DNA from: a virus
DNA length: 51,765 nt
IMG/VR virus record: IMGVR_UViG_3300027782_000120
Coordinates: 1-51,765 of that record
Strand: one strand, 5' to 3'
Shown here: positions 1 through 51,765 of the stretch, piece by piece
Layout of the letters: every line of letters starts with the position of its first letter
How positions within the stretch are numbered: the first letter of the stretch is position 1
Made by a program: the position numbers and the translations under genes
The notes under the pieces: model-generated
The model's input: only the letters and a program-made list of their open reading frames with translations
Told to the model about the DNA's origin: nothing
Databases searched by the model: none

Positions 1-77
1 AATAAGATTACAGATTAAAGCGAACGGTATGTAGGTTTATCCATATCCATAACATGACATCACTCCTAATAAGTATT

Positions 78-153
78 GGACCCTTAGCTTAGTGGCTAAA
101 GCAGCAGACTTTTAATCTGTTTATCCTGGGTTCGAGTCCCAGAGGGTCCACCA
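78..153 (+). tRNA. tRNA-Lys (TTT)
   Basis: The acceptor pairs GGACCCT with AGGGTCC, followed by discriminator A and an encoded CCA. The anticodon stem GCAGA/TCTGT closes the loop CTTTTAA, so the anticodon is TTT. The T loop is TTCGAGT. This is the first gene of the array. Confidence 0.96.
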
Positions 154-335
154 TAATTGCTTGTAGGGAGAGCCTAGTCGCTCCCGCATGTATTGGAGAG
201 GCGTTGAAAACCTGGCGGTATACAGCAAGCAAACACTCGTCGGCCAACGGTACGGTTGTTCCGAAGGGGTTGGTAGTTGCCAACTGAGTGGGGTACACGG
301 TGTACAAGCCAGTCCCAATTGTACCGAGAGTTTAC
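154..335 (+). ncRNA. structured inter-tRNA spacer A (possible stable RNA)
   Basis: No ORF is supported here. Several clean helices are visible: GCTTG 159-163 with CAAGC 226-230, enclosing GGGAG 166-170 with CTCCC 181-185; then CGGTAC 248-253 with GTACCG 321-326, enclosing GTTGG 269-273/CCAAC 280-284 and GTACA 293-297/TGTAC 301-305. The second group would fold as a three-way junction. Whether this is a stable RNA or a processing element is not decided by the sequence. Confidence 0.35.
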
Positions 336-410
336 TGGCGTATAGCTCAGAGGAAGAGCACCGTCCTGATAAGACGGGGGCGGAAGGATCGTTACCTTCT
401 ACGCCAACCA
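336..410 (+). tRNA. tRNA-Ile (GAT)
   Basis: The acceptor TGGCGTA/TACGCCA is followed by A and CCA. The stem CCGTC/GACGG closes loop CTGATAA, giving anticodon GAT. The T stem GAAGG/CCTTC carries the loop ATCGTTA, which departs from the usual TTCRANT. Confidence 0.92.
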
Positions 411-416
411 GAATAA

Positions 417-493
417 CCGTGTGTAGCGCAGTCTGGTAGCGCATCTGCTTTGGGAGCAGAGGGTCGGGAGTTCGAGTCTCTCCACACGGACCA
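417..493 (+). tRNA. tRNA-Pro (TGG)
   Basis: The acceptor CCGTGTG/CACACGG is followed by A and CCA. The stem TCTGC/GCAGA closes loop TTTGGGA, giving anticodon TGG. The T loop is TTCGAGT. Confidence 0.95.
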
Positions 494-712
494 AAGGATG
501 TATCGTAGGGTCGATAGTTGGATAATACAATCTGGGTGGTTCCTGTGAGTACCAAGTCGCCTACGCCTCAATGCTTTCTATTAACCAAGAAAGTGTCATT
601 TGAGGGCGCTGTAAAGGGGCAGCAGGCAAACGTGTGAGCCACGTACCCTTGCTTTTCATCGCCTGTTCGATACGTCGACTGGCACCTCCAGCTTCCGGGC
701 TGGAGACTTATT
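494..712 (+). ncRNA. structured inter-tRNA spacer B (possible stable RNA)
   Basis: This is the longest spacer of the array and has no supported ORF. Hairpins include TATCG 501-505/CGATA 512-516, CTTTCT 574-579/AGAAAG 588-593, ACGTG 630-634/CACGT 640-644 and CTCCAG 686-691/CTGGAG 700-705. Positions 681-690 repeat the last ten bases of the downstream tRNA-Cys, but no tRNA fold precedes them. A function as RNA is inference. Confidence 0.33.
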
Positions 713-802
713 GGAGTGCATGTCTAGTCGGGGATACTAGCACCGCCTTGAAAGCGGTTGGAGCCGAAAGGCCAGGGGTTCGATTCCGCCATCACTCCGC
801 CA
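713..802 (+). tRNA. tRNA-Ser (TGA)
   Basis: This is a class II tRNA with a long variable arm, as expected for serine. Acceptor GGAGTG pairs with CACTCC, followed by G and CCA. The stem ACCGC/GCGGT closes loop CTTGAAA, giving anticodon TGA. Confidence 0.93.
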
Positions 803-933
803 TTACAGGCTAGTTTCGTGGTTCTCGAGATAAACGAAACTAGGATTGTCATCGGCACATGCCACCGTGTGTTAACCGATGTAAAAGAAGCCGGTAGGCG
901 AGTCAGGAGCCAGTTAACGGTGGGCAGAAATTT
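803..933 (+). ncRNA. structured inter-tRNA spacer C (possible stable RNA)
   Basis: A perfect ten-pair stem joins CTAGTTTCGT at 810-819 to ACGAAACTAG at 834-843. A second stem joins CATCGG 850-855 to CCGATG 876-881. Part of the second element (GCCACCG and TTAAC) could instead pair with GTTAACGGTGG near 915-925, so two alternative folds are possible. No ORF is supported. Confidence 0.4.
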
Positions 934-1020
934 GAGTAGGCTGCAGAGACGGTGGACTGCAACGGACTGTAAATCCGTCCTCTTAGAGCGTTGTGGGTTC
1001 GAATCCTACCCTACTCACCA
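934..1020 (+). tRNA. tRNA-Tyr (GTA)
   Basis: The acceptor GAGTAGG/CCTACTC is followed by A and CCA. The stem ACGGA/TCCGT closes loop CTGTAAA, giving anticodon GTA. The variable arm is long, as in bacterial tyrosine tRNAs. Confidence 0.95.
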
Positions 1021-1026
1021 TAATAT

Positions 1027-1101
1027 GCAGCGTTCGTCTATCGGTTAGGATCCGGGATTTTCACTCCCGTAAGAGGGGTTCGACTCCCCTACGCTGTACC
1101 A
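1027..1101 (+). tRNA. tRNA-Glu (TTC)
   Basis: The acceptor GCAGCGT/ACGCTGT is followed by A and CCA. The stem CGGGA/TCCCG closes loop TTTTCAC, giving anticodon TTC. The T loop is TTCGACT. Confidence 0.95.
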
Positions 1102-1106
1102 AATAA

Positions 1107-1182
1107 GGACCGTTAGCTCAGTTGGTAGAGCAGGAGACTCTTAATCTCTTTGTCGTAGGTTCGATCCCTACACGGTTCACCA
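1107..1182 (+). tRNA. tRNA-Lys (CTT)
   Basis: The acceptor GGACCGT/ACGGTTC is followed by A and CCA. The stem GGAGA/TCTCT closes loop CTCTTAA, giving anticodon CTT. It is the second lysine isoacceptor of the array. Confidence 0.94.
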
Positions 1183-1192
1183 AATAAAGTAC

Positions 1193-1221
1193 TTGACTTC
1201 AGGTGCTAAATAAGGTAGAAT
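1193..1221 (+). promoter_or_regulatory. sigma70-like promoter for the lipoprotein gene
   Basis: TTGACT at 1193-1198 and TAGAAT at 1216-1221 are separated by 17 bases. The late-type motif CTAAATA (1206-1212) sits inside the spacer, so this gene may be read by two transcription programmes. Confidence 0.75.
1206..1212 (+). promoter_or_regulatory. late-promoter-like CTAAATA motif
   Basis: This is the CTAAATA variant of the T4-late-type octamer found upstream of many genes in this window. It lies 31 bases before the lipoprotein ATG and inside the spacer of a sigma70-like promoter. Confidence 0.45.
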
Positions 1222-1243
1222 ATATCTATGATGGAGGTTAGTG

Positions 1244-1525
1244 ATGCATAAGATTATTTTGGTTGCAGTTAGTGCTTGTGCATTAGCTGGTTGTACAGTT
1301 CGCGAGCAGCAGCTTGCTACTGCTGGTGTTGCTGGTGCAGTCGTAGGTTCAATGCTTACTGCTCCTGCACCTCAGCCTCGTCCATATTACGTTGAGCAGC
1401 CTCGTTATGTCGAGCATCCTCGATATATTTCTCCTCCGCCTCGTCGTCCTCGTTGCTATGCTTACTGGGAAAACACTCGTCGTGGTTATGTAGAACGCCA
1501 GGTTTGTGGTAACCATATCCCATAA
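1244..1525 (+). CDS. small lipoprotein
   Basis: The 93-residue product begins with a signal peptide of about 16 residues that ends in the lipobox LAGC, with Cys17 as the predicted lipidation site. A glycine/alanine-rich stretch follows, then a segment rich in proline, tyrosine and arginine with repeated PRY motifs. The ATG at 1244 is preferred to the GTG three bases upstream because GGAGG at 1233-1237 is well placed. It stands alone between two tRNA blocks. The likely location is the inner face of the outer membrane or the periplasmic face of the inner membrane. A role in superinfection exclusion or lysis is possible, but nothing in the sequence settles it. Confidence 0.8.
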   Translation: MHKIILVAVSACALAGCTVREQQLATAGVAGAVVGSMLTAPAPQPRPYYVEQPRYVEHPRYISPPPRRPRCYAYWENTRRGYVERQVCGNHIP

Positions 1526-1551
1526 TAAGGATAGGTATTATTATAGTTTAA

Positions 1552-1627
1552 TTCCCGATAGCTCAGTTGGTAGAGCATTCGACTGTTAATCGAATGGTCC
1601 TAGGTTCGAGTCCTAGTCGGGGAGCCA
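1552..1627 (+). tRNA. tRNA-Asn (GTT)
   Basis: The acceptor TTCCCGA/TCGGGGA is followed by G and CCA. The stem TTCGA/TCGAA closes loop CTGTTAA, giving anticodon GTT. Confidence 0.95.
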
Positions 1628-1631
1628 ATAT

Positions 1632-1706
1632 GGTCCGTTAGCTCAGTGGAAGAGCAACTCCTTTACACGGAGAAGGTCGGCAGTTCAACCCTGTCACGGA
1701 CTACCA
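1632..1706 (+). tRNA. tRNA-Val (TAC)
   Basis: The acceptor GGTCCGT/ACGGACT is followed by A and CCA. The loop TTTACAC gives anticodon TAC. The outermost anticodon-stem pair is an A-A mismatch; the other four pairs are sound. Confidence 0.93.
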
Positions 1707-1822
1707 CAATTAACCTGTGCCGACGGGTCCTACCACGTTCAAGCTTTGGATTGTGGCTTCGACGGAAGTCCCAAAGTAAGTGGCTGAGGTCAAGAGGGTG
1801 CTTGATACAGGTTAACGATATT
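1707..1822 (+). ncRNA. structured inter-tRNA spacer D (possible stable RNA)
   Basis: A perfect nine-pair stem, TTAACCTGT at 1710-1718 with ACAGGTTAA at 1807-1815, closes almost the entire spacer. Inside it CTTTGG 1744-1749 pairs with CCAAAG 1771-1776 and stacks on GGCTTC 1755-1760/GAAGTC 1765-1770 around the tetraloop GACG. A further CCAC/GTGG pairing is possible. This compact fold of about 106 nt is the best RNA candidate of the spacers. No ORF is supported. Confidence 0.45.
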
Positions 1823-1898
1823 GGGGGATTAGCTCAGTTGGGAGAGCGACTGCTTTGCACGCAGTAGGTCATCGGTTCGATCCCGGTATCCTCCACCA
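1823..1898 (+). tRNA. tRNA-Ala (TGC)
   Basis: The acceptor GGGGGAT/ATCCTCC is followed by A and CCA. The stem ACTGC/GCAGT closes loop TTTGCAC, giving anticodon TGC. Confidence 0.95.
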
Positions 1899-1997
1899 TA
1901 GGTGATGAGTTGTAGGTAAACCTGAATACGCTAGGGAACCTTCCTAACTGTTGAGTGCTGATGTCGTCACGCACTAGGGACTCAACAGTCCAGTTTC
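1899..1997 (+). ncRNA. structured inter-tRNA spacer E (possible stable RNA)
   Basis: A perfect ten-pair stem joins ACTGTTGAGT at 1947-1956 to ACTCAACAGT at 1980-1989. Smaller hairpins (AGG/CCT and TAGG/CCTA) precede it. No ORF is supported. Confidence 0.4.
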
Positions 1998-2073
1998 GCC
2001 CGTATAGCTCATCTGGTAGAGCACCTGTTTTGTACTCAGGAGGCGGTGGGTTCGAGTCCTGCTGCGGGCACCA
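1998..2073 (+). tRNA. tRNA-Thr (TGT)
   Basis: The acceptor GCCCGTA/TGCGGGC is followed by A and CCA. The loop TTTGTAC gives anticodon TGT. The anticodon stem has a T-T mismatch next to the loop. Confidence 0.92.
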
Positions 2074-2175
2074 TAGGCAAACAGCATCAAGGTCCAACTT
2101 GATACAAGAGAGTCGCGACTCCCTGCTCAACGGTTGTCAGTGACGATGGGTGATATCGGAACTGTCACAGTTTAT
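2074..2175 (+). ncRNA. structured inter-tRNA spacer F (possible stable RNA)
   Basis: ATCAAG 2086-2091 pairs with CTTGAT 2098-2103. A perfect twelve-base palindrome, GAGTCGCGACTC, lies at 2110-2121. GTGAC and GTCAC close a further stem near the 3' end. No ORF is supported. Confidence 0.33.
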
Positions 2176-2250
2176 CGCGGAGTGGAGAAGTAGAATCTCA
2201 TTTGGCTCATACCCAAAAGATCGTCTGTGCAATTCAGACCTCCGCAACCA
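2176..2250 (+). tRNA. initiator-like tRNA-fMet (CAT)
   Basis: The first acceptor pair is a C1-A72 mismatch, followed by six good pairs (GCGGAG/CTCCGC), A and CCA. The D stem GAGA/TCTC places A11 opposite T24. Both are hallmarks of bacterial initiator tRNA. The anticodon loop is CTCATAC (CAT). The stem TTTGG/CCAAA has two, not three, terminal G-C pairs, so it lacks the full initiator signature. The T loop TGCAATT is atypical. Confidence 0.82.
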
Positions 2251-2254
2251 AATT

Positions 2255-2329
2255 GCTCACATCTACTAAGCGTAAGTAATCCTGCTTTGAGTCAGGAGGA
2301 TGTAGGTTCAAGCCCTACTGTGAGCTCCT
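2255..2329 (+). tRNA. aberrant tRNA, Gln-like (TTG) with eight-base anticodon loop
   Basis: The acceptor GCTCACA/TGTGAGC and T arm GTAGG-TTCAAGC-CCTAC are sound. The anticodon stem TCCTG 2280-2284/CAGGA 2293-2297 is perfect but encloses eight bases, CTTTGAGT, instead of seven. The D loop lacks the usual GG pair, and the 3' end reads TCCT rather than xCCA. It is either a decaying gene or a tRNA with altered decoding. Under the normal register the anticodon would be TTG. Confidence 0.6.
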
Positions 2330-2334
2330 AAATT

Positions 2335-2409
2335 GATCCTGTAAGCATCTGGTGAGGCTGACCCTCTGTCTAAGGGTTGAGGAGGGTTCGATTCCCTTCA
2401 GGATCGCCA
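2335..2409 (+). tRNA. tRNA-Asp (GTC)
   Basis: The acceptor GATCCTG/CAGGATC is followed by G and CCA. The stem ACCCT/AGGGT closes loop CTGTCTA, giving anticodon GTC. Confidence 0.93.
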
Positions 2410-2414
2410 TATAA

Positions 2415-2489
2415 TGGGGATTAGTTAAATTGGTATAACGGAGGATTCTGACTCCTTTATTCGAGGTTCGAGTCCTTGATCCCCAGCCA
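2415..2489 (+). tRNA. tRNA-Gln (CTG)
   Basis: The acceptor TGGGGAT/ATCCCCA begins with U1, typical for glutamine, and is followed by G and CCA. The stem GAGGA/TCCTT closes loop TTCTGAC, giving anticodon CTG. Confidence 0.92.
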
Positions 2490-2645
2490 ACACGTGGTAA
2501 GGAAAGCCTAGAGCGCCCCAGCTGCAGCAAGGGGCAAAGTAGGATCGGTTTGATCGACTGATAAGAGGAGCATGGGCAAGTTCATTTTACGGGATCTAAG
2601 ATCGTCCGATGAACCAGATACCGCACCTGCCACATAAATATTATC
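2490..2645 (+). ncRNA. structured inter-tRNA spacer G (possible stable RNA)
   Basis: An outer helix, GTGG 2494-2497 plus AGG 2500-2502 with CCT 2626-2628 plus CCAC 2630-2633, closes nearly the whole spacer. Inside are GCCCC 2515-2519/GGGGC 2531-2535 and GTTCAT 2580-2585/ATGAAC 2609-2614. No ORF is supported. Confidence 0.38.
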
Positions 2646-2720
2646 GGTGCCTGAGTAGGATGGTAATGCATTCGCCTGCAAAGCGATAAGAACCCAGTTC
2701 GATTCTGGGAGGCACCTCCA
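2646..2720 (+). tRNA. tRNA-Cys (GCA)
   Basis: The acceptor GGTGCCT/AGGCACC is followed by discriminator T, as expected for cysteine, and CCA. The loop CTGCAAA gives anticodon GCA. The T arm is CCCAG-TTCGATT-CTGGG. Confidence 0.95.
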
Positions 2721-2724
2721 ATAC

Positions 2725-2801
2725 GTCTCGATAGCTCAACTGGATAGAGCATCGGTCTACGAAACCGAAGGCTAGGGGTTCGAATCCCTTTCGGGACGCC
2801 A
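2725..2801 (+). tRNA. tRNA-Arg (ACG)
   Basis: The acceptor GTCTCGA/TCGGGAC is followed by G and CCA. The stem TCGGT/ACCGA closes loop CTACGAA, giving anticodon ACG. A34 would normally be converted to inosine by host TadA. Confidence 0.95.
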
Positions 2802-2820
2802 TTTTTGAAAGAGATATATA

Positions 2821-3429
2821 ATGTATGAAAACATCTTTAGTCTTTTCCCAACAGCTTTGTATACTGCGAATATAGATCGTAAATTTTCAAGTTCAGAACT
2901 TGATTTTGTAAAGACTCTTAGTCAAAACATTAACAATAATAAAGAAAATGTGTCTAGTAAAGACAAGTATGTTATTGAGAATGAACTCTTTCATTCTTTG
3001 AAAGATTTTTGTCAGCTTCATCTAAATCATTACTATAATGATGTGGTAAAGCCGAAAAACGATTCTACGATTAGGATTACCCAGTCTTGGTTGAATTTTT
3101 CACAAAAAGGTCAAGGCCATCATCAACATATTCATGCGAATAGTTATCTTAGTGGTGTGTTCTATATAAATACTAATCCTGATGATAATATTACCTTTCT
3201 TCGTGGTTATGATACTCCAATTGAAATTGGTTCTTCAGACTATAATCCATGGAATTCTCTTAGCTGGAGAGTACCAGTAGATACTGGTATGTTGTTAATT
3301 TTCCCATCATCGTTGTTACATTTTGTTCCACCAGTAACTGGTGATAAGACAAGAATCAGTTTGAGCTTTAATTCTTTTCCTGTTGGTGTTATTGGAAATG
3401 GAATAGATGCTACAGAGTTGTATATATAA
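2821..3429 (+). CDS. 2OG-Fe(II) oxygenase family protein
   Basis: The 202-residue product has the layout of the short phage and marine-bacterial 2OG-Fe(II) oxygenase family (2OG-FeII_Oxy_5 type). A histidine-rich iron-binding segment lies at His100-His105 within GQGHHQHIHAN. Strands of a double-stranded beta helix follow, and a second iron ligand His167 lies in the motif FPSSLLHFVPP. Arg178 in the RISLSFN strand would bind 2-oxoglutarate. Members hydroxylate proteins or small molecules; the substrate here is not visible. AAAGAGAT precedes the ATG. It sits between tRNA-Arg and tRNA-Gly. Confidence 0.82.
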   Translation: MYENIFSLFPTALYTANIDRKFSSSELDFVKTLSQNINNNKENVSSKDKYVIENELFHSLKDFCQLHLNHYYNDVVKPKNDSTIRITQSWLNFSQKGQGHHQHIHANSYLSGVFYINTNPDDNITFLRGYDTPIEIGSSDYNPWNSLSWRVPVDTGMLLIFPSSLLHFVPPVTGDKTRISLSFNSFPVGVIGNGIDATELYI

Positions 3430-3435
3430 AGTTAA

Positions 3436-3510
3436 GCGGGTATAGCTCAGTGGTAGAGCACTTCGTTGCCAACGAAGATGTCGTCGGTTCGACCCCGATT
3501 GCCCGCTCCA
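3436..3510 (+). tRNA. tRNA-Gly (GCC)
   Basis: The acceptor GCGGGTA/TGCCCGC is followed by discriminator T and CCA. The stem CTTCG/CGAAG closes loop TTGCCAA, giving anticodon GCC. Confidence 0.95.
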
Positions 3511-3528
3511 TTTTTGAAAAGATTTGCA

Positions 3529-4161
3529 ATGAATATTAGCTTCTTTCGTACTATTATTAGATTATACACAATGACTAGCATTGAAAGGATGAATTGTTTA
3601 TACAATTCTCTGGAATATATCAGAAAAAACCAAATCGATGGCGATTATGTTGAGTGTGGTGTTTACAAGGGTGGTAATATCCTAGGGATTCTAAAATATC
3701 TCGAACATCATAATTTAACTGCTGATGTTTGGGCGTATGATACATTTGCAGGTATGACAGCTCCAGAAGATATTGATGTAGATTATAATGGATCCTTGGC
3801 GATAAATATTCTTGATGAAGTAATGTGTTTATCTCCTCTAGAAGAATTTATCGAAACTATTTCAAGTTCGAATTACCCAAAAGAAAAAGTTAAAATTGTT
3901 GTAGGAGATATTTGTCAAACTTTACTAGATGTTGGAAATATTCCTGATAGGATAGCTCTGTTAAGGCTTGATACAGATTGGTATGCTTCTACAAAAATAG
4001 AACTAGAAGTTTTATGGGAAAAGTTAGTTCCTGGTGGTATTATGATTATCGATGATTATGGCCACTGGCAAGGTTGCAAGAAAGCAGTTGATGAATTTTT
4101 CGATGGTAAAAATCAAAAATTTTATCAAATCGATTATACCGGTATTTTGACGTTTAAATAA
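3529..4161 (+). CDS. TylF/MycF-like O-methyltransferase
   Basis: The 210-residue product matches the macrocin O-methyltransferase (TylF) family of SAM- and metal-dependent enzymes. The SAM-binding loop VECGVYKGG is at residues 41-49. The acidic metal-site segment LDTDWY is at 147-152, and DDYGHWQG is at 175-182. These enzymes methylate sugar or catechol hydroxyls. In this phage a role in tailoring a sugar on DNA or on the cell surface is plausible because glycosyltransferases and an epimerase are encoded nearby, but that is inference. The reading frame is open upstream into tRNA-Gly. I chose the ATG at 3529 because the upstream part overlaps the tRNA; 3571 is a possible alternative. Confidence 0.83.
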   Translation: MNISFFRTIIRLYTMTSIERMNCLYNSLEYIRKNQIDGDYVECGVYKGGNILGILKYLEHHNLTADVWAYDTFAGMTAPEDIDVDYNGSLAINILDEVMCLSPLEEFIETISSSNYPKEKVKIVVGDICQTLLDVGNIPDRIALLRLDTDWYASTKIELEVLWEKLVPGGIMIIDDYGHWQGCKKAVDEFFDGKNQKFYQIDYTGILTFK

Positions 4162-4164
4162 TAT

Positions 4165-4241
4165 GCCCGAGTAGTCCAATTGGCAGAGGCGCTGGTCTTA
4201 GAAACCAGATGTTGGGGGTTCAAATCCCTCTTCGGGCACCA
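4165..4241 (+). tRNA. tRNA-Leu (TAG), short variable arm
   Basis: The acceptor GCCCGAG/TTCGGGC is followed by A and CCA. The stem CTGGT/ACCAG closes loop CTTAGAA, giving anticodon TAG (codon CUA). The variable loop is only five bases, which is unusual for a bacterial leucine tRNA. Confidence 0.9.
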
Positions 4242-4246
4242 AATAT

Positions 4247-4322
4247 GCTGCAATAGCTCAGTTGGTAGAGCACTTGATTAGTAATCAAGATGTCGCGAGT
4301 TCGATCCTTGCTTGCAGCACCA
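4247..4322 (+). tRNA. tRNA-Thr (AGT)
   Basis: The acceptor GCTGCAA/TTGCAGC is followed by A and CCA. The stem CTTGA/TCAAG closes loop TTAGTAA, giving anticodon AGT. A34 probably needs editing to inosine. Confidence 0.94.
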
Positions 4323-4399
4323 GCCCATATAGCCAAACTGGTAAAGGCGACGGTCTCAAAATCCGTAATCTGTAAGTTCGAGTCTTACTATGGGCACCA
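4323..4399 (+). tRNA. tRNA-Leu (CAA), short variable arm
   Basis: It begins directly after the CCA of the preceding tRNA. The acceptor GCCCATA/TATGGGC is followed by A and CCA. The loop CTCAAAA gives anticodon CAA, with a T-T mismatch beside the loop. The variable loop is again short for leucine. Confidence 0.88.
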
Positions 4400-4400
4400 T

Positions 4401-4474
4401 GCTACCTTAGTGTAATGGCAGCACCCGAGCTTGTGGATCTCGGAGCACAGGATCGATACCTGTAGGTAGTACCA
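4401..4474 (+). tRNA. tRNA-His (GTG)
   Basis: The acceptor GCTACCT/AGGTAGT is followed by A and CCA. The loop TTGTGGA gives anticodon GTG. The base before position 1 is T and the discriminator is A, so the usual G-1:C73 pair of histidine tRNAs is absent. Confidence 0.88.
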
Positions 4475-4481
4475 TTATAAT

Positions 4482-4557
4482 GCCGATGTAGCTCAGTTGG
4501 TAGAGCGCACCCTTCATACGGGTATGGTCACTGGTTCAAGTCCAGTCTTCGGCACCA
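4482..4557 (+). tRNA. tRNA-Met or tRNA-Ile2 (CAT)
   Basis: The acceptor GCCGATG/CTTCGGC (one T-T mismatch) is followed by A and CCA. The loop TTCATAC gives anticodon CAT. It has a normal first acceptor pair, so it is an elongator methionine tRNA or an isoleucine tRNA needing lysidine; the sequence does not decide. Confidence 0.9.
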
Positions 4558-4559
4558 AT

Positions 4560-4635
4560 GCTCCTCTGGTATAGCTGGTGCGTACGCTGGTCTGAAGAAC
4601 CAGAGGATGCGGTTCGATTCCGTGGGGGAGCACCA
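4560..4635 (+). tRNA. tRNA-Phe (GAA)
   Basis: The acceptor GCTCCTC/GGGGAGC is followed by A and CCA. The stem CTGGT/ACCAG closes loop CTGAAGA, giving anticodon GAA. The 3' acceptor strand GGGGAG (4625-4630) is placed to act as the Shine-Dalgarno of the next gene. Confidence 0.94.
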
Positions 4636-4637
4636 AT

Positions 4638-4883
4638 ATGTTTGAATATGTAGTAACTTTTTTTGCCTTGTTTTTCACTGATATATTTTATGTTTACTAC
4701 TTGAAATCAGTTCAAGATGGCAAAACATTAAAAGCTAGTTGTTGGTCTGTTGTGGTATTTTTAATTGCCTGTGTGGCTGTTATCAATTACACAACAGACC
4801 ACATGCTGCTTATACCTGCCGCTGCTGGTGCTTTTCTTGGTACGTATGTAGGTATGATCATAAGAAAGAAACAGGAATTATAA
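4638..4883 (+). CDS. small three-helix membrane protein
   Basis: The 81-residue product is mostly hydrophobic. Helices are predicted at about residues 1-20, 33-50 and 55-74, and a short basic tail (RKK) follows. I do not recognise a family. The ATG lies two bases after tRNA-Phe, and the only purine-rich sequence at proper spacing is GGGGAG inside the tRNA acceptor stem. Translation may therefore compete with tRNA folding or processing. The stop codon overlaps a TATAAATA motif that serves the next gene. A holin-like role is possible but unsupported. Confidence 0.72.
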   Translation: MFEYVVTFFALFFTDIFYVYYLKSVQDGKTLKASCWSVVVFLIACVAVINYTTDHMLLIPAAAGAFLGTYVGMIIRKKQEL

Positions 4884-4886
4884 ATA
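4879..4886 (+). promoter_or_regulatory. T4-late-type promoter TATAAATA
   Basis: A perfect TATAAATA octamer overlaps the stop codon of the membrane protein gene and lies 20 bases before the next ATG. It matches the T4 late promoter core. Confidence 0.55.
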
Positions 4887-4906
4887 CTCCTAAAATAGGA
4901 GATATT

Positions 4907-5551
4907 ATGAAAACACTTGCTCTCTTCAACCATCACCCTGAATGTTCCAATCAGTGTTGTTTTGGTGTGATGAGAGCTTTGGAACCTCGCTACCGAGTTA
5001 AATGGTTTGACGTTCGTTCTAATCTAGATGAGGTTTTAAATGAGTCTGATGGATTGGTTTTTCCTGGCGGCATCGGTGATAGTGATAGCTATTTCGATTT
5101 CTTTACACGTACTAAAGCTAACAAAATCGCAAACTTCATTTCTAGAGGCGGTCGGTATGTGGGCATTTGCATGGGTGCTTATTGGGCTGGTTCTCGATAT
5201 TTTGACCTACTTGATGGGGTAAATCCCACCCAATATATTAAGCAGCCAACTGCTACCATCAAACGTTCATATGGCACAGTAGCATTTGTTTTCTGGGATG
5301 ATCTACCTTATCAGATGTTCTTCTATGACGGTTGCACGTATGTTGGAGAAGGGAAGTACGAATCAGTAGCTACATATACTGATGGTTTACCAATGGCAAT
5401 CATTCAGGGTAACATAGGTCTTATTGGTTGTCATCCCGAGAGCGAAGAATTTTGGTATGAGAAACCGTATCAGTATATAAACAAACACTGGCACAAGGGT
5501 GAACATCACCAGCTGCTATTAGAGTTCGTGGATAAATTATGGTCGAAATAA
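4907..5551 (+). CDS. BPL_N / GATase1-like protein
   Basis: The 214-residue product resembles the biotin-protein-ligase N-terminal (BPL_N) branch of the class I glutamine amidotransferase fold. The oxyanion strand reads GLVFPGGIGDS near residue 49. The nucleophile elbow GICMGAYWAG places Cys88 at the expected position, and a late GCHPESEEFWYEKP segment offers a histidine and glutamate. The reaction in phages is unknown. The ATG at 4907 follows AGGAGATATT with good spacing; the open frame upstream is read-through. The 3' end overlaps the HNH gene by 13 bases. Confidence 0.78.
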   Translation: MKTLALFNHHPECSNQCCFGVMRALEPRYRVKWFDVRSNLDEVLNESDGLVFPGGIGDSDSYFDFFTRTKANKIANFISRGGRYVGICMGAYWAGSRYFDLLDGVNPTQYIKQPTATIKRSYGTVAFVFWDDLPYQMFFYDGCTYVGEGKYESVATYTDGLPMAIIQGNIGLIGCHPESEEFWYEKPYQYINKHWHKGEHHQLLLEFVDKLWSK

Positions 5552-5922
5552 CGAAACTTTCGAATAAAACTGTAAAAGAAGCGCAATCATTTTATTCGAG
5601 TAAGGAATGGAAAGACTGTCGCAAGTTGTTTTTAGAAAATAACTCCAGTCGTGAATGCGTTTATTGCATGCATGATTTTACAGTCGATAGTTCTAAAAAA
5701 CTTAATTTAGATCATATTAAACCATTAAGATTTTACTGGGATCTAAGAACCGAACAATCAAATTTGCAAATAACTTGCGAAGACTGCAATAAAACTAAAA
5801 AAAACAGACGTAATCCTGAAGAAGGAAAAACTACTGATTTTGATTTATCCGTAAGATCTGTTCCAAAAAAACCTTATAACAAACAAAAATATTTTAATTA
5901 TCTAAATAAAAGAAAAATGTAA
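5539..5922 (+). CDS. HNH endonuclease
   Basis: The 127-residue protein has a compact HNH/zinc-ribbon fold. Cys40 and Cys43 form the first zinc knuckle, Asp58-His59 lie in the motif LNLDHIKPLR, Asn75 lies in the following strand, and Cys80/Cys83 form the second knuckle, followed by the basic NKTKKNRR segment. It could be a free-standing homing nuclease or a DNA-processing enzyme. It overlaps the upstream gene and ends just before tRNA-Ser. HNH genes are common passengers in phage tRNA arrays. Confidence 0.85.
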   Translation: MVEITKLSNKTVKEAQSFYSSKEWKDCRKLFLENNSSRECVYCMHDFTVDSSKKLNLDHIKPLRFYWDLRTEQSNLQITCEDCNKTKKNRRNPEEGKTTDFDLSVRSVPKKPYNKQKYFNYLNKRKM

Positions 5923-5931
5923 ACAGTTTAT

Positions 5932-6021
5932 GGAAGGTTGGCCGAGAGGCTTAAGGCACACGTTTGCTAAATGTGCGAACCGTAATTGGTTCCGTGAGTT
6001 CGAATCTCACACCTTCCGCCA
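5932..6021 (+). tRNA. tRNA-Ser (GCT)
   Basis: The acceptor GGAAGGT/ACCTTCC is followed by G and CCA. The stem CACGT/ATGTG closes loop TTGCTAA, giving anticodon GCT. It has the long variable arm expected for serine. Confidence 0.95.
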
Positions 6022-6022
6022 T

Positions 6023-6096
6023 ATCGGTGTAGTTCAATGGTAGAACGGCGGTCTCCAAAACCGCATATCAGGGTTCGATTCCTTGCACCGGTGCCA
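6023..6096 (+). tRNA. tRNA-Trp (CCA)
   Basis: The acceptor ATCGGTG/CACCGGT is followed by G and CCA. The stem GCGGT/ACCGC closes loop CTCCAAA, giving anticodon CCA. A second copy of its 3' end (GGTGCCA) follows at 6099-6105, as if a neighbouring tRNA had been deleted. Confidence 0.94.
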
Positions 6097-6112
6097 CTGG
6101 TGCCATATTTAC

Positions 6113-6139
6113 AAGGGGAGCCAAAAGCTCCCCTTTTTT
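6113..6139 (+). terminator. Rho-independent terminator of the tRNA region
   Basis: A nine-pair stem, AAGGGGAGC 6113-6121 with GCTCCCCTT 6127-6135, has a five-base loop and runs into a T tract at 6134-6139. It closes the main tRNA block. Confidence 0.93.
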
Positions 6140-6144
6140 ATTAT

Positions 6145-6151
6145 CTAAATA
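6145..6151 (+). promoter_or_regulatory. late-promoter-like CTAAATA motif
   Basis: CTAAATA lies directly after the tRNA terminator and 34 bases before the ATG at 6186. It is a member of the recurrent late-type motif family. Confidence 0.5.
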
Positions 6152-6185
6152 AAATATGAATTGATATGACAATTTGAGGTTTATT

Positions 6186-6938
6186 ATGGATAGATATTTC
6201 AATAATATTTTAGACAGACAGTATTATAACAAAGAAGGCTCGAGAAAGAAAAACGCTATTTACTGTCAGCAGATCGATCGATTTATTCTTGTCGACGATT
6301 ACGATTTTTGGATCACATTAAAATCAGCTCAGGTATTATCTTCTAAAATAGCAACAACTGTTTATCAGCTTCCGCATGATATTGGTGGTATGGACAATAA
6401 TAATTGCACGAGCTACAGTATCTTTGATAAGACAGCCTTCAAGAGAAGGAATGTTGCTGACATCATTCAAAATCAAACACCAACCCTCAAAAGGTTAAGA
6501 ACAGAGAATATCGTCAAGGCAGATGTTCCTGAAGACTACAAGCATGAAGAAGGTTTGGAGCAACTGAAAATTTTAAAAGACTATGTAAATTTCGTCAATA
6601 AAATAGTTTACGCAACAGAATTCGCCAATGCTAAAAACTCTTTGGATAATCGATTGATGGCTAATATGTTTTACTCGAAAGAGTGGAACAACACGATTTC
6701 TTCATATGAAGATAAAACATCTTCTGGCACAAGCTTGTTCAGCGATATCAACACCATACTTTATTTTGCTAGTGGCATCAAAGATGCTAAGAAGAAAATA
6801 AGAGCTGCATTCGAGAATGCATTTGATAACAAAACAGTTACATATGATCGTTCTGAAGCGTTTTATGATATGATAAATGAAGTCAACCCTTTCAAATATC
6901 GTGCGCCCACAAACCTTTTGAAAGCAAATAAAATATGA
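6186..6938 (+). CDS. protein of unknown function, first gene of the metabolic island
   Basis: The 250-residue product is soluble, rich in Asn, Asp, Lys and Tyr, and shows no motif I recognise. The ATG at 6186 is preferred because GAGGT at 6176-6180 precedes it by five bases. It overlaps the PP-loop gene by four bases (ATGA), so the two products are probably made together. Co-translation suggests a partner or substrate-recognition role for the PP-loop enzyme, which is inference. Confidence 0.75.
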   Translation: MDRYFNNILDRQYYNKEGSRKKNAIYCQQIDRFILVDDYDFWITLKSAQVLSSKIATTVYQLPHDIGGMDNNNCTSYSIFDKTAFKRRNVADIIQNQTPTLKRLRTENIVKADVPEDYKHEEGLEQLKILKDYVNFVNKIVYATEFANAKNSLDNRLMANMFYSKEWNNTISSYEDKTSSGTSLFSDINTILYFASGIKDAKKKIRAAFENAFDNKTVTYDRSEAFYDMINEVNPFKYRAPTNLLKANKI

Positions 6939-8236
6939 TAAACTCTAATCAGCTCCTATATTTTTCAGACATTAGACCAGCGCTCAAATTTTGGAATAGA
7001 GTGTACCCGAAGGTAGGTGCAGGTAGTAAATTTTACCTAGACATCGCCAAGAGGTTTAGACCTCATCGACTGGTATCTCGAAACGAAGGCGAGTGGAGCC
7101 AACCATGGAATCAGGTTGTCCCAGATAAATTTAAAATGCCTGTGTATAACCCTACGTTCAATAAAACTTTTGAAGAAGTTACAGATGAGCGAGCGTATGA
7201 AATAAAGCTTGGTATCCAAGCGGGCAAAAAATATGCTGTGATGTATTCGGGTGGTATGGATAGCACCCTCGTCGCCGTAGCTCTCATGCGAAACCTTACT
7301 CAGGAAGAATTGAAGTCTGTTGCTATTTGTGCATCGATGCATTCTATCATAGAAAATCCTAACTTCTGGCAAGATCATATCTACGGAAAATTTACGATTT
7401 TTGATTCTAACACTCATCTCTATGATGATTATATCAACATGGGGTACACGCCTATTACAGCTGACGAGGGCGACTGTATCTTTGGTACTTCTATTGGTTT
7501 GCAGCTGTATCATAATTATGATTATTTTGTTGGACTTCAAGATCCAGCTGTACAAGCCAATCTTCAAAAATTAAAGTACAAGATCTCAGATGGCGATGTG
7601 CATTATACTGCATACAAAGACATTATCATTCGGTATCTATCTCTAAACGATACTGAACATGGGTTAAATTTCGGTAGAATGCTCTATGAGAAATATCATC
7701 TGAATATCATTACGTCTTCAGTGCCAGTACATAGCTTCCATGACTTCTTTTGGTGGCTGATCTTCAACGTGAAATATTACAATTGCTCTATCCGTGGTGC
7801 TATCTATTTCAACAGCACCATTCCTGCCCAGCAATGTACAGACTCGATGGTTAATTGGTTTAATGGCGAGGGCTACCAGCATTGGAGTATGAATAATAAT
7901 AACAATGGATTGAAGATTCGAAATACTCTTGCAACCTACAAATATGTCCAGAGAAAATACATCTTTGAGTATGATAAGAATGAATGGTATTTTTGGTTTA
8001 AAACGAAACTAGAGTCTATGGCTAACCTGAATATTAAAGGTAAGAACCGTGGCATCACCGATTTGACACATAGCATTGTTGGTATGACAGATAAGTACGA
8101 ATATCTCTGCATTCCTGATCCTAAGAAGGACATCAACAATAATTCATACAAAGGTGTGTATCATTATGGTCCTGAAGTCGAATATTTTTTCGAAAATAGT
8201 CTAATGAACTACAAAGTAGATTGGATGGATGACTAA
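6935..8236 (+). CDS. PP-loop ATP pyrophosphatase, asparagine synthase-like
   Basis: The 433-residue protein carries the PP-loop signature SGGMDS at residues 105-110, in a strand reading AVMYSGGMDSTL. A second acidic loop, TADEGDCIFG, at about 175-184 resembles the GxDELFGG loop of asparagine synthetase. The N-terminal hundred residues lack a Cys2 glutaminase domain. The enzyme would adenylate a carboxyl or carbonyl group and transfer nitrogen or sulfur from another donor. It is translationally coupled to the unknown gene upstream. The substrate is unknown. Confidence 0.8.
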   Translation: MINSNQLLYFSDIRPALKFWNRVYPKVGAGSKFYLDIAKRFRPHRLVSRNEGEWSQPWNQVVPDKFKMPVYNPTFNKTFEEVTDERAYEIKLGIQAGKKYAVMYSGGMDSTLVAVALMRNLTQEELKSVAICASMHSIIENPNFWQDHIYGKFTIFDSNTHLYDDYINMGYTPITADEGDCIFGTSIGLQLYHNYDYFVGLQDPAVQANLQKLKYKISDGDVHYTAYKDIIIRYLSLNDTEHGLNFGRMLYEKYHLNIITSSVPVHSFHDFFWWLIFNVKYYNCSIRGAIYFNSTIPAQQCTDSMVNWFNGEGYQHWSMNNNNNGLKIRNTLATYKYVQRKYIFEYDKNEWYFWFKTKLESMANLNIKGKNRGITDLTHSIVGMTDKYEYLCIPDPKKDINNNSYKGVYHYGPEVEYFFENSLMNYKVDWMDD

Positions 8237-8239
8237 ATA
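8233..8239 (+). promoter_or_regulatory. late-promoter-like CTAAATA motif
   Basis: CTAAATA overlaps the stop codon region of the PP-loop gene, 57 bases before the DctP-like ATG, and just upstream of two palindromes. Confidence 0.4.
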
Positions 8240-8249
8240 GAATTGCAGG

Positions 8250-8279
8250 GGTCATGACCTGTTTCATTTAACGTTAAAT
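8250..8279. promoter_or_regulatory. two palindromes upstream of the DctP-like gene
   Basis: GGTCATGACC at 8250-8259 and the perfect 14-base palindrome ATTTAACGTTAAAT at 8266-8279 lie between the CTAAATA motif and the start codon at 8297. Either could be an operator bound by a dimeric regulator, or a hairpin in the leader. No T tract suitable for termination follows. Confidence 0.4.
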
Positions 8280-8296
8280 CAACATGGAGTTTTTTA

Positions 8297-9241
8297 ATGA
8301 CGCAAAACATTCGTTGGGTTATCGCCCATGAGCCAGTAGACCTTTTCCTTAAGGTTGCTGATTCTTTCTCTAAGGAAGTAAATGAAAAGACTAACGGTGC
8401 TTTTAACATCGAAGTTCTTTCTCTTACTGACTATGCAACAAAGTACAATGGTGGCAAGAAGGTTACTAAGAACGATCTTATGAATCTTATCGACACTGGT
8501 GCTATCGAAATGAGTCATATCTATACTACTTGGCTCGCAGACTACAACAAGGATCTTCACGCTCTTGATCTTCCATTCCTTTTCACTGATCATGCGCATG
8601 CTGATCGTGTTCTCGAAGGCGATCTTGGCAAGTCCTTGCTTGCTGGTGTTTCTGACCAGTCAAACATCAAGGCAATGAGCTTCACTTACTCTGGCGGTTA
8701 TCGTATCGTTCCTGCAAACTTCGCAGCTGATACAGTTTCTGCATGGGAAGGTAAGACAGTTCGTACTTCACGTTCTCCAGTTGCTGTTGATACATTCAAG
8801 CTTCTTGGTGCAAATCCACGTGCTGACATTGAACTTGAAGAAATGAACGCTGCTGCTGACGCTGGTGTTATTGCTGCTGGCGAATCAACCTATGTTCGTG
8901 TGTTCCCACTCGAGCAGAATAAGAGCTTCGAAGTTGTTAACGACACAGCTCATAGCTTGTTCCTAACTTCAATCATCGTGAACCAGGATTTCTTCAAGCA
9001 GTTTGATGCTGCTACTCAGGAAATCTTTGCTGACGCTGCATTCAACGCTGCTCGTAAGGAGCGTCGTGAGTCTGTTGCTGACATTCCAAGCATTCTTGCT
9101 AAGTGCGAAGCTACTGGCGTTAAGGTTGTTAAGATGTCTGATGCTGAAGCAAGCAAGTTCAAGTCAATCACCTCAAAGGTGTATGACATGTACGCTGACT
9201 TCTTCACTCCAGGTCTTGTAGGTAAGCTACAGGCTGCTTAA
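8297..9241 (+). CDS. TRAP transporter DctP-like solute-binding protein without signal peptide
   Basis: The 314-residue product has the whole DctP layout. The first strand and helix end in VNEKTNGAFNIEV. Then come the segment DLPFLFTDHAHADRV near 91-105, the hinge strand YSGGYRIVP, and the carboxylate-binding segment GKTVRTSRSP at 152-161 with Arg156. The helix after LLGANP and the segment with ADAGVIAAGE correspond to the DctP ALQ.GVVDG motif. Normal family members are exported with a signal peptide; here the protein starts at mature residue one, so it should stay in the cytoplasm. GGAG precedes the ATG. No transporter membrane subunits are present. It converges on the BKACE operon. Confidence 0.85.
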   Translation: MTQNIRWVIAHEPVDLFLKVADSFSKEVNEKTNGAFNIEVLSLTDYATKYNGGKKVTKNDLMNLIDTGAIEMSHIYTTWLADYNKDLHALDLPFLFTDHAHADRVLEGDLGKSLLAGVSDQSNIKAMSFTYSGGYRIVPANFAADTVSAWEGKTVRTSRSPVAVDTFKLLGANPRADIELEEMNAAADAGVIAAGESTYVRVFPLEQNKSFEVVNDTAHSLFLTSIIVNQDFFKQFDAATQEIFADAAFNAARKERRESVADIPSILAKCEATGVKVVKMSDAEASKFKSITSKVYDMYADFFTPGLVGKLQAA

Positions 9242-9249
9242 TAAGAATC

Positions 9250-9274
9250 GGGCGGAGGAAACTCCGCCCTTTTT
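9250..9274. terminator. terminator between DctP-like and BKACE genes
   Basis: An eight-pair GC-rich stem, GGGCGGAG 9250-9257 with CTCCGCCC 9262-9269, has a GAAA tetraloop and is followed by five T. It terminates the plus-strand gene. The T tract touches the stop codon of the minus-strand gene. Confidence 0.92.
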
Positions 9275-10143
9275 CATTTGATGCTGAATATTTCTCTAGC
9301 TTCCGCAGTTGTAGCTATCGAGCCACCTAATTCCGTGATAATCCTAACAGCTTTCGCTACTAGCTCTGCATTTGATTTCGCTAGTACGCCTTTCGAAAGA
9401 TAGATATTATCTTCAAGCCCGACACGGACATGTCCCCCATACAATACACTTTGTGCTACTATTGGCATTTCCATAGCACCAATACCGAATGCACTAAACA
9501 CACTACCATGTGGCAGTAATCTACGAGCGTAATCTAATGTTTCTGGACTAGCTTCCCATCCCCACTTAACACCCATGGCAAACTGCCAAAGCGGAGGATC
9601 TTCGATTAAACCCTCATTGATTAGTTGGCGACCGATATGGTAATCGCCTGAATCGAAAATTTCCAACTCTGGCTTACAACCTACTTCTCTGACAGCTGTT
9701 ACCATTTCTCTTGCTACGTTAAGAGTATTGATGGTGATACCTCCAGGGCCACGATTCATCGTATTTAAATCTAGCGAACAGATGTTTGGTTTGAGAGCTA
9801 CAATGTGCTTGACACGCTGTTCTGCCATCTTCAAAAAAGATTTTTGATTGAAGAGGTTCTTCGCAGGTCCTGTAGATCCTGGACCTGTTGTTAAATTAAT
9901 TAGCAAGTCAGGACGTACAGCTTTGATTCGCTCAACAGTTTCTCGATATAGCTCTAGATCCATACTAGGTCCAGCGGTTTCAGGATCTCTAACATGAAGA
10001 TGAACGATAGACGCTCCTGCCTCAGCGGCTTCAATTGCAGAGGTAGCAATTTGTTCAGGAGTTATAGGTAGATAAGGAGTTTGCTCAAGCTTCGTCACAG
10101 CTCCAGTTATAGCACATGTGATTACTGTTTTCTGTTTAATCAT
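9274..10143 (-). CDS. beta-keto acid cleavage enzyme (BKACE, DUF849)
   Basis: The 289-residue product is a full-length member of the BKACE family, typified by 3-keto-5-aminohexanoate cleavage enzyme. It is a zinc TIM barrel that condenses a beta-keto acid with acetyl-CoA and cleaves it. Visible features are ITCAITGA at the first strand, the zinc ligands His48 and His50 in HLHVRDP, NLTTGPG near 83-89, SLDLNTMNRG near 123-131, and GLEDN with the third zinc ligand Glu244. Nothing is truncated. GGAGG precedes the ATG. The start overlaps the SDR gene by four bases. The substrate cannot be read from the sequence. Confidence 0.9.
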   Translation of the reverse strand: MIKQKTVITCAITGAVTKLEQTPYLPITPEQIATSAIEAAEAGASIVHLHVRDPETAGPSMDLELYRETVERIKAVRPDLLINLTTGPGSTGPAKNLFNQKSFLKMAEQRVKHIVALKPNICSLDLNTMNRGPGGITINTLNVAREMVTAVREVGCKPELEIFDSGDYHIGRQLINEGLIEDPPLWQFAMGVKWGWEASPETLDYARRLLPHGSVFSAFGIGAMEMPIVAQSVLYGGHVRVGLEDNIYLSKGVLAKSNAELVAKAVRIITELGGSIATTAEAREIFSIK

Positions 10144-10895
10144 AGTGTTTTTCCTCCATCAATAACAATACAGTTGCCTGTCATAAATCTCATAGTTGTA
10201 GCACAAGCTTCAATCGTGGAAGCTACATCATCAACAACGCCGATGCGCCCCAGTGGAGTTCCTTTGGCATATTTACTCAAGAAGTCAGCAGAGCGATTTT
10301 CTAGGAAGTTTGTATCGACAGCTCCAGGTGCAACAGATATTACTCTTACCTTTGGTGCTAGAGCCTTTGCTAAGTTCCTAGTCATAGAGTCAGTTGCTGC
10401 TTTCGAAGCAGCGTAGGCGATATTGCTTCCGCCTGATTTGACTCCAGCGATTGATGATATATTAACGATTAATCCATCATTGCTATCAATTAACATTGGA
10501 GCGAATGTACGAATCGTAGCAAACACACCACGAAGATTTACTTTCATTATCTGATCAAAAAAATCATCAGTCAAGGCATTTAAATTTTGATGTGGGATCG
10601 TTTTACTAAAACCTGCAGCGTTGACTAGTATGTCGCATCTATCATACCTTTGTTTGATAATTTCGTACGCCGAAATAAGAGATTCAGTGTTATCAATAGA
10701 AGCATAAACTGCTAAATGATTATTGCCCAACATATTCAGTTCGTTCTGAGCATTATCTAGATCTCTCCTGACAATTCCAACGATCGTAGCACCTCTAGCC
10801 GCCAAACGTTTTCCAATCGCCTTCCCCATACCTCCCATGTATCCTGTAATAACAACAACTTTACCGTTCAATGTTTCGAAAGGTTCGAAGCTCAT
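10140..10895 (-). CDS. short-chain dehydrogenase/reductase (SDR)
   Basis: The 251-residue classical SDR has the cofactor loop TGYMGGMG at 17-24, NAAG at 92-95, and the catalytic tetrad Asn120, Ser148, Tyr161 and Lys165 (YAASK). The end, GNCIVIDGG, is typical of FabG-like ketoreductases. Arg43-Arg44 after the second strand suggests NADP(H). It overlaps both neighbours by four bases and has its own GGGAG site. In this operon it would reduce or oxidise a keto or hydroxy group of the substrate handled by the ligase and BKACE. Confidence 0.9.
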   Translation of the reverse strand: MSFEPFETLNGKVVVITGYMGGMGKAIGKRLAARGATIVGIVRRDLDNAQNELNMLGNNHLAVYASIDNTESLISAYEIIKQRYDRCDILVNAAGFSKTIPHQNLNALTDDFFDQIMKVNLRGVFATIRTFAPMLIDSNDGLIVNISSIAGVKSGGSNIAYAASKAATDSMTRNLAKALAPKVRVISVAPGAVDTNFLENRSADFLSKYAKGTPLGRIGVVDDVASTIEACATTMRFMTGNCIVIDGGKTL

Positions 10896-12364
10896 ATAGT
10901 TTCTCCCATATAATAGTTAGCCAACGATTCTAATTCTAGCTTGTTTATCTTATTAGTCCCAGTCAATGGCATTTGATTAATGAACCAAACTCTTCTAGGG
11001 TACTGATAAGCTGGTGCATTTTTCATGACAAACTCTTGGACTTCTCTTTCTGTGACCTCAGAATATTCTTTCCTTACTACGAATGCATATGGTTTGGTGC
11101 CTTTGATTTCATCAGGCAACCCTACTACAGCGGCGGAAGCAATTCCAGGACATTTCTCGATAATTTCCTCAACTTCGCCTGGAAAGATATTTTCTCCACC
11201 ACTGACAAACATGTCATCAGCACGACCCATAAAGAAATAGAATCCATTTTCATCAACATAGAATTTATCTTTGGTATTGAAGAAACCATCTTCGGTTAAT
11301 GTTTTCTGATAGAGATCATGATTCTTATGATAGGTGGTGAGCATCGATGGACTTTTAATATGTAGTACATCGTCAATCAACTTATACTCGATACCTTTTC
11401 TTGGGTATCCTACACTCATTGGTGGCGTTTTCAAATTCGATCCTGGAGGAGCTTTACCAAACAGCCCTGGTCCTACTTCTGTTAAACCATATCTTAATAG
11501 GATCCTAGAGTTAGGGAATCTTTTCTTCGTTTGTTTATACAACTCTGGGCTTGTAGGAGCGGAAGCTAACACGATTTCGTTGATCGAATGAAAACGATAA
11601 TTCGGTGACAAAGATTTATGAGCTAATATCATAGCCATCATTGGCGGTACTAGGACTAAGAAATTAATGTCGTACTCTTGAATGATTTTAATGTACTGCT
11701 CGGCGTCGAAATTTGGCACTAACAGAATGGTAGTTTGACTCAGCAAATTTCTTTCAATATTGGAAAGACCATTCATATGATACAAAGGTGTAGAGATAAG
11801 AATCTTGCATCCTTTGTAGTTTTTGATCTGCCTCTGCATAATCCATCTTCTGCTATTGGTTTTTACAACAACTCCCTTCGGCTCTCCTGTCGATCCAGAG
11901 GTGTATAAGAAAAAAGCAGGGCGATCTTGATCATCAAAAGGCTTGACAAACGGCTCTGATGACATTATAATAGGTAATTGAGAAATTGATAATGACTGTG
12001 TCGATGTAGGTACTTTGTCGATAAACACATCATCATAGAAAACGAATTCAGTATCGCTGTGATCGATAATTTTCGATATCTGTTCTGCAGATAGCTTATG
12101 ATTAATCAGCACAGGCACGAGTCCTGATCTTCTAATCGCAAAATATATTACGATATAATCGAATGAATTGTTAGCTATGATAGCTATTCTGGTTTGTGGT
12201 TCAAAATTCTTTTTCAGAAGACCAGCGGTTACCTGATTAATTTTTTGATCAATATCATAATATGTGTATGATTTTGGCGAACCAGAATTAAAATCAATCA
12301 AAGCAATATTTTGATAGTTTGATTTTACGATTTGATCAGGATTGTTGGTGATGTCTTCAATCAT
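10892..12364 (-). CDS. AMP-forming acyl-CoA synthetase/ligase (ANL superfamily)
   Basis: The 490-residue product has all core ANL motifs. The phosphate loop YTSGSTGEPKG is at 154-164, YGLTE is at 292-296, Asp366 lies in FFNTKDKF, Arg381 lies in the hinge segment FMGRADDMFVSGGENI, and the C-terminal catalytic Lys472 lies in GTNKINK. It would adenylate a carboxylic acid and probably form the CoA thioester. It is the first gene of a three-gene minus-strand operon and overlaps the SDR gene by four bases. GAGGA precedes the ATG, and a minus-strand CTAAATA motif lies about 31 bases upstream. Confidence 0.9.
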   Translation of the reverse strand: MIEDITNNPDQIVKSNYQNIALIDFNSGSPKSYTYYDIDQKINQVTAGLLKKNFEPQTRIAIIANNSFDYIVIYFAIRRSGLVPVLINHKLSAEQISKIIDHSDTEFVFYDDVFIDKVPTSTQSLSISQLPIIMSSEPFVKPFDDQDRPAFFLYTSGSTGEPKGVVVKTNSRRWIMQRQIKNYKGCKILISTPLYHMNGLSNIERNLLSQTTILLVPNFDAEQYIKIIQEYDINFLVLVPPMMAMILAHKSLSPNYRFHSINEIVLASAPTSPELYKQTKKRFPNSRILLRYGLTEVGPGLFGKAPPGSNLKTPPMSVGYPRKGIEYKLIDDVLHIKSPSMLTTYHKNHDLYQKTLTEDGFFNTKDKFYVDENGFYFFMGRADDMFVSGGENIFPGEVEEIIEKCPGIASAAVVGLPDEIKGTKPYAFVVRKEYSEVTEREVQEFVMKNAPAYQYPRRVWFINQMPLTGTNKINKLELESLANYYMGETI

Positions 12365-12395
12365 AATATATTCCTCACATAACAGCTAGACGGTC

Positions 12396-12402
12396 TATTT
12401 AG
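12396..12402 (-). promoter_or_regulatory. late-promoter-like CTAAATA motif, minus strand
   Basis: Read on the minus strand this is CTAAATA, 31 bases before the ATG of the ligase gene. It is back to back with a plus-strand copy at 12407-12413. Confidence 0.55.
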
Positions 12403-12406
12403 ACTT

Positions 12407-12413
12407 CTAAATA
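12407..12413 (+). promoter_or_regulatory. late-promoter-like CTAAATA motif, plus strand
   Basis: The plus-strand partner of the divergent pair. It lies 43 bases before the DUF2061 start at 12457 and 31 bases before the alternative ATG at 12445. Confidence 0.55.
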
Positions 12414-12456
12414 AGGATAGGCAAAGCCTTTAATATGATAACTGATGGAGACATAT

Positions 12457-12711
12457 ATGTTTAATTTTCTTTCTTCTAAATGGTCAGAGCAGCAGAAGCG
12501 TAGCATTTCTAAAGTTGTGTCTTGGCGTATCCTTGTGACGATCACCAATTTCGTTGGTGGCTGGTTGGCGTCAGGAAACCCATGGGTTGGTCTTGGTGTT
12601 GTTTCTTTCGCTCTCGTCGTCAACTCAATCCTTTATTGGTTTCACGAGCGTGCATGGAATCGTACTGATTGGGGTAAGCAAATTGTTCCACCTGAGGAAA
12701 CTCCTATCTAA
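12457..12711 (+). CDS. DUF2061 family membrane protein
   Basis: The 84-residue product matches DUF2061. A basic amphipathic start (KRSISKVVSWRI) leads into two transmembrane helices with the pattern VVSWRILVT, GGWLASG and NSILYWFHERAWNR. The function of the family is unknown. GGAG at 12447-12450 selects the ATG at 12457 rather than the one at 12445. Its stop codon overlaps the start of the epimerase gene (TAATG), so the two are coupled. Confidence 0.83.
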   Translation: MFNFLSSKWSEQQKRSISKVVSWRILVTITNFVGGWLASGNPWVGLGVVSFALVVNSILYWFHERAWNRTDWGKQIVPPEETPI

Positions 12712-13583
12712 TGAAAAAAGTTCTAGTAACTGGCGGATATGGATACGTCGGCTCACATACTATCGAAAAATTATGTCAGGCTGGACACATTGTAGATTCA
12801 TTTGATTCGAATCATTCGAAAAACGATATTTCCAAATACGTTCGTAAAAACATTATTGGAAATATCAGAATTGATAATTGCTTAGGCAGTTATGATGCTG
12901 TCGTTCATCTAGCTGCATTGCTCGATGTGAAGGAATCAGTTCATATTCCTTGGGAGTATGTTAAAACCAACATCATTGGTACGAAAAATGTGCTGAGGGC
13001 TACTTCTACAGATAATTTTATCTTTGCATCATCATGCGCTGCTTTCACACCAGAATTTTCTCCATATGGACAAACGAAGCTTATGGGCGAAAATATCGTG
13101 AGAGAGCATGCATCAAATTACACCATCTTCCGTATCTTCAATGTCGCTGGCAATAATGGGATATTCGATGAGATCGTCAGAGCTAGGCATTTGATTCAAG
13201 TTGCAGCAGAGGCGGCTGCTGGTATTATACCTCACATGCATCTGTATGGGACTGATTATAACACCAAAGATGGAACAGCCATGAGGGATTATATCCATGT
13301 TTCAGACTTGGCGAATGCTATCGCTTATGCTGTTGAGGTACCAAAAAATACGCCATTCGAGTGTGCAGGAACAGGTATCGGCTACAGCTGTCGTGAAGTC
13401 ATTGAAATGATGAAGTATGTTAGTGGAATGGAATTCGATGTTATCGAGGCAGAAGAGCGTAAGGGCGACCCACCATCATCGTTGATACCTAAGCGTATGG
13501 GTAATTCAGACTACGTCGATAACAGATATGATCTAGAAGACATGTGCTATGATGCATATCAAACAGTAAGGAAATACAAGTGA
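12711..13583 (+). CDS. NAD-dependent epimerase, GalE-like
   Basis: The 290-residue extended SDR has the NAD-binding motif GGYGYVGSH at 8-16, acidic residues Asp29 and Asp32 after the second strand, Ser107/Ser108 in FASSCAAF, and the catalytic Tyr119 and Lys123 (YGQTK). The segment RDYIHVSDLA is characteristic of UDP-glucose 4-epimerases. It is somewhat shorter than typical GalE (about 340 residues). It would make UDP-galactose or a related sugar nucleotide for the glycosyltransferases encoded here. Its stop overlaps the GTG start of the next gene. Confidence 0.87.
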   Translation: MKKVLVTGGYGYVGSHTIEKLCQAGHIVDSFDSNHSKNDISKYVRKNIIGNIRIDNCLGSYDAVVHLAALLDVKESVHIPWEYVKTNIIGTKNVLRATSTDNFIFASSCAAFTPEFSPYGQTKLMGENIVREHASNYTIFRIFNVAGNNGIFDEIVRARHLIQVAAEAAAGIIPHMHLYGTDYNTKDGTAMRDYIHVSDLANAIAYAVEVPKNTPFECAGTGIGYSCREVIEMMKYVSGMEFDVIEAEERKGDPPSSLIPKRMGNSDYVDNRYDLEDMCYDAYQTVRKYK

Positions 13584-14389
13584 ATCCTTTGATATGGACT
13601 ACAATTTATGGTGGTGATAACTATTTTAAAACTCTCCAAATTAGCTTGGGTTCTCTTGTAGATTATGGGCAATATCAAGGCGACTTGTGTTTGTTTTCTG
13701 ATAGATCTGTTGATGAAACATTAGAGTACGTGCCTGAATCGCTATGGTCACAAACAATAGTGCTTCCATTGGGTGATGATGATCCATCATATAAAACGAG
13801 ATGGTCTCTTGTTAAGTTTTTACCTGAATCATATGAGCCTATTTTACACATCGATACTGATGTTGTTTTCGATGCAACAATCGAGCCAATTCTTCATGAG
13901 CTTTTCATATCGAAGAAAATGTCTTTCTCCTCTGAAAGAATGTTGTATCCTTTCTTCCACCAACGTATCGGTGATCTAGAGGGAACTTGTGAGAATGCTG
14001 AATGGTTTGGTTTGAGTTTGTTTACTGCTGATATCTCACTCCATAATAAATGGATCCCCTGCATCAATGCTGGTATTTTTGGTGCTCCAAATTCTTCGAC
14101 GTTGGTGCAGGCTTCTGAATGCATTATCGATGTCATAAACAATTTGCCTACTGGATACTACGAGGAATTTTCTGACCAACCAGCTGTGAATTATGCAATG
14201 GCGAAGAATGCCCTCTTGGATGAATTTGTGTTGGATAGGTACATGTTCTTTGCTAATTATTCGCCCAATGAACATGAAATTAGAGTGGGGCTGGGTCGCC
14301 GTGGCTTCTGTCATTTCATATGGGCGAAAGGCGATCAAAAATATGTGCAGATGGAAACCTACCTAGAACGACTCAACGATATACTATAA
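13580..14389 (+). CDS. GT-A fold glycosyltransferase, GT8-like
   Basis: The 269-residue product has the hallmarks of GT8-type transferases. It starts with WTTIYGGDNYFKTL, has the metal-binding motif DTD at residues 92-94 in ILHIDTDVVFD, the acceptor-side segment CINAGIFGAPNS, and SDQPAVNYAM. It starts with GTG, overlapping the epimerase stop by four bases (GTGA). Coupling to a GalE-like gene suggests UDP-Gal or UDP-Glc as donor. The acceptor (modified DNA base, virion protein or host glycan) is not visible. Confidence 0.8.
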   Translation: MNPLIWTTIYGGDNYFKTLQISLGSLVDYGQYQGDLCLFSDRSVDETLEYVPESLWSQTIVLPLGDDDPSYKTRWSLVKFLPESYEPILHIDTDVVFDATIEPILHELFISKKMSFSSERMLYPFFHQRIGDLEGTCENAEWFGLSLFTADISLHNKWIPCINAGIFGAPNSSTLVQASECIIDVINNLPTGYYEEFSDQPAVNYAMAKNALLDEFVLDRYMFFANYSPNEHEIRVGLGRRGFCHFIWAKGDQKYVQMETYLERLNDIL

Positions 14390-14411
14390 TACTACTTGTA
14401 ATACTTTACAG

Positions 14412-14461
14412 AACCACAGTAGAAGCGAAGCATCAAAATTCGCCTATACTGTGGTTTTTTA
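14412..14461 (+). terminator. Rho-independent terminator with internal hairpin
   Basis: A ten-pair stem, AACCACAGTA 14412-14421 with TACTGTGGTT 14447-14456, encloses a smaller stem, GCGAA 14425-14429 with TTCGC 14439-14443. It runs into a T tract to 14461. It ends the epimerase/glycosyltransferase operon. Confidence 0.88.
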
Positions 14462-14483
14462 GTATTTGCAAGTATTAAATCGC

Positions 14484-14512
14484 TTTACAAATATCGAAAA
14501 GTACGGTAGAAT
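14484..14512 (+). promoter_or_regulatory. sigma70-like early promoter
   Basis: TTTACA at 14484-14489 and TAGAAT at 14507-14512 are separated by 17 bases, upstream of the gene at 14543. Confidence 0.8.
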
Positions 14513-14542
14513 GAATAATAGACTACTGAAAGGAGCGTTTGA

Positions 14543-14773
14543 ATGACCCATAATCCCCGCCTCGTACCCCAGTTCCTCGCCCGCTACCCTAGCGTTGACG
14601 GCTATACCCTGATCTGTGTCCTTGAGGAAATTTCCCGTCGGGTCCAGGTTTCCCGTGACTCTCTCTTGGCGGTAGCCGTTGTTGACCGTCGGGCGGCTGA
14701 GTACCTCGTTGGCGTTTGTGAACGTTTCGAAAACGGAAACGTTGGTTGCGAAACATATTCCTTGACAAATTAG
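14543..14773 (+). CDS. small early protein of unknown function
   Basis: The 76-residue acidic-basic protein has no family I recognise. It has one central helix with an arginine pair and a hydrophobic face. AAAGGAG lies just upstream. Its codons are visibly richer in C and G third positions than most genes of the window, a trait shared by the following three genes. Placement behind a strong promoter, with a second strong promoter overlapping its stop, suggests an early host-takeover protein, which is inference. Confidence 0.72.
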   Translation: MTHNPRLVPQFLARYPSVDGYTLICVLEEISRRVQVSRDSLLAVAVVDRRAAEYLVGVCERFENGNVGCETYSLTN

Positions 14774-14790
14774 CCGTTTCGGGCTAGAAT
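14762..14790 (+). promoter_or_regulatory. sigma70-like early promoter, copy 1 of a duplicated element
   Basis: TTGACA at 14762-14767 and TAGAAT at 14785-14790 flank a 17-base spacer. The spacer and -10 start contain the inverted repeat TAGCC/GGCTA. A 26-base stretch from 14761 is identical to the stretch from 15090. Confidence 0.88.
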
Positions 14791-14823
14791 AAGTGATAGG
14801 TTGGAATTAAGGAGAACTGAAAC

Positions 14824-15081
14824 ATGGCTATGGCTTACACCCGAATCCCGCTCGAAAAGCTTGATGAAGTCCGTGCTACGCTCAATGCCCAGCTGAAGGA
14901 GCGTAGCACGGCGACTGGCCAACGCTACGCCATTCGTACCTTCTATTTCGGCAAGCGTTCTGGCTCGAATCGTCAATACACGCTGAAGTGTGATGCTACC
15001 GCTGCCAAAATTGCTATCTATGAAAGCAAGGAAAGGTCATACGGTTTCATCCGTCACGATAATCTCGCCTACTACGTCTGA
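14824..15081 (+). CDS. small early protein of unknown function
   Basis: The 85-residue basic protein starts after AAGGAGAA. It begins with a short helix region (PLEKLDEVRATLNAQLKER) and continues as a likely beta-rich domain containing aromatic and basic residues. No family is recognised. It has its own promoter at 14762 and shares the GC-richer codon usage of its neighbours. Confidence 0.72.
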   Translation: MAMAYTRIPLEKLDEVRATLNAQLKERSTATGQRYAIRTFYFGKRSGSNRQYTLKCDATAAKIAIYESKERSYGFIRHDNLAYYV

Positions 15082-15090
15082 AAATACCGC

Positions 15091-15119
15091 TTGACAAATT
15101 AGCCGTTTCGGGCTATAAT
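15091..15119 (+). promoter_or_regulatory. sigma70-like early promoter, copy 2 of a duplicated element
   Basis: TTGACA at 15091-15096 and TATAAT at 15114-15119 are both perfect consensus hexamers with a 17-base spacer identical to that of copy 1. It is the strongest promoter of the window by eye. Confidence 0.9.
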
Positions 15120-15143
15120 TAGTCTATGGTTGAGGAGAAAGCT

Positions 15144-15443
15144 ATGAAACTCGATGACTACGATTTCGATATGACTGCCAAGGCTGTGTTCGCTATGAAC
15201 CCCTCGGCTCCCCAGAACTATGATACCTGGGAGGACCTGAAGTCCTTCATGGTTTCTATGGCGATGACCTACGGTCACCAGACAAACTCTTTCAGCACCA
15301 GTGGCTTCCAGCTGACTTTCTTTCCAAGCTCTGGTGGTGAAGATATTAGCTGCCGCTCGTCCGTTTCGTCCTTTGTGGCGCTTGAGTATGTAAATCGTGT
15401 GAAGCGTATCGTTGAGCTCACCAAGCAACTGGAGAATGCATAA
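15144..15443 (+). CDS. small early protein of unknown function
   Basis: The 99-residue product is preceded by GAGGAG at 15132-15137, which selects the ATG at 15144 over the ATG at 15126. The sequence has an acidic N terminus, a central segment with several aromatic residues and a C-terminal helix ending in ELTKQLENA. No family is recognised. Its stop overlaps the next start (TAATG). Confidence 0.72.
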   Translation: MKLDDYDFDMTAKAVFAMNPSAPQNYDTWEDLKSFMVSMAMTYGHQTNSFSTSGFQLTFFPSSGGEDISCRSSVSSFVALEYVNRVKRIVELTKQLENA

Positions 15444-15631
15444 TGATGTACGTAGCCAAGCCCAAGCTGAATAACACCATCGGTCAAAAGTCCTTCGACA
15501 CTATGGAGGCAGCTGTCTCCTACCTCGAGGAAGCTACTGGCCACAAGATGGATTTCGTGGTCGATAAGCGCACCAAGGAGAAAACCTATGACTGGGAACT
15601 CGTCGGTAAACTCAAGCGTATCAAAGCGTAA
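15443..15631 (+). CDS. small early protein of unknown function
   Basis: The 62-residue lysine-rich product begins at an ATG overlapping the preceding stop codon, so it is translationally coupled. It has a short alpha/beta pattern (SFDTMEAAVSYLEEATGHK). No family is recognised. Its 3' part overlaps the ArfA-like gene in another frame. Confidence 0.68.
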   Translation: MMYVAKPKLNNTIGQKSFDTMEAAVSYLEEATGHKMDFVVDKRTKEKTYDWELVGKLKRIKA

Positions 15632-15737
15632 CCCATACGCACGTGAGCTCAACGATGCAAAGTTTCGGCTGCGCATCGTCAAGCCACGTAAGGGTAAAGG
15701 TTCTTATTCTCGCAAGGAGTCAAAATCATGGGTATGA
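15588..15737 (+). CDS. ArfA-like ribosome rescue factor (49 residues)
   Basis: This short gene overlaps both neighbours. AAGGAG at 15574-15579 lies eight bases before its ATG. Residues 15-42 read like the core of alternative ribosome-rescue factor A: NPYARELNDAKFRLR, then VKPRKGKGSYSRK, against E. coli LLHDPLFRQRV and KNKKGKGSYMRK. ArfA enters the empty A site of ribosomes stalled at the end of broken mRNA and recruits release factor 2. The C terminus is short and hydrophilic, as in the processed active form of ArfA. The call rests on motif similarity in a very short protein. Confidence 0.68.
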   Translation: MTGNSSVNSSVSKRNPYARELNDAKFRLRIVKPRKGKGSYSRKESKSWV

Positions 15738-15913
15738 TGAAAGAACGCTATATGGATATCGTCGAGTACGCTGAGCAATGCTGTGGTAGTACTCTACGGG
15801 AAGAAGAAGCTCGGAAGCTATTCGAAATGGTGTATCCAGACGATTATGAGATCTTCGACGAAGCCTGGAAGAACTGGGACTCGTTTTCTCAATATATTCT
15901 TGCTACACATTGA
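15728..15913 (+). CDS. small protein of unknown function
   Basis: The 61-residue acidic product starts after AAGGAGT and overlaps the ArfA-like gene by ten bases. It is probably helical, with a Cys-Cys pair near residue 18. No family is recognised. Confidence 0.68.
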   Translation: MGMMKERYMDIVEYAEQCCGSTLREEEARKLFEMVYPDDYEIFDEAWKNWDSFSQYILATH

Positions 15914-15921
15914 TTATTTTC

Positions 15922-15950
15922 TTTACTTTTCTCTAAATAACTAGTATAAT
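15922..15950 (+). promoter_or_regulatory. sigma70-like promoter
   Basis: TTTACT at 15922-15927 and TATAAT at 15945-15950 have a 17-base spacer that contains the late-type motif CTAAATA (15933-15939). It precedes the operon of small genes beginning at 15981. Confidence 0.82.
15933..15939 (+). promoter_or_regulatory. late-promoter-like CTAAATA motif
   Basis: It lies inside a sigma70-type spacer, 41 bases before the ATG at 15981, the same arrangement as at 1206. Confidence 0.4.
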
Positions 15951-15980
15951 AGATACTGTTGATGATGAAGGAGTATCCAT

Positions 15981-16175
15981 ATGTCCAAAGCAAAGTTCAA
16001 AGTCTGCTACGATGTAAAGCATACCGAAAAGGGTGATGGCATATATGGATTGCTCGTCACACGGAAGTCGTATTTTCGTACACTCCAGGAAGCATTCAGC
16101 TTCTCCAAAGAGATCTATGGAATGCGCAAGAACGGCGTCGAAGTAGTCGGTCGTCCATTCATTGAACGTATGTGA
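15981..16175 (+). CDS. small protein of unknown function
   Basis: The 64-residue basic product starts after AAGGAG. It has a likely beta-hairpin followed by a helix (TLQEAFSFSKEIYGM). No family is recognised. It is first in a run of four closely packed small genes. Confidence 0.7.
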   Translation: MSKAKFKVCYDVKHTEKGDGIYGLLVTRKSYFRTLQEAFSFSKEIYGMRKNGVEVVGRPFIERM

Positions 16176-16182
16176 GGTTATC

Positions 16183-16383
16183 ATGTCTGATGAATATAAG
16201 TGCACTTACACTCTTCAGTGTGAGTATGAGAACGTTGATCTAAAAGGTGAGCCAAAGCATAGCCTAATCAACATCATATTTGATGGTACTGATGCACATC
16301 TTGATACAGTGGTCCAGCAGTTCGTTACCTTTTTGAAGGCGGCTGGTTACTACTTTGATGATCTTGAGGTCATAAAGAAATGA
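16183..16383 (+). CDS. small protein of unknown function
   Basis: The 66-residue acidic product starts at the ATG preceded by GAGGT. It reads as alternating strands followed by a helix (DTVVQQFVTFLKAAGY). No family is recognised. It overlaps the next gene by four bases (ATGA). Confidence 0.7.
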   Translation: MSDEYKCTYTLQCEYENVDLKGEPKHSLINIIFDGTDAHLDTVVQQFVTFLKAAGYYFDDLEVIKK

Positions 16384-16724
16384 TTATTCCTACAAAGTAC
16401 AACGTTGGACACACCTATTGGGTGCCTCGCTGTGCTCCTGAGTATTCGACAGAAGAGATGCGCTTCGAAGGCGAAACTTGGTCGCGTGAGGTAGTCAGCT
16501 ACGTTGGTTACGCCAAGCAGAAGAGAATCCATAAGATCGTTGCATCAACAACCAGAAACGGTGAAGGTATTCATATTCAGTACTATGTCCTAAATACAGA
16601 TGATGAGTTGAACTCTATGTCTCAGGTGTATTCTCAGGATGACATCAATGATTATACCGAGGAAGAAGCTCTCGCTATAGCGAAAAAGTTCGAAGAGCAG
16701 GAAAAAGAGTACTACGGTAATTGA
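16380..16724 (+). CDS. small protein of unknown function
   Basis: The 114-residue product has a beta-rich first half with several Tyr and Trp and an acidic helical C terminus (EEALAIAKKFEEQEKEY). No family is recognised. It is coupled to the preceding gene by a four-base overlap. Confidence 0.7.
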   Translation: MIIPTKYNVGHTYWVPRCAPEYSTEEMRFEGETWSREVVSYVGYAKQKRIHKIVASTTRNGEGIHIQYYVLNTDDELNSMSQVYSQDDINDYTEEEALAIAKKFEEQEKEYYGN

Positions 16725-16735
16725 GGATATATATC

Positions 16736-16951
16736 ATGAGAATAGCAAGGTTTACTGATTCGACGAGTGATGCTAAAACGATAGCGCAATTTAATCCTGA
16801 TGGTTTTGATATTTCGGGTCATATTGGTTACGTTCATATCAATATGCCTGATGATAATAATCGCAATCATACGTACAGAATTGCTTTGAAGAAAGAAGAA
16901 GCAATCGAACTGTTGAAGCAGTTGTATGAGTATCTTGAAGATGAACTGTGA
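16736..16951 (+). CDS. small protein of unknown function
   Basis: The 71-residue product starts at the ATG that follows GAGGAT. It ends in a helix (KKEEAIELLKQLYEYLEDEL). No family is recognised. It is the last gene before tRNA-Gln. Confidence 0.68.
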   Translation: MRIARFTDSTSDAKTIAQFNPDGFDISGHIGYVHINMPDDNNRNHTYRIALKKEEAIELLKQLYEYLEDEL

Positions 16952-16958
16952 TAATTGA

Positions 16959-17032
16959 TCGGGGTTAGTTTAATGGTAGAACGAAGGACTTTGAATCCTT
17001 TGGTCGAGGTTCGAGTCCTTGCCCCCGAGCCA
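16959..17032 (+). tRNA. tRNA-Gln (TTG)
   Basis: The acceptor TCGGGG/CCCCGA, with a mismatched seventh pair, is followed by G and CCA. The stem AAGGA/TCCTT closes the normal seven-base loop CTTTGAA, giving anticodon TTG. It lies about 11 kb from the main array and supplies the anticodon that the aberrant tRNA at 2255 would otherwise provide. Confidence 0.94.
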
Positions 17033-17033
17033 A

Positions 17034-17318
17034 TTATTGAGTTTTAGTTTTCTTCTTAGCTTCGTCTAAGAACTTGTATACTGAATTGATATTTTTTTGG
17101 CACTCAGTATTTTTTGAATGCAACTCAACCAACAGCTTCGCTACCTGCACATCAGTCAATGTTTCAGGGTTTGGAAAATGCCTTACGTTTTGACAATAGA
17201 ACATTGACTTCTCAGGAACGATAACCTGCAGTTCTGTTTTGGTGATGAACTGTGGAGGAGGTGCCTTAGCACAACCAGCTAGAGCTAACGTTGCAACGGT
17301 TGCAATTAATATTCTCAT
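17034..17318 (-). CDS. outer-membrane spanin lipoprotein (Rz1-like)
   Basis: The 94-residue product has a signal peptide ending in the lipobox LAGC, with Cys16 as the lipidation site, followed by a short proline run (KAPPPQF) and a helical C terminus. This is the usual layout of o-spanins. It overlaps the membrane-anchored partner gene by four bases on the minus strand. Together they would fuse inner and outer membranes after endolysin has cut the cell wall, which implies a Gram-negative host. Confidence 0.82.
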   Translation of the reverse strand: MRILIATVATLALAGCAKAPPPQFITKTELQVIVPEKSMFYCQNVRHFPNPETLTDVQVAKLLVELHSKNTECQKNINSVYKFLDEAKKKTKTQ

Positions 17319-17668
17319 TTCACTACATCCTTTAGCTTGTTCACTGTATCCTTGAGTACCTTTGATGCTGGTCTATCTGTATCAGCTACTTGTTTCGAAG
17401 ATAGTTCGATGCTAATTGATTCGAGTTTCTCTTTGAATGCCTTTTTTTCAGCTTCGTTCTTAGCTTCGACTTCTTTCTTGACGTTATCGATATCAGCGAT
17501 TTGTTTTTCCATCTCAGCTTTGTCTTTGATGCTCTGTTCAAGTTGTTGTTGGTTGTACTCTAGGAGAGCCTCTCGCTCGATCCCGCTGCGCCAAGAGTAA
17601 TATCCTGCAGATAAAATACCAAACAAGAATATGCCAGCGATTATATATAGTTGTAAACGTCCAAACAT
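17315..17668 (-). CDS. inner-membrane spanin (Rz-like)
   Basis: The 117-residue product has one N-terminal transmembrane helix (about residues 5-24) followed by a long charged coiled coil ending near residue 100. This is the i-spanin layout. GGAGGTT lies five bases before the ATG at 17668, which selects this start over the longer open frame. A minus-strand TATAAATA lies 22 bases upstream, consistent with late lysis expression. Confidence 0.82.
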   Translation of the reverse strand: MFGRLQLYIIAGIFLFGILSAGYYSWRSGIEREALLEYNQQQLEQSIKDKAEMEKQIADIDNVKKEVEAKNEAEKKAFKEKLESISIELSSKQVADTDRPASKVLKDTVNKLKDVVK

Positions 17669-17690
17669 GATAACCTCCATCTCTAAGGGA

Positions 17691-17698
17691 TATTTATA
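17691..17698 (-). promoter_or_regulatory. T4-late-type promoter TATAAATA, minus strand
   Basis: Read on the minus strand this is TATAAATA, 22 bases upstream of the i-spanin ATG. The plus-strand gene that starts at 17698 overlaps it by one base. Confidence 0.6.
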
Positions 17699-18297
17699 TG
17701 AAAGTCTATATTGGCCCATACAAACGTTGGATTGGTCCGTATCAAATTACTGATATGCTTTTCTTCTGGGTGAACCGTAAGGGTATATTCCTAGACGATG
17801 ACCCACGTTGGAATCGTTGGGATTACAAAGCAGCTGATTGGCTTGGTGAGCGCCTTGCTGATAGCTGGGTATGTACCGTTTGCAACTGGTTTCATAATAA
17901 AAAACCACGTAAGGTTAGTATTCGTATTGACGAATATGATACATGGTCGATGGACCACACGCTTTCGCTGATCATTCATCCCATGCTTGTAAAAATGAAG
18001 GAAACCAAGCATGGTTCACCATTCGTTGATGATGAGGATGTACCGGAACATCTTCGTTCTACGGCTGCTCCGGAATTGACAGATAAGCAGAAGAACTATG
18101 GTGAAACAGATGATCTTTTCCATGATCGTTGGGCGTGGGTGCTTGATGAAATGATCTTTGCTCATGCATCTCAGCTTAACGATTGGGATGACGAGTACCA
18201 TGAACGTAAGGATTATGATGGTATGCGTGTAATCGAAAATCGTATTAAAAATGGTTATCGATTGTTCGGTAAGTATTATCAGGGGCTTTGGGACTGA
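17698..18297 (+). CDS. conserved-type phage protein of unknown function
   Basis: The 199-residue product is unusually rich in Trp, Asp and Tyr. It contains CTVCNWFHNKK, a single Cys-x2-Cys pair near residues 58-61. It starts after AAGGGAT. The length and composition suggest a compact soluble protein. Homologues with this tryptophan-rich start are known to me only as hypothetical proteins of large phages. It overlaps the next gene by one base (TGATG). Confidence 0.75.
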   Translation: MKVYIGPYKRWIGPYQITDMLFFWVNRKGIFLDDDPRWNRWDYKAADWLGERLADSWVCTVCNWFHNKKPRKVSIRIDEYDTWSMDHTLSLIIHPMLVKMKETKHGSPFVDDEDVPEHLRSTAAPELTDKQKNYGETDDLFHDRWAWVLDEMIFAHASQLNDWDDEYHERKDYDGMRVIENRIKNGYRLFGKYYQGLWD

Positions 18298-18512
18298 TGA
18301 TGATTACCGCTATAATGATTTCTATACCAGAAGAAACTGTAAAAGAAGCTGCTGATATGTGCTCTGATGATTCAAATAATAGTTTTTATAGAATTTGGAC
18401 TTCAGGTCAAGAATATAAATTTGCAGGAATGACACCTATCTATCTTCTGGATAGAGAAAAAATGCAATTAATTGTTGTTGCAGAAGAAACTTACGGAAGA
18501 AAATTACACTAA
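18297..18512 (+). CDS. small protein of unknown function
   Basis: The 71-residue product begins at an ATG overlapping the preceding stop. It has a hydrophobic first strand (ITAIMISIP) followed by a mixed alpha/beta segment. No family is recognised. A second ATG at 18300 is an equally possible start. Confidence 0.65.
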   Translation: MMITAIMISIPEETVKEAADMCSDDSNNSFYRIWTSGQEYKFAGMTPIYLLDREKMQLIVVAEETYGRKLH

Positions 18513-18607
18513 CCCCCTTTAAAAATAGTACGACGAAGCCTATATAATAGTATGAGATGCCAAACGGGTCTCATAATAATCAACTCTCGCTTAACAGGAG
18601 AACTACT

Positions 18608-19114
18608 ATGACTAATACACCATATCGTTTCGACCACACATTTTCTGACCTCGCCAAGTTTGATAAATTTTTCGTTGGCTCAGAAAAGTTTCTAGCTCGT
18701 GTTCAAGAAACTGCTGATCTACTTGCTAATTCCGCAGCATCCTCAGGCTATCCCCCATTCAACCTCAAGAAGACAGACGATAACGTCTATGTGATTGAAA
18801 TGGCAGTCGCTGGGTTTGGCAAGCAAGACATCGAGCTTACTCTTGAAGAGAATAAGCTAAAGATTGCTGGTCATACGACACTTGATACTATTACAGATGA
18901 TGGAATTAATCAACAATTCCTCCATAAGGGTATCTCAGATCGTCCTTTCACTCGTACCTTCACTCTTGCGGACAACGTTGTTGTGAACAACGCCAAGATG
19001 ATGAATGGTATGCTTAAGATCTGGCTTGAGCATATTATCCCTGAAGATAAGAAGCCAAAGAAGATCAACATCGAAGAAGAGGTAGCAACTACTACGGTGG
19101 TCGCTAAGAAATAA
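18608..19114 (+). CDS. small heat shock protein, Hsp20/IbpA family
   Basis: The 168-residue product has the alpha-crystallin domain in the IbpA arrangement. It has YPPFNLKKTDDN and then YVIEMAVAGFGKQDIELTLE near residues 57-77. It continues through LKIAGHTT and RPFTRTFTLADNVVVNNAKM to the last strand NGMLKIWLEH. These chaperones hold unfolding proteins in oligomers. The ATG at 18608 follows AGGAGAA. The DUF1127 gene starts directly after its stop codon. Confidence 0.93.
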   Translation: MTNTPYRFDHTFSDLAKFDKFFVGSEKFLARVQETADLLANSAASSGYPPFNLKKTDDNVYVIEMAVAGFGKQDIELTLEENKLKIAGHTTLDTITDDGINQQFLHKGISDRPFTRTFTLADNVVVNNAKMMNGMLKIWLEHIIPEDKKPKKINIEEEVATTTVVAKK

Positions 19115-19309
19115 ATGTTTAACATCTTTACGTATTGTGCTGGTCAGTCAATTACCTGGCTACGCAGATCGATAGCTTTCAACTCAGCGTACAATGAGCT
19201 TGAACAACTAACCGATCAAGAACTGGCTGACTTGGGTATCACTCGTGGTGAACTACATAATGTTGTTGCGAATACTTTAAGACAGAGAATCCCAAGTCAG
19301 TCTTTCTAA
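19115..19309 (+). CDS. DUF1127 family protein
   Basis: The 64-residue product carries the DUF1127 core YNELEQLTDQELADLGITRGEL near residues 24-45 (pattern L..L.D.EL.D.GI.R). The family is common in proteobacteria, often as small arginine-rich regulators of phosphate, carbon or RNA metabolism. The ATG directly follows the Hsp20 stop codon, so the two are coupled. Confidence 0.85.
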   Translation: MFNIFTYCAGQSITWLRRSIAFNSAYNELEQLTDQELADLGITRGELHNVVANTLRQRIPSQSF

Positions 19310-19315
19310 TAAATA
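19308..19315 (+). promoter_or_regulatory. late-promoter-like AATAAATA motif
   Basis: AATAAATA overlaps the DUF1127 stop region and lies 41 bases before the endolysin ATG. It differs from TATAAATA at the first base. Confidence 0.45.
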
Positions 19316-19337
19316 GCGGGGATTCGTTCCCCGCTAT
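19313..19337 (+). other. strong hairpin in the endolysin leader
   Basis: A ten-pair stem, ATAGCGGGGA with TCCCCGCTAT, closes a five-base loop TTCGT. There is no T tract, so it is more likely an mRNA-stabilising or translation-control hairpin than a terminator. Confidence 0.6.
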
Positions 19338-19356
19338 CACATTATAGGAGTCATTT

Positions 19357-19971
19357 ATGAAAGTTACCCTCGAACAATTATGCAATTTCTTTGAAGACAC
19401 AGACGATTTCGTTCTCAAGAATTTTGTTGATCCAATTAATCAAGTAATCGAAGATTTTGATATTAATACACCTCAGCGACTAGCAATGTTCCTTGCTCAA
19501 GTCGGTCATGAATCTGGTGGATTAACTAAGCTGCATGAAAATCTAAACTACAAAGCGGATAGACTTGCACAAATCTTCCCCAAATATTTCAAGGGAGTAG
19601 ATACAAGTGAATACGCTCACAATCCTGAAAGAATTGCTAATCTTGTCTATGCATCTCGCATGGGTAATGGCGCTGTTGAGTCTGGTGACGGTTATCGTTT
19701 CCGTGGGCGAGGGGCTATTCAATTAACGGGTCGCTCGAACTACACAGCATGCGGCGGTGATCTTGAAGTCGACTTGATCAATAATCCTGATTGGCTAGAA
19801 ACGCCAGAAGGCGCTCTCATGTCTGCTGCTTGGTTCTGGGATCAGCACGACCTCAATGACTGGGCAGACAAAGGCGATGTTCTTACGGTAACCAAGAAGA
19901 TCAATGGTGGTACTATCGGTCTTGATGAACGTAAAGAATTGTATGAAGAGGCTCTCAAAGTTTTTGCTTGA
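19357..19971 (+). CDS. endolysin, GH19 chitinase-like lysozyme
   Basis: The 204-residue product is a single-domain GH19 muramidase-like endolysin. Residues 44-61 read MFLAQVGHESGGLTKLHE, with Glu52 as general acid and Glu61 as probable second catalytic residue. YRFRGRGAIQLTGRSNY is the substrate-cleft segment. It has no signal peptide or anchor, so it needs a holin for access to the wall. It follows a late-type motif and a leader hairpin. The stop overlaps the upstream part of the next open frame. Confidence 0.93.
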   Translation: MKVTLEQLCNFFEDTDDFVLKNFVDPINQVIEDFDINTPQRLAMFLAQVGHESGGLTKLHENLNYKADRLAQIFPKYFKGVDTSEYAHNPERIANLVYASRMGNGAVESGDGYRFRGRGAIQLTGRSNYTACGGDLEVDLINNPDWLETPEGALMSAAWFWDQHDLNDWADKGDVLTVTKKINGGTIGLDERKELYEEALKVFA

Positions 19972-19982
19972 TAGGATATATT

Positions 19983-21473
19983 ATGAATATTGGTTATGCT
20001 GTTGTTGAACATTTGGACAAAAATCCAAATCAAGTCGTTTTTGAAAACGGTGAACATGTTCTTTATGGAAAACAATTTAGAAACAACATAGTTAGTTTTG
20101 CGCAAAAGATGAGAGAGCTAGGAGTAACACCTGACTCTCTCATTGCTGTTAAGATTGGCCATAATGATATTGACATCGCTCTGACATTAAACTATGCTAC
20201 CTGTTTGATTGGTTGCTCTTGGACTAGAGCAAATGTTTTTATCATGAACGAGTATCATGATAGAATAACACACATCTTTTACTCGACAAATGACTACGAA
20301 GACTCGCGAGCTACATTTATCGATGAAAGTTGGTATACTAGTAGTACAGAGTTTAACTTCGTAGATCATTCAAAACCAGACGATGTATGGATGGTAAATT
20401 ATTCATCTGGCACGACTGGTCTTCCAAAAACTATGAACATTACATATAAGAACTACTGGCACCGCTTGTTTGATTGTGCTAGAGAAGTTGATAATGCTGA
20501 TCGGTTAGCATTGCTTTATCATCCTACTAAGTCAACAGCAATGTATGAAGTTTCAAATGCTGTGTTCAATAATTTGCCAGTGATACTCAACTTCAAGTAT
20601 GAAGATCTTGATCATGAAAGAACTGTAAAGCTGAGTGGGTCACAACTCCAGCATGTTGGACTTATTGGAGATAGACCAGCGCCAGTGAAGCCGTTCAAAG
20701 CAATTGCTGATCCTGCTGGCGCCGCTCTGACACCTGAGAAGCTAAAGCTGTTCCTGTCTCACTTTACGATGTGCACTTCACCATATGGCTCAACTGAATG
20801 CGGAAGAACGTCACATGTTCTCATGTCAGAACCAGAGCAGTGGGATGGTTCTGTTGGTACTATTATGGTTTGTACTGAAGTTCAAATTGTAGATAAGGAT
20901 CATAATGAGCTACCGCCAAATACTGAAGGTATAATTCGAATTAAAACACCAAGAGCAATTAGTTGTTACACAAACTCAGAAGAAGCAACGACTAGATGTT
21001 TCTATGATGGATGGTTTTATCCCCTCGATCTAGGCAAAATGACAGAAGATGGCAGGTTGTTTATTACTGGTAGAATTGATAAGTCGTTTTTAAATATTGG
21101 TGGTATCAAAATTAATACAGCTGAAATTGAAAAGGCTATCATGACACTGCCGATTATTGATGACTGTTCTGTGTTCAAGTGTGAAGATTTCGCCGTTCAC
21201 CAACAACTCTCTGCTATGGTGATAATCAATGATTATGATAGGGTGAAATTTCTAGAAGATATTAATAAAACTGGTATTGAACCAACTAATGAATTCTTTT
21301 TCTACTTCTTGCTGGGCGGAGCGGTTAAAGATGTTTGTTTATATCACAACAATGACATGTCGAAGATGCCAGTCAATATCTACCTTGTTGATGAAATAAC
21401 ACTGAATGATAATGGAAAACCATCAAAGAATATTAGTTCGCTCGAACTAGAGCGATACAAGAAAATATCTTGA
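19983..21473 (+). CDS. AMP-binding enzyme (ANL superfamily), second copy
   Basis: The 496-residue product has the ANL core: YSSGTTGLPK near residues 136-145, YGSTE, a GWFYPLDLGKM motif, the hinge FITGRIDKSFLNIGGIKIN, and a late GKPSK segment that could supply the C-terminal lysine. It is divergent from the minus-strand ligase at 10892-12364, so it is not a recent duplicate. It would activate an acid as an acyl adenylate. It starts after a TAGGATAT site next to the endolysin. Its stop overlaps the -35 of the polymerase promoter. Confidence 0.85.
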   Translation: MNIGYAVVEHLDKNPNQVVFENGEHVLYGKQFRNNIVSFAQKMRELGVTPDSLIAVKIGHNDIDIALTLNYATCLIGCSWTRANVFIMNEYHDRITHIFYSTNDYEDSRATFIDESWYTSSTEFNFVDHSKPDDVWMVNYSSGTTGLPKTMNITYKNYWHRLFDCAREVDNADRLALLYHPTKSTAMYEVSNAVFNNLPVILNFKYEDLDHERTVKLSGSQLQHVGLIGDRPAPVKPFKAIADPAGAALTPEKLKLFLSHFTMCTSPYGSTECGRTSHVLMSEPEQWDGSVGTIMVCTEVQIVDKDHNELPPNTEGIIRIKTPRAISCYTNSEEATTRCFYDGWFYPLDLGKMTEDGRLFITGRIDKSFLNIGGIKINTAEIEKAIMTLPIIDDCSVFKCEDFAVHQQLSAMVIINDYDRVKFLEDINKTGIEPTNEFFFYFLLGGAVKDVCLYHNNDMSKMPVNIYLVDEITLNDNGKPSKNISSLELERYKKIS

Positions 21474-21498
21474 CATTTACCCTAATTTAAGCTAGAAT
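21470..21498 (+). promoter_or_regulatory. sigma70-like promoter of the DNA polymerase gene
   Basis: TTGACA at 21470-21475 and TAGAAT at 21493-21498 have a 17-base spacer. The -35 overlaps the stop codon of the ligase gene. Confidence 0.85.
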
Positions 21499-21523
21499 AG
21501 TTCTTCAGTAGTTTGGAGGAATG

Positions 21524-24001
21524 ATGAAGTTTTACACAAGCGTATACCAGCGATTTGATAAAATTTATGTCCGTGGTTATGAAGATGGTCAGAGAGTAGA
21601 GTTCGTCGAGAAGTATAAGCCATACCTCTTCCTTCCCAAGAAGGATGGGTTTTATCGCACATTGGAAGGCAAACAAGTCGACAAGATGCAGTTTGATTCT
21701 ATTTCAGATGCTCGTGACTTTTGTGAGAAGTACAAGGACGTATCGAACTTCGACTACTACGGTTTCAACAACTACCAATATGTGTTCATGTATGACTACT
21801 ACAACGGCGAGATCCAGTACGATCCGTCGCTTGTTTCAGTAGTGACTATCGATATCGAGTGCGCCGCTGACGAGGGTTTCCCAGACATTCAGAAGGCTGA
21901 TAAAGAAATCACAGCTATCACTCTACGTAAGAACGGCAAGAACATTGTGTTCGGCTGTGGTGAGTATGTTGCACACAACGAGGAAACTAAGTACATCCGT
22001 TGCAAGGATGAGTACGAGCTACTCGACAAGTTCATCAAGGTGTGGAACCATCCTACCTGGAAGCCAGATGTTGTTACTGGTTGGAACATTGAGTTCTTCG
22101 ATATTCCTTACACAGTCAACCGTATCAAGAACGTACTAGGCGAGGATCAGGCTAAGAAGCTCTCACCTTGGGGTATTCTTGACGAGAAGGATGTTGAATT
22201 CAAAGGTAAGAAGAACCAAACGTTCAGCCCAGCTGGTATTGCTGTGTTGGATTACTATCAACTGTATCGCAAGTTCAGCTTCGGCAATCAGGAGAGCTAT
22301 AAGCTAGACTACATTTCCCAGGTTGAGTTAGGCGAGCAGAAGGTAGACTACTCAGAGTATGGTTCGCTCCTTGAGTTATACAAGAGCAACTTTCAGAAGT
22401 TCATTGAATATAATATTCATGACTGTGTGTTGGTCGATAGGCTTGATGAGAAGCTTAAATTTATCGAGCAGGTAATGGCGCTCGCCTACGACGGAAAGGT
22501 AAACTACCACGACACTATGACTACTGTTCGTCCCTGGGATGTTATCATTCATAACTATCTCTTGGACCGCCGTATCGTCATCCCTCAGTTCGAAGCCTCG
22601 CGTGAGGAATTTGAACTAGTCGGTGGCTACGTAAAGGAGCCTAAAATTGGTCTCAGTAAGTGGGTTGTGTCGTTCGATTTGAACAGCCTGTATCCTCATC
22701 TTATTATGCAGTATAATATCAGCCCCGAAACATTTGTTAAACGTTGGGATGAAATGCCTTCCGTTGATAATATTCTTAATGGTGTAAATTATGAATTTCA
22801 TCTTCGTAATCATGATTACGCATACGCCGCCAATGGTTGTATGTACCGTAAGGACAAGCAAGGCTTTCTCCCTGCATTGATGGAGAAGATGTACGACGAT
22901 CGTGTTGAATATAAGAAGAAGATGATCGAGGCGAAAAAGCGTTACGAGCAAACGCATGCGCGAGAGGATGAAATGATGATCGCTCGCTATCATAATATGC
23001 AGATGGCTAAGAAAATTCAGCTTAACTCAGCTTACGGCGCTCTGGGTAATCGTTACTTCCGTTGGTTCAGCTTCAATAATGCAGAAGCCATCACGATGTC
23101 TGGTCAGTTGTCTATTCGTTTCATCGAGAAGAAGATGAACGAATTTATGAACAAGATGTGTAAAACAAAGAACATTGATTTTGTTATTGCATCTGACACA
23201 GATTCGATTTATGTAACCTTTGATCGACTCATCCCAAATGGTAGTAATGAACTTGAAGCTGTCAAGCTGATTGATAAATTTTGCGAAACTAAAATTCAAC
23301 ATTATCTCGATAAGTGCTATGATGAGCTTGCTGGTATGATGAACGCTCGTCAGCAGAAGATGCAGATGAAGCGTGAGACTATCGCCAACAAGGGTATCTG
23401 GCGTGGCAAGAAGATGTACATCCTTAATGCTTGGAACGTCGAGGGTGTGCAGTATGATAAACCAAAGCTGAAGATTCAAGGTATTGAGGCTGTTCGCTCG
23501 TCTACTCCTCATGCATGTCGTGTGAAGATTAAGGAAGCTTTGTCTCTGATTATGAACCATAATGAAGCTGATCTTCAGAAGTTCGTTTCCGACTTTCGTG
23601 ATGAATTTATGGAGCTACCTTTTGAACAGGTCGCCTTTCCTCGTGGTGTCAAGGGGATGGGTAAATATTCAAGCAAGAAAGAAATCTACATCAAGGGCAC
23701 TCCTATCCAAGTTAAGGGCGCACTGTTGTTTAATTCGTTGCTGAAGAGTAACGATATTAGAACGATCCCACCGATCCAGGATGGTGATAAGATCAAATTC
23801 GCTTATCTTAAGCTGCCCAATCCTATCGGTGATACTGTTATTGCAACTCCTGATGAGCTACCTAAAGAATTCAAACTCGATAAGTATATCGATCGTGAGC
23901 TGCAATTTAGCAAAAGCTTCGTAGAACCGCTACGCTCAATTACCGAAGTTATCAACTGGGAAGTTGAACAGAGAGCAACATTGGAGGATTTCTTTGGCTA
24001 A
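21524..24001 (+). CDS. 43: family B DNA polymerase (T4 gp43-like)
   Basis: The 825-residue replicative polymerase has a 3'-5' exonuclease domain with Asp110 and Glu112 in TIDIECA, plus NIHDCVLVDRL. The polymerase domain has DLNSLYPHL with Asp385, the fingers segment with QLNSAYGALGNRY, and the catalytic motif ASDTDSIYV with Asp558 and Asp560. The length fits T4 gp43 (about 900) and its marine relatives. GGAGGA favours the second ATG (21524), which also matches the MK(E)FY start of T4. A perfect early promoter lies upstream. Confidence 0.96.
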   Translation: MKFYTSVYQRFDKIYVRGYEDGQRVEFVEKYKPYLFLPKKDGFYRTLEGKQVDKMQFDSISDARDFCEKYKDVSNFDYYGFNNYQYVFMYDYYNGEIQYDPSLVSVVTIDIECAADEGFPDIQKADKEITAITLRKNGKNIVFGCGEYVAHNEETKYIRCKDEYELLDKFIKVWNHPTWKPDVVTGWNIEFFDIPYTVNRIKNVLGEDQAKKLSPWGILDEKDVEFKGKKNQTFSPAGIAVLDYYQLYRKFSFGNQESYKLDYISQVELGEQKVDYSEYGSLLELYKSNFQKFIEYNIHDCVLVDRLDEKLKFIEQVMALAYDGKVNYHDTMTTVRPWDVIIHNYLLDRRIVIPQFEASREEFELVGGYVKEPKIGLSKWVVSFDLNSLYPHLIMQYNISPETFVKRWDEMPSVDNILNGVNYEFHLRNHDYAYAANGCMYRKDKQGFLPALMEKMYDDRVEYKKKMIEAKKRYEQTHAREDEMMIARYHNMQMAKKIQLNSAYGALGNRYFRWFSFNNAEAITMSGQLSIRFIEKKMNEFMNKMCKTKNIDFVIASDTDSIYVTFDRLIPNGSNELEAVKLIDKFCETKIQHYLDKCYDELAGMMNARQQKMQMKRETIANKGIWRGKKMYILNAWNVEGVQYDKPKLKIQGIEAVRSSTPHACRVKIKEALSLIMNHNEADLQKFVSDFRDEFMELPFEQVAFPRGVKGMGKYSSKKEIYIKGTPIQVKGALLFNSLLKSNDIRTIPPIQDGDKIKFAYLKLPNPIGDTVIATPDELPKEFKLDKYIDRELQFSKSFVEPLRSITEVINWEVEQRATLEDFFG

Positions 24002-24230
24002 AAAAAAGAAAAACAAAAAGTTAACTCTCAATCAACTTGACAAAATGCCTTTTGAAAAAAGAGAAAAATATAGAGATAAAATGAGGAAGGAAGCAGCGAC
24101 TACCAAATCTTTTAGAACGCCACAATCATTTGGAGCTGCAAGTAAATGTGTTTCTTTAACATTGGAAGAATATTTGGCAAATTCACCAAACCCAGAAATA
24201 ATAAGGATTATCGATGAAAGTAGACATTAA
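23994..24230 (+). CDS. small basic protein of unknown function
   Basis: The 78-residue lysine-rich product starts at TTG, with GGAGG at 23983-23987 placed six bases before it. It overlaps the end of the polymerase gene by eight bases. The first 40 residues are strongly basic and helical. The position between polymerase and uvsX suggests a replication accessory, which is inference. Its 3' end overlaps the next gene. Confidence 0.65.
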   Translation: MAKKKKNKKLTLNQLDKMPFEKREKYRDKMRKEAATTKSFRTPQSFGAASKCVSLTLEEYLANSPNPEIIRIIDESRH

Positions 24231-24444
24231 GTTGGACGAAGATAATGACTTTGGTTTCTCATTTGCACACACAGATGATATTAAAACAGAAGCCAACGAT
24301 AAGGTTGATGGTTTGAGGAAGATGATTATGCCTCTCCTCAACAACCTCATGAAGAACCCAGAGAAGGATACTATCGTTTGGCCAGATCGTGAGAAGAAGA
24401 TCAAGGCGTTCATCAAGAAGATGGATGACTACATTAGTTCTTGA
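24214..24444 (+). CDS. small acidic protein of unknown function
   Basis: The 76-residue product is rich in Asp and Lys and probably helical (LRKMIMPLLNNLMKNPE). It overlaps the preceding gene by 17 bases. Its stop codon overlaps the -35 of the uvsX promoter. No family is recognised. Confidence 0.7.
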   Translation: MKVDIKLDEDNDFGFSFAHTDDIKTEANDKVDGLRKMIMPLLNNLMKNPEKDTIVWPDREKKIKAFIKKMDDYISS

Positions 24445-24469
24445 CATCTGCTATAATGTACGGTATAAT
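24441..24469 (+). promoter_or_regulatory. sigma70-like promoter of uvsX
   Basis: TTGACA at 24441-24446 and TATAAT at 24464-24469 are perfect hexamers with a 17-base spacer. A second TATAAT-like hexamer lies inside the spacer. Confidence 0.88.
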
Positions 24470-24525
24470 ATACTATGCTAAGAGATTGGTTCTTTATAAG
24501 AAATCCACACACAAGAGGAAATTAC

Positions 24526-25566
24526 ATGTCGCTTAAAGAACGTTTGATTAAGAATTCTACTATCGATCTAACTGCTACTCTTGAAGATAGCAAGATCTTC
24601 ACCAAGAAGGATATGATCCCTACCTCTGTACCTATGATCAACGTAGCGTTGTCAGGGTCAGTAGACGGTGGCATCACTCCTGGTCTCACTATGCTTGCTG
24701 GCCCTTCGAAGCACTTCAAGACTGGTTTCGCTCTACTCCTCGCCTCTGCTTTTCTAAAGAAGTACAAAGATGGAATTATTCTCTTTTATGATTCTGAGTT
24801 TGGTACTCCTCAGTCATATTTTAGCACTTTTAATATTCCTTTCGATTCTGTAGTACATACACCGATCACTGATATCGAAGAATTGAAGTTTGATATTATG
24901 CAACAGATCAAGGAACTAGGTCGCGATGATCATGTAATGATTGTTATCGACTCTATCGGTAACCTTGCTTCTAAGAAGGAAGTTGAAGACGCTCTCGATG
25001 GCAAGAGTGTTGCTGACATGACTCGTGCCAAACAGCTGAAATCACTGTTCCGTATGATCACACCCCATCTGTCTCTGAAGGACATTCCGATGGCAGTGAT
25101 CAATCATACGTATAAGGAAATTGGTCTATACCCCAAGGATATCGTTGGCGGTGGCACGGGTTCTTATTATGGCTCTGATAACATTTGGATTCTCGGGCGT
25201 CAGCAAGAAAAGGATGCCGATGGTATTTCTGGTTACCATTTCGTAATTAACGTGGAGAAGTCGCGATATGTTAAAGAAAAGTCTAAGATTCCTATCACTG
25301 TTTCATTCGAGGGAGGTATTAATCGCTGGTCTGGCTTGCTTGATGTCGCTCTCGATGGTGGCTTTATTGTTAAGCCTAAAAATGGATGGTATGCTACGGT
25401 GGATAGAAATACTGGCGAAGTTCGTCAGCCTTCAATGAGAGCTAACGATATTATTGACAACAAAAAGTTCTGGATGGATATGTTTTCTGATACAGACTTT
25501 GCAAAGTATATCGAAAACAAATACAAGATGGGTGTTGGCGCTATTATGGAGAACGATGATGAGTAA
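24526..25566 (+). CDS. uvsX: RecA-like recombinase UvsX
   Basis: The 346-residue RecA-fold recombinase has a T4 UvsX-type Walker A loop, GPSKHFKT, at 59-66. Walker B is MIVIDSIGNL, followed by the segment AVINHTYKEIG that ends in the DNA-binding loop GGGTGSYYG. It loads on single-stranded DNA and drives strand invasion for recombination-dependent replication. The ATG at 24526 follows GAGGAAA. The upstream open frame would start within the promoter region and is not used. Confidence 0.95.
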   Translation: MSLKERLIKNSTIDLTATLEDSKIFTKKDMIPTSVPMINVALSGSVDGGITPGLTMLAGPSKHFKTGFALLLASAFLKKYKDGIILFYDSEFGTPQSYFSTFNIPFDSVVHTPITDIEELKFDIMQQIKELGRDDHVMIVIDSIGNLASKKEVEDALDGKSVADMTRAKQLKSLFRMITPHLSLKDIPMAVINHTYKEIGLYPKDIVGGGTGSYYGSDNIWILGRQQEKDADGISGYHFVINVEKSRYVKEKSKIPITVSFEGGINRWSGLLDVALDGGFIVKPKNGWYATVDRNTGEVRQPSMRANDIIDNKKFWMDMFSDTDFAKYIENKYKMGVGAIMENDDE

Positions 25567-25780
25567 GGTTTTATCTGAATTTTGGAGTGATGATCACTAT
25601 AAGAAGGCTTTGGTTTTCGTCGATACTAACACACAGTGTTATTTCGTTGAGTGTTACGACGTACACATGAGTGGATTAAAGATTGTAGATACTATTTCTT
25701 TCCCTGGAAAGAGCCTTCGATATGCTGAAGACGCAGCTGAGAATTTTACGCTTGGTATTTTAAATGTCAAAGCTTCTTAA
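25559..25780 (+). CDS. small protein of unknown function between uvsX and helicase
   Basis: The 73-residue product overlaps the uvsX stop by eight bases. It looks like a small alpha/beta domain (KKALVFVDTNTQCYFVECYD). No family is recognised. Confidence 0.7.
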   Translation: MSKVLSEFWSDDHYKKALVFVDTNTQCYFVECYDVHMSGLKIVDTISFPGKSLRYAEDAAENFTLGILNVKAS

Positions 25781-25800
25781 TTATACAGCACCATTAAGAC

Positions 25801-25826
25801 CCTCGGTGGAAGTAGGTTCACCGAGG
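25801..25826 (+). other. hairpin before the helicase gene
   Basis: CCTCGGTG at 25801-25808 pairs perfectly with CACCGAGG at 25819-25826 around a ten-base loop. No T tract follows. It lies 26 bases before the helicase Shine-Dalgarno and may be an RNA-processing or translation-control site. Confidence 0.55.
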
Positions 25827-25861
25827 TTGGCGAAGTTTGCAAAAGATGTACAGGAGAATAA

Positions 25862-27301
25862 GTGGACATGGCGATTGAAAATGCGATTCTTGGGAATTTG
25901 GTATACAATGAAGAATACAGTAGAAAGTGCATACCCTTTCTCAAAGAGGAATATTTCACATCGCAGGATCAAAAAACTGTATTCCGACTCATCAAAGAAT
26001 ATGTAGACAAGTACAATGCATTCCCCTCAAAGGAAGCTCTGGCGATTGATCTATCGAACAAGGATGGCCTCGGCGAAGAGACTTTTAAGCAATCTAAGGA
26101 CGTAATCAGTGGGCTTGTTCAAGACACAGAAACCCAAATCGATTGGCTCTTGGACCAAACAGAGAAGTTCTGTCAGGACAAAGCAATCTATAATGCGATC
26201 ATGGCGTCAATCGGGATTCTTGATGACAGTACTGGAAAAACCTCAAAAGGCTCTATACCACAGATCCTTTCGGACGCACTTGCAGTATCCTTTGACACAC
26301 ATATTGGTCATGACTTCATTGAAGATGCGGATTCACGCTATGAATTCTACCACAGGAAGGAAGATCGAGTCCCGTTCGATCTTGAATACCTTAACAAAGC
26401 AACCAATGGTGGGTTGCCTAATAAAACGCTAAACATTGCACTCGCGGGTACTGGCGTAGGTAAGTCTTTGTTTATGTGTCATTGTGCAGCAGCTAATTTG
26501 ATCAACGGATTGAATGTGCTGTACATTACGATGGAGATGGCGGAAGAAAAGATTGCAGAGCGTATTGACGCTAACCTGCTTGACACTCCTATCGATCAAC
26601 TATCGCTATTGCCCAAGGATGTTTACGATAAAAAGGTTCTGCGTATTCGTAATAAAACCAAAGGCAAGCTGATCGTTAAGGAGTACCCTACAGCATGTGC
26701 AGGATCTGCTAACTTCCGCCATCTTCTCAACGAACTGAAGCTGAAGAAGAATTTTGAACCTCATATTATCTATATCGACTATTTGAATATCTGCATGTCA
26801 TCGAGGATTAAAAATGGAGCCAACGTCAATTCTTATACCCTTATCAAAGCAATTGCCGAAGAACTCAGGGGACTTGCAGTGGAATTTAATGTTCCTATCG
26901 TCTCTGCGACTCAAACAACTCGAAGCGGATATTCGAACAGCGACGTGGGACTGGAAGATACATCAGAATCCTTTGGACTCCCAGCCACAGCTGATTTTAT
27001 GTTTGCGCTCATCAAACAGTCCGACGAAATGGAGCACCTCGATCAAATATTGGTTAAGCAGCTCAAAAATCGCTATAATGATCCAGGGTTGTTTACTAAG
27101 TTTGTTGTTGGTGTGGATCGCAGCAAGATGCGGCTATACGATGTAGAGCAATCTGCTCAAGAAGATATTTCTGATGGTCCTAAAAAGAAGAAGAAAGGTC
27201 GTGACGAAGACAAGTCTGTGTTTGACAACAGTAAGTTTATGACTGAAGATACCGAACGTAACAAGCCAAAATCTAAATTTAAATTTGAGGGGTTTAAATG
27301 A
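25862..27301 (+). CDS. 41: DnaB-like replicative helicase (T4 gp41-like)
   Basis: The 479-residue product aligns by eye with T4 gp41 along its length. Shared segments include EYF near the start, FDTHIGHDFIEDADSRYEFY, the Walker A loop GTGVGKS at 196-202, LYITMEMAEEKIAERIDANLLD, the Walker B strand HIIYIDYLNI, and SESFGLPATADFMFA. It unwinds DNA 5'-3' on the lagging strand and works with the primase encoded at 44384. AGGAG lies five bases before GTG 25862, so GTG is the likely start; ATG 25868 is the alternative. Confidence 0.95.
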   Translation: MDMAIENAILGNLVYNEEYSRKCIPFLKEEYFTSQDQKTVFRLIKEYVDKYNAFPSKEALAIDLSNKDGLGEETFKQSKDVISGLVQDTETQIDWLLDQTEKFCQDKAIYNAIMASIGILDDSTGKTSKGSIPQILSDALAVSFDTHIGHDFIEDADSRYEFYHRKEDRVPFDLEYLNKATNGGLPNKTLNIALAGTGVGKSLFMCHCAAANLINGLNVLYITMEMAEEKIAERIDANLLDTPIDQLSLLPKDVYDKKVLRIRNKTKGKLIVKEYPTACAGSANFRHLLNELKLKKNFEPHIIYIDYLNICMSSRIKNGANVNSYTLIKAIAEELRGLAVEFNVPIVSATQTTRSGYSNSDVGLEDTSESFGLPATADFMFALIKQSDEMEHLDQILVKQLKNRYNDPGLFTKFVVGVDRSKMRLYDVEQSAQEDISDGPKKKKKGRDEDKSVFDNSKFMTEDTERNKPKSKFKFEGFK

Positions 27302-27534
27302 GCAAGCGTAAGATGAATTATGACCTTATCGAAGGTCGTGCGAATCGCGACATGTATGATGTACTTGAAACTCTAACAGATCAGGTTATCAAGTCGTTTC
27401 CTGGCGAAGACTTCTTGAAGGCTCGGACATTTATGCGACATTTAAACCTTGGTGGTGGGTTTGATGGTTGGACGCCTTCTTTTTTAGTAAAAAATATTTC
27501 AGTAAGTAAGAAAAAAGTCGTCACAGCTGTATAA
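27298..27534 (+). CDS. small protein of unknown function
   Basis: The 78-residue product overlaps the helicase stop by four bases (ATGA). It is probably helical in its first half and ends in a short basic strand. No family is recognised. Its stop codon overlaps the TATAAATA motif at 27530. Confidence 0.7.
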   Translation: MSKRKMNYDLIEGRANRDMYDVLETLTDQVIKSFPGEDFLKARTFMRHLNLGGGFDGWTPSFLVKNISVSKKKVVTAV

Positions 27535-27537
27535 ATA
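27530..27537 (+). promoter_or_regulatory. T4-late-type promoter TATAAATA
   Basis: A perfect octamer overlaps the stop codon of the preceding gene. No sizeable gene follows before the terminator at 27650, so it may drive a small RNA. Confidence 0.55.
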
Positions 27538-27542
27538 ATCTC

Positions 27543-27676
27543 AGAAATGATATGTATTACGTTTTAACGTACGAGGCACGAGGCTTATTAGGCTACGGAA
27601 TAGTCAGGAGAAAACGGTGGGGTTCCGCCTGACCATATCAATCTGTTCGGGGAGGATCGAAAGGTCCTCCCTTTTT
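27543..27676 (+). ncRNA. candidate late small RNA with its own promoter and terminator
   Basis: The 190-base gap between genes contains a perfect late-type octamer at 27530, then hairpins, then a terminator. Hairpins include TACGTT/AACGTA around 27557-27571 and GTCAGG 27603-27608/CCTGAC 27628-27633, with CGG/CCG stacked inside. A transcript would be about 130 nt. A 26-codon ORF (27552-27632) lies inside it without a clear ribosome-binding site, so a micropeptide is the alternative. Confidence 0.42.
27650..27676 (+). terminator. Rho-independent terminator
   Basis: GGGAGGATC 27650-27658 pairs with GGTCCTCCC 27663-27671 around GAAA, and five T follow. It separates the replication block from the virion genes. 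Confidence 0.92.
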
Positions 27677-27689
27677 CATTTACTTTTTG

Positions 27690-27697
27690 TATAAATA
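27690..27697 (+). promoter_or_regulatory. T4-late-type promoter TATAAATA
   Basis: A perfect octamer 26 bases before the ATG at 27724. It begins the run of virion genes. Confidence 0.65.
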
Positions 27698-27723
27698 GGA
27701 TATAATCATATCTGGAGCTTAGT

Positions 27724-29439
27724 ATGTTATCCTTTAAAAATTATTTCTCTTCAGGCTACATGCTCGACTTAACAGAAGAGCTTAATCCTGCTCAAAAAAA
27801 GGTTGTTGATACCTGGAAGGGCGGCAAAAAAGCAGAGCAGATTTCTGGTCATGTTATTCCCAAGGGTCAGGATAGAGTTAGTTTTCCACTCGAAGGTTCA
27901 GAAGAAAATGTTGAACCTCATCCAGACGTTCAGAAGCATCTAGAGCAGCATGGATATAAGGTTTCAGATTATAGAGCTGGTTTAGCAAAAGACAAGTACG
28001 ACCGAGATGTTAAGATTGGCAAGGTATTAGGTAAGACCAAAGCATCTCCTGAGTTGATGAACACATTCAATAATGATCCTAAGAGAGCCGCTTCAAGAGC
28101 AGCTGCTTCTGGTCTTCATGTTACTATCTCTCGTCATCCTCATGACGTTGCTGGTATGTCAACTAACCAAGGCTGGCGCTCGTGCATGTCTATGGGCAAA
28201 AAAGGACAAACAGTTAACGATGAAAATGGAGATGATGAAAAATATGGCGACGACGATGGCGATGCAGGTCAATACAGTCATTATCTAAAAGATGACGTCA
28301 AGCAGGGCACACATGTTGCTTATCTTCATCGCTCTGATGATCCAGAAGCCAAGAAACCTTTGGCAAGAATTGCATTAAAACCATTCCAATCAGAAGATAA
28401 GAAGTCAACTATCCTAAGACCAGAGCAGAGAACATATGGTACTGCCGATGATGGATTTGGTGGAGCTGTGAAGAAGTGGTCTGAAAAACATTTCCCTGCA
28501 GACAAAAGCACAGTATACAAAAAGCATGAAGACCTTTATGATGATGATAATAGAAATATCGTTGCTGATGGACCTGAGGCGTTATTCAAGAGTAAGGATC
28601 AGAATACTAGAGCTGCAGCATTCGATCATGAGCATAATGTTTCAGATGCTATGTTACATAAAGGTATTAAAGATGAATCTAGTTGGGTTGCAAAAGCAGC
28701 TTTAGAGCATCCAAATATTAAACCAGAACATATCGATGCTGCAATGAAAAATAGTGAACTTCATGCAACTCTTGCACGTAGAAAAGATTTAACACCTGAA
28801 CATGTTAAAGAATTGTCTAATACTAAAAATGGTGAAGCTATCCAAAATTTAGCAAAAAATCATAAACTGTCTCCTGAAAAAAATGATGAGTTATTAAATC
28901 ATAGAAGTGCATACATAAGAGAAACTGTAGCACAACATCAGAATCTTTCGAAAGATCAATTAGATAAAGCGATGAGCGATAAAGAGTTTACAGTAAGAGC
29001 GGGGGCTGCAAAAAATAAAAATGCGACTGATGCCCACTTATCAAGTGCAATAAAAGATTCTCCATTTGTTAGATCTTCAGCTTTGCAAAATCAAAACATC
29101 AAACCGAAGCATTTATCAGAGCTTATTAAAAATGGAGATTTTTCAGATCTCGTAAGAACTATAGATCATCCCCAATTTAAAGCTAAACACATATCCGAAA
29201 TTCTTGCTAACAAAGATAACAATGTAAATATACGAACAGAAGTAAAAAGAGAGGCGCTTAATCACGGTTTAGCTAATGAGGATCATTTGACACAGGCATT
29301 ACAACCAGATCAACCAAAAGCTGTCCGTAGAGATGCATTACTACATCCAAATGTACAAAAACACCACTGGGAACATGCTGCGGCATGGGACGACGATAAA
29401 GATATTCGCCAAAGGGCCAAAAAATTATTAGAGGCATAA
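27724..29439 (+). CDS. internal head protein with helical repeats
   Basis: The 571-residue product starts with MLSFKNYF, like four other genes downstream, which resembles the capsid-targeting peptide of T4 internal proteins. A likely protease site, LTE or TEE, lies near residue 19. Residues 130-285 form a mixed domain with GWRSCMSMG and a very acidic loop. Residues 300-570 are about ten degenerate helical repeats of about 24 residues (pattern A..HPNI.PEH...A), similar to variant leucine-rich or ARM repeats. I infer a protein packaged in the head and perhaps injected. The N-terminal domain is not identified. GGAG precedes the ATG. Confidence 0.72.
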   Translation: MLSFKNYFSSGYMLDLTEELNPAQKKVVDTWKGGKKAEQISGHVIPKGQDRVSFPLEGSEENVEPHPDVQKHLEQHGYKVSDYRAGLAKDKYDRDVKIGKVLGKTKASPELMNTFNNDPKRAASRAAASGLHVTISRHPHDVAGMSTNQGWRSCMSMGKKGQTVNDENGDDEKYGDDDGDAGQYSHYLKDDVKQGTHVAYLHRSDDPEAKKPLARIALKPFQSEDKKSTILRPEQRTYGTADDGFGGAVKKWSEKHFPADKSTVYKKHEDLYDDDNRNIVADGPEALFKSKDQNTRAAAFDHEHNVSDAMLHKGIKDESSWVAKAALEHPNIKPEHIDAAMKNSELHATLARRKDLTPEHVKELSNTKNGEAIQNLAKNHKLSPEKNDELLNHRSAYIRETVAQHQNLSKDQLDKAMSDKEFTVRAGAAKNKNATDAHLSSAIKDSPFVRSSALQNQNIKPKHLSELIKNGDFSDLVRTIDHPQFKAKHISEILANKDNNVNIRTEVKREALNHGLANEDHLTQALQPDQPKAVRRDALLHPNVQKHHWEHAAAWDDDKDIRQRAKKLLEA

Positions 29440-30074
29440 TGCTTAATTTTAAAGAACACACACTGATCGAAATGAAAGATCCAGCGCATCCAACGCTTCA
29501 TGCGTTTGATATTGACGAAACGCTATTCGCACATGATCATTCTAAGGTTCGAGTGCACGTGAAGGATCCTGCAGGTAATAGAGTACAAACTCTTACCAAT
29601 CAGGAGTTCAATACACACCAACTTCCTGAAGGTCATAGCTATGACTTTCATGAGTTCAAGTCCGCTGATGTGTTCGAAAAGTCAGCTCATCCTATTCGTA
29701 AGATGATTGCTAAGATGAAGGCGATTCATAAGAACAATAAGAACGTAGAGCTATTGACTGCACGTTCTGATCTTGATGATAAAGAAAAGTTCGCGCATGT
29801 CATGAAGAAGTATGGAATCGATATTAGTAAAATCCATGTGCGTAGAGCTGGTAATCAAGTAGGTAAGAAGCCACCAGAAGCTAAGAAGCAAGTTATCCAC
29901 GATTTGATAAATAAAGAAGGGTATAAGAAAGTCCACCTATATGATGATTCGAAAGACAATCTTGATTCTTTTCTTTCTTTAAAAGGCAAACATCCAACCG
30001 TTGAGTTTCATGCTCACCACGTTGAACATCACCCAGAAACTGGGGAAACGACAGTTACTACAAGGAAAGCATGA
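29439..30074 (+). CDS. HAD-superfamily phosphatase with head-targeting N terminus
   Basis: The 211-residue product begins MLNFKEHTLIE, a probable capsid-targeting peptide ending in a L-I-E protease site. The HAD domain follows: DIDET at 24-28 with nucleophile Asp24 and acid Asp26, LLTARSD near 104-110, Lys residues in the RAGNQVGKKPP loop, and the metal-binding YDDSKDN near 167-173. HAD enzymes of this length include polynucleotide 3'-phosphatases and nucleotidases. Three overlapping genes follow, so it belongs to one transcription unit with the nuclease-like and ligase-like proteins. The start overlaps the preceding stop (TAATG). Confidence 0.8.
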   Translation: MLNFKEHTLIEMKDPAHPTLHAFDIDETLFAHDHSKVRVHVKDPAGNRVQTLTNQEFNTHQLPEGHSYDFHEFKSADVFEKSAHPIRKMIAKMKAIHKNNKNVELLTARSDLDDKEKFAHVMKKYGIDISKIHVRRAGNQVGKKPPEAKKQVIHDLINKEGYKKVHLYDDSKDNLDSFLSLKGKHPTVEFHAHHVEHHPETGETTVTTRKA

Positions 30075-31669
30075 TGTTAAATTTTCTCCAACATATGTTG
30101 AACGAAATGGCGGCATTTTCATCTACTGCTAGCTCTGACGACAAAGGCAAATTGCACGAATTGTTATTAGCTAAACATTTAAGTAAACATCTTGATCCTA
30201 AAGGAGAAGGGTTTCTTCCACAACATTTTAGGGCTTCTCAAGAACATCCAAATAAAAAAATTAAGGGTAAAAGCCCAGAGGAAGTTCATGATGATATTCG
30301 CAGAAGAATTGGTTCAAATGCATTTGACGAAATCAACGATCATGCTAAACAAACTGCTGAAGCTACTATTGCACATTTAATTAAAACTGGAAGAATTAAA
30401 AAAAGAGAAGACATCAAAAATGTTCACTGGACTTCGAATGCAGATACTGATAAAAAAGCTGGAGATCATCAAAATTTAACTCATATAAAAGATGTTAACG
30501 CTAATGGTGATTTAATTCTTACATCAAAACACCCTACTGAAAAAGGTAAAGACGATTTTATACCTATTTCTGCAAAATATGGTTCTCAAGATAAACCTAA
30601 TTTTCGTAATGATGGATTAGATGCTTTAGATGCTAAAGCAGGATTGTCAAATGGCACCCTTGCTGGCCATCAAGCCAATATGGAAAGAGAATTACAAGAC
30701 AAATTGGGCAATCGTCATATTGGCGATAGCCAAGCAGAAAGACACAATTCTTTTAGAGAAGATCGTCATGCTTTAGAAGCAGAAAAAGAAGCTCATACAG
30801 CAAGCGAAAAACAAAGATTATTAGATCATGTCGCCAAAGGTGGAAAGAAAAAAGATTTTGTTTCAAAAGAATTTCAACCAAAATCTAAGGGATCTAAAGC
30901 TGCATCTCAAGCGTATGGTATAGCTCTTGAACATAGAAGAAAAATGGCAGCAGATTTAGCCAAAGGATTTGAACAAACAAGATCAGAAACGGGTTCTGAC
31001 CAACATATGAGAGATTATATTTCAGGTCAAGTTTCACCCAAAACAATATTTAAACATGTTATAGTGCATTCTCACGTTCAAGACGATAACAAGCCTGAAC
31101 TGAAAAAAACTGATGCAAAATCAGTTATTATGGACGCTGATAAAGTTGGTCCAGAACATGTAAGCAACTATAGTGACATAAGAGCTTCTCATGGTAAAGA
31201 AGGTGGAGAAGGTGGTGGTGTGAGTGTGAATTTTTACGGTACGCACAAAGTTTCAGGGAAGAGACATTTAATAGCTACTCAAAGCCTCAAAGGTACTGAC
31301 GGTCCATACAAAGGCACAAATGGTATATTTAATGTAACTAAACATGAATCAGAAGAAGGCGAAGAACCTGTAGTAAAAGATAAAAACACTGGTAAACATA
31401 TTCCAGTACCTGAAAATACACCAAAAAATTCTACTGTTGCTACAATTAAATCATCAAAACCAAACCGTGTTAAACAATCATTCGTCCAACGTACAGCTGC
31501 AGCTGCAAAGAAACCAGCAGTAAAAGCTCCTGCTCCTGTAGCAGCTCCAAAACCTGCTGCTAAAAAAATAGCACCAGCTGCTGATGAAGATAGATTCGAT
31601 AATGAAGGTGGTGGTGGGTCGATCGGCAGTCATAAATGGTTAAGCAGAAGTGAAGCAGGGAATCAATGA
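30074..31669 (+). CDS. internal head protein, possible PD-(D/E)xK nuclease
   Basis: The 531-residue product begins MLNFLQHMLNE, a probable capsid-targeting peptide with an L-N-E cleavage site. Residues 120-170 contain acidic residues (NADTDKKAGDHQN) followed by DFIPISAKYGSQ, with Lys168. A strand ending in an xSxK core after an upstream acidic residue is the pattern of PD-(D/E)xK nucleases, and NFRNDGLDAL follows. The C-terminal 80 residues are a low-complexity Lys/Ala/Pro tail. The nuclease call is tentative. AAGGAA favours ATG 30074, which also fits the shared N-terminal pattern. Confidence 0.62.
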   Translation: MLNFLQHMLNEMAAFSSTASSDDKGKLHELLLAKHLSKHLDPKGEGFLPQHFRASQEHPNKKIKGKSPEEVHDDIRRRIGSNAFDEINDHAKQTAEATIAHLIKTGRIKKREDIKNVHWTSNADTDKKAGDHQNLTHIKDVNANGDLILTSKHPTEKGKDDFIPISAKYGSQDKPNFRNDGLDALDAKAGLSNGTLAGHQANMERELQDKLGNRHIGDSQAERHNSFREDRHALEAEKEAHTASEKQRLLDHVAKGGKKKDFVSKEFQPKSKGSKAASQAYGIALEHRRKMAADLAKGFEQTRSETGSDQHMRDYISGQVSPKTIFKHVIVHSHVQDDNKPELKKTDAKSVIMDADKVGPEHVSNYSDIRASHGKEGGEGGGVSVNFYGTHKVSGKRHLIATQSLKGTDGPYKGTNGIFNVTKHESEEGEEPVVKDKNTGKHIPVPENTPKNSTVATIKSSKPNRVKQSFVQRTAAAAKKPAVKAPAPVAAPKPAAKKIAPAADEDRFDNEGGGGSIGSHKWLSRSEAGNQ

Positions 31670-33537
31670 AAAGTTTTATAGAGTATCTGAAAGAAGCGGC
31701 GGAAGAACCAACTGAAGGTAAGCACGTCAAACATTCAATGCATATTGAAGATGACGTATTGCATCACCGTAATGAGGGGGTTCTTCGTGCACACAAATTT
31801 CTATCAGATGCTCATGAACATCTTCTGGGTAATGACACTCCTGATACCAACTTCAGTACAAAATATGATGGTTCTCCTTCTCTCGTTTATGGTATTCATC
31901 CTAAGACGAAAAAGTTTTTCGTAGCTACTAAGTCTGCTTTCAACAAAGATCCAAAAATCAATTATACTCCAGAAGATATCGAACGTAATCACGGGCACGC
32001 TCCTGGTCTTGTCAAGGTAATGAACCACGTTCTTAAACACCTTTCTAAAACAGTTAAGAAGGGTGTATTTCAAGGCGATGTTATGTATACTAAAGGCGAG
32101 AAGGATGATAACGAAGATGGTCGTGGCGTAGAAACTAAAAACGGAACACACAAGTTTACTCCAAACACTATCTCATATTCTACACCTGAAGATTCTCCTG
32201 AAGGTAAGAAGATTACCCGCTCAAGAATGGGTATCGCCACTCATACTGAATACAAGGGTAATGGTGACATAGAAAATATGAGAGCACAGCCTATTAGCGA
32301 TGAATCTAAAAAAGGCTTGCAAGGCAATCCTGACGTCAATCAAATTGATACTAAGATCAAAGCTAATCCTGCTAACTATACCGCTGCTGACCAAAAAGAA
32401 TATCACGAGCACATGGGAGCAGCCACTCAGCTTTATAAGAGAATGAAACCAGAAGCATTAGAATCGCTCGCTGGTCATGGCGTCAATCTTGAAGCTCATG
32501 TCAACGATATGATTCGAAAGGGAGGCGAGCCTTCTACTGATGGATATATTAAACATCTTACTGACAGACATGAGAAAGCAGTTGCTAAGTTAAAAACTCC
32601 TGCTGCTCGTCAAAAGTTAATTGACACACATTCAAAAGACATAGAGCATATCACAAATAACAAAAAAGATTTCGATAAAGCATTAGAGCTACATAAGCAT
32701 CTACAGAACGCTAAGAATGTTCTTACTCGTGTTATGTCTAAGAATAATCCTTGGGGTCATTCGATTGGTGGCGATCACACTACACAAGAAGGTGTTGCAG
32801 CTGTTAATAAAGATGGTGATCTACACAAGTTCGTTGATCGTGAAGAATTTTCGAAACAGAACTTCTTGAAGGGTAAAATGCAGGCTGCTAGAAAAGCGGC
32901 AACTGAAACCCCTGAAGAAAAACATCATTGGATGTGGTGGGGTCGTGGTCAACCTATTACCAAGGGTCATGAGCAGGGTATTAATAAGACAAGAGATATT
33001 GCAGCTGAAGAAGGCGGTACACACAATATTATGTTCTCTCACTCGCATGATGCAAAAAATCCATTAACTGCCGAGCAAAAGATAAAGCATGCTAAGAGAG
33101 CATTCCCTGGAGCTAATATATCTGCTTCAACAGAAGCACAGCCTAGTATTCTCCATCATGCTGCAGCCGCCCATGCTGCTGGCACTACACACTTGCATGT
33201 TGTTGCTGGCGCTGATAGAGTTGAACAGTATAAAGCATTACTTGATAAGTATAATGGTGTTGCTTCGAGACATGGTCATTACAATTTCAAAGGTATTACA
33301 GTTCATTCCGCTGGCTCTCGCGACCCTGATGCAGAAGGAACTGAAGGTATTTCAGGAACTAAAATGAGAGCTGCTGCAGCTGCTAATGATCGTAAAACAT
33401 TCCACGCTGGTGCACCTGATACTATGACTCCGCAAGAAAAAGACGATATGATGAAAGATACTCAGGCTGGTATTAAGAAATTCGCCCCTCTACAATCACC
33501 AAAACCTCCAGCGCCAAAAGCAACTAAAAAGAAATAA
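31666..33537 (+). CDS. fusion of ligase-like adenylyltransferase and NMNAT-like nucleotidyltransferase, head-targeted
   Basis: The 623-residue protein begins MKSFIEYLKEA, very close to the T4 internal-protein peptide MKTYQEFIAEA, with a predicted cut after L-K-E. Residues 60-410 look like the adenylation domain of ATP-dependent ligases: motif I KYDGS with Lys66 as nucleophile, then GVFQGDVM, EGVAAVNKDGD and HKFVD as motif IV/V-like elements. Residues 420-600 are an NMNAT/NadR-type nucleotidyltransferase with GRGQPITKGH at 426-435 and ISGTKMR at 562-568, matching the (H/T)xGH and ISxTxxR motifs. A Pro/Lys tail ends the protein. The substrates are not known. Confidence 0.8.
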   Translation: MKSFIEYLKEAAEEPTEGKHVKHSMHIEDDVLHHRNEGVLRAHKFLSDAHEHLLGNDTPDTNFSTKYDGSPSLVYGIHPKTKKFFVATKSAFNKDPKINYTPEDIERNHGHAPGLVKVMNHVLKHLSKTVKKGVFQGDVMYTKGEKDDNEDGRGVETKNGTHKFTPNTISYSTPEDSPEGKKITRSRMGIATHTEYKGNGDIENMRAQPISDESKKGLQGNPDVNQIDTKIKANPANYTAADQKEYHEHMGAATQLYKRMKPEALESLAGHGVNLEAHVNDMIRKGGEPSTDGYIKHLTDRHEKAVAKLKTPAARQKLIDTHSKDIEHITNNKKDFDKALELHKHLQNAKNVLTRVMSKNNPWGHSIGGDHTTQEGVAAVNKDGDLHKFVDREEFSKQNFLKGKMQAARKAATETPEEKHHWMWWGRGQPITKGHEQGINKTRDIAAEEGGTHNIMFSHSHDAKNPLTAEQKIKHAKRAFPGANISASTEAQPSILHHAAAAHAAGTTHLHVVAGADRVEQYKALLDKYNGVASRHGHYNFKGITVHSAGSRDPDAEGTEGISGTKMRAAAAANDRKTFHAGAPDTMTPQEKDDMMKDTQAGIKKFAPLQSPKPPAPKATKKK

Positions 33538-33539
33538 TT

Positions 33540-33547
33540 TATAAATA
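33540..33547 (+). promoter_or_regulatory. T4-late-type promoter TATAAATA
   Basis: A perfect octamer directly after the stop of the fusion gene and 64 bases before the ATG at 33612. Confidence 0.55.
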
Positions 33548-33611
33548 AGTCGTTCGCAGAAAGCTACGGCAACCCTGCAATTGTTCATGGTTAAGCCCAA
33601 GGGAAACACCA

Positions 33612-34415
33612 ATGTCTAAAGATACAAGTCTCCATCCTAGTCCTCAGCTAGTTCTTGTAGAGCAACAAGGGGTTGTCGTAGCCCTTTCACCCAAACAGGT
33701 AATATCCCTGTTTAAAAAATCCGAACAATCTGGTATATCTTTTGATACATTAAAGGAAGTGTATCAGAGAGGTTACACAGAAAGTTTATCAGAACAAATT
33801 GCATACAATAGAGTTAACTCGTTTATTGCAGGTGGTGCAGCAATGGAATTAGATCAAGATTTGGCAGAGAAGCGTGGTTTATGGGATAATATCCATGCTA
33901 AGAGAGAACGAATTAAACACGGTTCTGGCGAACACATGCGAAAGCCTGGATCTAAAGGTGCACCAACTAAAACTGCATTAAAAGTTTCACAAACAGAAGA
34001 TTACACGGGCGCTGAGAAAGTGTCAAAAAATTCAAACGATCCATCAAGTAGATTTGTTGCTACCAATTCATTAACAGATGTCCTGAAGAAGGATACTCCT
34101 GGATATAGCAAAACAATCAAGCGTGTCGTCAAAGAACACTGTGGTTGTAAGAAAGAAATGGAAGAAGATGCCAAGGGCTATAAGAGTCCATCGGGCGGCT
34201 TAACTCAAAAGGGTCGTGATCATTATAATAGAGAAAGTGGTGGTCATCTAAAAGCGCCAGTAACTACTGAACCATCAAAACTAAAGGCTGGTAGTAAGGC
34301 TGCTGGTCGTCGTAAGTCATTCTGTGCTCGCATGGGCGGCGTTGAAGGTCCAATGAAGAAGCCGAATGGCGAACCAACTCGCAAGGCATTAGCTTTGAGA
34401 AAATGGAATTGCTGA
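33612..34415 (+). CDS. phage protein with DUF6321-like C terminus
   Basis: The 267-residue product has three parts. Residues 1-75 are a mixed region. Residues 80-120 are a basic motif, WDNIHAKRERI followed by GSGEHMRKPGSKGAPTK. The C-terminal 85 residues contain KSPSGGLTQKGRDHYN and SFCARMGG, typical of a small basic DUF6321-type domain widespread in tailed phages. The basic modules suggest nucleic-acid contact inside the head, which is inference. AAGGGA precedes the ATG. Confidence 0.7.
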   Translation: MSKDTSLHPSPQLVLVEQQGVVVALSPKQVISLFKKSEQSGISFDTLKEVYQRGYTESLSEQIAYNRVNSFIAGGAAMELDQDLAEKRGLWDNIHAKRERIKHGSGEHMRKPGSKGAPTKTALKVSQTEDYTGAEKVSKNSNDPSSRFVATNSLTDVLKKDTPGYSKTIKRVVKEHCGCKKEMEEDAKGYKSPSGGLTQKGRDHYNRESGGHLKAPVTTEPSKLKAGSKAAGRRKSFCARMGGVEGPMKKPNGEPTRKALALRKWNC

Positions 34416-34421
34416 TAAATA
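34414..34421 (+). promoter_or_regulatory. late-promoter-like GATAAATA motif
   Basis: GATAAATA overlaps the stop region of the preceding gene and lies 35 bases before the ATG at 34457. Confidence 0.45.
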
Positions 34422-34456
34422 GATAGGGATTGACCCACTGAAATAGGAGAAAAATT

Positions 34457-34921
34457 ATGGATACATTATTTGGTTTAGGTATTATTGCAGTTGCTGGATA
34501 TTTTGTTATTAGATGGGTTCTTAATGAAACTAAAAAGTCTGAAGAACCAGAAACTAAGGTAGAACCAGCTAAGAAGATTGAGTCTGACTTTGTAACGGGT
34601 CTAAGTGTTGCTAAGGAAGAAGTTAAGGTAGAAACTGCTGTTGTAGAAGAAGCCAAGGAAGCTGCTTTTGTTTTATCTAAAGAAGGTGAAAAACTTCTTG
34701 AACCTGTAACTTTAAAGATTGAAACAATTGTAGAGCCAATTCCTGCACTTCTTGTTCAGCATGGCGCTCATTCAGTTGAACCAGTTGAAGTTAAGAAGAA
34801 GGTAAGAACGGTTAAAGCTAAGGCAAAAGCTATTGAAGCAGTTGTTGAAGCTAAGGTAGAAAAGATTGAACAGGCTGTTGTAAAAAAAACAAGAGCAAAG
34901 ACAACAAAGGCTAAGAAGTAA
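34457..34921 (+). CDS. membrane-anchored Lys/Glu/Ala/Val-rich protein
   Basis: The 154-residue product has one N-terminal transmembrane helix (about residues 3-22). The remainder is low-complexity, rich in KVE, KKV and AK repeats, ending in a strongly basic histone-like tail (TRAKTTKAKK). No family is recognised. AGGAGAAAAATT precedes the ATG. It overlaps the Dps-like gene by one base. Confidence 0.7.
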   Translation: MDTLFGLGIIAVAGYFVIRWVLNETKKSEEPETKVEPAKKIESDFVTGLSVAKEEVKVETAVVEEAKEAAFVLSKEGEKLLEPVTLKIETIVEPIPALLVQHGAHSVEPVEVKKKVRTVKAKAKAIEAVVEAKVEKIEQAVVKKTRAKTTKAKK

Positions 34922-35358
34922 TGGATGATCTTATCGAAGAAATGAAGGTATCGCTTGCAAGTACCTTTGCCTTCTACTTGAAGGCTCATAACTTTCATTG
35001 GAATGTGGAGGGCGCTGGCTTTCCACAATACCACTCTTTCTTCGAAGGGATTTACACAGACGCATGGGGCGCTGTTGATGGAATCGCAGAACACCTACGT
35101 ACATTAGGATCATACGCACCTGGTTCTTTCATACGTTATACCGATTTGTCAATTGTTAAGGATGAATTAAATATCCCCCCAGCAATGTCTATGATGACTA
35201 AGTTAACTGCAGATAATACTGCATTGATCGAGCAACTAACAAAGACTCAAACTCTTGCTGAATCAAACAAGAAAATGGGTCTAGCAAATTATCTTCAGGA
35301 TCGCATCGACGCCCATGAGAAAAATGGTTGGATGCTTAAATCGATTACAAAGGCGTAA
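34921..35358 (+). CDS. Dps-like ferritin-family protein
   Basis: The 145-residue product is a Dps/ferritin-like four-helix protein. The core KAHNFHWNVEG with His23 and His26, YHSFFEGIY with His38 and Glu42, and DGIAEHLRTLG with Asp53 and Glu57 give the inter-subunit ferroxidase ligands. Dps proteins form 12-mers that oxidise iron with hydrogen peroxide and can coat DNA. There is no long basic tail. It lies within the internal head protein run and may be late-expressed to protect DNA, which is inference. Confidence 0.85.
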   Translation: MDDLIEEMKVSLASTFAFYLKAHNFHWNVEGAGFPQYHSFFEGIYTDAWGAVDGIAEHLRTLGSYAPGSFIRYTDLSIVKDELNIPPAMSMMTKLTADNTALIEQLTKTQTLAESNKKMGLANYLQDRIDAHEKNGWMLKSITKA

Positions 35359-35360
35359 CA

Positions 35361-37364
35361 ATGAAAGACAATCGCAGCTTAGAACAAAAGATCAAGGCAG
35401 TAGTTCGCGAATCACACGAGAAGCGTAACTCTGAGATTCGTATGAAGATGTCTAATGTTGGTCGTCCAACAGATAATGTCAAGGACAATAGTTCTAAGCT
35501 CGCGAAGCAAGGCGAAATCAAGACTAAGATTATTGACGAAGATAGCGAATATGATATGGCTCGTAACGAGTTAGACACAGCCAAGCGTGCTATCGACAGA
35601 TTAAAAACAAAAATGGGTAAAGGCGAAGGCGAGCTAGAAGCTTGGGTTCAATCTAAAATAACTAAAGCTTCTGATTACCTTGACACTGTTGCTGATTATA
35701 TCGAAAGCGGATCAGTTAAAGAAGAAGCTATCGATGAAGCTGGTCGTGTGCTCCCTGACCTAACTCAAAAAGAACCAGAGAAAAAACATTCAAAAGAATA
35801 TCTTTCTAGAATGCCAAAAAAAAGAGATAATGGTCTTTGGAAAGCTTATGTGAAAACTGGTGCAGAATGGGCTAAACCAGAAGGCGTCAAAGAAGAAGCT
35901 ATCGACGAAGATGCAGTTGCTAGCGTATCCACAAAAGATACTGCAAAAGAGCAGCCAGAAGGTAAAAAGAAACCAAACAATAAAGATCTACAAGAACCAG
36001 GTACTATCAAGGGCGGCAAGACAGAAGTTGATACAGAACCAACTACTGATGATCGCGATGATGATGGTAAGAAAATAGACGATAAAGCAAAAAAAGCAAC
36101 AAAAGCAGCTAATGCACAAGCTGGTGTCAAGGAGGAAACAATGAACACAACTAAACATTTCGGACTGCCAGCTGATCTTATTGCGACAGTTGTAGAGGCT
36201 CTTAAGGGCAATCAGAAGAATATCGACAAGAACCATAATGGCAAAATTGACAAGCAGGACTTCAAGATCCTTCAAGGTAAGAAGGCTGAAAAGATTAAAG
36301 CCTACCGTGCTGATCGCGATAAGCATGGTGAAATGGAAGAAGAAGCTATTGATGAAGTATTAGATACACCAATGAAGAAATTGGGTTATATTGCTAAAAA
36401 TGCGTATCAAGTAGCTACTGCTGACCCAGCTAAAATGGCAAATGATCCTAAGAAAGCAAATGCTATTGCTAATAGAGTTATTGGCGCTAAACGTTTTCAA
36501 AAAAAATTAAACAAAGAAGAAGTTGAATCGATCGAAGAGCTTTCAAAAGAAGCTATGAAACGTTATACTAAGCAGGTTGATAAAAAAGGCGAAGGTGATA
36601 AGCGTAGCGACGGTTTAGGAATGGCTTCTAAAAAAATAGCCAAGCAAGAAACCGATAGAACTTTACAGCGTGCTGTTAATAAAATTGGTAATACGCCAAT
36701 GAATCAAACAAAGGCTAGTGATGCTCACAAGTATGATGCATCTCGACAAGAATTAAAAGGTAGAGGTACTCATAATTTTGCTGGTCGTCGCACAAAATAC
36801 GAAGAAGTTGAGCAGATTGATGAAGTAAGTCATCGCGATTACGCTGCTAAGGGTATGATGCATCCAGATATGGCAAAGGGTATGCATGTAGGCATGGAAG
36901 CCGACTTCTACGCTCATGGTACTGGTGATAAGAAGTATGGTAAGGTAGTTAAGAATTCTGGTGGTCAGGTTCATATTAAGCAAACTCACGATTCTTATAG
37001 TGATAAGAAGGTAAACAAGCTTCATAAATTTAAGGTTTCTTCGTCCATAGAAGAAGAAACTGATCCTGGTTTCTCAGAGGCAGAACTAGCTCATATTAAT
37101 GCAATTTTAGAGTCTGATGATTTTAATTACGCTAACAGCAAAGATCATAAGCCGCTTTCTAATTGGCCAAAAGTTCATGCAGCAATTCATAATGATTACA
37201 GTGATTCTGGTGGAGGTGGTACTGAAGGTGAAAAAACAGAACTTGGTAAAACACCTATTCATCCAAAATATCATGCTGCACACGATGAAGCGGAAGCTAA
37301 TCCTAAGAAGATGAAAAAAGCAATTAATGTCCATTATGGTCATGACGTTTCGAGAGACGATTAA
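35361..37364 (+). CDS. internal head polyprotein with repeated I-x-E protease sites
   Basis: The 667-residue hydrophilic product is a chain of short modules separated by acidic linkers ending in I-D-E or I-E-E: IIDE 57-60, AIDE 123-126, 180-183 and 329-332, SIEE 390-393 and QIDE 485-488. These match the I/L-x-E specificity of T4-type prohead proteases. One module has an EF-hand-like loop at Asp289-Asp300 (DKNHNGKIDKQD). Others are basic or helical. I infer a precursor cleaved inside the prohead to release small packaged peptides. It follows the Dps gene by two bases. Confidence 0.7.
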   Translation: MKDNRSLEQKIKAVVRESHEKRNSEIRMKMSNVGRPTDNVKDNSSKLAKQGEIKTKIIDEDSEYDMARNELDTAKRAIDRLKTKMGKGEGELEAWVQSKITKASDYLDTVADYIESGSVKEEAIDEAGRVLPDLTQKEPEKKHSKEYLSRMPKKRDNGLWKAYVKTGAEWAKPEGVKEEAIDEDAVASVSTKDTAKEQPEGKKKPNNKDLQEPGTIKGGKTEVDTEPTTDDRDDDGKKIDDKAKKATKAANAQAGVKEETMNTTKHFGLPADLIATVVEALKGNQKNIDKNHNGKIDKQDFKILQGKKAEKIKAYRADRDKHGEMEEEAIDEVLDTPMKKLGYIAKNAYQVATADPAKMANDPKKANAIANRVIGAKRFQKKLNKEEVESIEELSKEAMKRYTKQVDKKGEGDKRSDGLGMASKKIAKQETDRTLQRAVNKIGNTPMNQTKASDAHKYDASRQELKGRGTHNFAGRRTKYEEVEQIDEVSHRDYAAKGMMHPDMAKGMHVGMEADFYAHGTGDKKYGKVVKNSGGQVHIKQTHDSYSDKKVNKLHKFKVSSSIEEETDPGFSEAELAHINAILESDDFNYANSKDHKPLSNWPKVHAAIHNDYSDSGGGGTEGEKTELGKTPIHPKYHAAHDEAEANPKKMKKAINVHYGHDVSRDD

Positions 37365-37365
37365 C

Positions 37366-38310
37366 ATGAAATCATTAATCCAATTTATCAAAGAAGCTAG
37401 ACGTTCTAAGATTCGTCCCGATGCAAAACATGGGGACGAAGAAGGTGTTACTGATAAGAGCAACAATATTGCAACAGTTAATATCACTGACGAGAAGAAT
37501 GATGAGCTTGACACCAAGGGTCCAGACGCCCACACGGGTCCTCGCAAGAGAACATTAAAAGCTGCTAGTGCTCCATTAAAAGCATTTAAAGAAGCTTCTG
37601 AAAAGCTCGATACCAAGGGTCCGGACGGTAAAGCTGGTCCTCGTAAGAGAACTTTAAATACCGTAAAAAGTGTAATGAAAGCTTACAAGGAAGATATCAA
37701 CGAAGCACGTGCCGGTCGTCCTAAGAAGAATGCAACAGAAGATGATCCTGGCTCTGAGCATATTATGATGCAGATGCGTAAGGTTATTTCTCTTCGTGGT
37801 CAGCATAAGGTAACTCACGTATCTGGTGAAAAATCAGATGTGTCTCCTACACAGGCGCACAAGGCTATCGCTCATCACGATAATCTCAAGACATCTGCTG
37901 AGAAAGATACTTACGCTAAGAGATTACATCGCAGCGCTTCTTCAATGCAAGATGCTCTATCAGGTAAGGCAGAAGTTCATAAGCCAAAAATTAGTCTTGG
38001 TGGTAAGATCACAGGGACTCAGAGCGAAGGTTTTTTAGACGTAACCCCTAAGACGGGGAAAATGACACACGTTACTATCAACAAAACAGCTCGTAGTAAA
38101 TCCGCTAATGCACCTGCTTCTTCTGGTCCTTCTCAGACTGCTGCAACTAATAGATCAGCTAATCTTCAGCAAAATGCAGAAGCTGAATCAAAAGCTAAGA
38201 AAGATGCATCTTCACAAGAAATTGCTAAGAGAAAAACAGCTGAAAAAATTCGTAAGTCTGTTGCACCTAGAGCGCCAGAAGCTCCACAGGCAAAACAAAT
38301 GGGTGTTTAA
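37366..38310 (+). CDS. basic internal head protein with targeting peptide
   Basis: The 314-residue product starts MKSLIQFIKEARRSK, close to the T4 internal-protein peptide, with a predicted cut after I-K-E. A direct repeat, LDTKGPD and GPRKRTL, occurs twice in residues 45-105. A second site, INE, precedes an AT-hook-like segment ARAGRPKK. The C terminus is Ala/Lys/Ser-rich. It probably binds DNA in the head. ATG 37366 is chosen because it yields the conserved peptide; the upstream open frame overlaps the previous gene. Confidence 0.72.
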   Translation: MKSLIQFIKEARRSKIRPDAKHGDEEGVTDKSNNIATVNITDEKNDELDTKGPDAHTGPRKRTLKAASAPLKAFKEASEKLDTKGPDGKAGPRKRTLNTVKSVMKAYKEDINEARAGRPKKNATEDDPGSEHIMMQMRKVISLRGQHKVTHVSGEKSDVSPTQAHKAIAHHDNLKTSAEKDTYAKRLHRSASSMQDALSGKAEVHKPKISLGGKITGTQSEGFLDVTPKTGKMTHVTINKTARSKSANAPASSGPSQTAATNRSANLQQNAEAESKAKKDASSQEIAKRKTAEKIRKSVAPRAPEAPQAKQMGV

Positions 38311-38772
38311 ATGCCAATCATAACTAATAATTTTGTTGTGACGAATAGTGAAGCTAACGTTAGAGTTGCACCAATCGCACAAGAAGCTGAAGTTGAAAAT
38401 ATCAAACCCTCTTTATCTGAATTTGGTAAGTCTACAGTAAAAGAAAAACGATCAATCATAACTAATAATTTTGTTGTGACGAATAGTGAAATGGGTGATA
38501 TTGATATTACTCCGATTGAAGAAAAACCTCTAGTTGAAAATATCAAACCCTCTTTATCTGAATTTGGTAAGTCTACAGTAAAAGAAAAACGATCAATTAT
38601 AACTGACAATTTTGTTGCAATGAATAATGAAGCTAACGTTAGAGTTGCACCAATCGCACAAGAAGCTGAAGTTGAGTATGTCAGAATGCCTTTATCGTTT
38701 GTTATACCTGATAAACCAAGAACAAGAGAAAGAAGAGTTTCTCATTTTATGGAACACATGACTACTTTTTAA
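38311..38772 (+). CDS. repeat-containing protein of unknown function
   Basis: The 153-residue product consists of two nearly identical units of 46 and 47 residues plus a partial third. Each begins ITNNFVV or ITDNFVA and carries IKPSLSEFGKSTVKEKRSI. The third replaces the end with a distinct C-terminal segment. The repeats are conserved at DNA level too. No family is recognised. It starts directly after the preceding stop codon. Confidence 0.68.
   Translation: MPIITNNFVVTNSEANVRVAPIAQEAEVENIKPSLSEFGKSTVKEKRSIITNNFVVTNSEMGDIDITPIEEKPLVENIKPSLSEFGKSTVKEKRSIITDNFVAMNNEANVRVAPIAQEAEVEYVRMPLSFVIPDKPRTRERRVSHFMEHMTTF
38317..38686 (+). repeat. tandem coding repeats (about 138 and 141 bases)
   Basis: Repeat units begin near 38317, 38454 and 38595. 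Long blocks are identical between units: the ATCATAACTAATAA start in units 1 and 2, the block from GTTGAAAATATC through the AAACGATCAAT end in units 1 and 2, and the GAAGCTAACGTTAGAG block in units 1 and 3. The patchwork identity suggests unequal crossing over. Confidence 0.85.
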
Positions 38773-38776
38773 AAAG

Positions 38777-38784
38777 AATAAATA
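38777..38784 (+). promoter_or_regulatory. late-promoter-like AATAAATA motif
   Basis: AATAAATA lies 30 bases before the ATG at 38815, just ahead of a strong AGGAGG ribosome-binding site. Confidence 0.5.
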
Positions 38785-38814
38785 ATAAAAACACTTCTCT
38801 AGGAGGAAATTCTA

Positions 38815-39777
38815 ATGGCACAATGGGGTAGAAACGACAAGTCAGTTACTGTTACAACCAGTACTACTATTGAAACATCAAACGGCGCACCAATTGGCAC
38901 TTACGCTCTTGTAAAGGCTGGTGGTGGCACTAATGCTCACCAAGGCAATACGAACGGTACCAGAGCAAATGCGGACTTGACTATGTTCGGAAACACTACA
39001 CAAGACGCTTTCATTACAGGTAAGGCGGTAGGCGTATTTGGTATCGATGCTTACGCTGTAAACAGTGAAATGAGTTATGTAGGTGGTAAAATCGCAGAAA
39101 AGTACGTTACTTTTGTTGGTTCTGGTTACGCTGCAGCGCCAACTGTAACAACTACTTTCGCAAACGGTACAACAAATGCGACAGCGATTACTTCAACTAT
39201 CAGTGGCAGCGGTCGTCTTGCATCTTTAGTTATCGCTCAGGCTGGCGATCTTATCCTAGGAGTAAATCCAACTATCAGCATTGCTGCTCCTGCAGCTGTT
39301 ACCTTCAACGGTAATTCAGCTGTATCTGGTGATACTATTACGCTTGCGACTGCAAATAGTAAGTTCGTTGTTAACGATTATATTACCTTTGCTGGTAATG
39401 CAACTTCAGTACCAGCGCCGCTCGTTGATCAGGGCAAGTATTATGTTGTTCTTGCAAATACAACATCTATTAAAATTTCTACAACACTTGGTGGTACTCC
39501 TATTACTTTATCTGATGCAAGTGGTAATAGCACTACTGCCGGAGGCGCTAGCTTCCAGGGCGAGACGGCTACTGGTTATCTAGTTCTCAGCGGTGCCACT
39601 AATAAGGGTGTTACGCACGCTGGTTGGGTTCTACGTACCGAAGGTTCTGGTGGCCGTGCAGGTCGCGTGCAGTACGAAACTCTTGTAGCTATGGGTTCTC
39701 TTGGCGCTCAGACCGCTGCTTATGGTACTGCTGCTACAACTATCGATGCATCTGACGATACAATTCTACCTGAATAA
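38815..39777 (+). CDS. virion structural protein, decoration/fibre-like
   Basis: The 320-residue product is rich in Gly, Thr, Ala and Ser with almost no cysteine, typical of beta-structured virion proteins. The N terminus (MAQWGRNDKSV) and the C-terminal block with AGWVLRTEGSGGRAGRVQYE, then ETLVAMGS and DDTILPE, recur in structural proteins of marine T4-like phages. The middle contains a GSGYAAAPTVT module often found in such proteins. AGGAGG precedes the ATG, so translation should be strong. Confidence 0.75.
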   Translation: MAQWGRNDKSVTVTTSTTIETSNGAPIGTYALVKAGGGTNAHQGNTNGTRANADLTMFGNTTQDAFITGKAVGVFGIDAYAVNSEMSYVGGKIAEKYVTFVGSGYAAAPTVTTTFANGTTNATAITSTISGSGRLASLVIAQAGDLILGVNPTISIAAPAAVTFNGNSAVSGDTITLATANSKFVVNDYITFAGNATSVPAPLVDQGKYYVVLANTTSIKISTTLGGTPITLSDASGNSTTAGGASFQGETATGYLVLSGATNKGVTHAGWVLRTEGSGGRAGRVQYETLVAMGSLGAQTAAYGTAATTIDASDDTILPE

Positions 39778-39799
39778 GAAGTCATAAAGGTCTAAATCT

Positions 39800-41350
39800 A
39801 TGGCGAATGATTCAAAAAAGGTTTCGCAATTAACTGTATCTACGGGTCTATCTGCAAATGATAGACTCGTAGTCTTAACAAATCCAACCACATCTGCACA
39901 AACGAAAACTATATCAGTACGTAATTTAGTTGCTAATTCATTAACAACAGCTAATTCATCCGCTCTTGGTGTTGTTAAAATAGGTAGCGGTCTTAGTGCT
40001 TTAAGCAATGGAACTATTTCTGTACTTCCTGAAGTTGCTGGTACATATAACATAACATATGTTGACGTACCATTGTATTACGTTACTACAACAGATACTG
40101 TGATATTTGCATCGCCGAATGCACCTGATGAAGATCGCACGAATATGATAATAGTTCTACCAATTAGTCAAGCGATTGAAGGTAGAACTATTATTATTAA
40201 AAATACTGACACATATTCGTGGGAAAATGGCGCAACTTTAACTGTCACGACACAAGAAGGTTTTGATGAAGGAATACAATTAATAGAAGATCCAGATACT
40301 GGTATATTGAGAGTTGACTATGAATTGCCAATAGCTGGTTCTACTATGACAGTAATTCATGATGGTACTGTATGGCGCATCATTAACACATTACATACTA
40401 ATCCAATTTTTTATTCATCTACGAATAGTTATCATCAAGTTGTTATACATAACGATTATCAAGGCACAGATGCATCTGCAGATTTAGCAATATACAATAA
40501 TATTGGTTTGTATCAGATAGGCGCTGGCCCATTTATCGATATGGGCATAGTTAGTTCGACATATTCTAATTCTCTTTATACTCTATACGGACACAATGAT
40601 GGCTATTTGTATGTTGATAAGGGCGAACAGACAGGTGGTAACCTAGTAATTGGTACTAGTCAAGATACATCAATTATATTCCACGCTAATGGATTAAATA
40701 CTGAAAACAAAGTAATGGTTGTTAACAGTACGTATTTATCTGTTAATACTGCTATGGAATTTAATGTTCGAACTGATCTAGGTGGTAATGCCGCTTTTAC
40801 TCAAACATTTCAAACTAGAAATAGTTGGGAAGTATATCCAGAAGATGATGATACTGGTCCGTATCCTGCATGGGCTTGGATTCGAGCAGAATTACCTGAT
40901 CCTGCTAGACCTGTTGTGTTTATTGAAAATAAAAACGGTGCTACTGATGAAACTCATACTTGGGCATTCCAATCAAATGGTGCTTTAAATTTCCCTGGAT
41001 TCAAGACAGTTATAGCTAATGGTAATATAACCCTAGCAGCAAATGGTAGTATTGGATCAGAAGGTGGTTTTCGCATTGAAAATGCAACAACCATTACAGC
41101 TAATACTATAATAATCAGTAACAATGTATACGATGATCTATTACGTCCACTATTAAATCCAAATGCTCTCGACATTAATGCTGACGGTGGTACTTCTACT
41201 TCGGTATTTGCTATCAGAGACGAAGCATTTACAGGTGGTGGATCAACTACAGTATTTGGTCGTTACGAAGCAGCCTTAGATGGTGGTGTATCATTTAACA
41301 ACAGACACAGCGCAAGTTACATCGATGGTGGCGGCGCCAACGTATTATAA
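39800..41350 (+). CDS. virion structural protein, tail-fibre-like
   Basis: The 516-residue product begins with a short conserved head domain (SKKVSQLTVSTGLSANDRLVVL), common to phage fibre and baseplate-attached proteins. It continues with beta-rich repeats high in Thr, Asn and Gly and ends with a glycine-rich segment (YIDGGGANVL). It is probably a fibre or receptor-contact protein. AAAGGTCT precedes the ATG. Its stop codon overlaps a TATAAATA motif. Confidence 0.68.
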   Translation: MANDSKKVSQLTVSTGLSANDRLVVLTNPTTSAQTKTISVRNLVANSLTTANSSALGVVKIGSGLSALSNGTISVLPEVAGTYNITYVDVPLYYVTTTDTVIFASPNAPDEDRTNMIIVLPISQAIEGRTIIIKNTDTYSWENGATLTVTTQEGFDEGIQLIEDPDTGILRVDYELPIAGSTMTVIHDGTVWRIINTLHTNPIFYSSTNSYHQVVIHNDYQGTDASADLAIYNNIGLYQIGAGPFIDMGIVSSTYSNSLYTLYGHNDGYLYVDKGEQTGGNLVIGTSQDTSIIFHANGLNTENKVMVVNSTYLSVNTAMEFNVRTDLGGNAAFTQTFQTRNSWEVYPEDDDTGPYPAWAWIRAELPDPARPVVFIENKNGATDETHTWAFQSNGALNFPGFKTVIANGNITLAANGSIGSEGGFRIENATTITANTIIISNNVYDDLLRPLLNPNALDINADGGTSTSVFAIRDEAFTGGGSTTVFGRYEAALDGGVSFNNRHSASYIDGGGANVL

Positions 41351-41353
41351 ATA
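41346..41353 (+). promoter_or_regulatory. T4-late-type promoter TATAAATA
   Basis: A perfect octamer overlapping the preceding stop codon and 30 bases before the ATG at 41384. Confidence 0.65.
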
Positions 41354-41383
41354 GGTGTAAAGATTGCACTTCAGGAGATTTAA

Positions 41384-43024
41384 ATGGCAACTAAGATTCA
41401 ATTAAGAAGAGATACTGCTGCAAACTGGGAAACATCTAATCCAGTGTTGAGCCAAGGTGAACCAGGTCTTGCAATTGATACCAACACAGTTAAGTATGGC
41501 GATGGTGTAACAGATTGGAAGTCTCTTCCAGCTTCTACAGATTATGCTATGACCGCTTCTTCTGGCAATCAGTGGCAGTATCGTACAACTTCAGGTGGAA
41601 CAAGCTTTACTTACGTTATTGCTGGTAACATTCCCACACAGTTTACTGTGCCTATTGAGCAAGAAAATGCATCAACTGATACATTATTAATTGACGTAGC
41701 AACACATCCAACTATTACCTCTGTTGAACAAGCATTAATTAACTATAATAACGCTGGTAATGGACCTCGTCCATTTTTCAGCATTAACGATGGTTCTCCA
41801 TACTATGTAACTGGTTATTCATTGGCTGCTGGTATTGCAACAATAACTCTTGATGATACCTATACACTTAATGAAGGCGATCAAGTATTAATCAATGCTT
41901 GGACGAAGGGCACTCAGGGTATTTACCCACGTTACAGATCAACATATGGTCCAGGTGAAGCTACACAATATAATGTTTCTAATAATGGTTATCATTGGGG
42001 TCCAATTGCAGATGCAGCAAATACAAATACGGTAACAGTTGATTTTAGCGGCGAAAATTCAACCTTCATCGCCACTCTTCTAGCAAATCCTTACCGTAAT
42101 TATATTGTGTTTGATGAATTTACTACAACTGCATCAGCTGTAATTAAAACAGCTACACAAGTTGGCTCGTCAAATAATTATACATTAACATTTGATGGCC
42201 AACCAAAAGATCTTTTTGCAAAATCTCAAGTAACTCTTGATTGCAAATTGGCATATGATCAAACAGATAGTTATAACCTAATATTAAATTCAATAGCATA
42301 TCCACAGCTTGTTGATTTCCTTTATACATCCGGCGCTCAATATGCACCAGGAGAAGCATACTTTACAATTAATGATAGCGCAACTCAGTATTTTGTCCAA
42401 GGTTTCTGGCCACGTGGCGGCGGTACAGGAGTTACTCCTGGACTTGATTCTGATGGAAATTGGTCAATTCAAGTAGACGAATTTACTGCTACTGTTCAAG
42501 ATACTATCCATCTTCATTATACCAAGGCTGGTACATTTATCCGCATGGATTATTATCTTCCTGATGAATCATATTATACAGATCAAACTGAAAATAACAA
42601 CGTTTATCGTTGGTTCAGTTGGGAAGATGATCTTCCTTTCTATAAGGCAGCACACGGCAATGGCGTTCAAGGTGGATGGCTTGATTTCCACATTCAATGT
42701 TCTTGGCCAAAAACAAAAAGTAGCAATGCTGCTGATAATAAAACCGTATCTATATTTTTCAATCCCCGTGGCGAAAGTTACGGTGATGCATTGAACTCAT
42801 TAGATGCTACTACTTCATTTCAAGGTGATATTTTCAACGATACTGAATTTGGCTATAATGTTGATTTTAGGCCAATTTATGATCTTTACGAAGGCGGTAT
42901 TTTCTTCAAGGCTGATTATGGTGATGGCTATCCTGGCAGTATATCACAAGAAATTAAAGTTGATATTATTTGGAATGCAAGATTGTTCTACGGCGACGAT
43001 CCAACATATGAATATTGGCCATAA
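41384..43024 (+). CDS. tail-fibre-like structural protein with Mtd-type N terminus
   Basis: The 546-residue product starts with ATKIQLRRDTAANW and a following block with GEPGLAIDTNTVKYGDG. This is the small N-terminal domain found in Mtd-like and other phage receptor-binding proteins. The remaining sequence is beta-rich, with many aromatic residues and two similar blocks (YNNAGNGPRPFFSINDG and YTSGAQYAPGEAYFTINDS). Receptor binding is a likely role. CAGGAG precedes the ATG. Confidence 0.78.
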   Translation: MATKIQLRRDTAANWETSNPVLSQGEPGLAIDTNTVKYGDGVTDWKSLPASTDYAMTASSGNQWQYRTTSGGTSFTYVIAGNIPTQFTVPIEQENASTDTLLIDVATHPTITSVEQALINYNNAGNGPRPFFSINDGSPYYVTGYSLAAGIATITLDDTYTLNEGDQVLINAWTKGTQGIYPRYRSTYGPGEATQYNVSNNGYHWGPIADAANTNTVTVDFSGENSTFIATLLANPYRNYIVFDEFTTTASAVIKTATQVGSSNNYTLTFDGQPKDLFAKSQVTLDCKLAYDQTDSYNLILNSIAYPQLVDFLYTSGAQYAPGEAYFTINDSATQYFVQGFWPRGGGTGVTPGLDSDGNWSIQVDEFTATVQDTIHLHYTKAGTFIRMDYYLPDESYYTDQTENNNVYRWFSWEDDLPFYKAAHGNGVQGGWLDFHIQCSWPKTKSSNAADNKTVSIFFNPRGESYGDALNSLDATTSFQGDIFNDTEFGYNVDFRPIYDLYEGGIFFKADYGDGYPGSISQEIKVDIIWNARLFYGDDPTYEYWP

Positions 43025-43040
43025 TTAATTAAGTAACATA

Positions 43041-43442
43041 ATGCATTTTGAACATTTGACGGATGAGAATTTTTTAATTTATTGTGCCCGATATTATGAT
43101 AACCCTCAGTGTCATTCAACTGAAGAGTTTTTAGAAGATATAAAACGCATTAAGTATATTAAAAAATTAGTAACAAGATACGTGGAGAATGGTGATTTGA
43201 AAGAGAGATTAATTCTCAATCATCTTATCATTCTCCACAATGTATTTGGTGCTGAAAACCTCTGTAGAATATTATACCTAAAAATGAAGCCACAGTATAC
43301 CTATATTAAACCGTTTTTAGTAATGCTAAATATTATGCCTGAGCGACTAACCAATATAAAAGATGAAAAAATTATTGATACTAATTTAATCCCAATGGAT
43401 GACAATATTGTCAAAGTTTTAAGAGCAGTAACTAATGTTTAA
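43041..43442 (+). CDS. T4-like conserved small protein, DUF7207-like
   Basis: The 133-residue helical product has the segments EEFLEDIKRIKYIKKLV, LILNHLIILHNVFGA and YIKPFLVMLNIMP. These resemble a small conserved protein of T4-like phages found near head and tail genes, whose function is unknown. The family name is from memory. The 3' end overlaps the next gene by eight bases. Confidence 0.7.
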   Translation: MHFEHLTDENFLIYCARYYDNPQCHSTEEFLEDIKRIKYIKKLVTRYVENGDLKERLILNHLIILHNVFGAENLCRILYLKMKPQYTYIKPFLVMLNIMPERLTNIKDEKIIDTNLIPMDDNIVKVLRAVTNV

Positions 43443-43917
43443 GAAACCGCCCGAGTTTGATAAATTTGAAAAGTTTGCAGCTGCTCATCTTGGTCTCAAG
43501 AAGTTGCCAGAAATTCATTACGTCGGTCATGAAGAAGATAGTAAAAAAGCGTTCGGGCACTTTACACAGCAAGATAATAAGATTAGAGTAAGAACTATTG
43601 ATCGTCATCCTATCGACGTCATGCGCACCCTCGCGCACGAGTTAGCCCATTACAAGTGGAAACTTGAAGGTAAAGTAGGCGATAACAAGCCAGGTGGAGC
43701 TTCTGAGAATTATGCTCATCAGAAGGCTGGTGAAATTATGCGCAAGTACGATCATACTCATGGCTTTATGTTTAAAGCCAAACCATTAAGAGAAGATGGT
43801 ATTGCTCCATCTGCTAGTAATGCTACTGGACCTGTTGTAGCTGGAACTGCTGGTGATGTTACTTGGGCTAAAAAAGGCAAGAAGCTAAGAACTATCCTTT
43901 CGAGAACTATACTATGA
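43435..43917 (+). CDS. HExxH zinc metallopeptidase-like protein
   Basis: The 160-residue product contains HELAH at 68-72 in the helix TLAHELAHYKWKLEG, with a possible third zinc ligand Glu91 in the segment ASENYAHQKAGE. This fits small zincin-type peptidases. It is unlike the serine-type prohead protease of T4. The C-terminal 50 residues are a Gly/Ala/Ser-rich tail. The substrate is unknown; a role in particle maturation or lysis is possible. Confidence 0.75.
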   Translation: MFKKPPEFDKFEKFAAAHLGLKKLPEIHYVGHEEDSKKAFGHFTQQDNKIRVRTIDRHPIDVMRTLAHELAHYKWKLEGKVGDNKPGGASENYAHQKAGEIMRKYDHTHGFMFKAKPLREDGIAPSASNATGPVVAGTAGDVTWAKKGKKLRTILSRTIL

Positions 43918-44315
43918 GTCCCGCTGCCGCTCCAATATCACACATGGATAGAATAGAAAATGCTATCGAAAGACTGACAGAAATATCTAGCGATCTCAAA
44001 GCTATGATAGCTGTCCAAGATGCAAGAATTACACAACATGAGAAGCAAGCAGAAATTATAGACATTAAATTAGAGAAACGTCGTGAAGAATTGGATTTTA
44101 AATTGAAAGATGTTTATGACACCATTCGTGAGAGAGACGACAAACTCTTAACAGAAATCAAAGCAATCAGAGAAGAACATAATAAACATTATAATTGTTT
44201 AAACGAGAAATTTAACACCATTCAAAAATACATATGGATGGCTATAGGTGGTGGTGTTGTACTTGGATATGGATTTTCATTCGTAGCCAACTATCTAAAA
44301 ATCATGGGTCACTAA
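43914..44315 (+). CDS. coiled-coil protein with C-terminal membrane helix
   Basis: The 133-residue product has a long charged coiled coil (about residues 10-105) and one transmembrane helix near 108-128. It overlaps the metallopeptidase-like gene by four bases (ATGA). It resembles in layout the two minus-strand proteins at 50854-51492, but in reverse order. The function is unknown. Confidence 0.72.
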   Translation: MSPAAAPISHMDRIENAIERLTEISSDLKAMIAVQDARITQHEKQAEIIDIKLEKRREELDFKLKDVYDTIRERDDKLLTEIKAIREEHNKHYNCLNEKFNTIQKYIWMAIGGGVVLGYGFSFVANYLKIMGH

Positions 44316-44321
44316 TAGTTC

Positions 44322-44350
44322 TTTACTTTTACCTATCATACCAGTATAAT
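44322..44350 (+). promoter_or_regulatory. sigma70-like promoter of the primase gene
   Basis: TTTACT at 44322-44327 and TATAAT at 44345-44350 have a 17-base spacer. Confidence 0.82.
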
Positions 44351-44383
44351 TCTATGTGAGACTGTGATATAGGAGAGTTAGTT

Positions 44384-45412
44384 ATGGACTGGATTGAGAA
44401 CAAGTACCTAATGTCGATCTCAAGTCGACTAGAAAAATTCAAGAGAAAATCAGGTAATGTGTTTAACTTTCGCTGTCCATTGTGTGGCGATTCAGAAACA
44501 CATAAGAACAAGACTCGTGGATACATTTACGAGAAAAAGGGTAAATCGTTCTTTCATTGTCATAATTGCACAGCGACCATGAGCGTGCCTAACTTCATCA
44601 AAACAATCGATCAAAACCTCTACAACGAGATGCAGCTTGAAAAGATGAAGGGTGAAAAGTCGCCCGAACAAACAGACCTAGAATCATTTGTAGAGAAGAT
44701 GAAGAAGCCTCTGTTTCTCAAGAGCGGTCCACTCAAGGGACTCAAGAAGGTAAGTCAGTTATCTCCTGATCATAGAGTTAAGAAGCTTGTTGATCTAAGA
44801 AAGATACCTACTCCATATCATGCAAAGCTATTCAGTTGTCCTAATTTCAAGAATTTCACCAACGATCTAGTTCCTGGAAAGTTCGACGAGAAGAGTTTGC
44901 AAAGAGATGAAACTCGCCTGTTGATTCCATTTTTCGATGCAAACAAAAACCTACACGCCTACCAAGGTAGAGCTATTGGTGAATCGGCTGTAAAGTATAT
45001 CACCATCGTACTCGATGAAACAGTTCCAAAGGTGTATGGTCTCGATACTGCAAATTTCAACAAAACAGTTTACGTAGTGGAGGGTCCAATTGATTCTATG
45101 TTTGTCCATAATAGTATTGCTACTGCTGGCGGTGATCTGGTTTCTGCTCTTGGTCCTCTTTGCTCCTCCAAATCTTCCATGGTGATTGTTTATGACAACG
45201 AGCCAAGATCTCGAGATACAATAAAAAAGCTTGACAAGGCGATCCTACAGGGGTATAATGTAGTTATCTGGCCTGAGAATCTAGACCATAAAGACATCAA
45301 CGATATGGTGCTAGCTGGTCTGAGCTCAGACTTCATTACCCATATTATGAAAACAAATACCTACCGAGATCTAGCTGCTAAGATGGCGCTGACGAGATGG
45401 AGCAAAGTGTGA
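44384..45412 (+). CDS. 61: DNA primase (T4 gp61-like)
   Basis: The 342-residue primase has an N-terminal zinc ribbon with Cys31 and Cys34 in CPLCGDS and Cys59 and Cys62 in HCHNC. The Toprim core follows, with YVVEGPIDSMF, VIVYDNEPRS and DINDMVLAG. It makes RNA primers on the lagging strand with the gp41-like helicase. The length matches T4 gp61. TAGGAGAG precedes the ATG. Its stop overlaps the next start. Confidence 0.94.
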   Translation: MDWIENKYLMSISSRLEKFKRKSGNVFNFRCPLCGDSETHKNKTRGYIYEKKGKSFFHCHNCTATMSVPNFIKTIDQNLYNEMQLEKMKGEKSPEQTDLESFVEKMKKPLFLKSGPLKGLKKVSQLSPDHRVKKLVDLRKIPTPYHAKLFSCPNFKNFTNDLVPGKFDEKSLQRDETRLLIPFFDANKNLHAYQGRAIGESAVKYITIVLDETVPKVYGLDTANFNKTVYVVEGPIDSMFVHNSIATAGGDLVSALGPLCSSKSSMVIVYDNEPRSRDTIKKLDKAILQGYNVVIWPENLDHKDINDMVLAGLSSDFITHIMKTNTYRDLAAKMALTRWSKV

Positions 45413-45624
45413 TGAGCGATAAAATTGAAAACCTGTTGACTGAACTTGGTTGGGGGATGGGCGAAACTTCCGACGATTGTATGCAGTGCAGTCCATTTGA
45501 TCCATACGAGTTTGCTTTTAGGATTATCGACGAGTGCATGGAAGTTGCTGATATATCTGTAAAGAATAATATTCCATCAGAAACAATAGCCAAACATTTT
45601 GGTGTGGAGGTTGAATATGACTGA
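45412..45624 (+). CDS. small acidic protein of unknown function
   Basis: The 70-residue product starts at an ATG overlapping the primase stop (TGATG); an in-frame ATG at 45397 is the alternative. It contains CMQCSPFDPYEF, with a Cys-x2-Cys pair. No family is recognised. Confidence 0.68.
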   Translation: MSDKIENLLTELGWGMGETSDDCMQCSPFDPYEFAFRIIDECMEVADISVKNNIPSETIAKHFGVEVEYD

Positions 45625-46045
45625 CATCGTTGAACAAATTAACAAGTTAATTAAAGGTTGGGAAATGGAATATGGAATTACCAACAAGACAATGGTTGCT
45701 GCTCGGGATGAAGTTTTAAGATTGAATGATGAGCTTTCTATGGCTCGTGCTCAATGTCTTATTCGAGCTGATAGAATTAAAAATTTGATGTCTGGACCTG
45801 GTGGTATTATGGAGATGAAGCAGACCATCGCCGATAAAGAAACTGAAATTGCTCGCCTAGAGCAGTATGAGTCCATGGTCCATTACATCGCCAATGACTA
45901 TATCGAGTTGAGTTATGAGAAGGCTCAGTGTCAGCGTGATGATTGGCTGAAGCGTTGTCGCAAGACCATCGCAGAAGCACCACCAGAGTGGACTGAGAAC
46001 TATGGACAAGGTTCTGAACCGTGGTTAAAGGATGACGAGAAATGA
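45617..46045 (+). CDS. coiled-coil protein of unknown function
   Basis: The 142-residue product is mostly helical with coiled-coil character (residues 25-100). ATG 45617 is chosen because GGAGGTTG precedes it. It overlaps both neighbours by a few bases. No family is recognised. Confidence 0.7.
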   Translation: MTDIVEQINKLIKGWEMEYGITNKTMVAARDEVLRLNDELSMARAQCLIRADRIKNLMSGPGGIMEMKQTIADKETEIARLEQYESMVHYIANDYIELSYEKAQCQRDDWLKRCRKTIAEAPPEWTENYGQGSEPWLKDDEK

Positions 46046-46182
46046 TGATTAGACTAATGGGCGGTACATCAGGTGGTCAAAACTGGTGGGAGTTGGTAGA
46101 TGTTTCGACAGGTAAAGTTCTATTGCGTTCATGGAATAAAGAAGACATAGTTCGCTTGTATGAAAAACTTGGAGGCGTGTGA
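46042..46182 (+). CDS. 46-residue protein of unknown function
   Basis: This short gene starts at ATG 46042, overlapping the preceding stop by four bases, and fills an otherwise empty gap. The product reads as strand-turn-strand-helix (NWWELVDVSTGKVLLRSW, then KEDIVRLYEKLGG), a believable miniature fold. No family is recognised. Confidence 0.6.
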   Translation: MMIRLMGGTSGGQNWWELVDVSTGKVLLRSWNKEDIVRLYEKLGGV

Positions 46183-46229
46183 TGATTGGTACAAGCGTTG
46201 TAACAAAACAATAACAGGAATTTAAAATA

Positions 46230-46454
46230 ATGGCATATAGTCAGACTGGCAACCCATTGAAAGATGATCTACTCTTCAAATTGTTTCAAGATCATGTTAG
46301 GCAAGAGCTTCGAACAGCATTAACTCCTGTAATTGAACAGGTCGTTAATAGTTGTATTGATAAAGCTATTGACAGCATGGGTGTTACAATTCATAGTTAT
46401 TATGATCATACTAGTCTTGGTCAGGTAGTTAAAATTATTGCGGAGAAAAAGTGA
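46230..46454 (+). CDS. small protein of unknown function
   Basis: The 74-residue product is helical with a central amphipathic segment (LRTALTPVIEQVVNSCIDKAI). AGGAA lies ten bases before the ATG. It overlaps the next start by one base (TGATG). Confidence 0.66.
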   Translation: MAYSQTGNPLKDDLLFKLFQDHVRQELRTALTPVIEQVVNSCIDKAIDSMGVTIHSYYDHTSLGQVVKIIAEKK

Positions 46455-46807
46455 TGGCTGGATATATATCAAAAAAGTTTCTTGCTGAAAGTCGCGATCC
46501 TGATTTTGGATTCGATCTTGTGCCTGATGTTAGTTTGCATTATAGAGAAACGAGTGATATGAGAATGGAAAAAGCAAACCCTGATCTATTTTATAACCTT
46601 CGTCATTTGAAGATGTTTCAAGAACGTACTAAGATGGAAAAGTCTCGTTGGTTTATTACGTGGGATGATGGTGATCGAATTATCGTTCACGACGAACGTA
46701 AACAAGTTATCTGCGAACTTGATGATATCGTTATGGCTGAGTATATTTGCTCCCTACATAATATGTCTAATTTTATAATCAAAGAAATTGAGCAGAAATA
46801 TGATTGA
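46454..46807 (+). CDS. protein of unknown function
   Basis: The 117-residue product has a helical first half and a short beta segment (SRWFITWDDGDRIIVHD). GGAG precedes the start. The 3' end overlaps the GT7-like gene by eight bases. No family is recognised. Confidence 0.68.
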   Translation: MAGYISKKFLAESRDPDFGFDLVPDVSLHYRETSDMRMEKANPDLFYNLRHLKMFQERTKMEKSRWFITWDDGDRIIVHDERKQVICELDDIVMAEYICSLHNMSNFIIKEIEQKYD

Positions 46808-47489
46808 TAAAAAACTTGGTATCATAATTCCTTACAGAGATAGATTAGAACATCTGACGGCGTTGTTACCTGAGCTTAGTGATAGATTATATCAACAAAA
46901 AATAGATCATAAAATTGTTGTCGTTGAGCAGAAAGAGGGTGAACTATTTAATCGTGGTTATTTAAAAAATATAGGAACTATCTATTGTGATGATTGTGAT
47001 TATTTTTGTTTTCATGATGTAGATATGATTCCTACTAAATCTTGTTACGATTACTCATATAATCCTGGTGCGACATTATTAGCAACAGAAGTAAAACAAT
47101 TTGGATACACAAAACCATATCCAGAATATTTTGGTGGTGTTGTTTTGTTAGATAAACTTTCTTTTAAAAATGTAAATGGGTATAGTACCGTCTATTGGTT
47201 TTGGGGAGCTGAAGATGACGACCTTTATCTCCGTTGCAAACTAAAAAAAATAAACGTTTTTAATCGTAATAACTGTCGTTTTGAATCTTTTGATCATCCT
47301 AGAGATAAATCAAAAAGAAAATACAATGCAAGTATTTTAAATCAATTTAAAAAAACACCAAACCTATTTGACACTATTGGTTTAAATAGTATGGATTACG
47401 TAGTTATTGAAGAATCTAACACGCAAATAGAAAATGTTAATTATCAACATGTTAAAGTTAGCCTTAAAAAAAATGAGTACCATCTATGA
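46800..47489 (+). CDS. GT7-like galactosyltransferase
   Basis: The 229-residue product closely follows the beta-1,4-galactosyltransferase (GT7) layout. It has the donor-binding start IIIPYRDRLEHL, the metal motif DVD at 73-75 in FHDVDMIP, FGGVVLLDK at 111-119, and the family signature WGAEDDDLYLR at 135-145. These enzymes transfer Gal or GalNAc from UDP-sugar to a terminal sugar. It is clearly of this family although short. It overlaps the radical SAM gene by four bases, so the two are coupled. Confidence 0.88.
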   Translation: MIDKKLGIIIPYRDRLEHLTALLPELSDRLYQQKIDHKIVVVEQKEGELFNRGYLKNIGTIYCDDCDYFCFHDVDMIPTKSCYDYSYNPGATLLATEVKQFGYTKPYPEYFGGVVLLDKLSFKNVNGYSTVYWFWGAEDDDLYLRCKLKKINVFNRNNCRFESFDHPRDKSKRKYNASILNQFKKTPNLFDTIGLNSMDYVVIEESNTQIENVNYQHVKVSLKKNEYHL

Positions 47490-48514
47490 ATATACCTCCT
47501 AAATTTCTTTTCCTTGATACTAATTTACAGTGTAATTTAAAGTGTAAAACTTGTATGTACTGGACAAGAGAAGAAATAGCTCTTCCTAGTCATATTTCTA
47601 TCGAACAAAGAAACTCGATTATCGATGAATTCGCCGTGATGAATCCAAATGGTACTATTGTAATTTGTGGCGGCGAAGCATTAATGAATCCTGAGCGTTA
47701 CTGGCCGATTACTAATAAGTGTAGAGAACTTGGTCTTAAATGCTTTTCGGTTATGAATGGCACAATGGTTACAACTTCTGAAATGGCAGAAAGATTAATC
47801 CTTGAAGGTCCAACAGAAATTACAATCTCGTTGAATAGTTATATTCCTGAAGTTCACGACTCAACAAGAGGCGTTGTTGGATCGTTCGAAATTGCTGTTA
47901 ACGCTATTAAGTTGTTACTTGCTGCACGTGAAAAATTAAATATTCGTACACCTGTTTATGCTATGTCTATTATGTGTGAACAAAACTATCGAGATCTCGA
48001 TAAGTTTTATGATTTTGTTCTCAATAACCTAAAAGCTGATAAGCTAAAGCTTAACTGGTTACAACCTATGTTTGGATCGTTGCAAGACGAAACTGGTAAG
48101 GATAGAGGCGATAAGTTTTACAAGAAGAACGTTATTAAAGACCATCAAGGTTTATTTGAAATACTAAATCAGTGTAGTGAAAAGTATAAATTAAATCTTG
48201 ACCCTGAATGGATAGAAACTGTAAGAATGTATCATGATAGTGTTCATAAAAATGACGATGCCATCAAAGGTTGGCAAGGCAAGGGTACTGAAAAATTAAT
48301 TTGTAATTCATTCGATCGAAACATTATGGTCGATATGGACGGCGTCGCTAGGCTTTGTTTCTCGACTGGATTTCCAGGACAGAAAATAACTAAGAAAGGC
48401 GACCTTACCAATTTTTGGCATAATAACGATACACTAAGAAATAGAATGGCAAAGTGCACTCAATACTGTGGAATAAGCCATAGTGTACGAAAAGTTAACG
48501 CAACAAAGAAGTGA
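47486..48514 (+). CDS. radical SAM enzyme with SPASM-like C terminus
   Basis: The 342-residue product carries the radical SAM cluster motif at Cys16, Cys20 and Cys23 (CNLKCKTC), the SAM-binding strand CGGE at 61-64, and ITISLNSY. The C-terminal part has four cysteines in CNSF, LCFSTGF, KCTQ and YCG, a SPASM-like arrangement that could hold an auxiliary iron-sulfur cluster. Such enzymes modify peptides, RNA or small molecules by radical chemistry. The substrate is unknown. It follows a glycosyltransferase and precedes thyX. Confidence 0.87.
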   Translation: MNIPPKFLFLDTNLQCNLKCKTCMYWTREEIALPSHISIEQRNSIIDEFAVMNPNGTIVICGGEALMNPERYWPITNKCRELGLKCFSVMNGTMVTTSEMAERLILEGPTEITISLNSYIPEVHDSTRGVVGSFEIAVNAIKLLLAAREKLNIRTPVYAMSIMCEQNYRDLDKFYDFVLNNLKADKLKLNWLQPMFGSLQDETGKDRGDKFYKKNVIKDHQGLFEILNQCSEKYKLNLDPEWIETVRMYHDSVHKNDDAIKGWQGKGTEKLICNSFDRNIMVDMDGVARLCFSTGFPGQKITKKGDLTNFWHNNDTLRNRMAKCTQYCGISHSVRKVNATKK

Positions 48515-48524
48515 GGTTTATACT

Positions 48525-49199
48525 ATGAATAATGCTAGAATTATCGCTCTTACACAACCAACTATCTCTCATCCTAATATGAGAGCTTTATTGTCTGTTG
48601 ATGAATTCATCGCGTATGTTGCTCGTGTATCTAATCCATCCAATCAAAATAACACTTTAACTGCTCCAAAGCTGCTTCGATATCTTGCAAAGCATAAGCA
48701 TTGGTCGCCTTTCGAGATGGTCAATGTTGTTATGGAAATTAACACTACTCGCGATATTGCTCGTCAAATCCTTCGACATCGTTCATTCAGCTTTCAGGAG
48801 TTCAGTCAGCGCTATGCAGATCCCACCAAAGATATGGGATTTACCGTTCGTGAAGCCCGTCTGCAAGACACAAAAAATCGACAGAACTCGGTTGAGACTT
48901 CCGATGAAGCACTCCGTGAATTGTGGGAAGAGATGCAAAGACACCTCACAACAAAGGCAACAGAAACCTACAAGTGGGCAATAGACAATGGAATTGCAAA
49001 GGAACAAGCTCGTGCTGTGCTGCCTGAGGGACTTATTCTTAGCCGGATGTATATGGCTGGCAGTCTTCGCAGTTGGATCCATTATTGCCAAGTAAGAACA
49101 GATGTAGCGACTCAGAAGGAGCATCGCGAAATTGCCCTTGATGCTTGGTATCAGATTACAGAACAGTTTCCATCTCTTAAGGATGCACTTGATCTATGA
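48525..49199 (+). CDS. thyX: flavin-dependent thymidylate synthase
   Basis: The 224-residue product has the ThyX signature RHRSFSFQEFSQR at 84-96 and a late YMAGSLRSWIHYCQVR segment that forms part of the dUMP/FAD site. It methylates dUMP using methylenetetrahydrofolate, FAD and NADPH, and would raise dTTP for phage DNA. ATG 48525 follows GAGGT. It overlaps the next gene by four bases. Confidence 0.94.
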   Translation: MNNARIIALTQPTISHPNMRALLSVDEFIAYVARVSNPSNQNNTLTAPKLLRYLAKHKHWSPFEMVNVVMEINTTRDIARQILRHRSFSFQEFSQRYADPTKDMGFTVREARLQDTKNRQNSVETSDEALRELWEEMQRHLTTKATETYKWAIDNGIAKEQARAVLPEGLILSRMYMAGSLRSWIHYCQVRTDVATQKEHREIALDAWYQITEQFPSLKDALDL

Positions 49200-49429
49200 T
49201 TAAGAAACCAGTAGTTCCTGAGCATGTTTGCCCATATGTGGATCTTGCTATCGAACTAATAGAAAACATGGTTGTACAAGAAGATAAAGCCTGGAGGAAA
49301 TCCCAGGCTATTATGGCCATTGCTTTGATGGAACATGTTAGAGTTAGCGCCGAAAAACTTCGGGCTAGCAGTCAATATTGGTATGATAAAAACAAACGGG
49401 AAATAAATAAGCCAGGAACCATAAAATGA
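49196..49429 (+). CDS. small protein of unknown function
   Basis: The 77-residue helical product overlaps both neighbours by four bases (ATGA), so it is tightly coupled to thyX and the GT2-like gene. No family is recognised. Confidence 0.68.
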   Translation: MIKKPVVPEHVCPYVDLAIELIENMVVQEDKAWRKSQAIMAIALMEHVRVSAEKLRASSQYWYDKNKREINKPGTIK

Positions 49430-50127
49430 TTTCATTCATCATACCATGCTACAACGAAGAAGCTCATATTAAAGATTGCATTCGATCAATCAGAAAACAT
49501 GTATGGTATATACCATATGAGATTATTGTAGTTGATAATAACTGTACAGATAAGACAGTAGAAATTGCAGAATCTGAGCAGGCATTTGTTATTAAAGAAC
49601 CCCGTAAGGGTGTTGTATTTGCAAGACAAGCTGGATATGAAGCTGCTAAAGGATTTTTGATTGCTAATATTGATGCAGATTCAAAAATAACAGATGGTTG
49701 GATTTGGGAAGCATTGAGCAGATTATCAAACGATGATGTTGTTGCTGTAACTGGTCCCCTAGAATATGAAGGCGCTGGATTTGGTTTACGGATAATGACT
49801 AAGCTTTATTACTTAATTGCAAAACTAAGCAACGACTATGTTGGCGTGTTTCTTCAAGGTGGCAATGCTATGATTAAGAAATCAGCTTTGGATAAAGTTG
49901 GTGGATATGATTTAAATATTGCTTTCTATGGTGAAGATACTATGACAGCAAAACGCATTCAGCATCTTGGTAAAATAGTATTCAATATGTACATGATTAC
50001 CACGACCTCACCAAGACGATTAAAAGAGCAAGGTGTAATAAGTACAACTTGGCTTTATTTGACTAACTATTTTTCCGTGACGTTCAAAAATAAATCCACA
50101 ACGAATGATTACAAGGATTTTAGATGA
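49426..50127 (+). CDS. GT2 family glycosyltransferase
   Basis: The 233-residue product is a GT-A fold family 2 transferase. It starts FIIPCYNEEAHI, has VVDNNCTDKT as nucleotide-binding segment, the metal motif DAD in NIDADSK near residue 88, and a C-terminal GEDTMTAKRI segment equivalent to the catalytic ED box. No membrane helix is obvious beyond a weak C-terminal stretch. It overlaps the phosphoesterase gene by four bases. Confidence 0.88.
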   Translation: MISFIIPCYNEEAHIKDCIRSIRKHVWYIPYEIIVVDNNCTDKTVEIAESEQAFVIKEPRKGVVFARQAGYEAAKGFLIANIDADSKITDGWIWEALSRLSNDDVVAVTGPLEYEGAGFGLRIMTKLYYLIAKLSNDYVGVFLQGGNAMIKKSALDKVGGYDLNIAFYGEDTMTAKRIQHLGKIVFNMYMITTTSPRRLKEQGVISTTWLYLTNYFSVTFKNKSTTNDYKDFR

Positions 50128-50852
50128 AGTCATACAGAACAGTATTCATTTCAGATTTACATCTAGGTACAAAAATGAGTCAAGCAGATCAACTGCTTGA
50201 GTTTATGAAAACATTTGAGTGCGAGAAAATATATCTGGTCGGTGATATTGTTGATTGTTGGTCTATGTCAAGGAAAATGATATGGTCTCAGTTTCACAAT
50301 GATGTGATTCAAAAGCTTTTGCGTCGTGCAAGAAAAGGTACAGAGGTTGTATATATCCCAGGAAACCATGATGATGTTATGCGCAACTATTGCGATAACG
50401 AATTTGGTCATATTATTATGGTTAGGGAAGCCATACATGTGGGAGTCGATAATAGGTTATACCTTGTTACTCACGGTGATCAGTTTGATGTGGTGATTAG
50501 AAATGCTGAATGGCTCGCTCATCTTGGTGGCTGGGCTTATGATATTAGCATTAATATGAGTCGTTTCATTAATAGAGTTAGAACCGTGTTTGGTTTGAAG
50601 TATTGGTCTCTTTCAGCGTATCTTAAAAATACAGTAAAAGAGTCTGTGAACTTCATAGGCAACTATGAAGAAACGCTATGCAATTATGTGAAAGGTAAGA
50701 AGCTAGATGGTATCATTTGTGGTCATATTCACCATGCTAATATTCGTGATATTGGCGGCATTAGATATATGAACTGTGGTGATTGGGTAGAATCGTGTAC
50801 CGCCTTGGTAGAAAACCATGACGGTACTTTTGAAATAGTAAAGTGGTCTTAA
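50124..50852 (+). CDS. LpxH-like metallophosphoesterase (COG2908 type)
   Basis: The 242-residue product has all calcineurin-like metal motifs: Asp11 and His13 in SDLHLG, Asp41 in GDIVD, Asn81-His82 in GNHDD, His117 and Asp119 in THGDQFD, and CGHIHHA near 199. The THGDQFD loop, the helical YWSLSAYLK region and the GDWVESCTALVE end match the alphaproteobacterial UDP-2,3-diacylglucosamine diphosphatase-like family. It might act on lipid A precursors or another sugar nucleotide. It is the last gene of the sugar operon and ends two bases before a convergent gene. Confidence 0.87.
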   Translation: MKSYRTVFISDLHLGTKMSQADQLLEFMKTFECEKIYLVGDIVDCWSMSRKMIWSQFHNDVIQKLLRRARKGTEVVYIPGNHDDVMRNYCDNEFGHIIMVREAIHVGVDNRLYLVTHGDQFDVVIRNAEWLAHLGGWAYDISINMSRFINRVRTVFGLKYWSLSAYLKNTVKESVNFIGNYEETLCNYVKGKKLDGIICGHIHHANIRDIGGIRYMNCGDWVESCTALVENHDGTFEIVKWS

Positions 50853-50853
50853 A

Positions 50854-51207
50854 CTACTTATGCTTGGCTGCTAGTTCTTCTGCAGCTTTAACTTGTTTAT
50901 CAGCAGCTTCAAGTTCTCGTTTTTGAGCCTTGGCTGCTGTTTCAACGTCATGTAGATGTCTCTCAGATTCGATTTCTTTACCGCGAAGCTGAAGAACGAT
51001 ATTGATCTTCTGGTTGAGGCGAATCAAGTCATTATCGAGCATACGAATACGATCAATAAGTGCTATAAGTACAGTGCTTGCTTCGCTTGTTACTGGTTTG
51101 ATTTCTTTAGTTGCCCAGGTCCATACATAATAAATCATATATCCCATACCACCAGCGGCGACTATAGGAAACCCATATTTGTTAATTAATTCTGCTAATC
51201 CACCCAT
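50854..51207 (-). CDS. membrane-anchored coiled-coil protein
   Basis: The 117-residue product has one N-terminal transmembrane helix (GFPIVAAGGMGYMIYYVWTW) and then a coiled coil rich in Ala, Glu and Lys. It resembles the adjacent minus-strand gene in order and motifs (ALIDRIRMLDNDLIRL against ALDNRVKTMNHDVIRI). It could be a holin-like or membrane-associated scaffold protein; no function is assigned. Confidence 0.72.
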   Translation of the reverse strand: MGGLAELINKYGFPIVAAGGMGYMIYYVWTWATKEIKPVTSEASTVLIALIDRIRMLDNDLIRLNQKINIVLQLRGKEIESERHLHDVETAAKAQKRELEAADKQVKAAEELAAKHK

Positions 51208-51210
51208 CTA

Positions 51211-51492
51211 TCAATCCCTTCTTGCGTCGTTTTTACCATCAGCACGTGCGATACGATCAACATCAGGTTTCACACCTAATGCGTTCGAAACTAATGTATC
51301 AATTCTGATAACGTCATGGTTCATTGTTTTTACACGATTGTCCAGTGCGGTAATAATACCTGATAGACTTTTAACTGCACTCATAACGCCAGCAAGAATA
51401 AATTTCATTGTTAAAAATACAAAGTATCCACCAGCACAGGCTGAAGCTATTGGAAATCCAACTTCTGCGACCAATTTAAACCATTCGTCCAT
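51211..51492 (-). CDS. membrane-anchored protein, paralogue of its neighbour
   Basis: The 93-residue product has an N-terminal transmembrane helix (about residues 11-35) and a short helical tail ending ARADGKNDARRD. It shares GFPI, a GGY motif and the LDNRVKTMNHDVIRI segment with the next gene, so they probably arose by duplication. The two genes are three bases apart and form a minus-strand operon. Confidence 0.72.
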   Translation of the reverse strand: MDEWFKLVAEVGFPIASACAGGYFVFLTMKFILAGVMSAVKSLSGIITALDNRVKTMNHDVIRIDTLVSNALGVKPDVDRIARADGKNDARRD

Positions 51493-51509
51493 GTTAACCC
51501 CTTTTTTGG

Positions 51510-51538
51510 TTGACTAATTAGTAATTATATAGTATATT
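51510..51538 (+). promoter_or_regulatory. sigma70-like promoter of nrdA
   Basis: TTGACT at 51510-51515 and TATATT at 51533-51538 have a 17-base spacer. It overlaps a minus-strand CTAAATA. Confidence 0.68.
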
Positions 51539-51541
51539 TAG
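51535..51541 (-). promoter_or_regulatory. late-promoter-like CTAAATA motif, minus strand
   Basis: Read on the minus strand this is CTAAATA, 42 bases upstream of the ATG at 51492. Confidence 0.45.
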
Positions 51542-51559
51542 ATTAGAGGAGAAATAGGT

Positions 51560-51765
51560 ATGATGGCAAAAATATTAGTAACAAAAAGAAACGGAAGCAG
51601 AGAGCCTCTAGATCTAAACAAATTTCATAAGGTAGTTGCATGGGCATGTGAAGGAATTAATTCGGTTTCTGAATCAGAGATCGAACTCAAATCCCATATT
51701 CAGTTTTATGATGGTATTGAAACAAGCACAATTCAAGAGACCTTGATCAAGGCGGCTGCTGATCT
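51560..51765 (+). CDS. nrdA: ribonucleoside-diphosphate reductase alpha subunit, 5' part
   Basis: The visible 68 residues are the N-terminal ATP-cone of class I NrdA. LVTKRNGSREPLDLNKFHKV and the following WACEGI, IELKSHIQFYDGI and IQETLIKAAADL align by eye with E. coli NrdA. The enzyme reduces ribonucleotides to deoxyribonucleotides. GAGGAG precedes the start; ATG 51563 is an alternative. The gene runs off the end of the window. Confidence 0.93.
   Translation, partial: MMAKILVTKRNGSREPLDLNKFHKVVAWACEGINSVSESEIELKSHIQFYDGIETSTIQETLIKAAAD

Follow-up and report, generated by a model that had tools for sequence, protein, structure and literature searches.

A three-enzyme operon with a DUF849/BKACE-family gene in a large T4-like phage contig is a candidate auxiliary metabolic cassette

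Introduction

Phages often carry a metabolic gene as a lone, host-like copy, and what it is for is then argued from its annotation. Among such genes, FabG-like auxiliary metabolic genes (PHROG 3142) come close to one gene of the locus described here, and its short-chain dehydrogenase/reductase (SDR) matches them at 3.4e-43. Beta-keto acid cleavage enzymes (BKACEs) of the DUF849 family, by comparison, are the subject of no paper on phages that we could find in the open PMC literature. According to one report (PMC12871164), canonical BKACEs carry a tyrosine (the position of CcaKce Tyr145 and PdKce Tyr173) where BsfD, of the flavophos pathway, has a phenylalanine; BsfD is described there as acetylating and not cleaving, and as binding zinc through His, His and Glu.

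Here we analyze a viral stretch of 51,765 nucleotides (IMG/VR record IMGVR_UViG_3300027782_000120; its full length is hereafter called the window). An original prediction, made from the letters alone, had proposed that three intact minus-strand genes in it encode a short route for making or consuming a beta-keto acid.

Results

The existence of the operon was confirmed by open reading frames and nearly full-length Pfam matches. Genes for an ANL-superfamily acyl-adenylating enzyme of the acyl-CoA ligase type (490 aa; 10892..12364), an SDR (251 aa; 10140..10895) and a DUF849/BKACE-family zinc TIM-barrel enzyme (289 aa; 9274..10143) follow one another in this order on the minus strand, each beginning with ATG and neighbors overlapping by 4 bases at both junctions. 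The flanking genes lie on the plus strand and encode DctP, a TRAP solute-binding protein (8297..9241), and a DUF2061 membrane protein identified by Pfam (12445..12711). The record is a large T4-like phage contig with a T4-type DNA polymerase, UvsX, a tail-type gene and 26 tRNA genes, and in a comparison with isolates its polymerase is nearest to those of Synechococcus phages at about 50%. Two genes from the operon is a GalE-like gene.

All three proteins match their families over the gathering scores and over nearly the full length. The ligase has an N-terminal AMP-binding domain (PF00501, 1.9e-54) and the C-terminal domain of the superfamily (AMP-binding_C, PF13193, 1.2e-18). It contains the motif TSGSTGEPKG, which we take to be the phosphate-binding loop, and Lys472, presumably the C-terminal lysine, which is invariant in 11 rows. 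Among the best 25 of 105 NCBIfam families, it falls below every named acyl-CoA ligase equivalog cut-off (at best 269.1 against 476). The second protein (adh_short, PF00106, 7.8e-46) is a classical SDR with the glycine motif of the class, whose Ser148, Tyr161 and Lys165 are kept in 28 of 28 viral SDRs adjoining a BKACE, and its Val42-Arg43 suggests NADP(H) as cofactor. We considered a phage-specific switch in cofactor and rejected it because the NAD-type Asp is present in just 5 of 46 bacterial SDRs adjoining a BKACE.

The third protein matches PF05853 at 3.9e-95 (318.8 bits against a cut-off of 24.8; residues 5-287 on profile positions 1-273 of 274). Taking BsfD as the reference, its putative zinc ligands are H48, H50 and E244, which the window retains, as do 35 of 35 viral rows, a count that leaves out a frameshifted locus (L013) and a cut one (L115). 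Mapped through BsfD Phe166, the position of the canonical tyrosine holds Phe163, as it does in 34 of the 35 viral rows (L012 has Tyr) and in all 80 bacterial rows. Since this is the residue of the non-cleaving BsfD, beta-keto acid cleavage by the phage enzyme remains a prediction. The protein also scores below the NCBIfam equivalog cut-off for Kce (254.7 against 382) and that for 3-oxoadipate:acetyl-CoA acetyltransferase (NF053568; 179.1 against 350). Residue 91 is Thr in the window and Arg in 77 of 80 bacterial relatives; because phages have lost the Arg91 of their bacterial sister, the substrate probably has no acidic tail at its far end.

The family had been called unusual for phages, and in standard collections it is: BKACE has no PHROG match, tblastn found none in 50,697 phage records, and no isolate phage record carries it. 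However, 37 further IMG/VR records besides the window encode one. In 23 of the resulting 38 records (20 of 35 viral records plus the window, L278 and L279), or in 13 of 24 collapsed groups (15 of 26 with L278/L279), the three genes adjoin one another in unchanged order, counts that rest on contigs of unequal length, two of which (L002 and L115) end at the cassette. Three records (L005-L007) have the ligase and SDR fused. Together with the kept active sites, this recurrence supports the proposed metabolic cassette as coherent, intact and kept many times over. The cassette ligase was found in 20 of 30 BKACE records, or 22 counting two with a weak, divergent match, and in 0 of 45 related phages that lack BKACE; the eight of the 38 records omitted from this search (G005, G006, G008, G009, G010, G012, G021 and G030) are near-copies or short fragments. 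The records that hold L095, L096 and L109-L113 (L111 lying outside that search) have a BKACE but no such ligase, and in L106/L107 a different AMP-binding protein sits upstream of the SDR-BKACE pair, as though activation were required but could be supplied by another enzyme. The locus qualifies as an auxiliary metabolic cassette: its metabolic genes are related to bacterial ones, lie in a phage and are accessory among the phages of its group.

Could the cassette be passive cargo, either neutral or taken only recently from a host? It is a discrete insertion that the nearest relative lacks. Several observations contradict recent capture and make passive cargo very improbable. In quick trees with support by SH-aLRT only, a single clade holds the phage BKACEs, set against 80 bacterial relatives (100); phage SDRs form another (30 viral rows; 94) and cassette ligases a third (24 rows; 97). 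In the closest pair (L278/L279), dN/dS is 0.03 for BKACE, 0.07 for the SDR and 0.09 for part of the ligase, so the operon is under purifying selection. The GC content is 0.394 in both cassette and phage core, gene order is kept in the 23 of 38 records, and no bacterial BKACE exceeds 62% identity among the 80 loci kept. Neither of the outcomes named beforehand as counting against the original prediction was seen: the active sites are intact in relatives, and the operon recurs in related phages with no near-identical host locus. To judge from these sequence comparisons, the operon has long evolved inside phages and is not a recent host capture. Its bacterial sister is a two-gene SDR-BKACE pair, found on one strand in 46 of the 80 bacterial loci. 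In one of these (L018), catechol 1,2-dioxygenase-like, quinone-reductase-like, TctC and FAD-hydroxylase genes surround the pair, and as aromatic-degradation genes they place it in catabolism.

In the nearest relative (L117) the site is cleanly empty and DctP abuts DUF2061, which flanks the insertion on the right. In the window DctP and BKACE converge, and between their stop codons an 8-pair GC-rich hairpin with a T tail (9250..9269) forms a terminator that may serve both directions; the same kind of hairpin lies 3′ of BKACE in L005, L008, L098, L094, L116 and L109/L113. At the other end, a minus-strand TAAATA (12396..12401; context TCTAAATA) that resembles a T4-type late promoter starts 37 bases before the ligase start. 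Of 9 cassettes on their own strand, 8 have this motif in the 80 bases ahead of the operon, a number that none of 2000 shuffles reached (mean 1.2). It is absent upstream of the five on their neighbors' strand (L099, L100, L103, L104 and L105). ATAAATA is not in genome-wide excess (15 found against 18.2 expected); what stands out is only where the motif lies, ahead of the cassette.

The original prediction had drawn two neighbors into a wider system, and their identities as DctP and a PP-loop enzyme stood while their membership in the operon did not. DctP (Pfam, 1.7e-37) has no signal peptide: counted from the earliest possible start, only 3-8 residues precede its first strand in 72 of 79 viral loci, the other 7 having 11-24, and the five sequences inspected have no hydrophobic leader. 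The protein is widespread in phages, with best matches of 21-31%, none of them close, in isolates. The PP-loop gene (6935..8236, plus strand) belongs to the asparagine synthetase/beta-lactam synthetase class by its SGGMDS motif and fold, not by Pfam; a sequence search of the PDB gave nothing convincing and no isolate phage has the gene. Directly upstream lies a conserved gene, c4 (6174..6938, plus strand), for a protein of unknown function with a confident model; no PDB entry matches its fold with E < 0.001, its structural matches are two viral proteins of unknown function, and the modeled fold is apparently one not seen before. The c4 protein, the AsnS-like enzyme and the leaderless DctP form an older phage module that mostly occurs without the cassette. 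DctP is present in 13 of 13 BKACE records of at least 50 kb, and BKACE lies tail-to-tail with it in the window, L094, L116, L109 and L113. As a rule, though, DctP and the PP-loop gene are not operon parts: L117 has both and no cassette, and only 5 of 50 related records bearing DctP or PP-loop genes have a BKACE. TctC uptake proteins, which carry leader peptides, are found in 12 of 16 BKACE records of at least 50 kb against 10 of 38 without BKACE (Fisher 0.002, ignoring shared descent); the window has none.

Discussion

We tentatively propose, at somewhat under an even chance, that this is a self-contained phage auxiliary metabolic operon using host acetyl-CoA on a small 3-hydroxy or 3-oxo acid that carries no acidic group at its far end. 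The SDR would oxidize a 3-hydroxy acid, and from the resulting 3-oxo acid the DUF849 enzyme, if a canonical BKACE, would form with acetyl-CoA an acyl-CoA shorter by two carbons and acetoacetate. The ligase would use ATP to convert a free acid, most simply this acetoacetate, to a CoA ester, and a host thiolase could turn that ester into acetyl-CoA, the net effect being more acyl-CoA and acetyl-CoA late in infection. In this scheme we infer which way the route runs, what class of substrate it takes, what the ligase does and when in infection it acts. The catabolic setting of the pair in L018 and the enrichment of TctC in BKACE records count for breakdown. Counting against it are the NADP-type motif of the SDR, which fits reduction better, Phe163, the lack of TctC in the window, and the BKACE records without the cassette ligase. 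Known acetoacetyl-CoA synthetases belong to a different, longer ANL subfamily, and this too counts against breakdown.

Some of the same evidence bears on biosynthesis, a possibility we take seriously but would not bet on. Here the ligase would make a CoA ester, the DUF849 enzyme, running in reverse on acyl-CoA and acetoacetate or acting like BsfD, would build a longer beta-keto acid or beta-diketone, and the SDR would reduce this to a hydroxy compound, used as an effector or to decorate a molecule of the phage or its host. Phe163, the NADP-type motif, the late-promoter-like TAAATA and the GalE-like gene nearby are all consistent with such a role, as are the AsnS-like PP-loop enzymes, radical SAM proteins, fatty acid desaturases, GNAT proteins and methyltransferases encoded beside the cassette in related phages. 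However, these biosynthetic-looking neighbors differ among loci, the cassette has no acyltransferase or carrier protein, TctC uptake proteins accompany BKACE, and the bacterial sister pair sits, in L018, in a catabolic operon. Between the two readings we lean toward acid breakdown, though our confidence is modest.

The established chemistry of all three families uses central cofactors, and the operon might act simply by draining host acetyl-CoA, CoA or NADP(H), or by removing a toxic or defense-linked acid, the product being unimportant. A sporadic, cargo-like spread (the 5 of 50 relatives) beside a leaderless carboxylate-binding protein would fit, but no defense gene or known signal was seen alongside the cassette, as judged without PADLOC, and the change at residue 91 suggests substrate tuning and not a general drain; we consider depletion improbable. 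Use of PHB through 3-hydroxybutyrate was set aside, as BKACE would merely swap acetoacetate for itself, and a literature search on acyl synthesis for surface glycans, of the kind encoded in O-antigen clusters, gave no lead. It is unlikely, in our estimation, that a phage-specific acid, acyl-CoA or beta-diketone is made, bound by the cytosolic DctP and conjugated by the AsnS-like enzyme, a scheme with no known counterpart. If true, it would represent a long-standing, phage-encoded system for small-molecule synthesis and handling in large uncultured T4-like phages, with a changed active site.

Genes for three steps spread, fuse and diversify together in many phage lineages and carry an active-site change peculiar to phages, which makes selection on the pathway itself hard to deny. 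The operon suggests that phages alter the small-acid metabolism of infected bacteria by a route not yet described, and it opens the exchange between beta-keto acids and acetyl-CoA as a target of phage metabolism. It is also a small, easily expressed test set, its three enzymes probably being soluble, and it draws attention to the adjoining module of cytosolic TRAP-type carboxylate-binding protein, AsnS-like ligase and c4, which is widespread and unstudied.

Several described systems are close. The SDR-BKACE pair of Burkholderiales (Limnohabitans, Variovorax and Cupriavidus; among L014-L093) likewise has its SDR directly upstream on the same strand, with up to 56% identity to the window for the SDR and up to 62-63% for BKACE, but a ligase adjoins the pair in 0 of the 80. 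Canonical Kce/BKACE enzymes (PDB 2Y7D-G, 8RIP) share the family and zinc ligands and differ in the reported Tyr at the position of phage Phe163. BsfD (PDB 9ZSC), the best PDB sequence match of the window BKACE at 274 bits, shares the zinc ligands and the Phe. It differs by an Arg91 near the phosphonate and by its setting in a phosphonate gene cluster (PMC12871164), whereas the phage enzyme has Thr91.

Results

The window, a virus record of 51,765 bases, belongs to a T4-like phage, with genes for DNA polymerase and UvsX, one tail-type gene and 26 tRNA genes. Three enzymes are encoded on its minus strand: an ANL ligase at 10892-12364, an SDR at 10140-10895 and, at 9274-10143, an enzyme of the DUF849/BKACE family. 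Their open reading frames, the 4-base overlaps between neighbors and strong full-length family matches for all three confirm the originally predicted operon more firmly than sequence alone could, and its reading as a metabolic operon is supported. GC content is the same in the three genes (0.394) and the phage core (0.394). Outside this cassette, 19968-21473 encodes another AMP-binding protein (PF00501, 6.7e-21), highly divergent and on a long branch in the ANL tree. The tRNA array also contains genes for a 2OG-Fe(II) oxygenase and a methyltransferase of TylF type (2821-4158), and one of its tRNAs (2255-2328) is reported by ARAGORN to have four anticodon bases, ttga.

The cassette is an inserted transcription unit. 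In L117, the nearest relative found (173 kb), whose TRAP-type solute-binding protein DctP is 92% identical to that of the window, the membrane protein gene DUF2061 starts 58 bases after the DctP gene with the cassette absent between them, and the DctP terminator hairpin leads without a break into the leader of DUF2061; that same leader picks up again in the window just past the cassette. A search of the whole L117 record found neither a BKACE nor a cassette ANL. The convergent DctP and BKACE stops of the window are separated by an 8-pair hairpin with a T tail, and hairpins of similar kind, read by eye, follow BKACE in L005, L008, L098, L094, L116 and L109/L113. Starting 37 bases ahead of the ANL start codon is the motif TAAATA, the core of T4-type late promoters. 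It occurs at most 80 bases upstream in 8 of 9 cassettes oriented opposite to their neighbors (mean 1.2 in 2000 shuffles, 0 as high) and upstream in 0 of the 5 remaining cassettes, and it also precedes several other window genes, including the tail-type gene at 41384. We infer that the cassette is expressed late. A GalE-like epimerase gene (12711-13583) is missing from L117, where the match to the window gene at 13580-14389 comes directly after DUF2061, making it, on this comparison, a second local insertion.

The cassette is also a recurrent phage unit. Beyond the window, BKACE-bearing viral records comprise 35 from two scans and 2 (L278/L279) from a family search. Of the 35, 20 have contiguous ANL-SDR-BKACE genes, as do the window and L278/L279; ANL and SDR are fused in L005-L007. 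Six of the 35 have SDR-BKACE without an adjoining cassette ANL: L002 is cut at the cassette, in L094 and L116 the ANL lies at a different place in the record, L096 has none in its record, and L106 and L107 have a different AMP-binding protein upstream. The other 9 (L012, L095, L104, L109-L113, L115) lack an adjoining SDR. Cassette-type ANLs were found in 20 of 30 BKACE records (2 further weak matches) and in 0 of 45 DctP- or PP-loop-bearing records without BKACE.

Phylogenetic and selection data indicate that the cassette evolved in phages. In a tree of 36 phage BKACEs and 80 bacterial homologs (the best 80 of 589), one branch separates all 36 phage rows (SH-aLRT 100); the 30 phage SDRs likewise fall on one side (SH-aLRT 94, with long branches flagged), and the 24 cassette ANLs form one group (SH-aLRT 97) relative to bacterial rows restricted to the best ones of 16 genomes. 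BKACE catalytic and Zn positions are the same in 35/35 viral rows, SDR catalytic residues are kept in 28/28 viral SDRs, and dN/dS between L278 and L279 is 0.03 for BKACE, 0.07 for SDR and 0.09 for part of ANL.

The original prediction had extended the system to DctP and a PP-loop enzyme. This grouping is supported only in part. Phages with BKACE almost always carry DctP (18 of 35 BKACE records, including 13/13 of those of at least 50 kb), and BKACE lies tail-to-tail against it in the window, L094, L116, L109 and L113. DctP, the PP-loop gene and the conserved hypothetical gene c4 upstream are an older module than the cassette, because BKACE occurs in only 5 of 50 DctP- or PP-loop-bearing records. 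DctP proteins of this type are common in viral contigs (360 relatives among 392 pattern matches; best 80 kept). These proteins (window 8297-9241; L117-L196) have no leader and should therefore be cytosolic. In 44 of 90 DctP loci compared, a same-strand PP-loop gene lies at most 400 bases downstream. The window PP-loop protein (6935-8236) is modeled with a fold of the asparagine synthetase/beta-lactam synthetase class (pLDDT 90.7, Z 10-13). Directly upstream is c4 (6174-6938), an order seen in many phages (alignment of 35 relatives); its AlphaFold model (pLDDT 86) had no PDB match under E 0.001 and may represent a fold unseen so far. In L109 (10903-11866), and likewise in several related contigs (same gene in L110-L113), DctP is split at the lobe junction by two in-frame TAA codons and then an immediate ATG, perhaps yielding a two-chain binding protein. 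TctC uptake receptors with leaders, and so exported, occur in 12/16 records of at least 50 kb with BKACE versus 10/38 without (Fisher 0.002, records counted regardless of shared descent). The neighborhoods of L094, L100, L105, L107 and L108 contain radical SAM enzymes, a fatty acid desaturase, GNAT, leader-bearing TctC receptors and more SGGxDS proteins.

Discussion

The bacterial sisters of the phage enzymes are SDR-BKACE pairs, mostly from Burkholderiales, with a same-strand adjacent SDR in 46 of 80 loci and an ANL beside BKACE in 0 of 80. One pair (L018) is flanked by genes for a catechol 1,2-dioxygenase-like protein, a zinc-type quinone reductase, TctC and an FAD-hydroxylase, surroundings that by gene content belong to aromatic degradation. 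Ring-opened products of such degradation are diacids. The closest solved relative of the phage DUF849 enzyme is BsfD, from the flavophos pathway, in which Arg91 lies near the phosphonate, according to passages of PMC12871164. An Arg at this position is kept in 77/80 bacterial rows but in only 1/35 viral rows (L012), with Thr in the window enzyme, and therefore the phage substrate probably lacks a distal acid group. DUF849 subgroups are described, in parts of PMC4922564, as differing by substrate charge, and some as showing no cleavage.

We favor a breakdown route, which would explain why the ANL so constantly accompanies the other two genes and why they are related to catabolic ones. The SDR would form a 3-oxo acid, the DUF849 enzyme would then exchange it with acetyl-CoA, and the ANL would recover the free acid as a CoA ester, a route that would need no host enzymes up to that ester. 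A synthetic route is only slightly less likely, and two features count against breakdown. The SDR motif Val42-Arg43 hints at NADP(H) as cofactor, so that reduction would be favored; and window Phe163 occupies a position that is Phe in 34/35 viral and 80/80 bacterial rows. On either reading, the cassette is an operon for beta-keto acids that is linked to acetyl-CoA, specific to phages and under selection.

The same Phe sets the phage enzyme beside BsfD (Phe166), whereas canonical BKACEs have Tyr; in the account of PMC12871164 from which these residues are taken, BsfD acetylates and decarboxylates without cleaving. The name BKACE therefore does not establish that the phage enzyme cleaves. We found no description of such a phage operon in the open-access PMC literature. 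The cassette belongs among phage metabolic cassettes, a kind already known.

Follow-up and report, generated by a model that had tools for sequence, protein, structure and literature searches.

What would a phage gain from encoding a phosphatase, a nuclease and a putative two-domain nucleotidyltransferase in overlapping genes, each opening with a putative packaging signal? This question is raised by a locus in a 51.8-kb virus record of a T4-like phage (the window, i.e., the whole stretch of DNA analysed). The window encodes a family B DNA polymerase, UvsX, the gp41 helicase and a primase Zn-ribbon protein in the usual order, and its source appears to be a lake-type T4-like virus. Four head-to-tail genes lie between the gp41 and primase genes. 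Three consecutive ORFs of the plus strand (29439–30074, 30071–31669 and 31666–33537), each overlapping its neighbour by 4 bp, encode a HAD-superfamily phosphatase, a PD-(D/E)xK nuclease-fold protein and a fusion of ligase-like and NMNAT-like domains. These assignments had been made in the initial annotation, and the ORFs, motifs, profile matches and fold matches agree on them; Lys66 and the GRGQPITKGH and ISGTKMR motifs are also found in the fusion as described there. The same gene string includes an upstream leader-bearing protein of 571 aa with weak LRV/DUF2336-like repeats (27724–29439, plus strand), a possible co-packaged partner.

The fusion protein (623 aa) joins two phage protein families. 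Its residues 22–404 (31729–32877, plus strand) correspond to Pfam DUF6267, aligning with positions 2–376 of the 376 in the PF19782 profile (E 9e-83; 279 bits against a gathering cut-off of 27), and its residues from about 396 to 605 match the PHROGs annotated as cytidyltransferase (E 2e-49). The NMNAT/CoaD-fold domain, further referred to as CyT, spans 32911–33480 (plus strand) and also carries an AGADR motif. The AlphaFold model of the whole fusion reached a mean pLDDT of 91.6. The literature searched describes no function for DUF6267, despite the wide occurrence of the family: relatives of the fusion were detected by tblastn in 490 phage records, mostly of cyanophages, in which DUF6267 (T4-GC 71) and CyT (T4-GC 190) are usually encoded by separate, adjacent genes. 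Among nonredundant environmental loci with sufficient flanking sequence, CyT was fused to DUF6267 or located within 2.5 kb of it in 55 out of 57 cases, and the fused form was represented by 12 nonredundant loci. Additionally, the cultured cyanophage S-PM2 (LN828717) encodes such a fusion (S-PM2d138, 591 aa), and CyT was present in all 15 complete DUF6267 phages examined, even when the two genes lay far apart. The locus pairing, the S-PM2 fusion and the complete phages together indicate that the combination is not peculiar to this phage and is a widespread core pair of aquatic T4-like phages.

The gene anatomy and the packaging signal are well supported. The fusion begins with the leader MKSFIEYLKEA (31666–31698, plus strand), which, judged by its sequence, is of the capsid-targeting and cleavage type known from the internal proteins of T4 (PMC3012670). 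An 11-residue leader of this kind (M..F..FL.E.) opens 75 of 83 DUF6267 relatives and about 80–90% of environmental copies, as well as many CyTs and nuclease partners, vs. about 5% of other genes. A scoring matrix trained only on DUF6267 leaders ranked ipIII and ipII as the first two and ipI as the fourth among 98 T4 genes. When applied to 241 starts in the window, it placed the five suspected leader genes (31666, 37366, 27724, 30074 and 29439) at the top; the first of them, with 21.6 bits, belonged to the training set. The gene starting at 37366 (37366–38310, plus strand; leader MKSLIQFIKEA) lies outside the core module. The HAD protein begins with the leader MLNFKEHTLIEM, and a second methionine of the nuclease ORF, at 30074, opens the leader MLNFLQHMLNEM; both score weakly in the window (2–3 bits), although canonical leaders occur on these proteins in several relatives. 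The presence of packaging peptides on all three genes, proposed earlier, is supported by the five top scores and by published virion proteomics of relatives. CyT was found in virions of S-SM1 (PMC3037559), S-SZBM1 (PMC9146016), S-SCSM1 (PMC9602691) and S-CREM2 (PMC10665884), and the sequences from the first three phages all begin with a leader. Conversely, CyT (T4-GC190) was reported as undetected in virions of S-PM2, whose fusion has no leader, and the leaderless DUF6267 of S-SZBM1 is missing from the MS table of that phage. For DUF6267 itself, our reading of the literature brought up no virion detection. This correlation of leader presence with virion detection constitutes a natural test, albeit in few phages. 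The NMNAT-like virion protein and the NAD+ hypothesis concerning its role are already in the literature; the link between the leader and the virion is added by this work.

The question of what DUF6267 does can be approached through its conserved residues. Lys66, Asp68, Gly69, Gln136, Asp138, Glu375, Gly376, Lys388 and Arg392 are invariant in all 84 nonredundant DUF6267 sequences, as is K89, so that the elements K66xDG, K89, QGD138, E375G and K388 are retained throughout, except that G137 is replaced by alanine in five sequences. The KxxG lysine is followed in order by motifs III, IV and V, as is characteristic of the covalent nucleotidyltransferase superfamily, and in the model motifs I, III, IV and V lie on strands that follow the ligase order. 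The five-motif pattern, drawn up after the family sequences had been inspected, was found in 134 of 138 DUF6267 ORFs vs. 4 of 658 other ORFs. A motif IV–V string resembling that of T4 Rnl1 occurred in 23 of 84 DUF6267 and 8 of 34 Rnl1 sequences, vs. 1 of 4244 other ORFs. Counts for motif V were taken from a separate alignment because the combined one (A3) misplaced this motif in the rows containing only DUF6267. Together these features make it likely that DUF6267 is a covalent nucleotidyltransferase. Its motif set, which is among the new points of this work, looks Rnl1-like as far as the residues themselves can tell, with an aspartate in motif III where ligases have glutamate, and V390 at the position of Rnl1 K242, the second lysine of motif V. 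Comparison of DUF6267 with Rnl1 and Rnl2 alignments gave hhalign probabilities of at most 2.1% and no significant hmmsearch match, and profile searches of PDB sequences and Pfam returned nothing significant. The top 50 Foldseek matches of the whole-fusion model cover the C-terminal domain only, and a search of viral models returned the same families only. Since no profile match was significant, we propose that DUF6267 probably works like a ligase nucleotidyltransferase and do not claim its membership in the Rnl1 family. The odds that it actually has ligase activity appear even.

The distribution of ligases among phages is in line with such an activity. Homologues of the T4 gene 30 (g30) DNA ligase were not found in cyanomyoviruses, according to a review (PMC2984593). 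Our survey with PF01068 and PF09414 covered 23 complete phages, 15 with DUF6267 and eight without. Both ligase families were absent from 14 of the 15 DUF6267 phages, the exception being Pseudoalteromonas phage XG4, in which all three were present. Both were carried by seven of the eight phages lacking DUF6267 (T4, KVP40, Cr30, phiM12, Aeh1, RB49 and Ac42, the RB49 RNA ligase match being below the cut-off but counted as present), and the eighth, S-TIM5, had neither. This reciprocal distribution is new in this work; its significance (Fisher p 2.5e-4) is not corrected for phylogeny, and the distribution tracks the division between Kyanoviridae and Straboviridae. A NAD+-dependent ligase was absent from all 11 phages searched. 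DUF6267 may be the missing ligase of the phages that carry it, which would offer a possible answer to the apparent absence of DNA ligase in marine T4-like phages. The same facts can be read as evidence for a mainly intracellular ligase of Okazaki fragments, with packaging as a secondary trait of leadered lineages. The DUF6267/CyT pair has its place between gp41 and gp61, among the genes of the replication block, g30 homologues are lacking in the same phages, and cyanophages contain leaderless DUF6267 copies. However, a leader on so large a fraction of environmental copies would be odd in a purely replicative enzyme, the motifs of DUF6267 are nearer to the RNA ligase Rnl1 than to DNA ligase, and the CyT and nuclease partners are not accounted for. 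We regard this explanation as unlikely.

The two companion enzymes point towards nucleic-acid ends. The HAD protein (29439–30074, plus strand; 211 aa) has intact DxDxT, T, K and DDxxxN motifs, and the corresponding residues (D24xD26xT28, T107, K149 and D169D170xxxN174) are invariant among 12 relatives. It matches a PHROG annotated as polynucleotide kinase (E 1e-12) and shows no BLAST similarity to T4 PseT (BLASTP E 0.24); we do not assign it as a homologue of the T4 Pnkp 3'-phosphatase. In the nuclease-fold protein (30071–31669, plus strand; 532 aa), E29, D146 and the variant S166xK168 active site are invariant in 15 relatives with identity down to 14%, all of them recovered by phmmer from the fetched loci only; tblastn against phage records gave no match. 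The model of this protein (mean pLDDT 76.7) has the restriction enzyme MspI as its top fold match (E 5e-4, probability 0.99), so that Glu, Asp and a (D/E/S/N)xK motif follow in the PD-(D/E)xK order on a restriction-endonuclease fold. DUF6267 has a member of the HAD family close by in 15 loci and one of the nuclease family in 23 loci, and in HTVC008M a P-loop kinase is encoded between the DUF6267 and CyT genes. The occurrence of HAD, nuclease and P-loop kinase genes near DUF6267 in several loci indicates that partners of the healing type recur, although none is universal. This company, together with the replication-block synteny and the ligase reciprocity, argues against the idea that DUF6267 and CyT place AMP or another nucleotide on a protein, an RNA 5' end or DNA as a host-directed modification. 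That idea draws on the motifs common to ligases and capping enzymes, on the divergence of DUF6267 motifs III and V, and on the precedent of T4 Alt, an ADP-ribosyltransferase injected to ADP-ribosylate RNA polymerase; nothing in our data points to a target, and we consider tagging improbable.

The role of CyT has to be judged from its fold and signature residues. Foldseek relates the C-terminal half of the fusion to NadD, NMNAT and CoaD structures (E 3e-4 to 6e-4), and GxxxPxxxGH and SxxKxR are nearly invariant across 56 CyT members; these motifs on a Rossmann-like fold place the domain in the HIGH superfamily of nucleotidyltransferases (PF01467-like). The first position of HxGH is occupied by threonine in 55 of the 56, as in CoaD, and CoaD is also the best sequence-profile match (E 0.002). 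With TxGH being the pattern of CoaD and adenylyltransferases, the literal activity of a cytidyltransferase seems disfavoured. All comparisons with curated NMNAT models remained below the cut-offs, the best being NCBIfam PRK01153 with 14.7 bits against 127. CyT thus has an adenylyltransferase fold, for which NMN is a reasonable candidate substrate; that it synthesises NAD+ is a tentative proposal with somewhat more against it than for it. An explanation of the whole locus has been built on this activity: as the phage enters, the C-terminal NMNAT would use NMN and ATP to restore NAD+ and so withstand NAD-depleting defences, with DUF6267 as a NAD+ user or a partner adenylyltransferase. The NadD/NMNAT fold, the weak NCBIfam matches to NMN adenylyltransferases and the NMNAT-like GR.QP and SGT.xR elements are compatible with it. 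NMNAT-like proteins have repeatedly been found in cyanophage virions, where this role was already proposed (PMC9602691, PMC10665884), and phages are known to counter host defence by salvaging NAD+ (PMC9503650). Nevertheless, the CoaD-like threonine, the better CoaD profile match and the NMNAT scores below the curated cut-offs weaken this explanation. Phage NadM always accompanies NadV (PMC9503650), but NadV, which would supply the NMN, was absent from all nine DUF6267 phages searched, though found in KVP40. Nor does this explanation account for the almost constant pairing of the domain with a ligase-like protein. Rebuilding of NAD+, one of the functions suggested in the initial annotation, is possible, had been proposed before, and as an account of the whole module seems to us rather doubtful. 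End healing and sealing, the other suggestion, gains support from the ligase motifs, the reciprocity with known ligases and the recurrent HAD and nuclease neighbours.

We estimate the probability that the whole kit serves virion-delivered healing and sealing of nucleic-acid ends at about 45%. In the proposed sequence of events, the T4-type capsid-targeting leader would direct each protein to the prohead core, where cleavage by the prohead protease would precede injection with the DNA. The nuclease may then trim or cut, and the HAD enzyme may take off a 3'-phosphate. DUF6267, acting as a divergent covalent nucleotidyltransferase, would be adenylylated at Lys66 and transfer AMP to a 5'-phosphate end before sealing, and in most DUF6267 phages examined it would replace the absent DNA and RNA ligases. 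Next to the ligase, the fused NMNAT/CoaD-fold domain would form a product linked to AMP, with NAD+ as the likeliest candidate. The most far-reaching version is conceivable at long odds: in aquatic T4-like phages, DUF6267 would be a polynucleotide ligase that has escaped recognition, virion-delivered in leadered lineages and physically coupled to an NMNAT, and the two could run a closed NAD+ cycle. If true, the ligase would use NAD+ and release NMN, which NMNAT would recharge with ATP, so that sealing would not depend on the NAD+ of the host. Some of the most abundant aquatic viruses have DUF6267 and its adenylyltransferase partner among their core genes, with hundreds of sequenced members. The evidence makes a testable ligase candidate of a hypothetical protein. 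It also connects the long-noted NMNAT-like virion proteins with an injection signal of T4 type that is recognisable in the sequence itself.

Comparison with known systems shows how familiar elements are recombined in this locus. The CyT domain has in common with NadD, NMNAT and CoaD the fold and the (T/H)xGH and S[GA][TS]KxR motifs, but scores below every curated cut-off. It belongs to the same family as the phage cytidyltransferase or NMNAT-like proteins (phrog_3041, phrog_395; T4-GC 190), which are separate gene products in S-SM1, S-SZBM1 and S-SCSM1, whereas in the window CyT forms the C-terminal half of a fusion. The N-terminal half represents the DUF6267 family (PF19782; phrog_455) over its full length, here fused to an adenylyltransferase and provided with a packaging leader; S-PM2d138 is the same one-protein fusion without the leader. 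Motif I KxDG[S/A], FxxKS, EG[YFV]V and the motif V lysine of T4 Rnl1 (gp63) also occur in DUF6267, which differs from Rnl1 in the substitutions in motifs III and V and in a long helical insert (residues about 240–358), and shows no significant profile similarity to it. T4 Rnl1, which has no known packaging in T4, works with Pnkp, and DUF6267 is accompanied by a HAD phosphatase in the window and by a P-loop kinase in HTVC008M. The leader pattern of the window genes is that of T4 IPI, IPII, IPIII and Alt; the T4 cargo consists of anti-restriction proteins and an ADP-ribosyltransferase, whereas the cargo predicted here consists of nucleic-acid enzymes.

Directly 5' of the HAD phosphatase, nuclease and fusion genes, the window encodes a 571-aa protein (27724-29439) that bears a capsid-targeting leader and weak LRV/DUF2336-like repeats; among the fetched loci, it is present in near-identical contigs only. 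The leader of the 37366-38310 protein, MKSLIQFIKEA, ranks second in the window, and no Pfam match was found for this protein. A ferritin/Dps-like gene lies at 34921-35358, and its relatives are located close to the DUF6267-CyT pair in 33 loci, mostly a few genes downstream.

The phage also carries a metabolic cassette (8297-12364) with genes for a DctP TRAP-type binding protein, a beta-keto acid cleavage enzyme, an SDR and an acyl-CoA synthetase-like protein. A second AMP-binding enzyme is encoded at 19968-21473. The 26 tRNA genes of the window are found at 78-6096 and 16959-17032, and the anticodon of the one at 2255-2328 was called as four bases, ttga.

In many loci (L028, L041, L057, L109, L110 and others) a second, longer paralogue of CyT, the NMNAT/CoaD-fold half of the fusion, is encoded nearby, with a start resembling MKNYRQLIKELPS. 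In the first record of cyanophage S-PM2 (L238, NC_006820) the fusion is split around 103530 by an apparent frameshift, which is absent in LN828717.

Cluster 18 (L061, L074 and others) is a second leader-bearing family, possibly a different nuclease; in 9 of 12 loci its gene immediately follows the one for DUF6267. In cyanophage S-SCSM1, ORF90 (L163, 37459-38793), located upstream of the virion NMNAT, encodes a virion protein detected by MS. Since this protein contains a PD-(D/E)xK-like string (PADIYV ... FGVSLKK), co-packaging of nucleases is suggested for cyanophages too.
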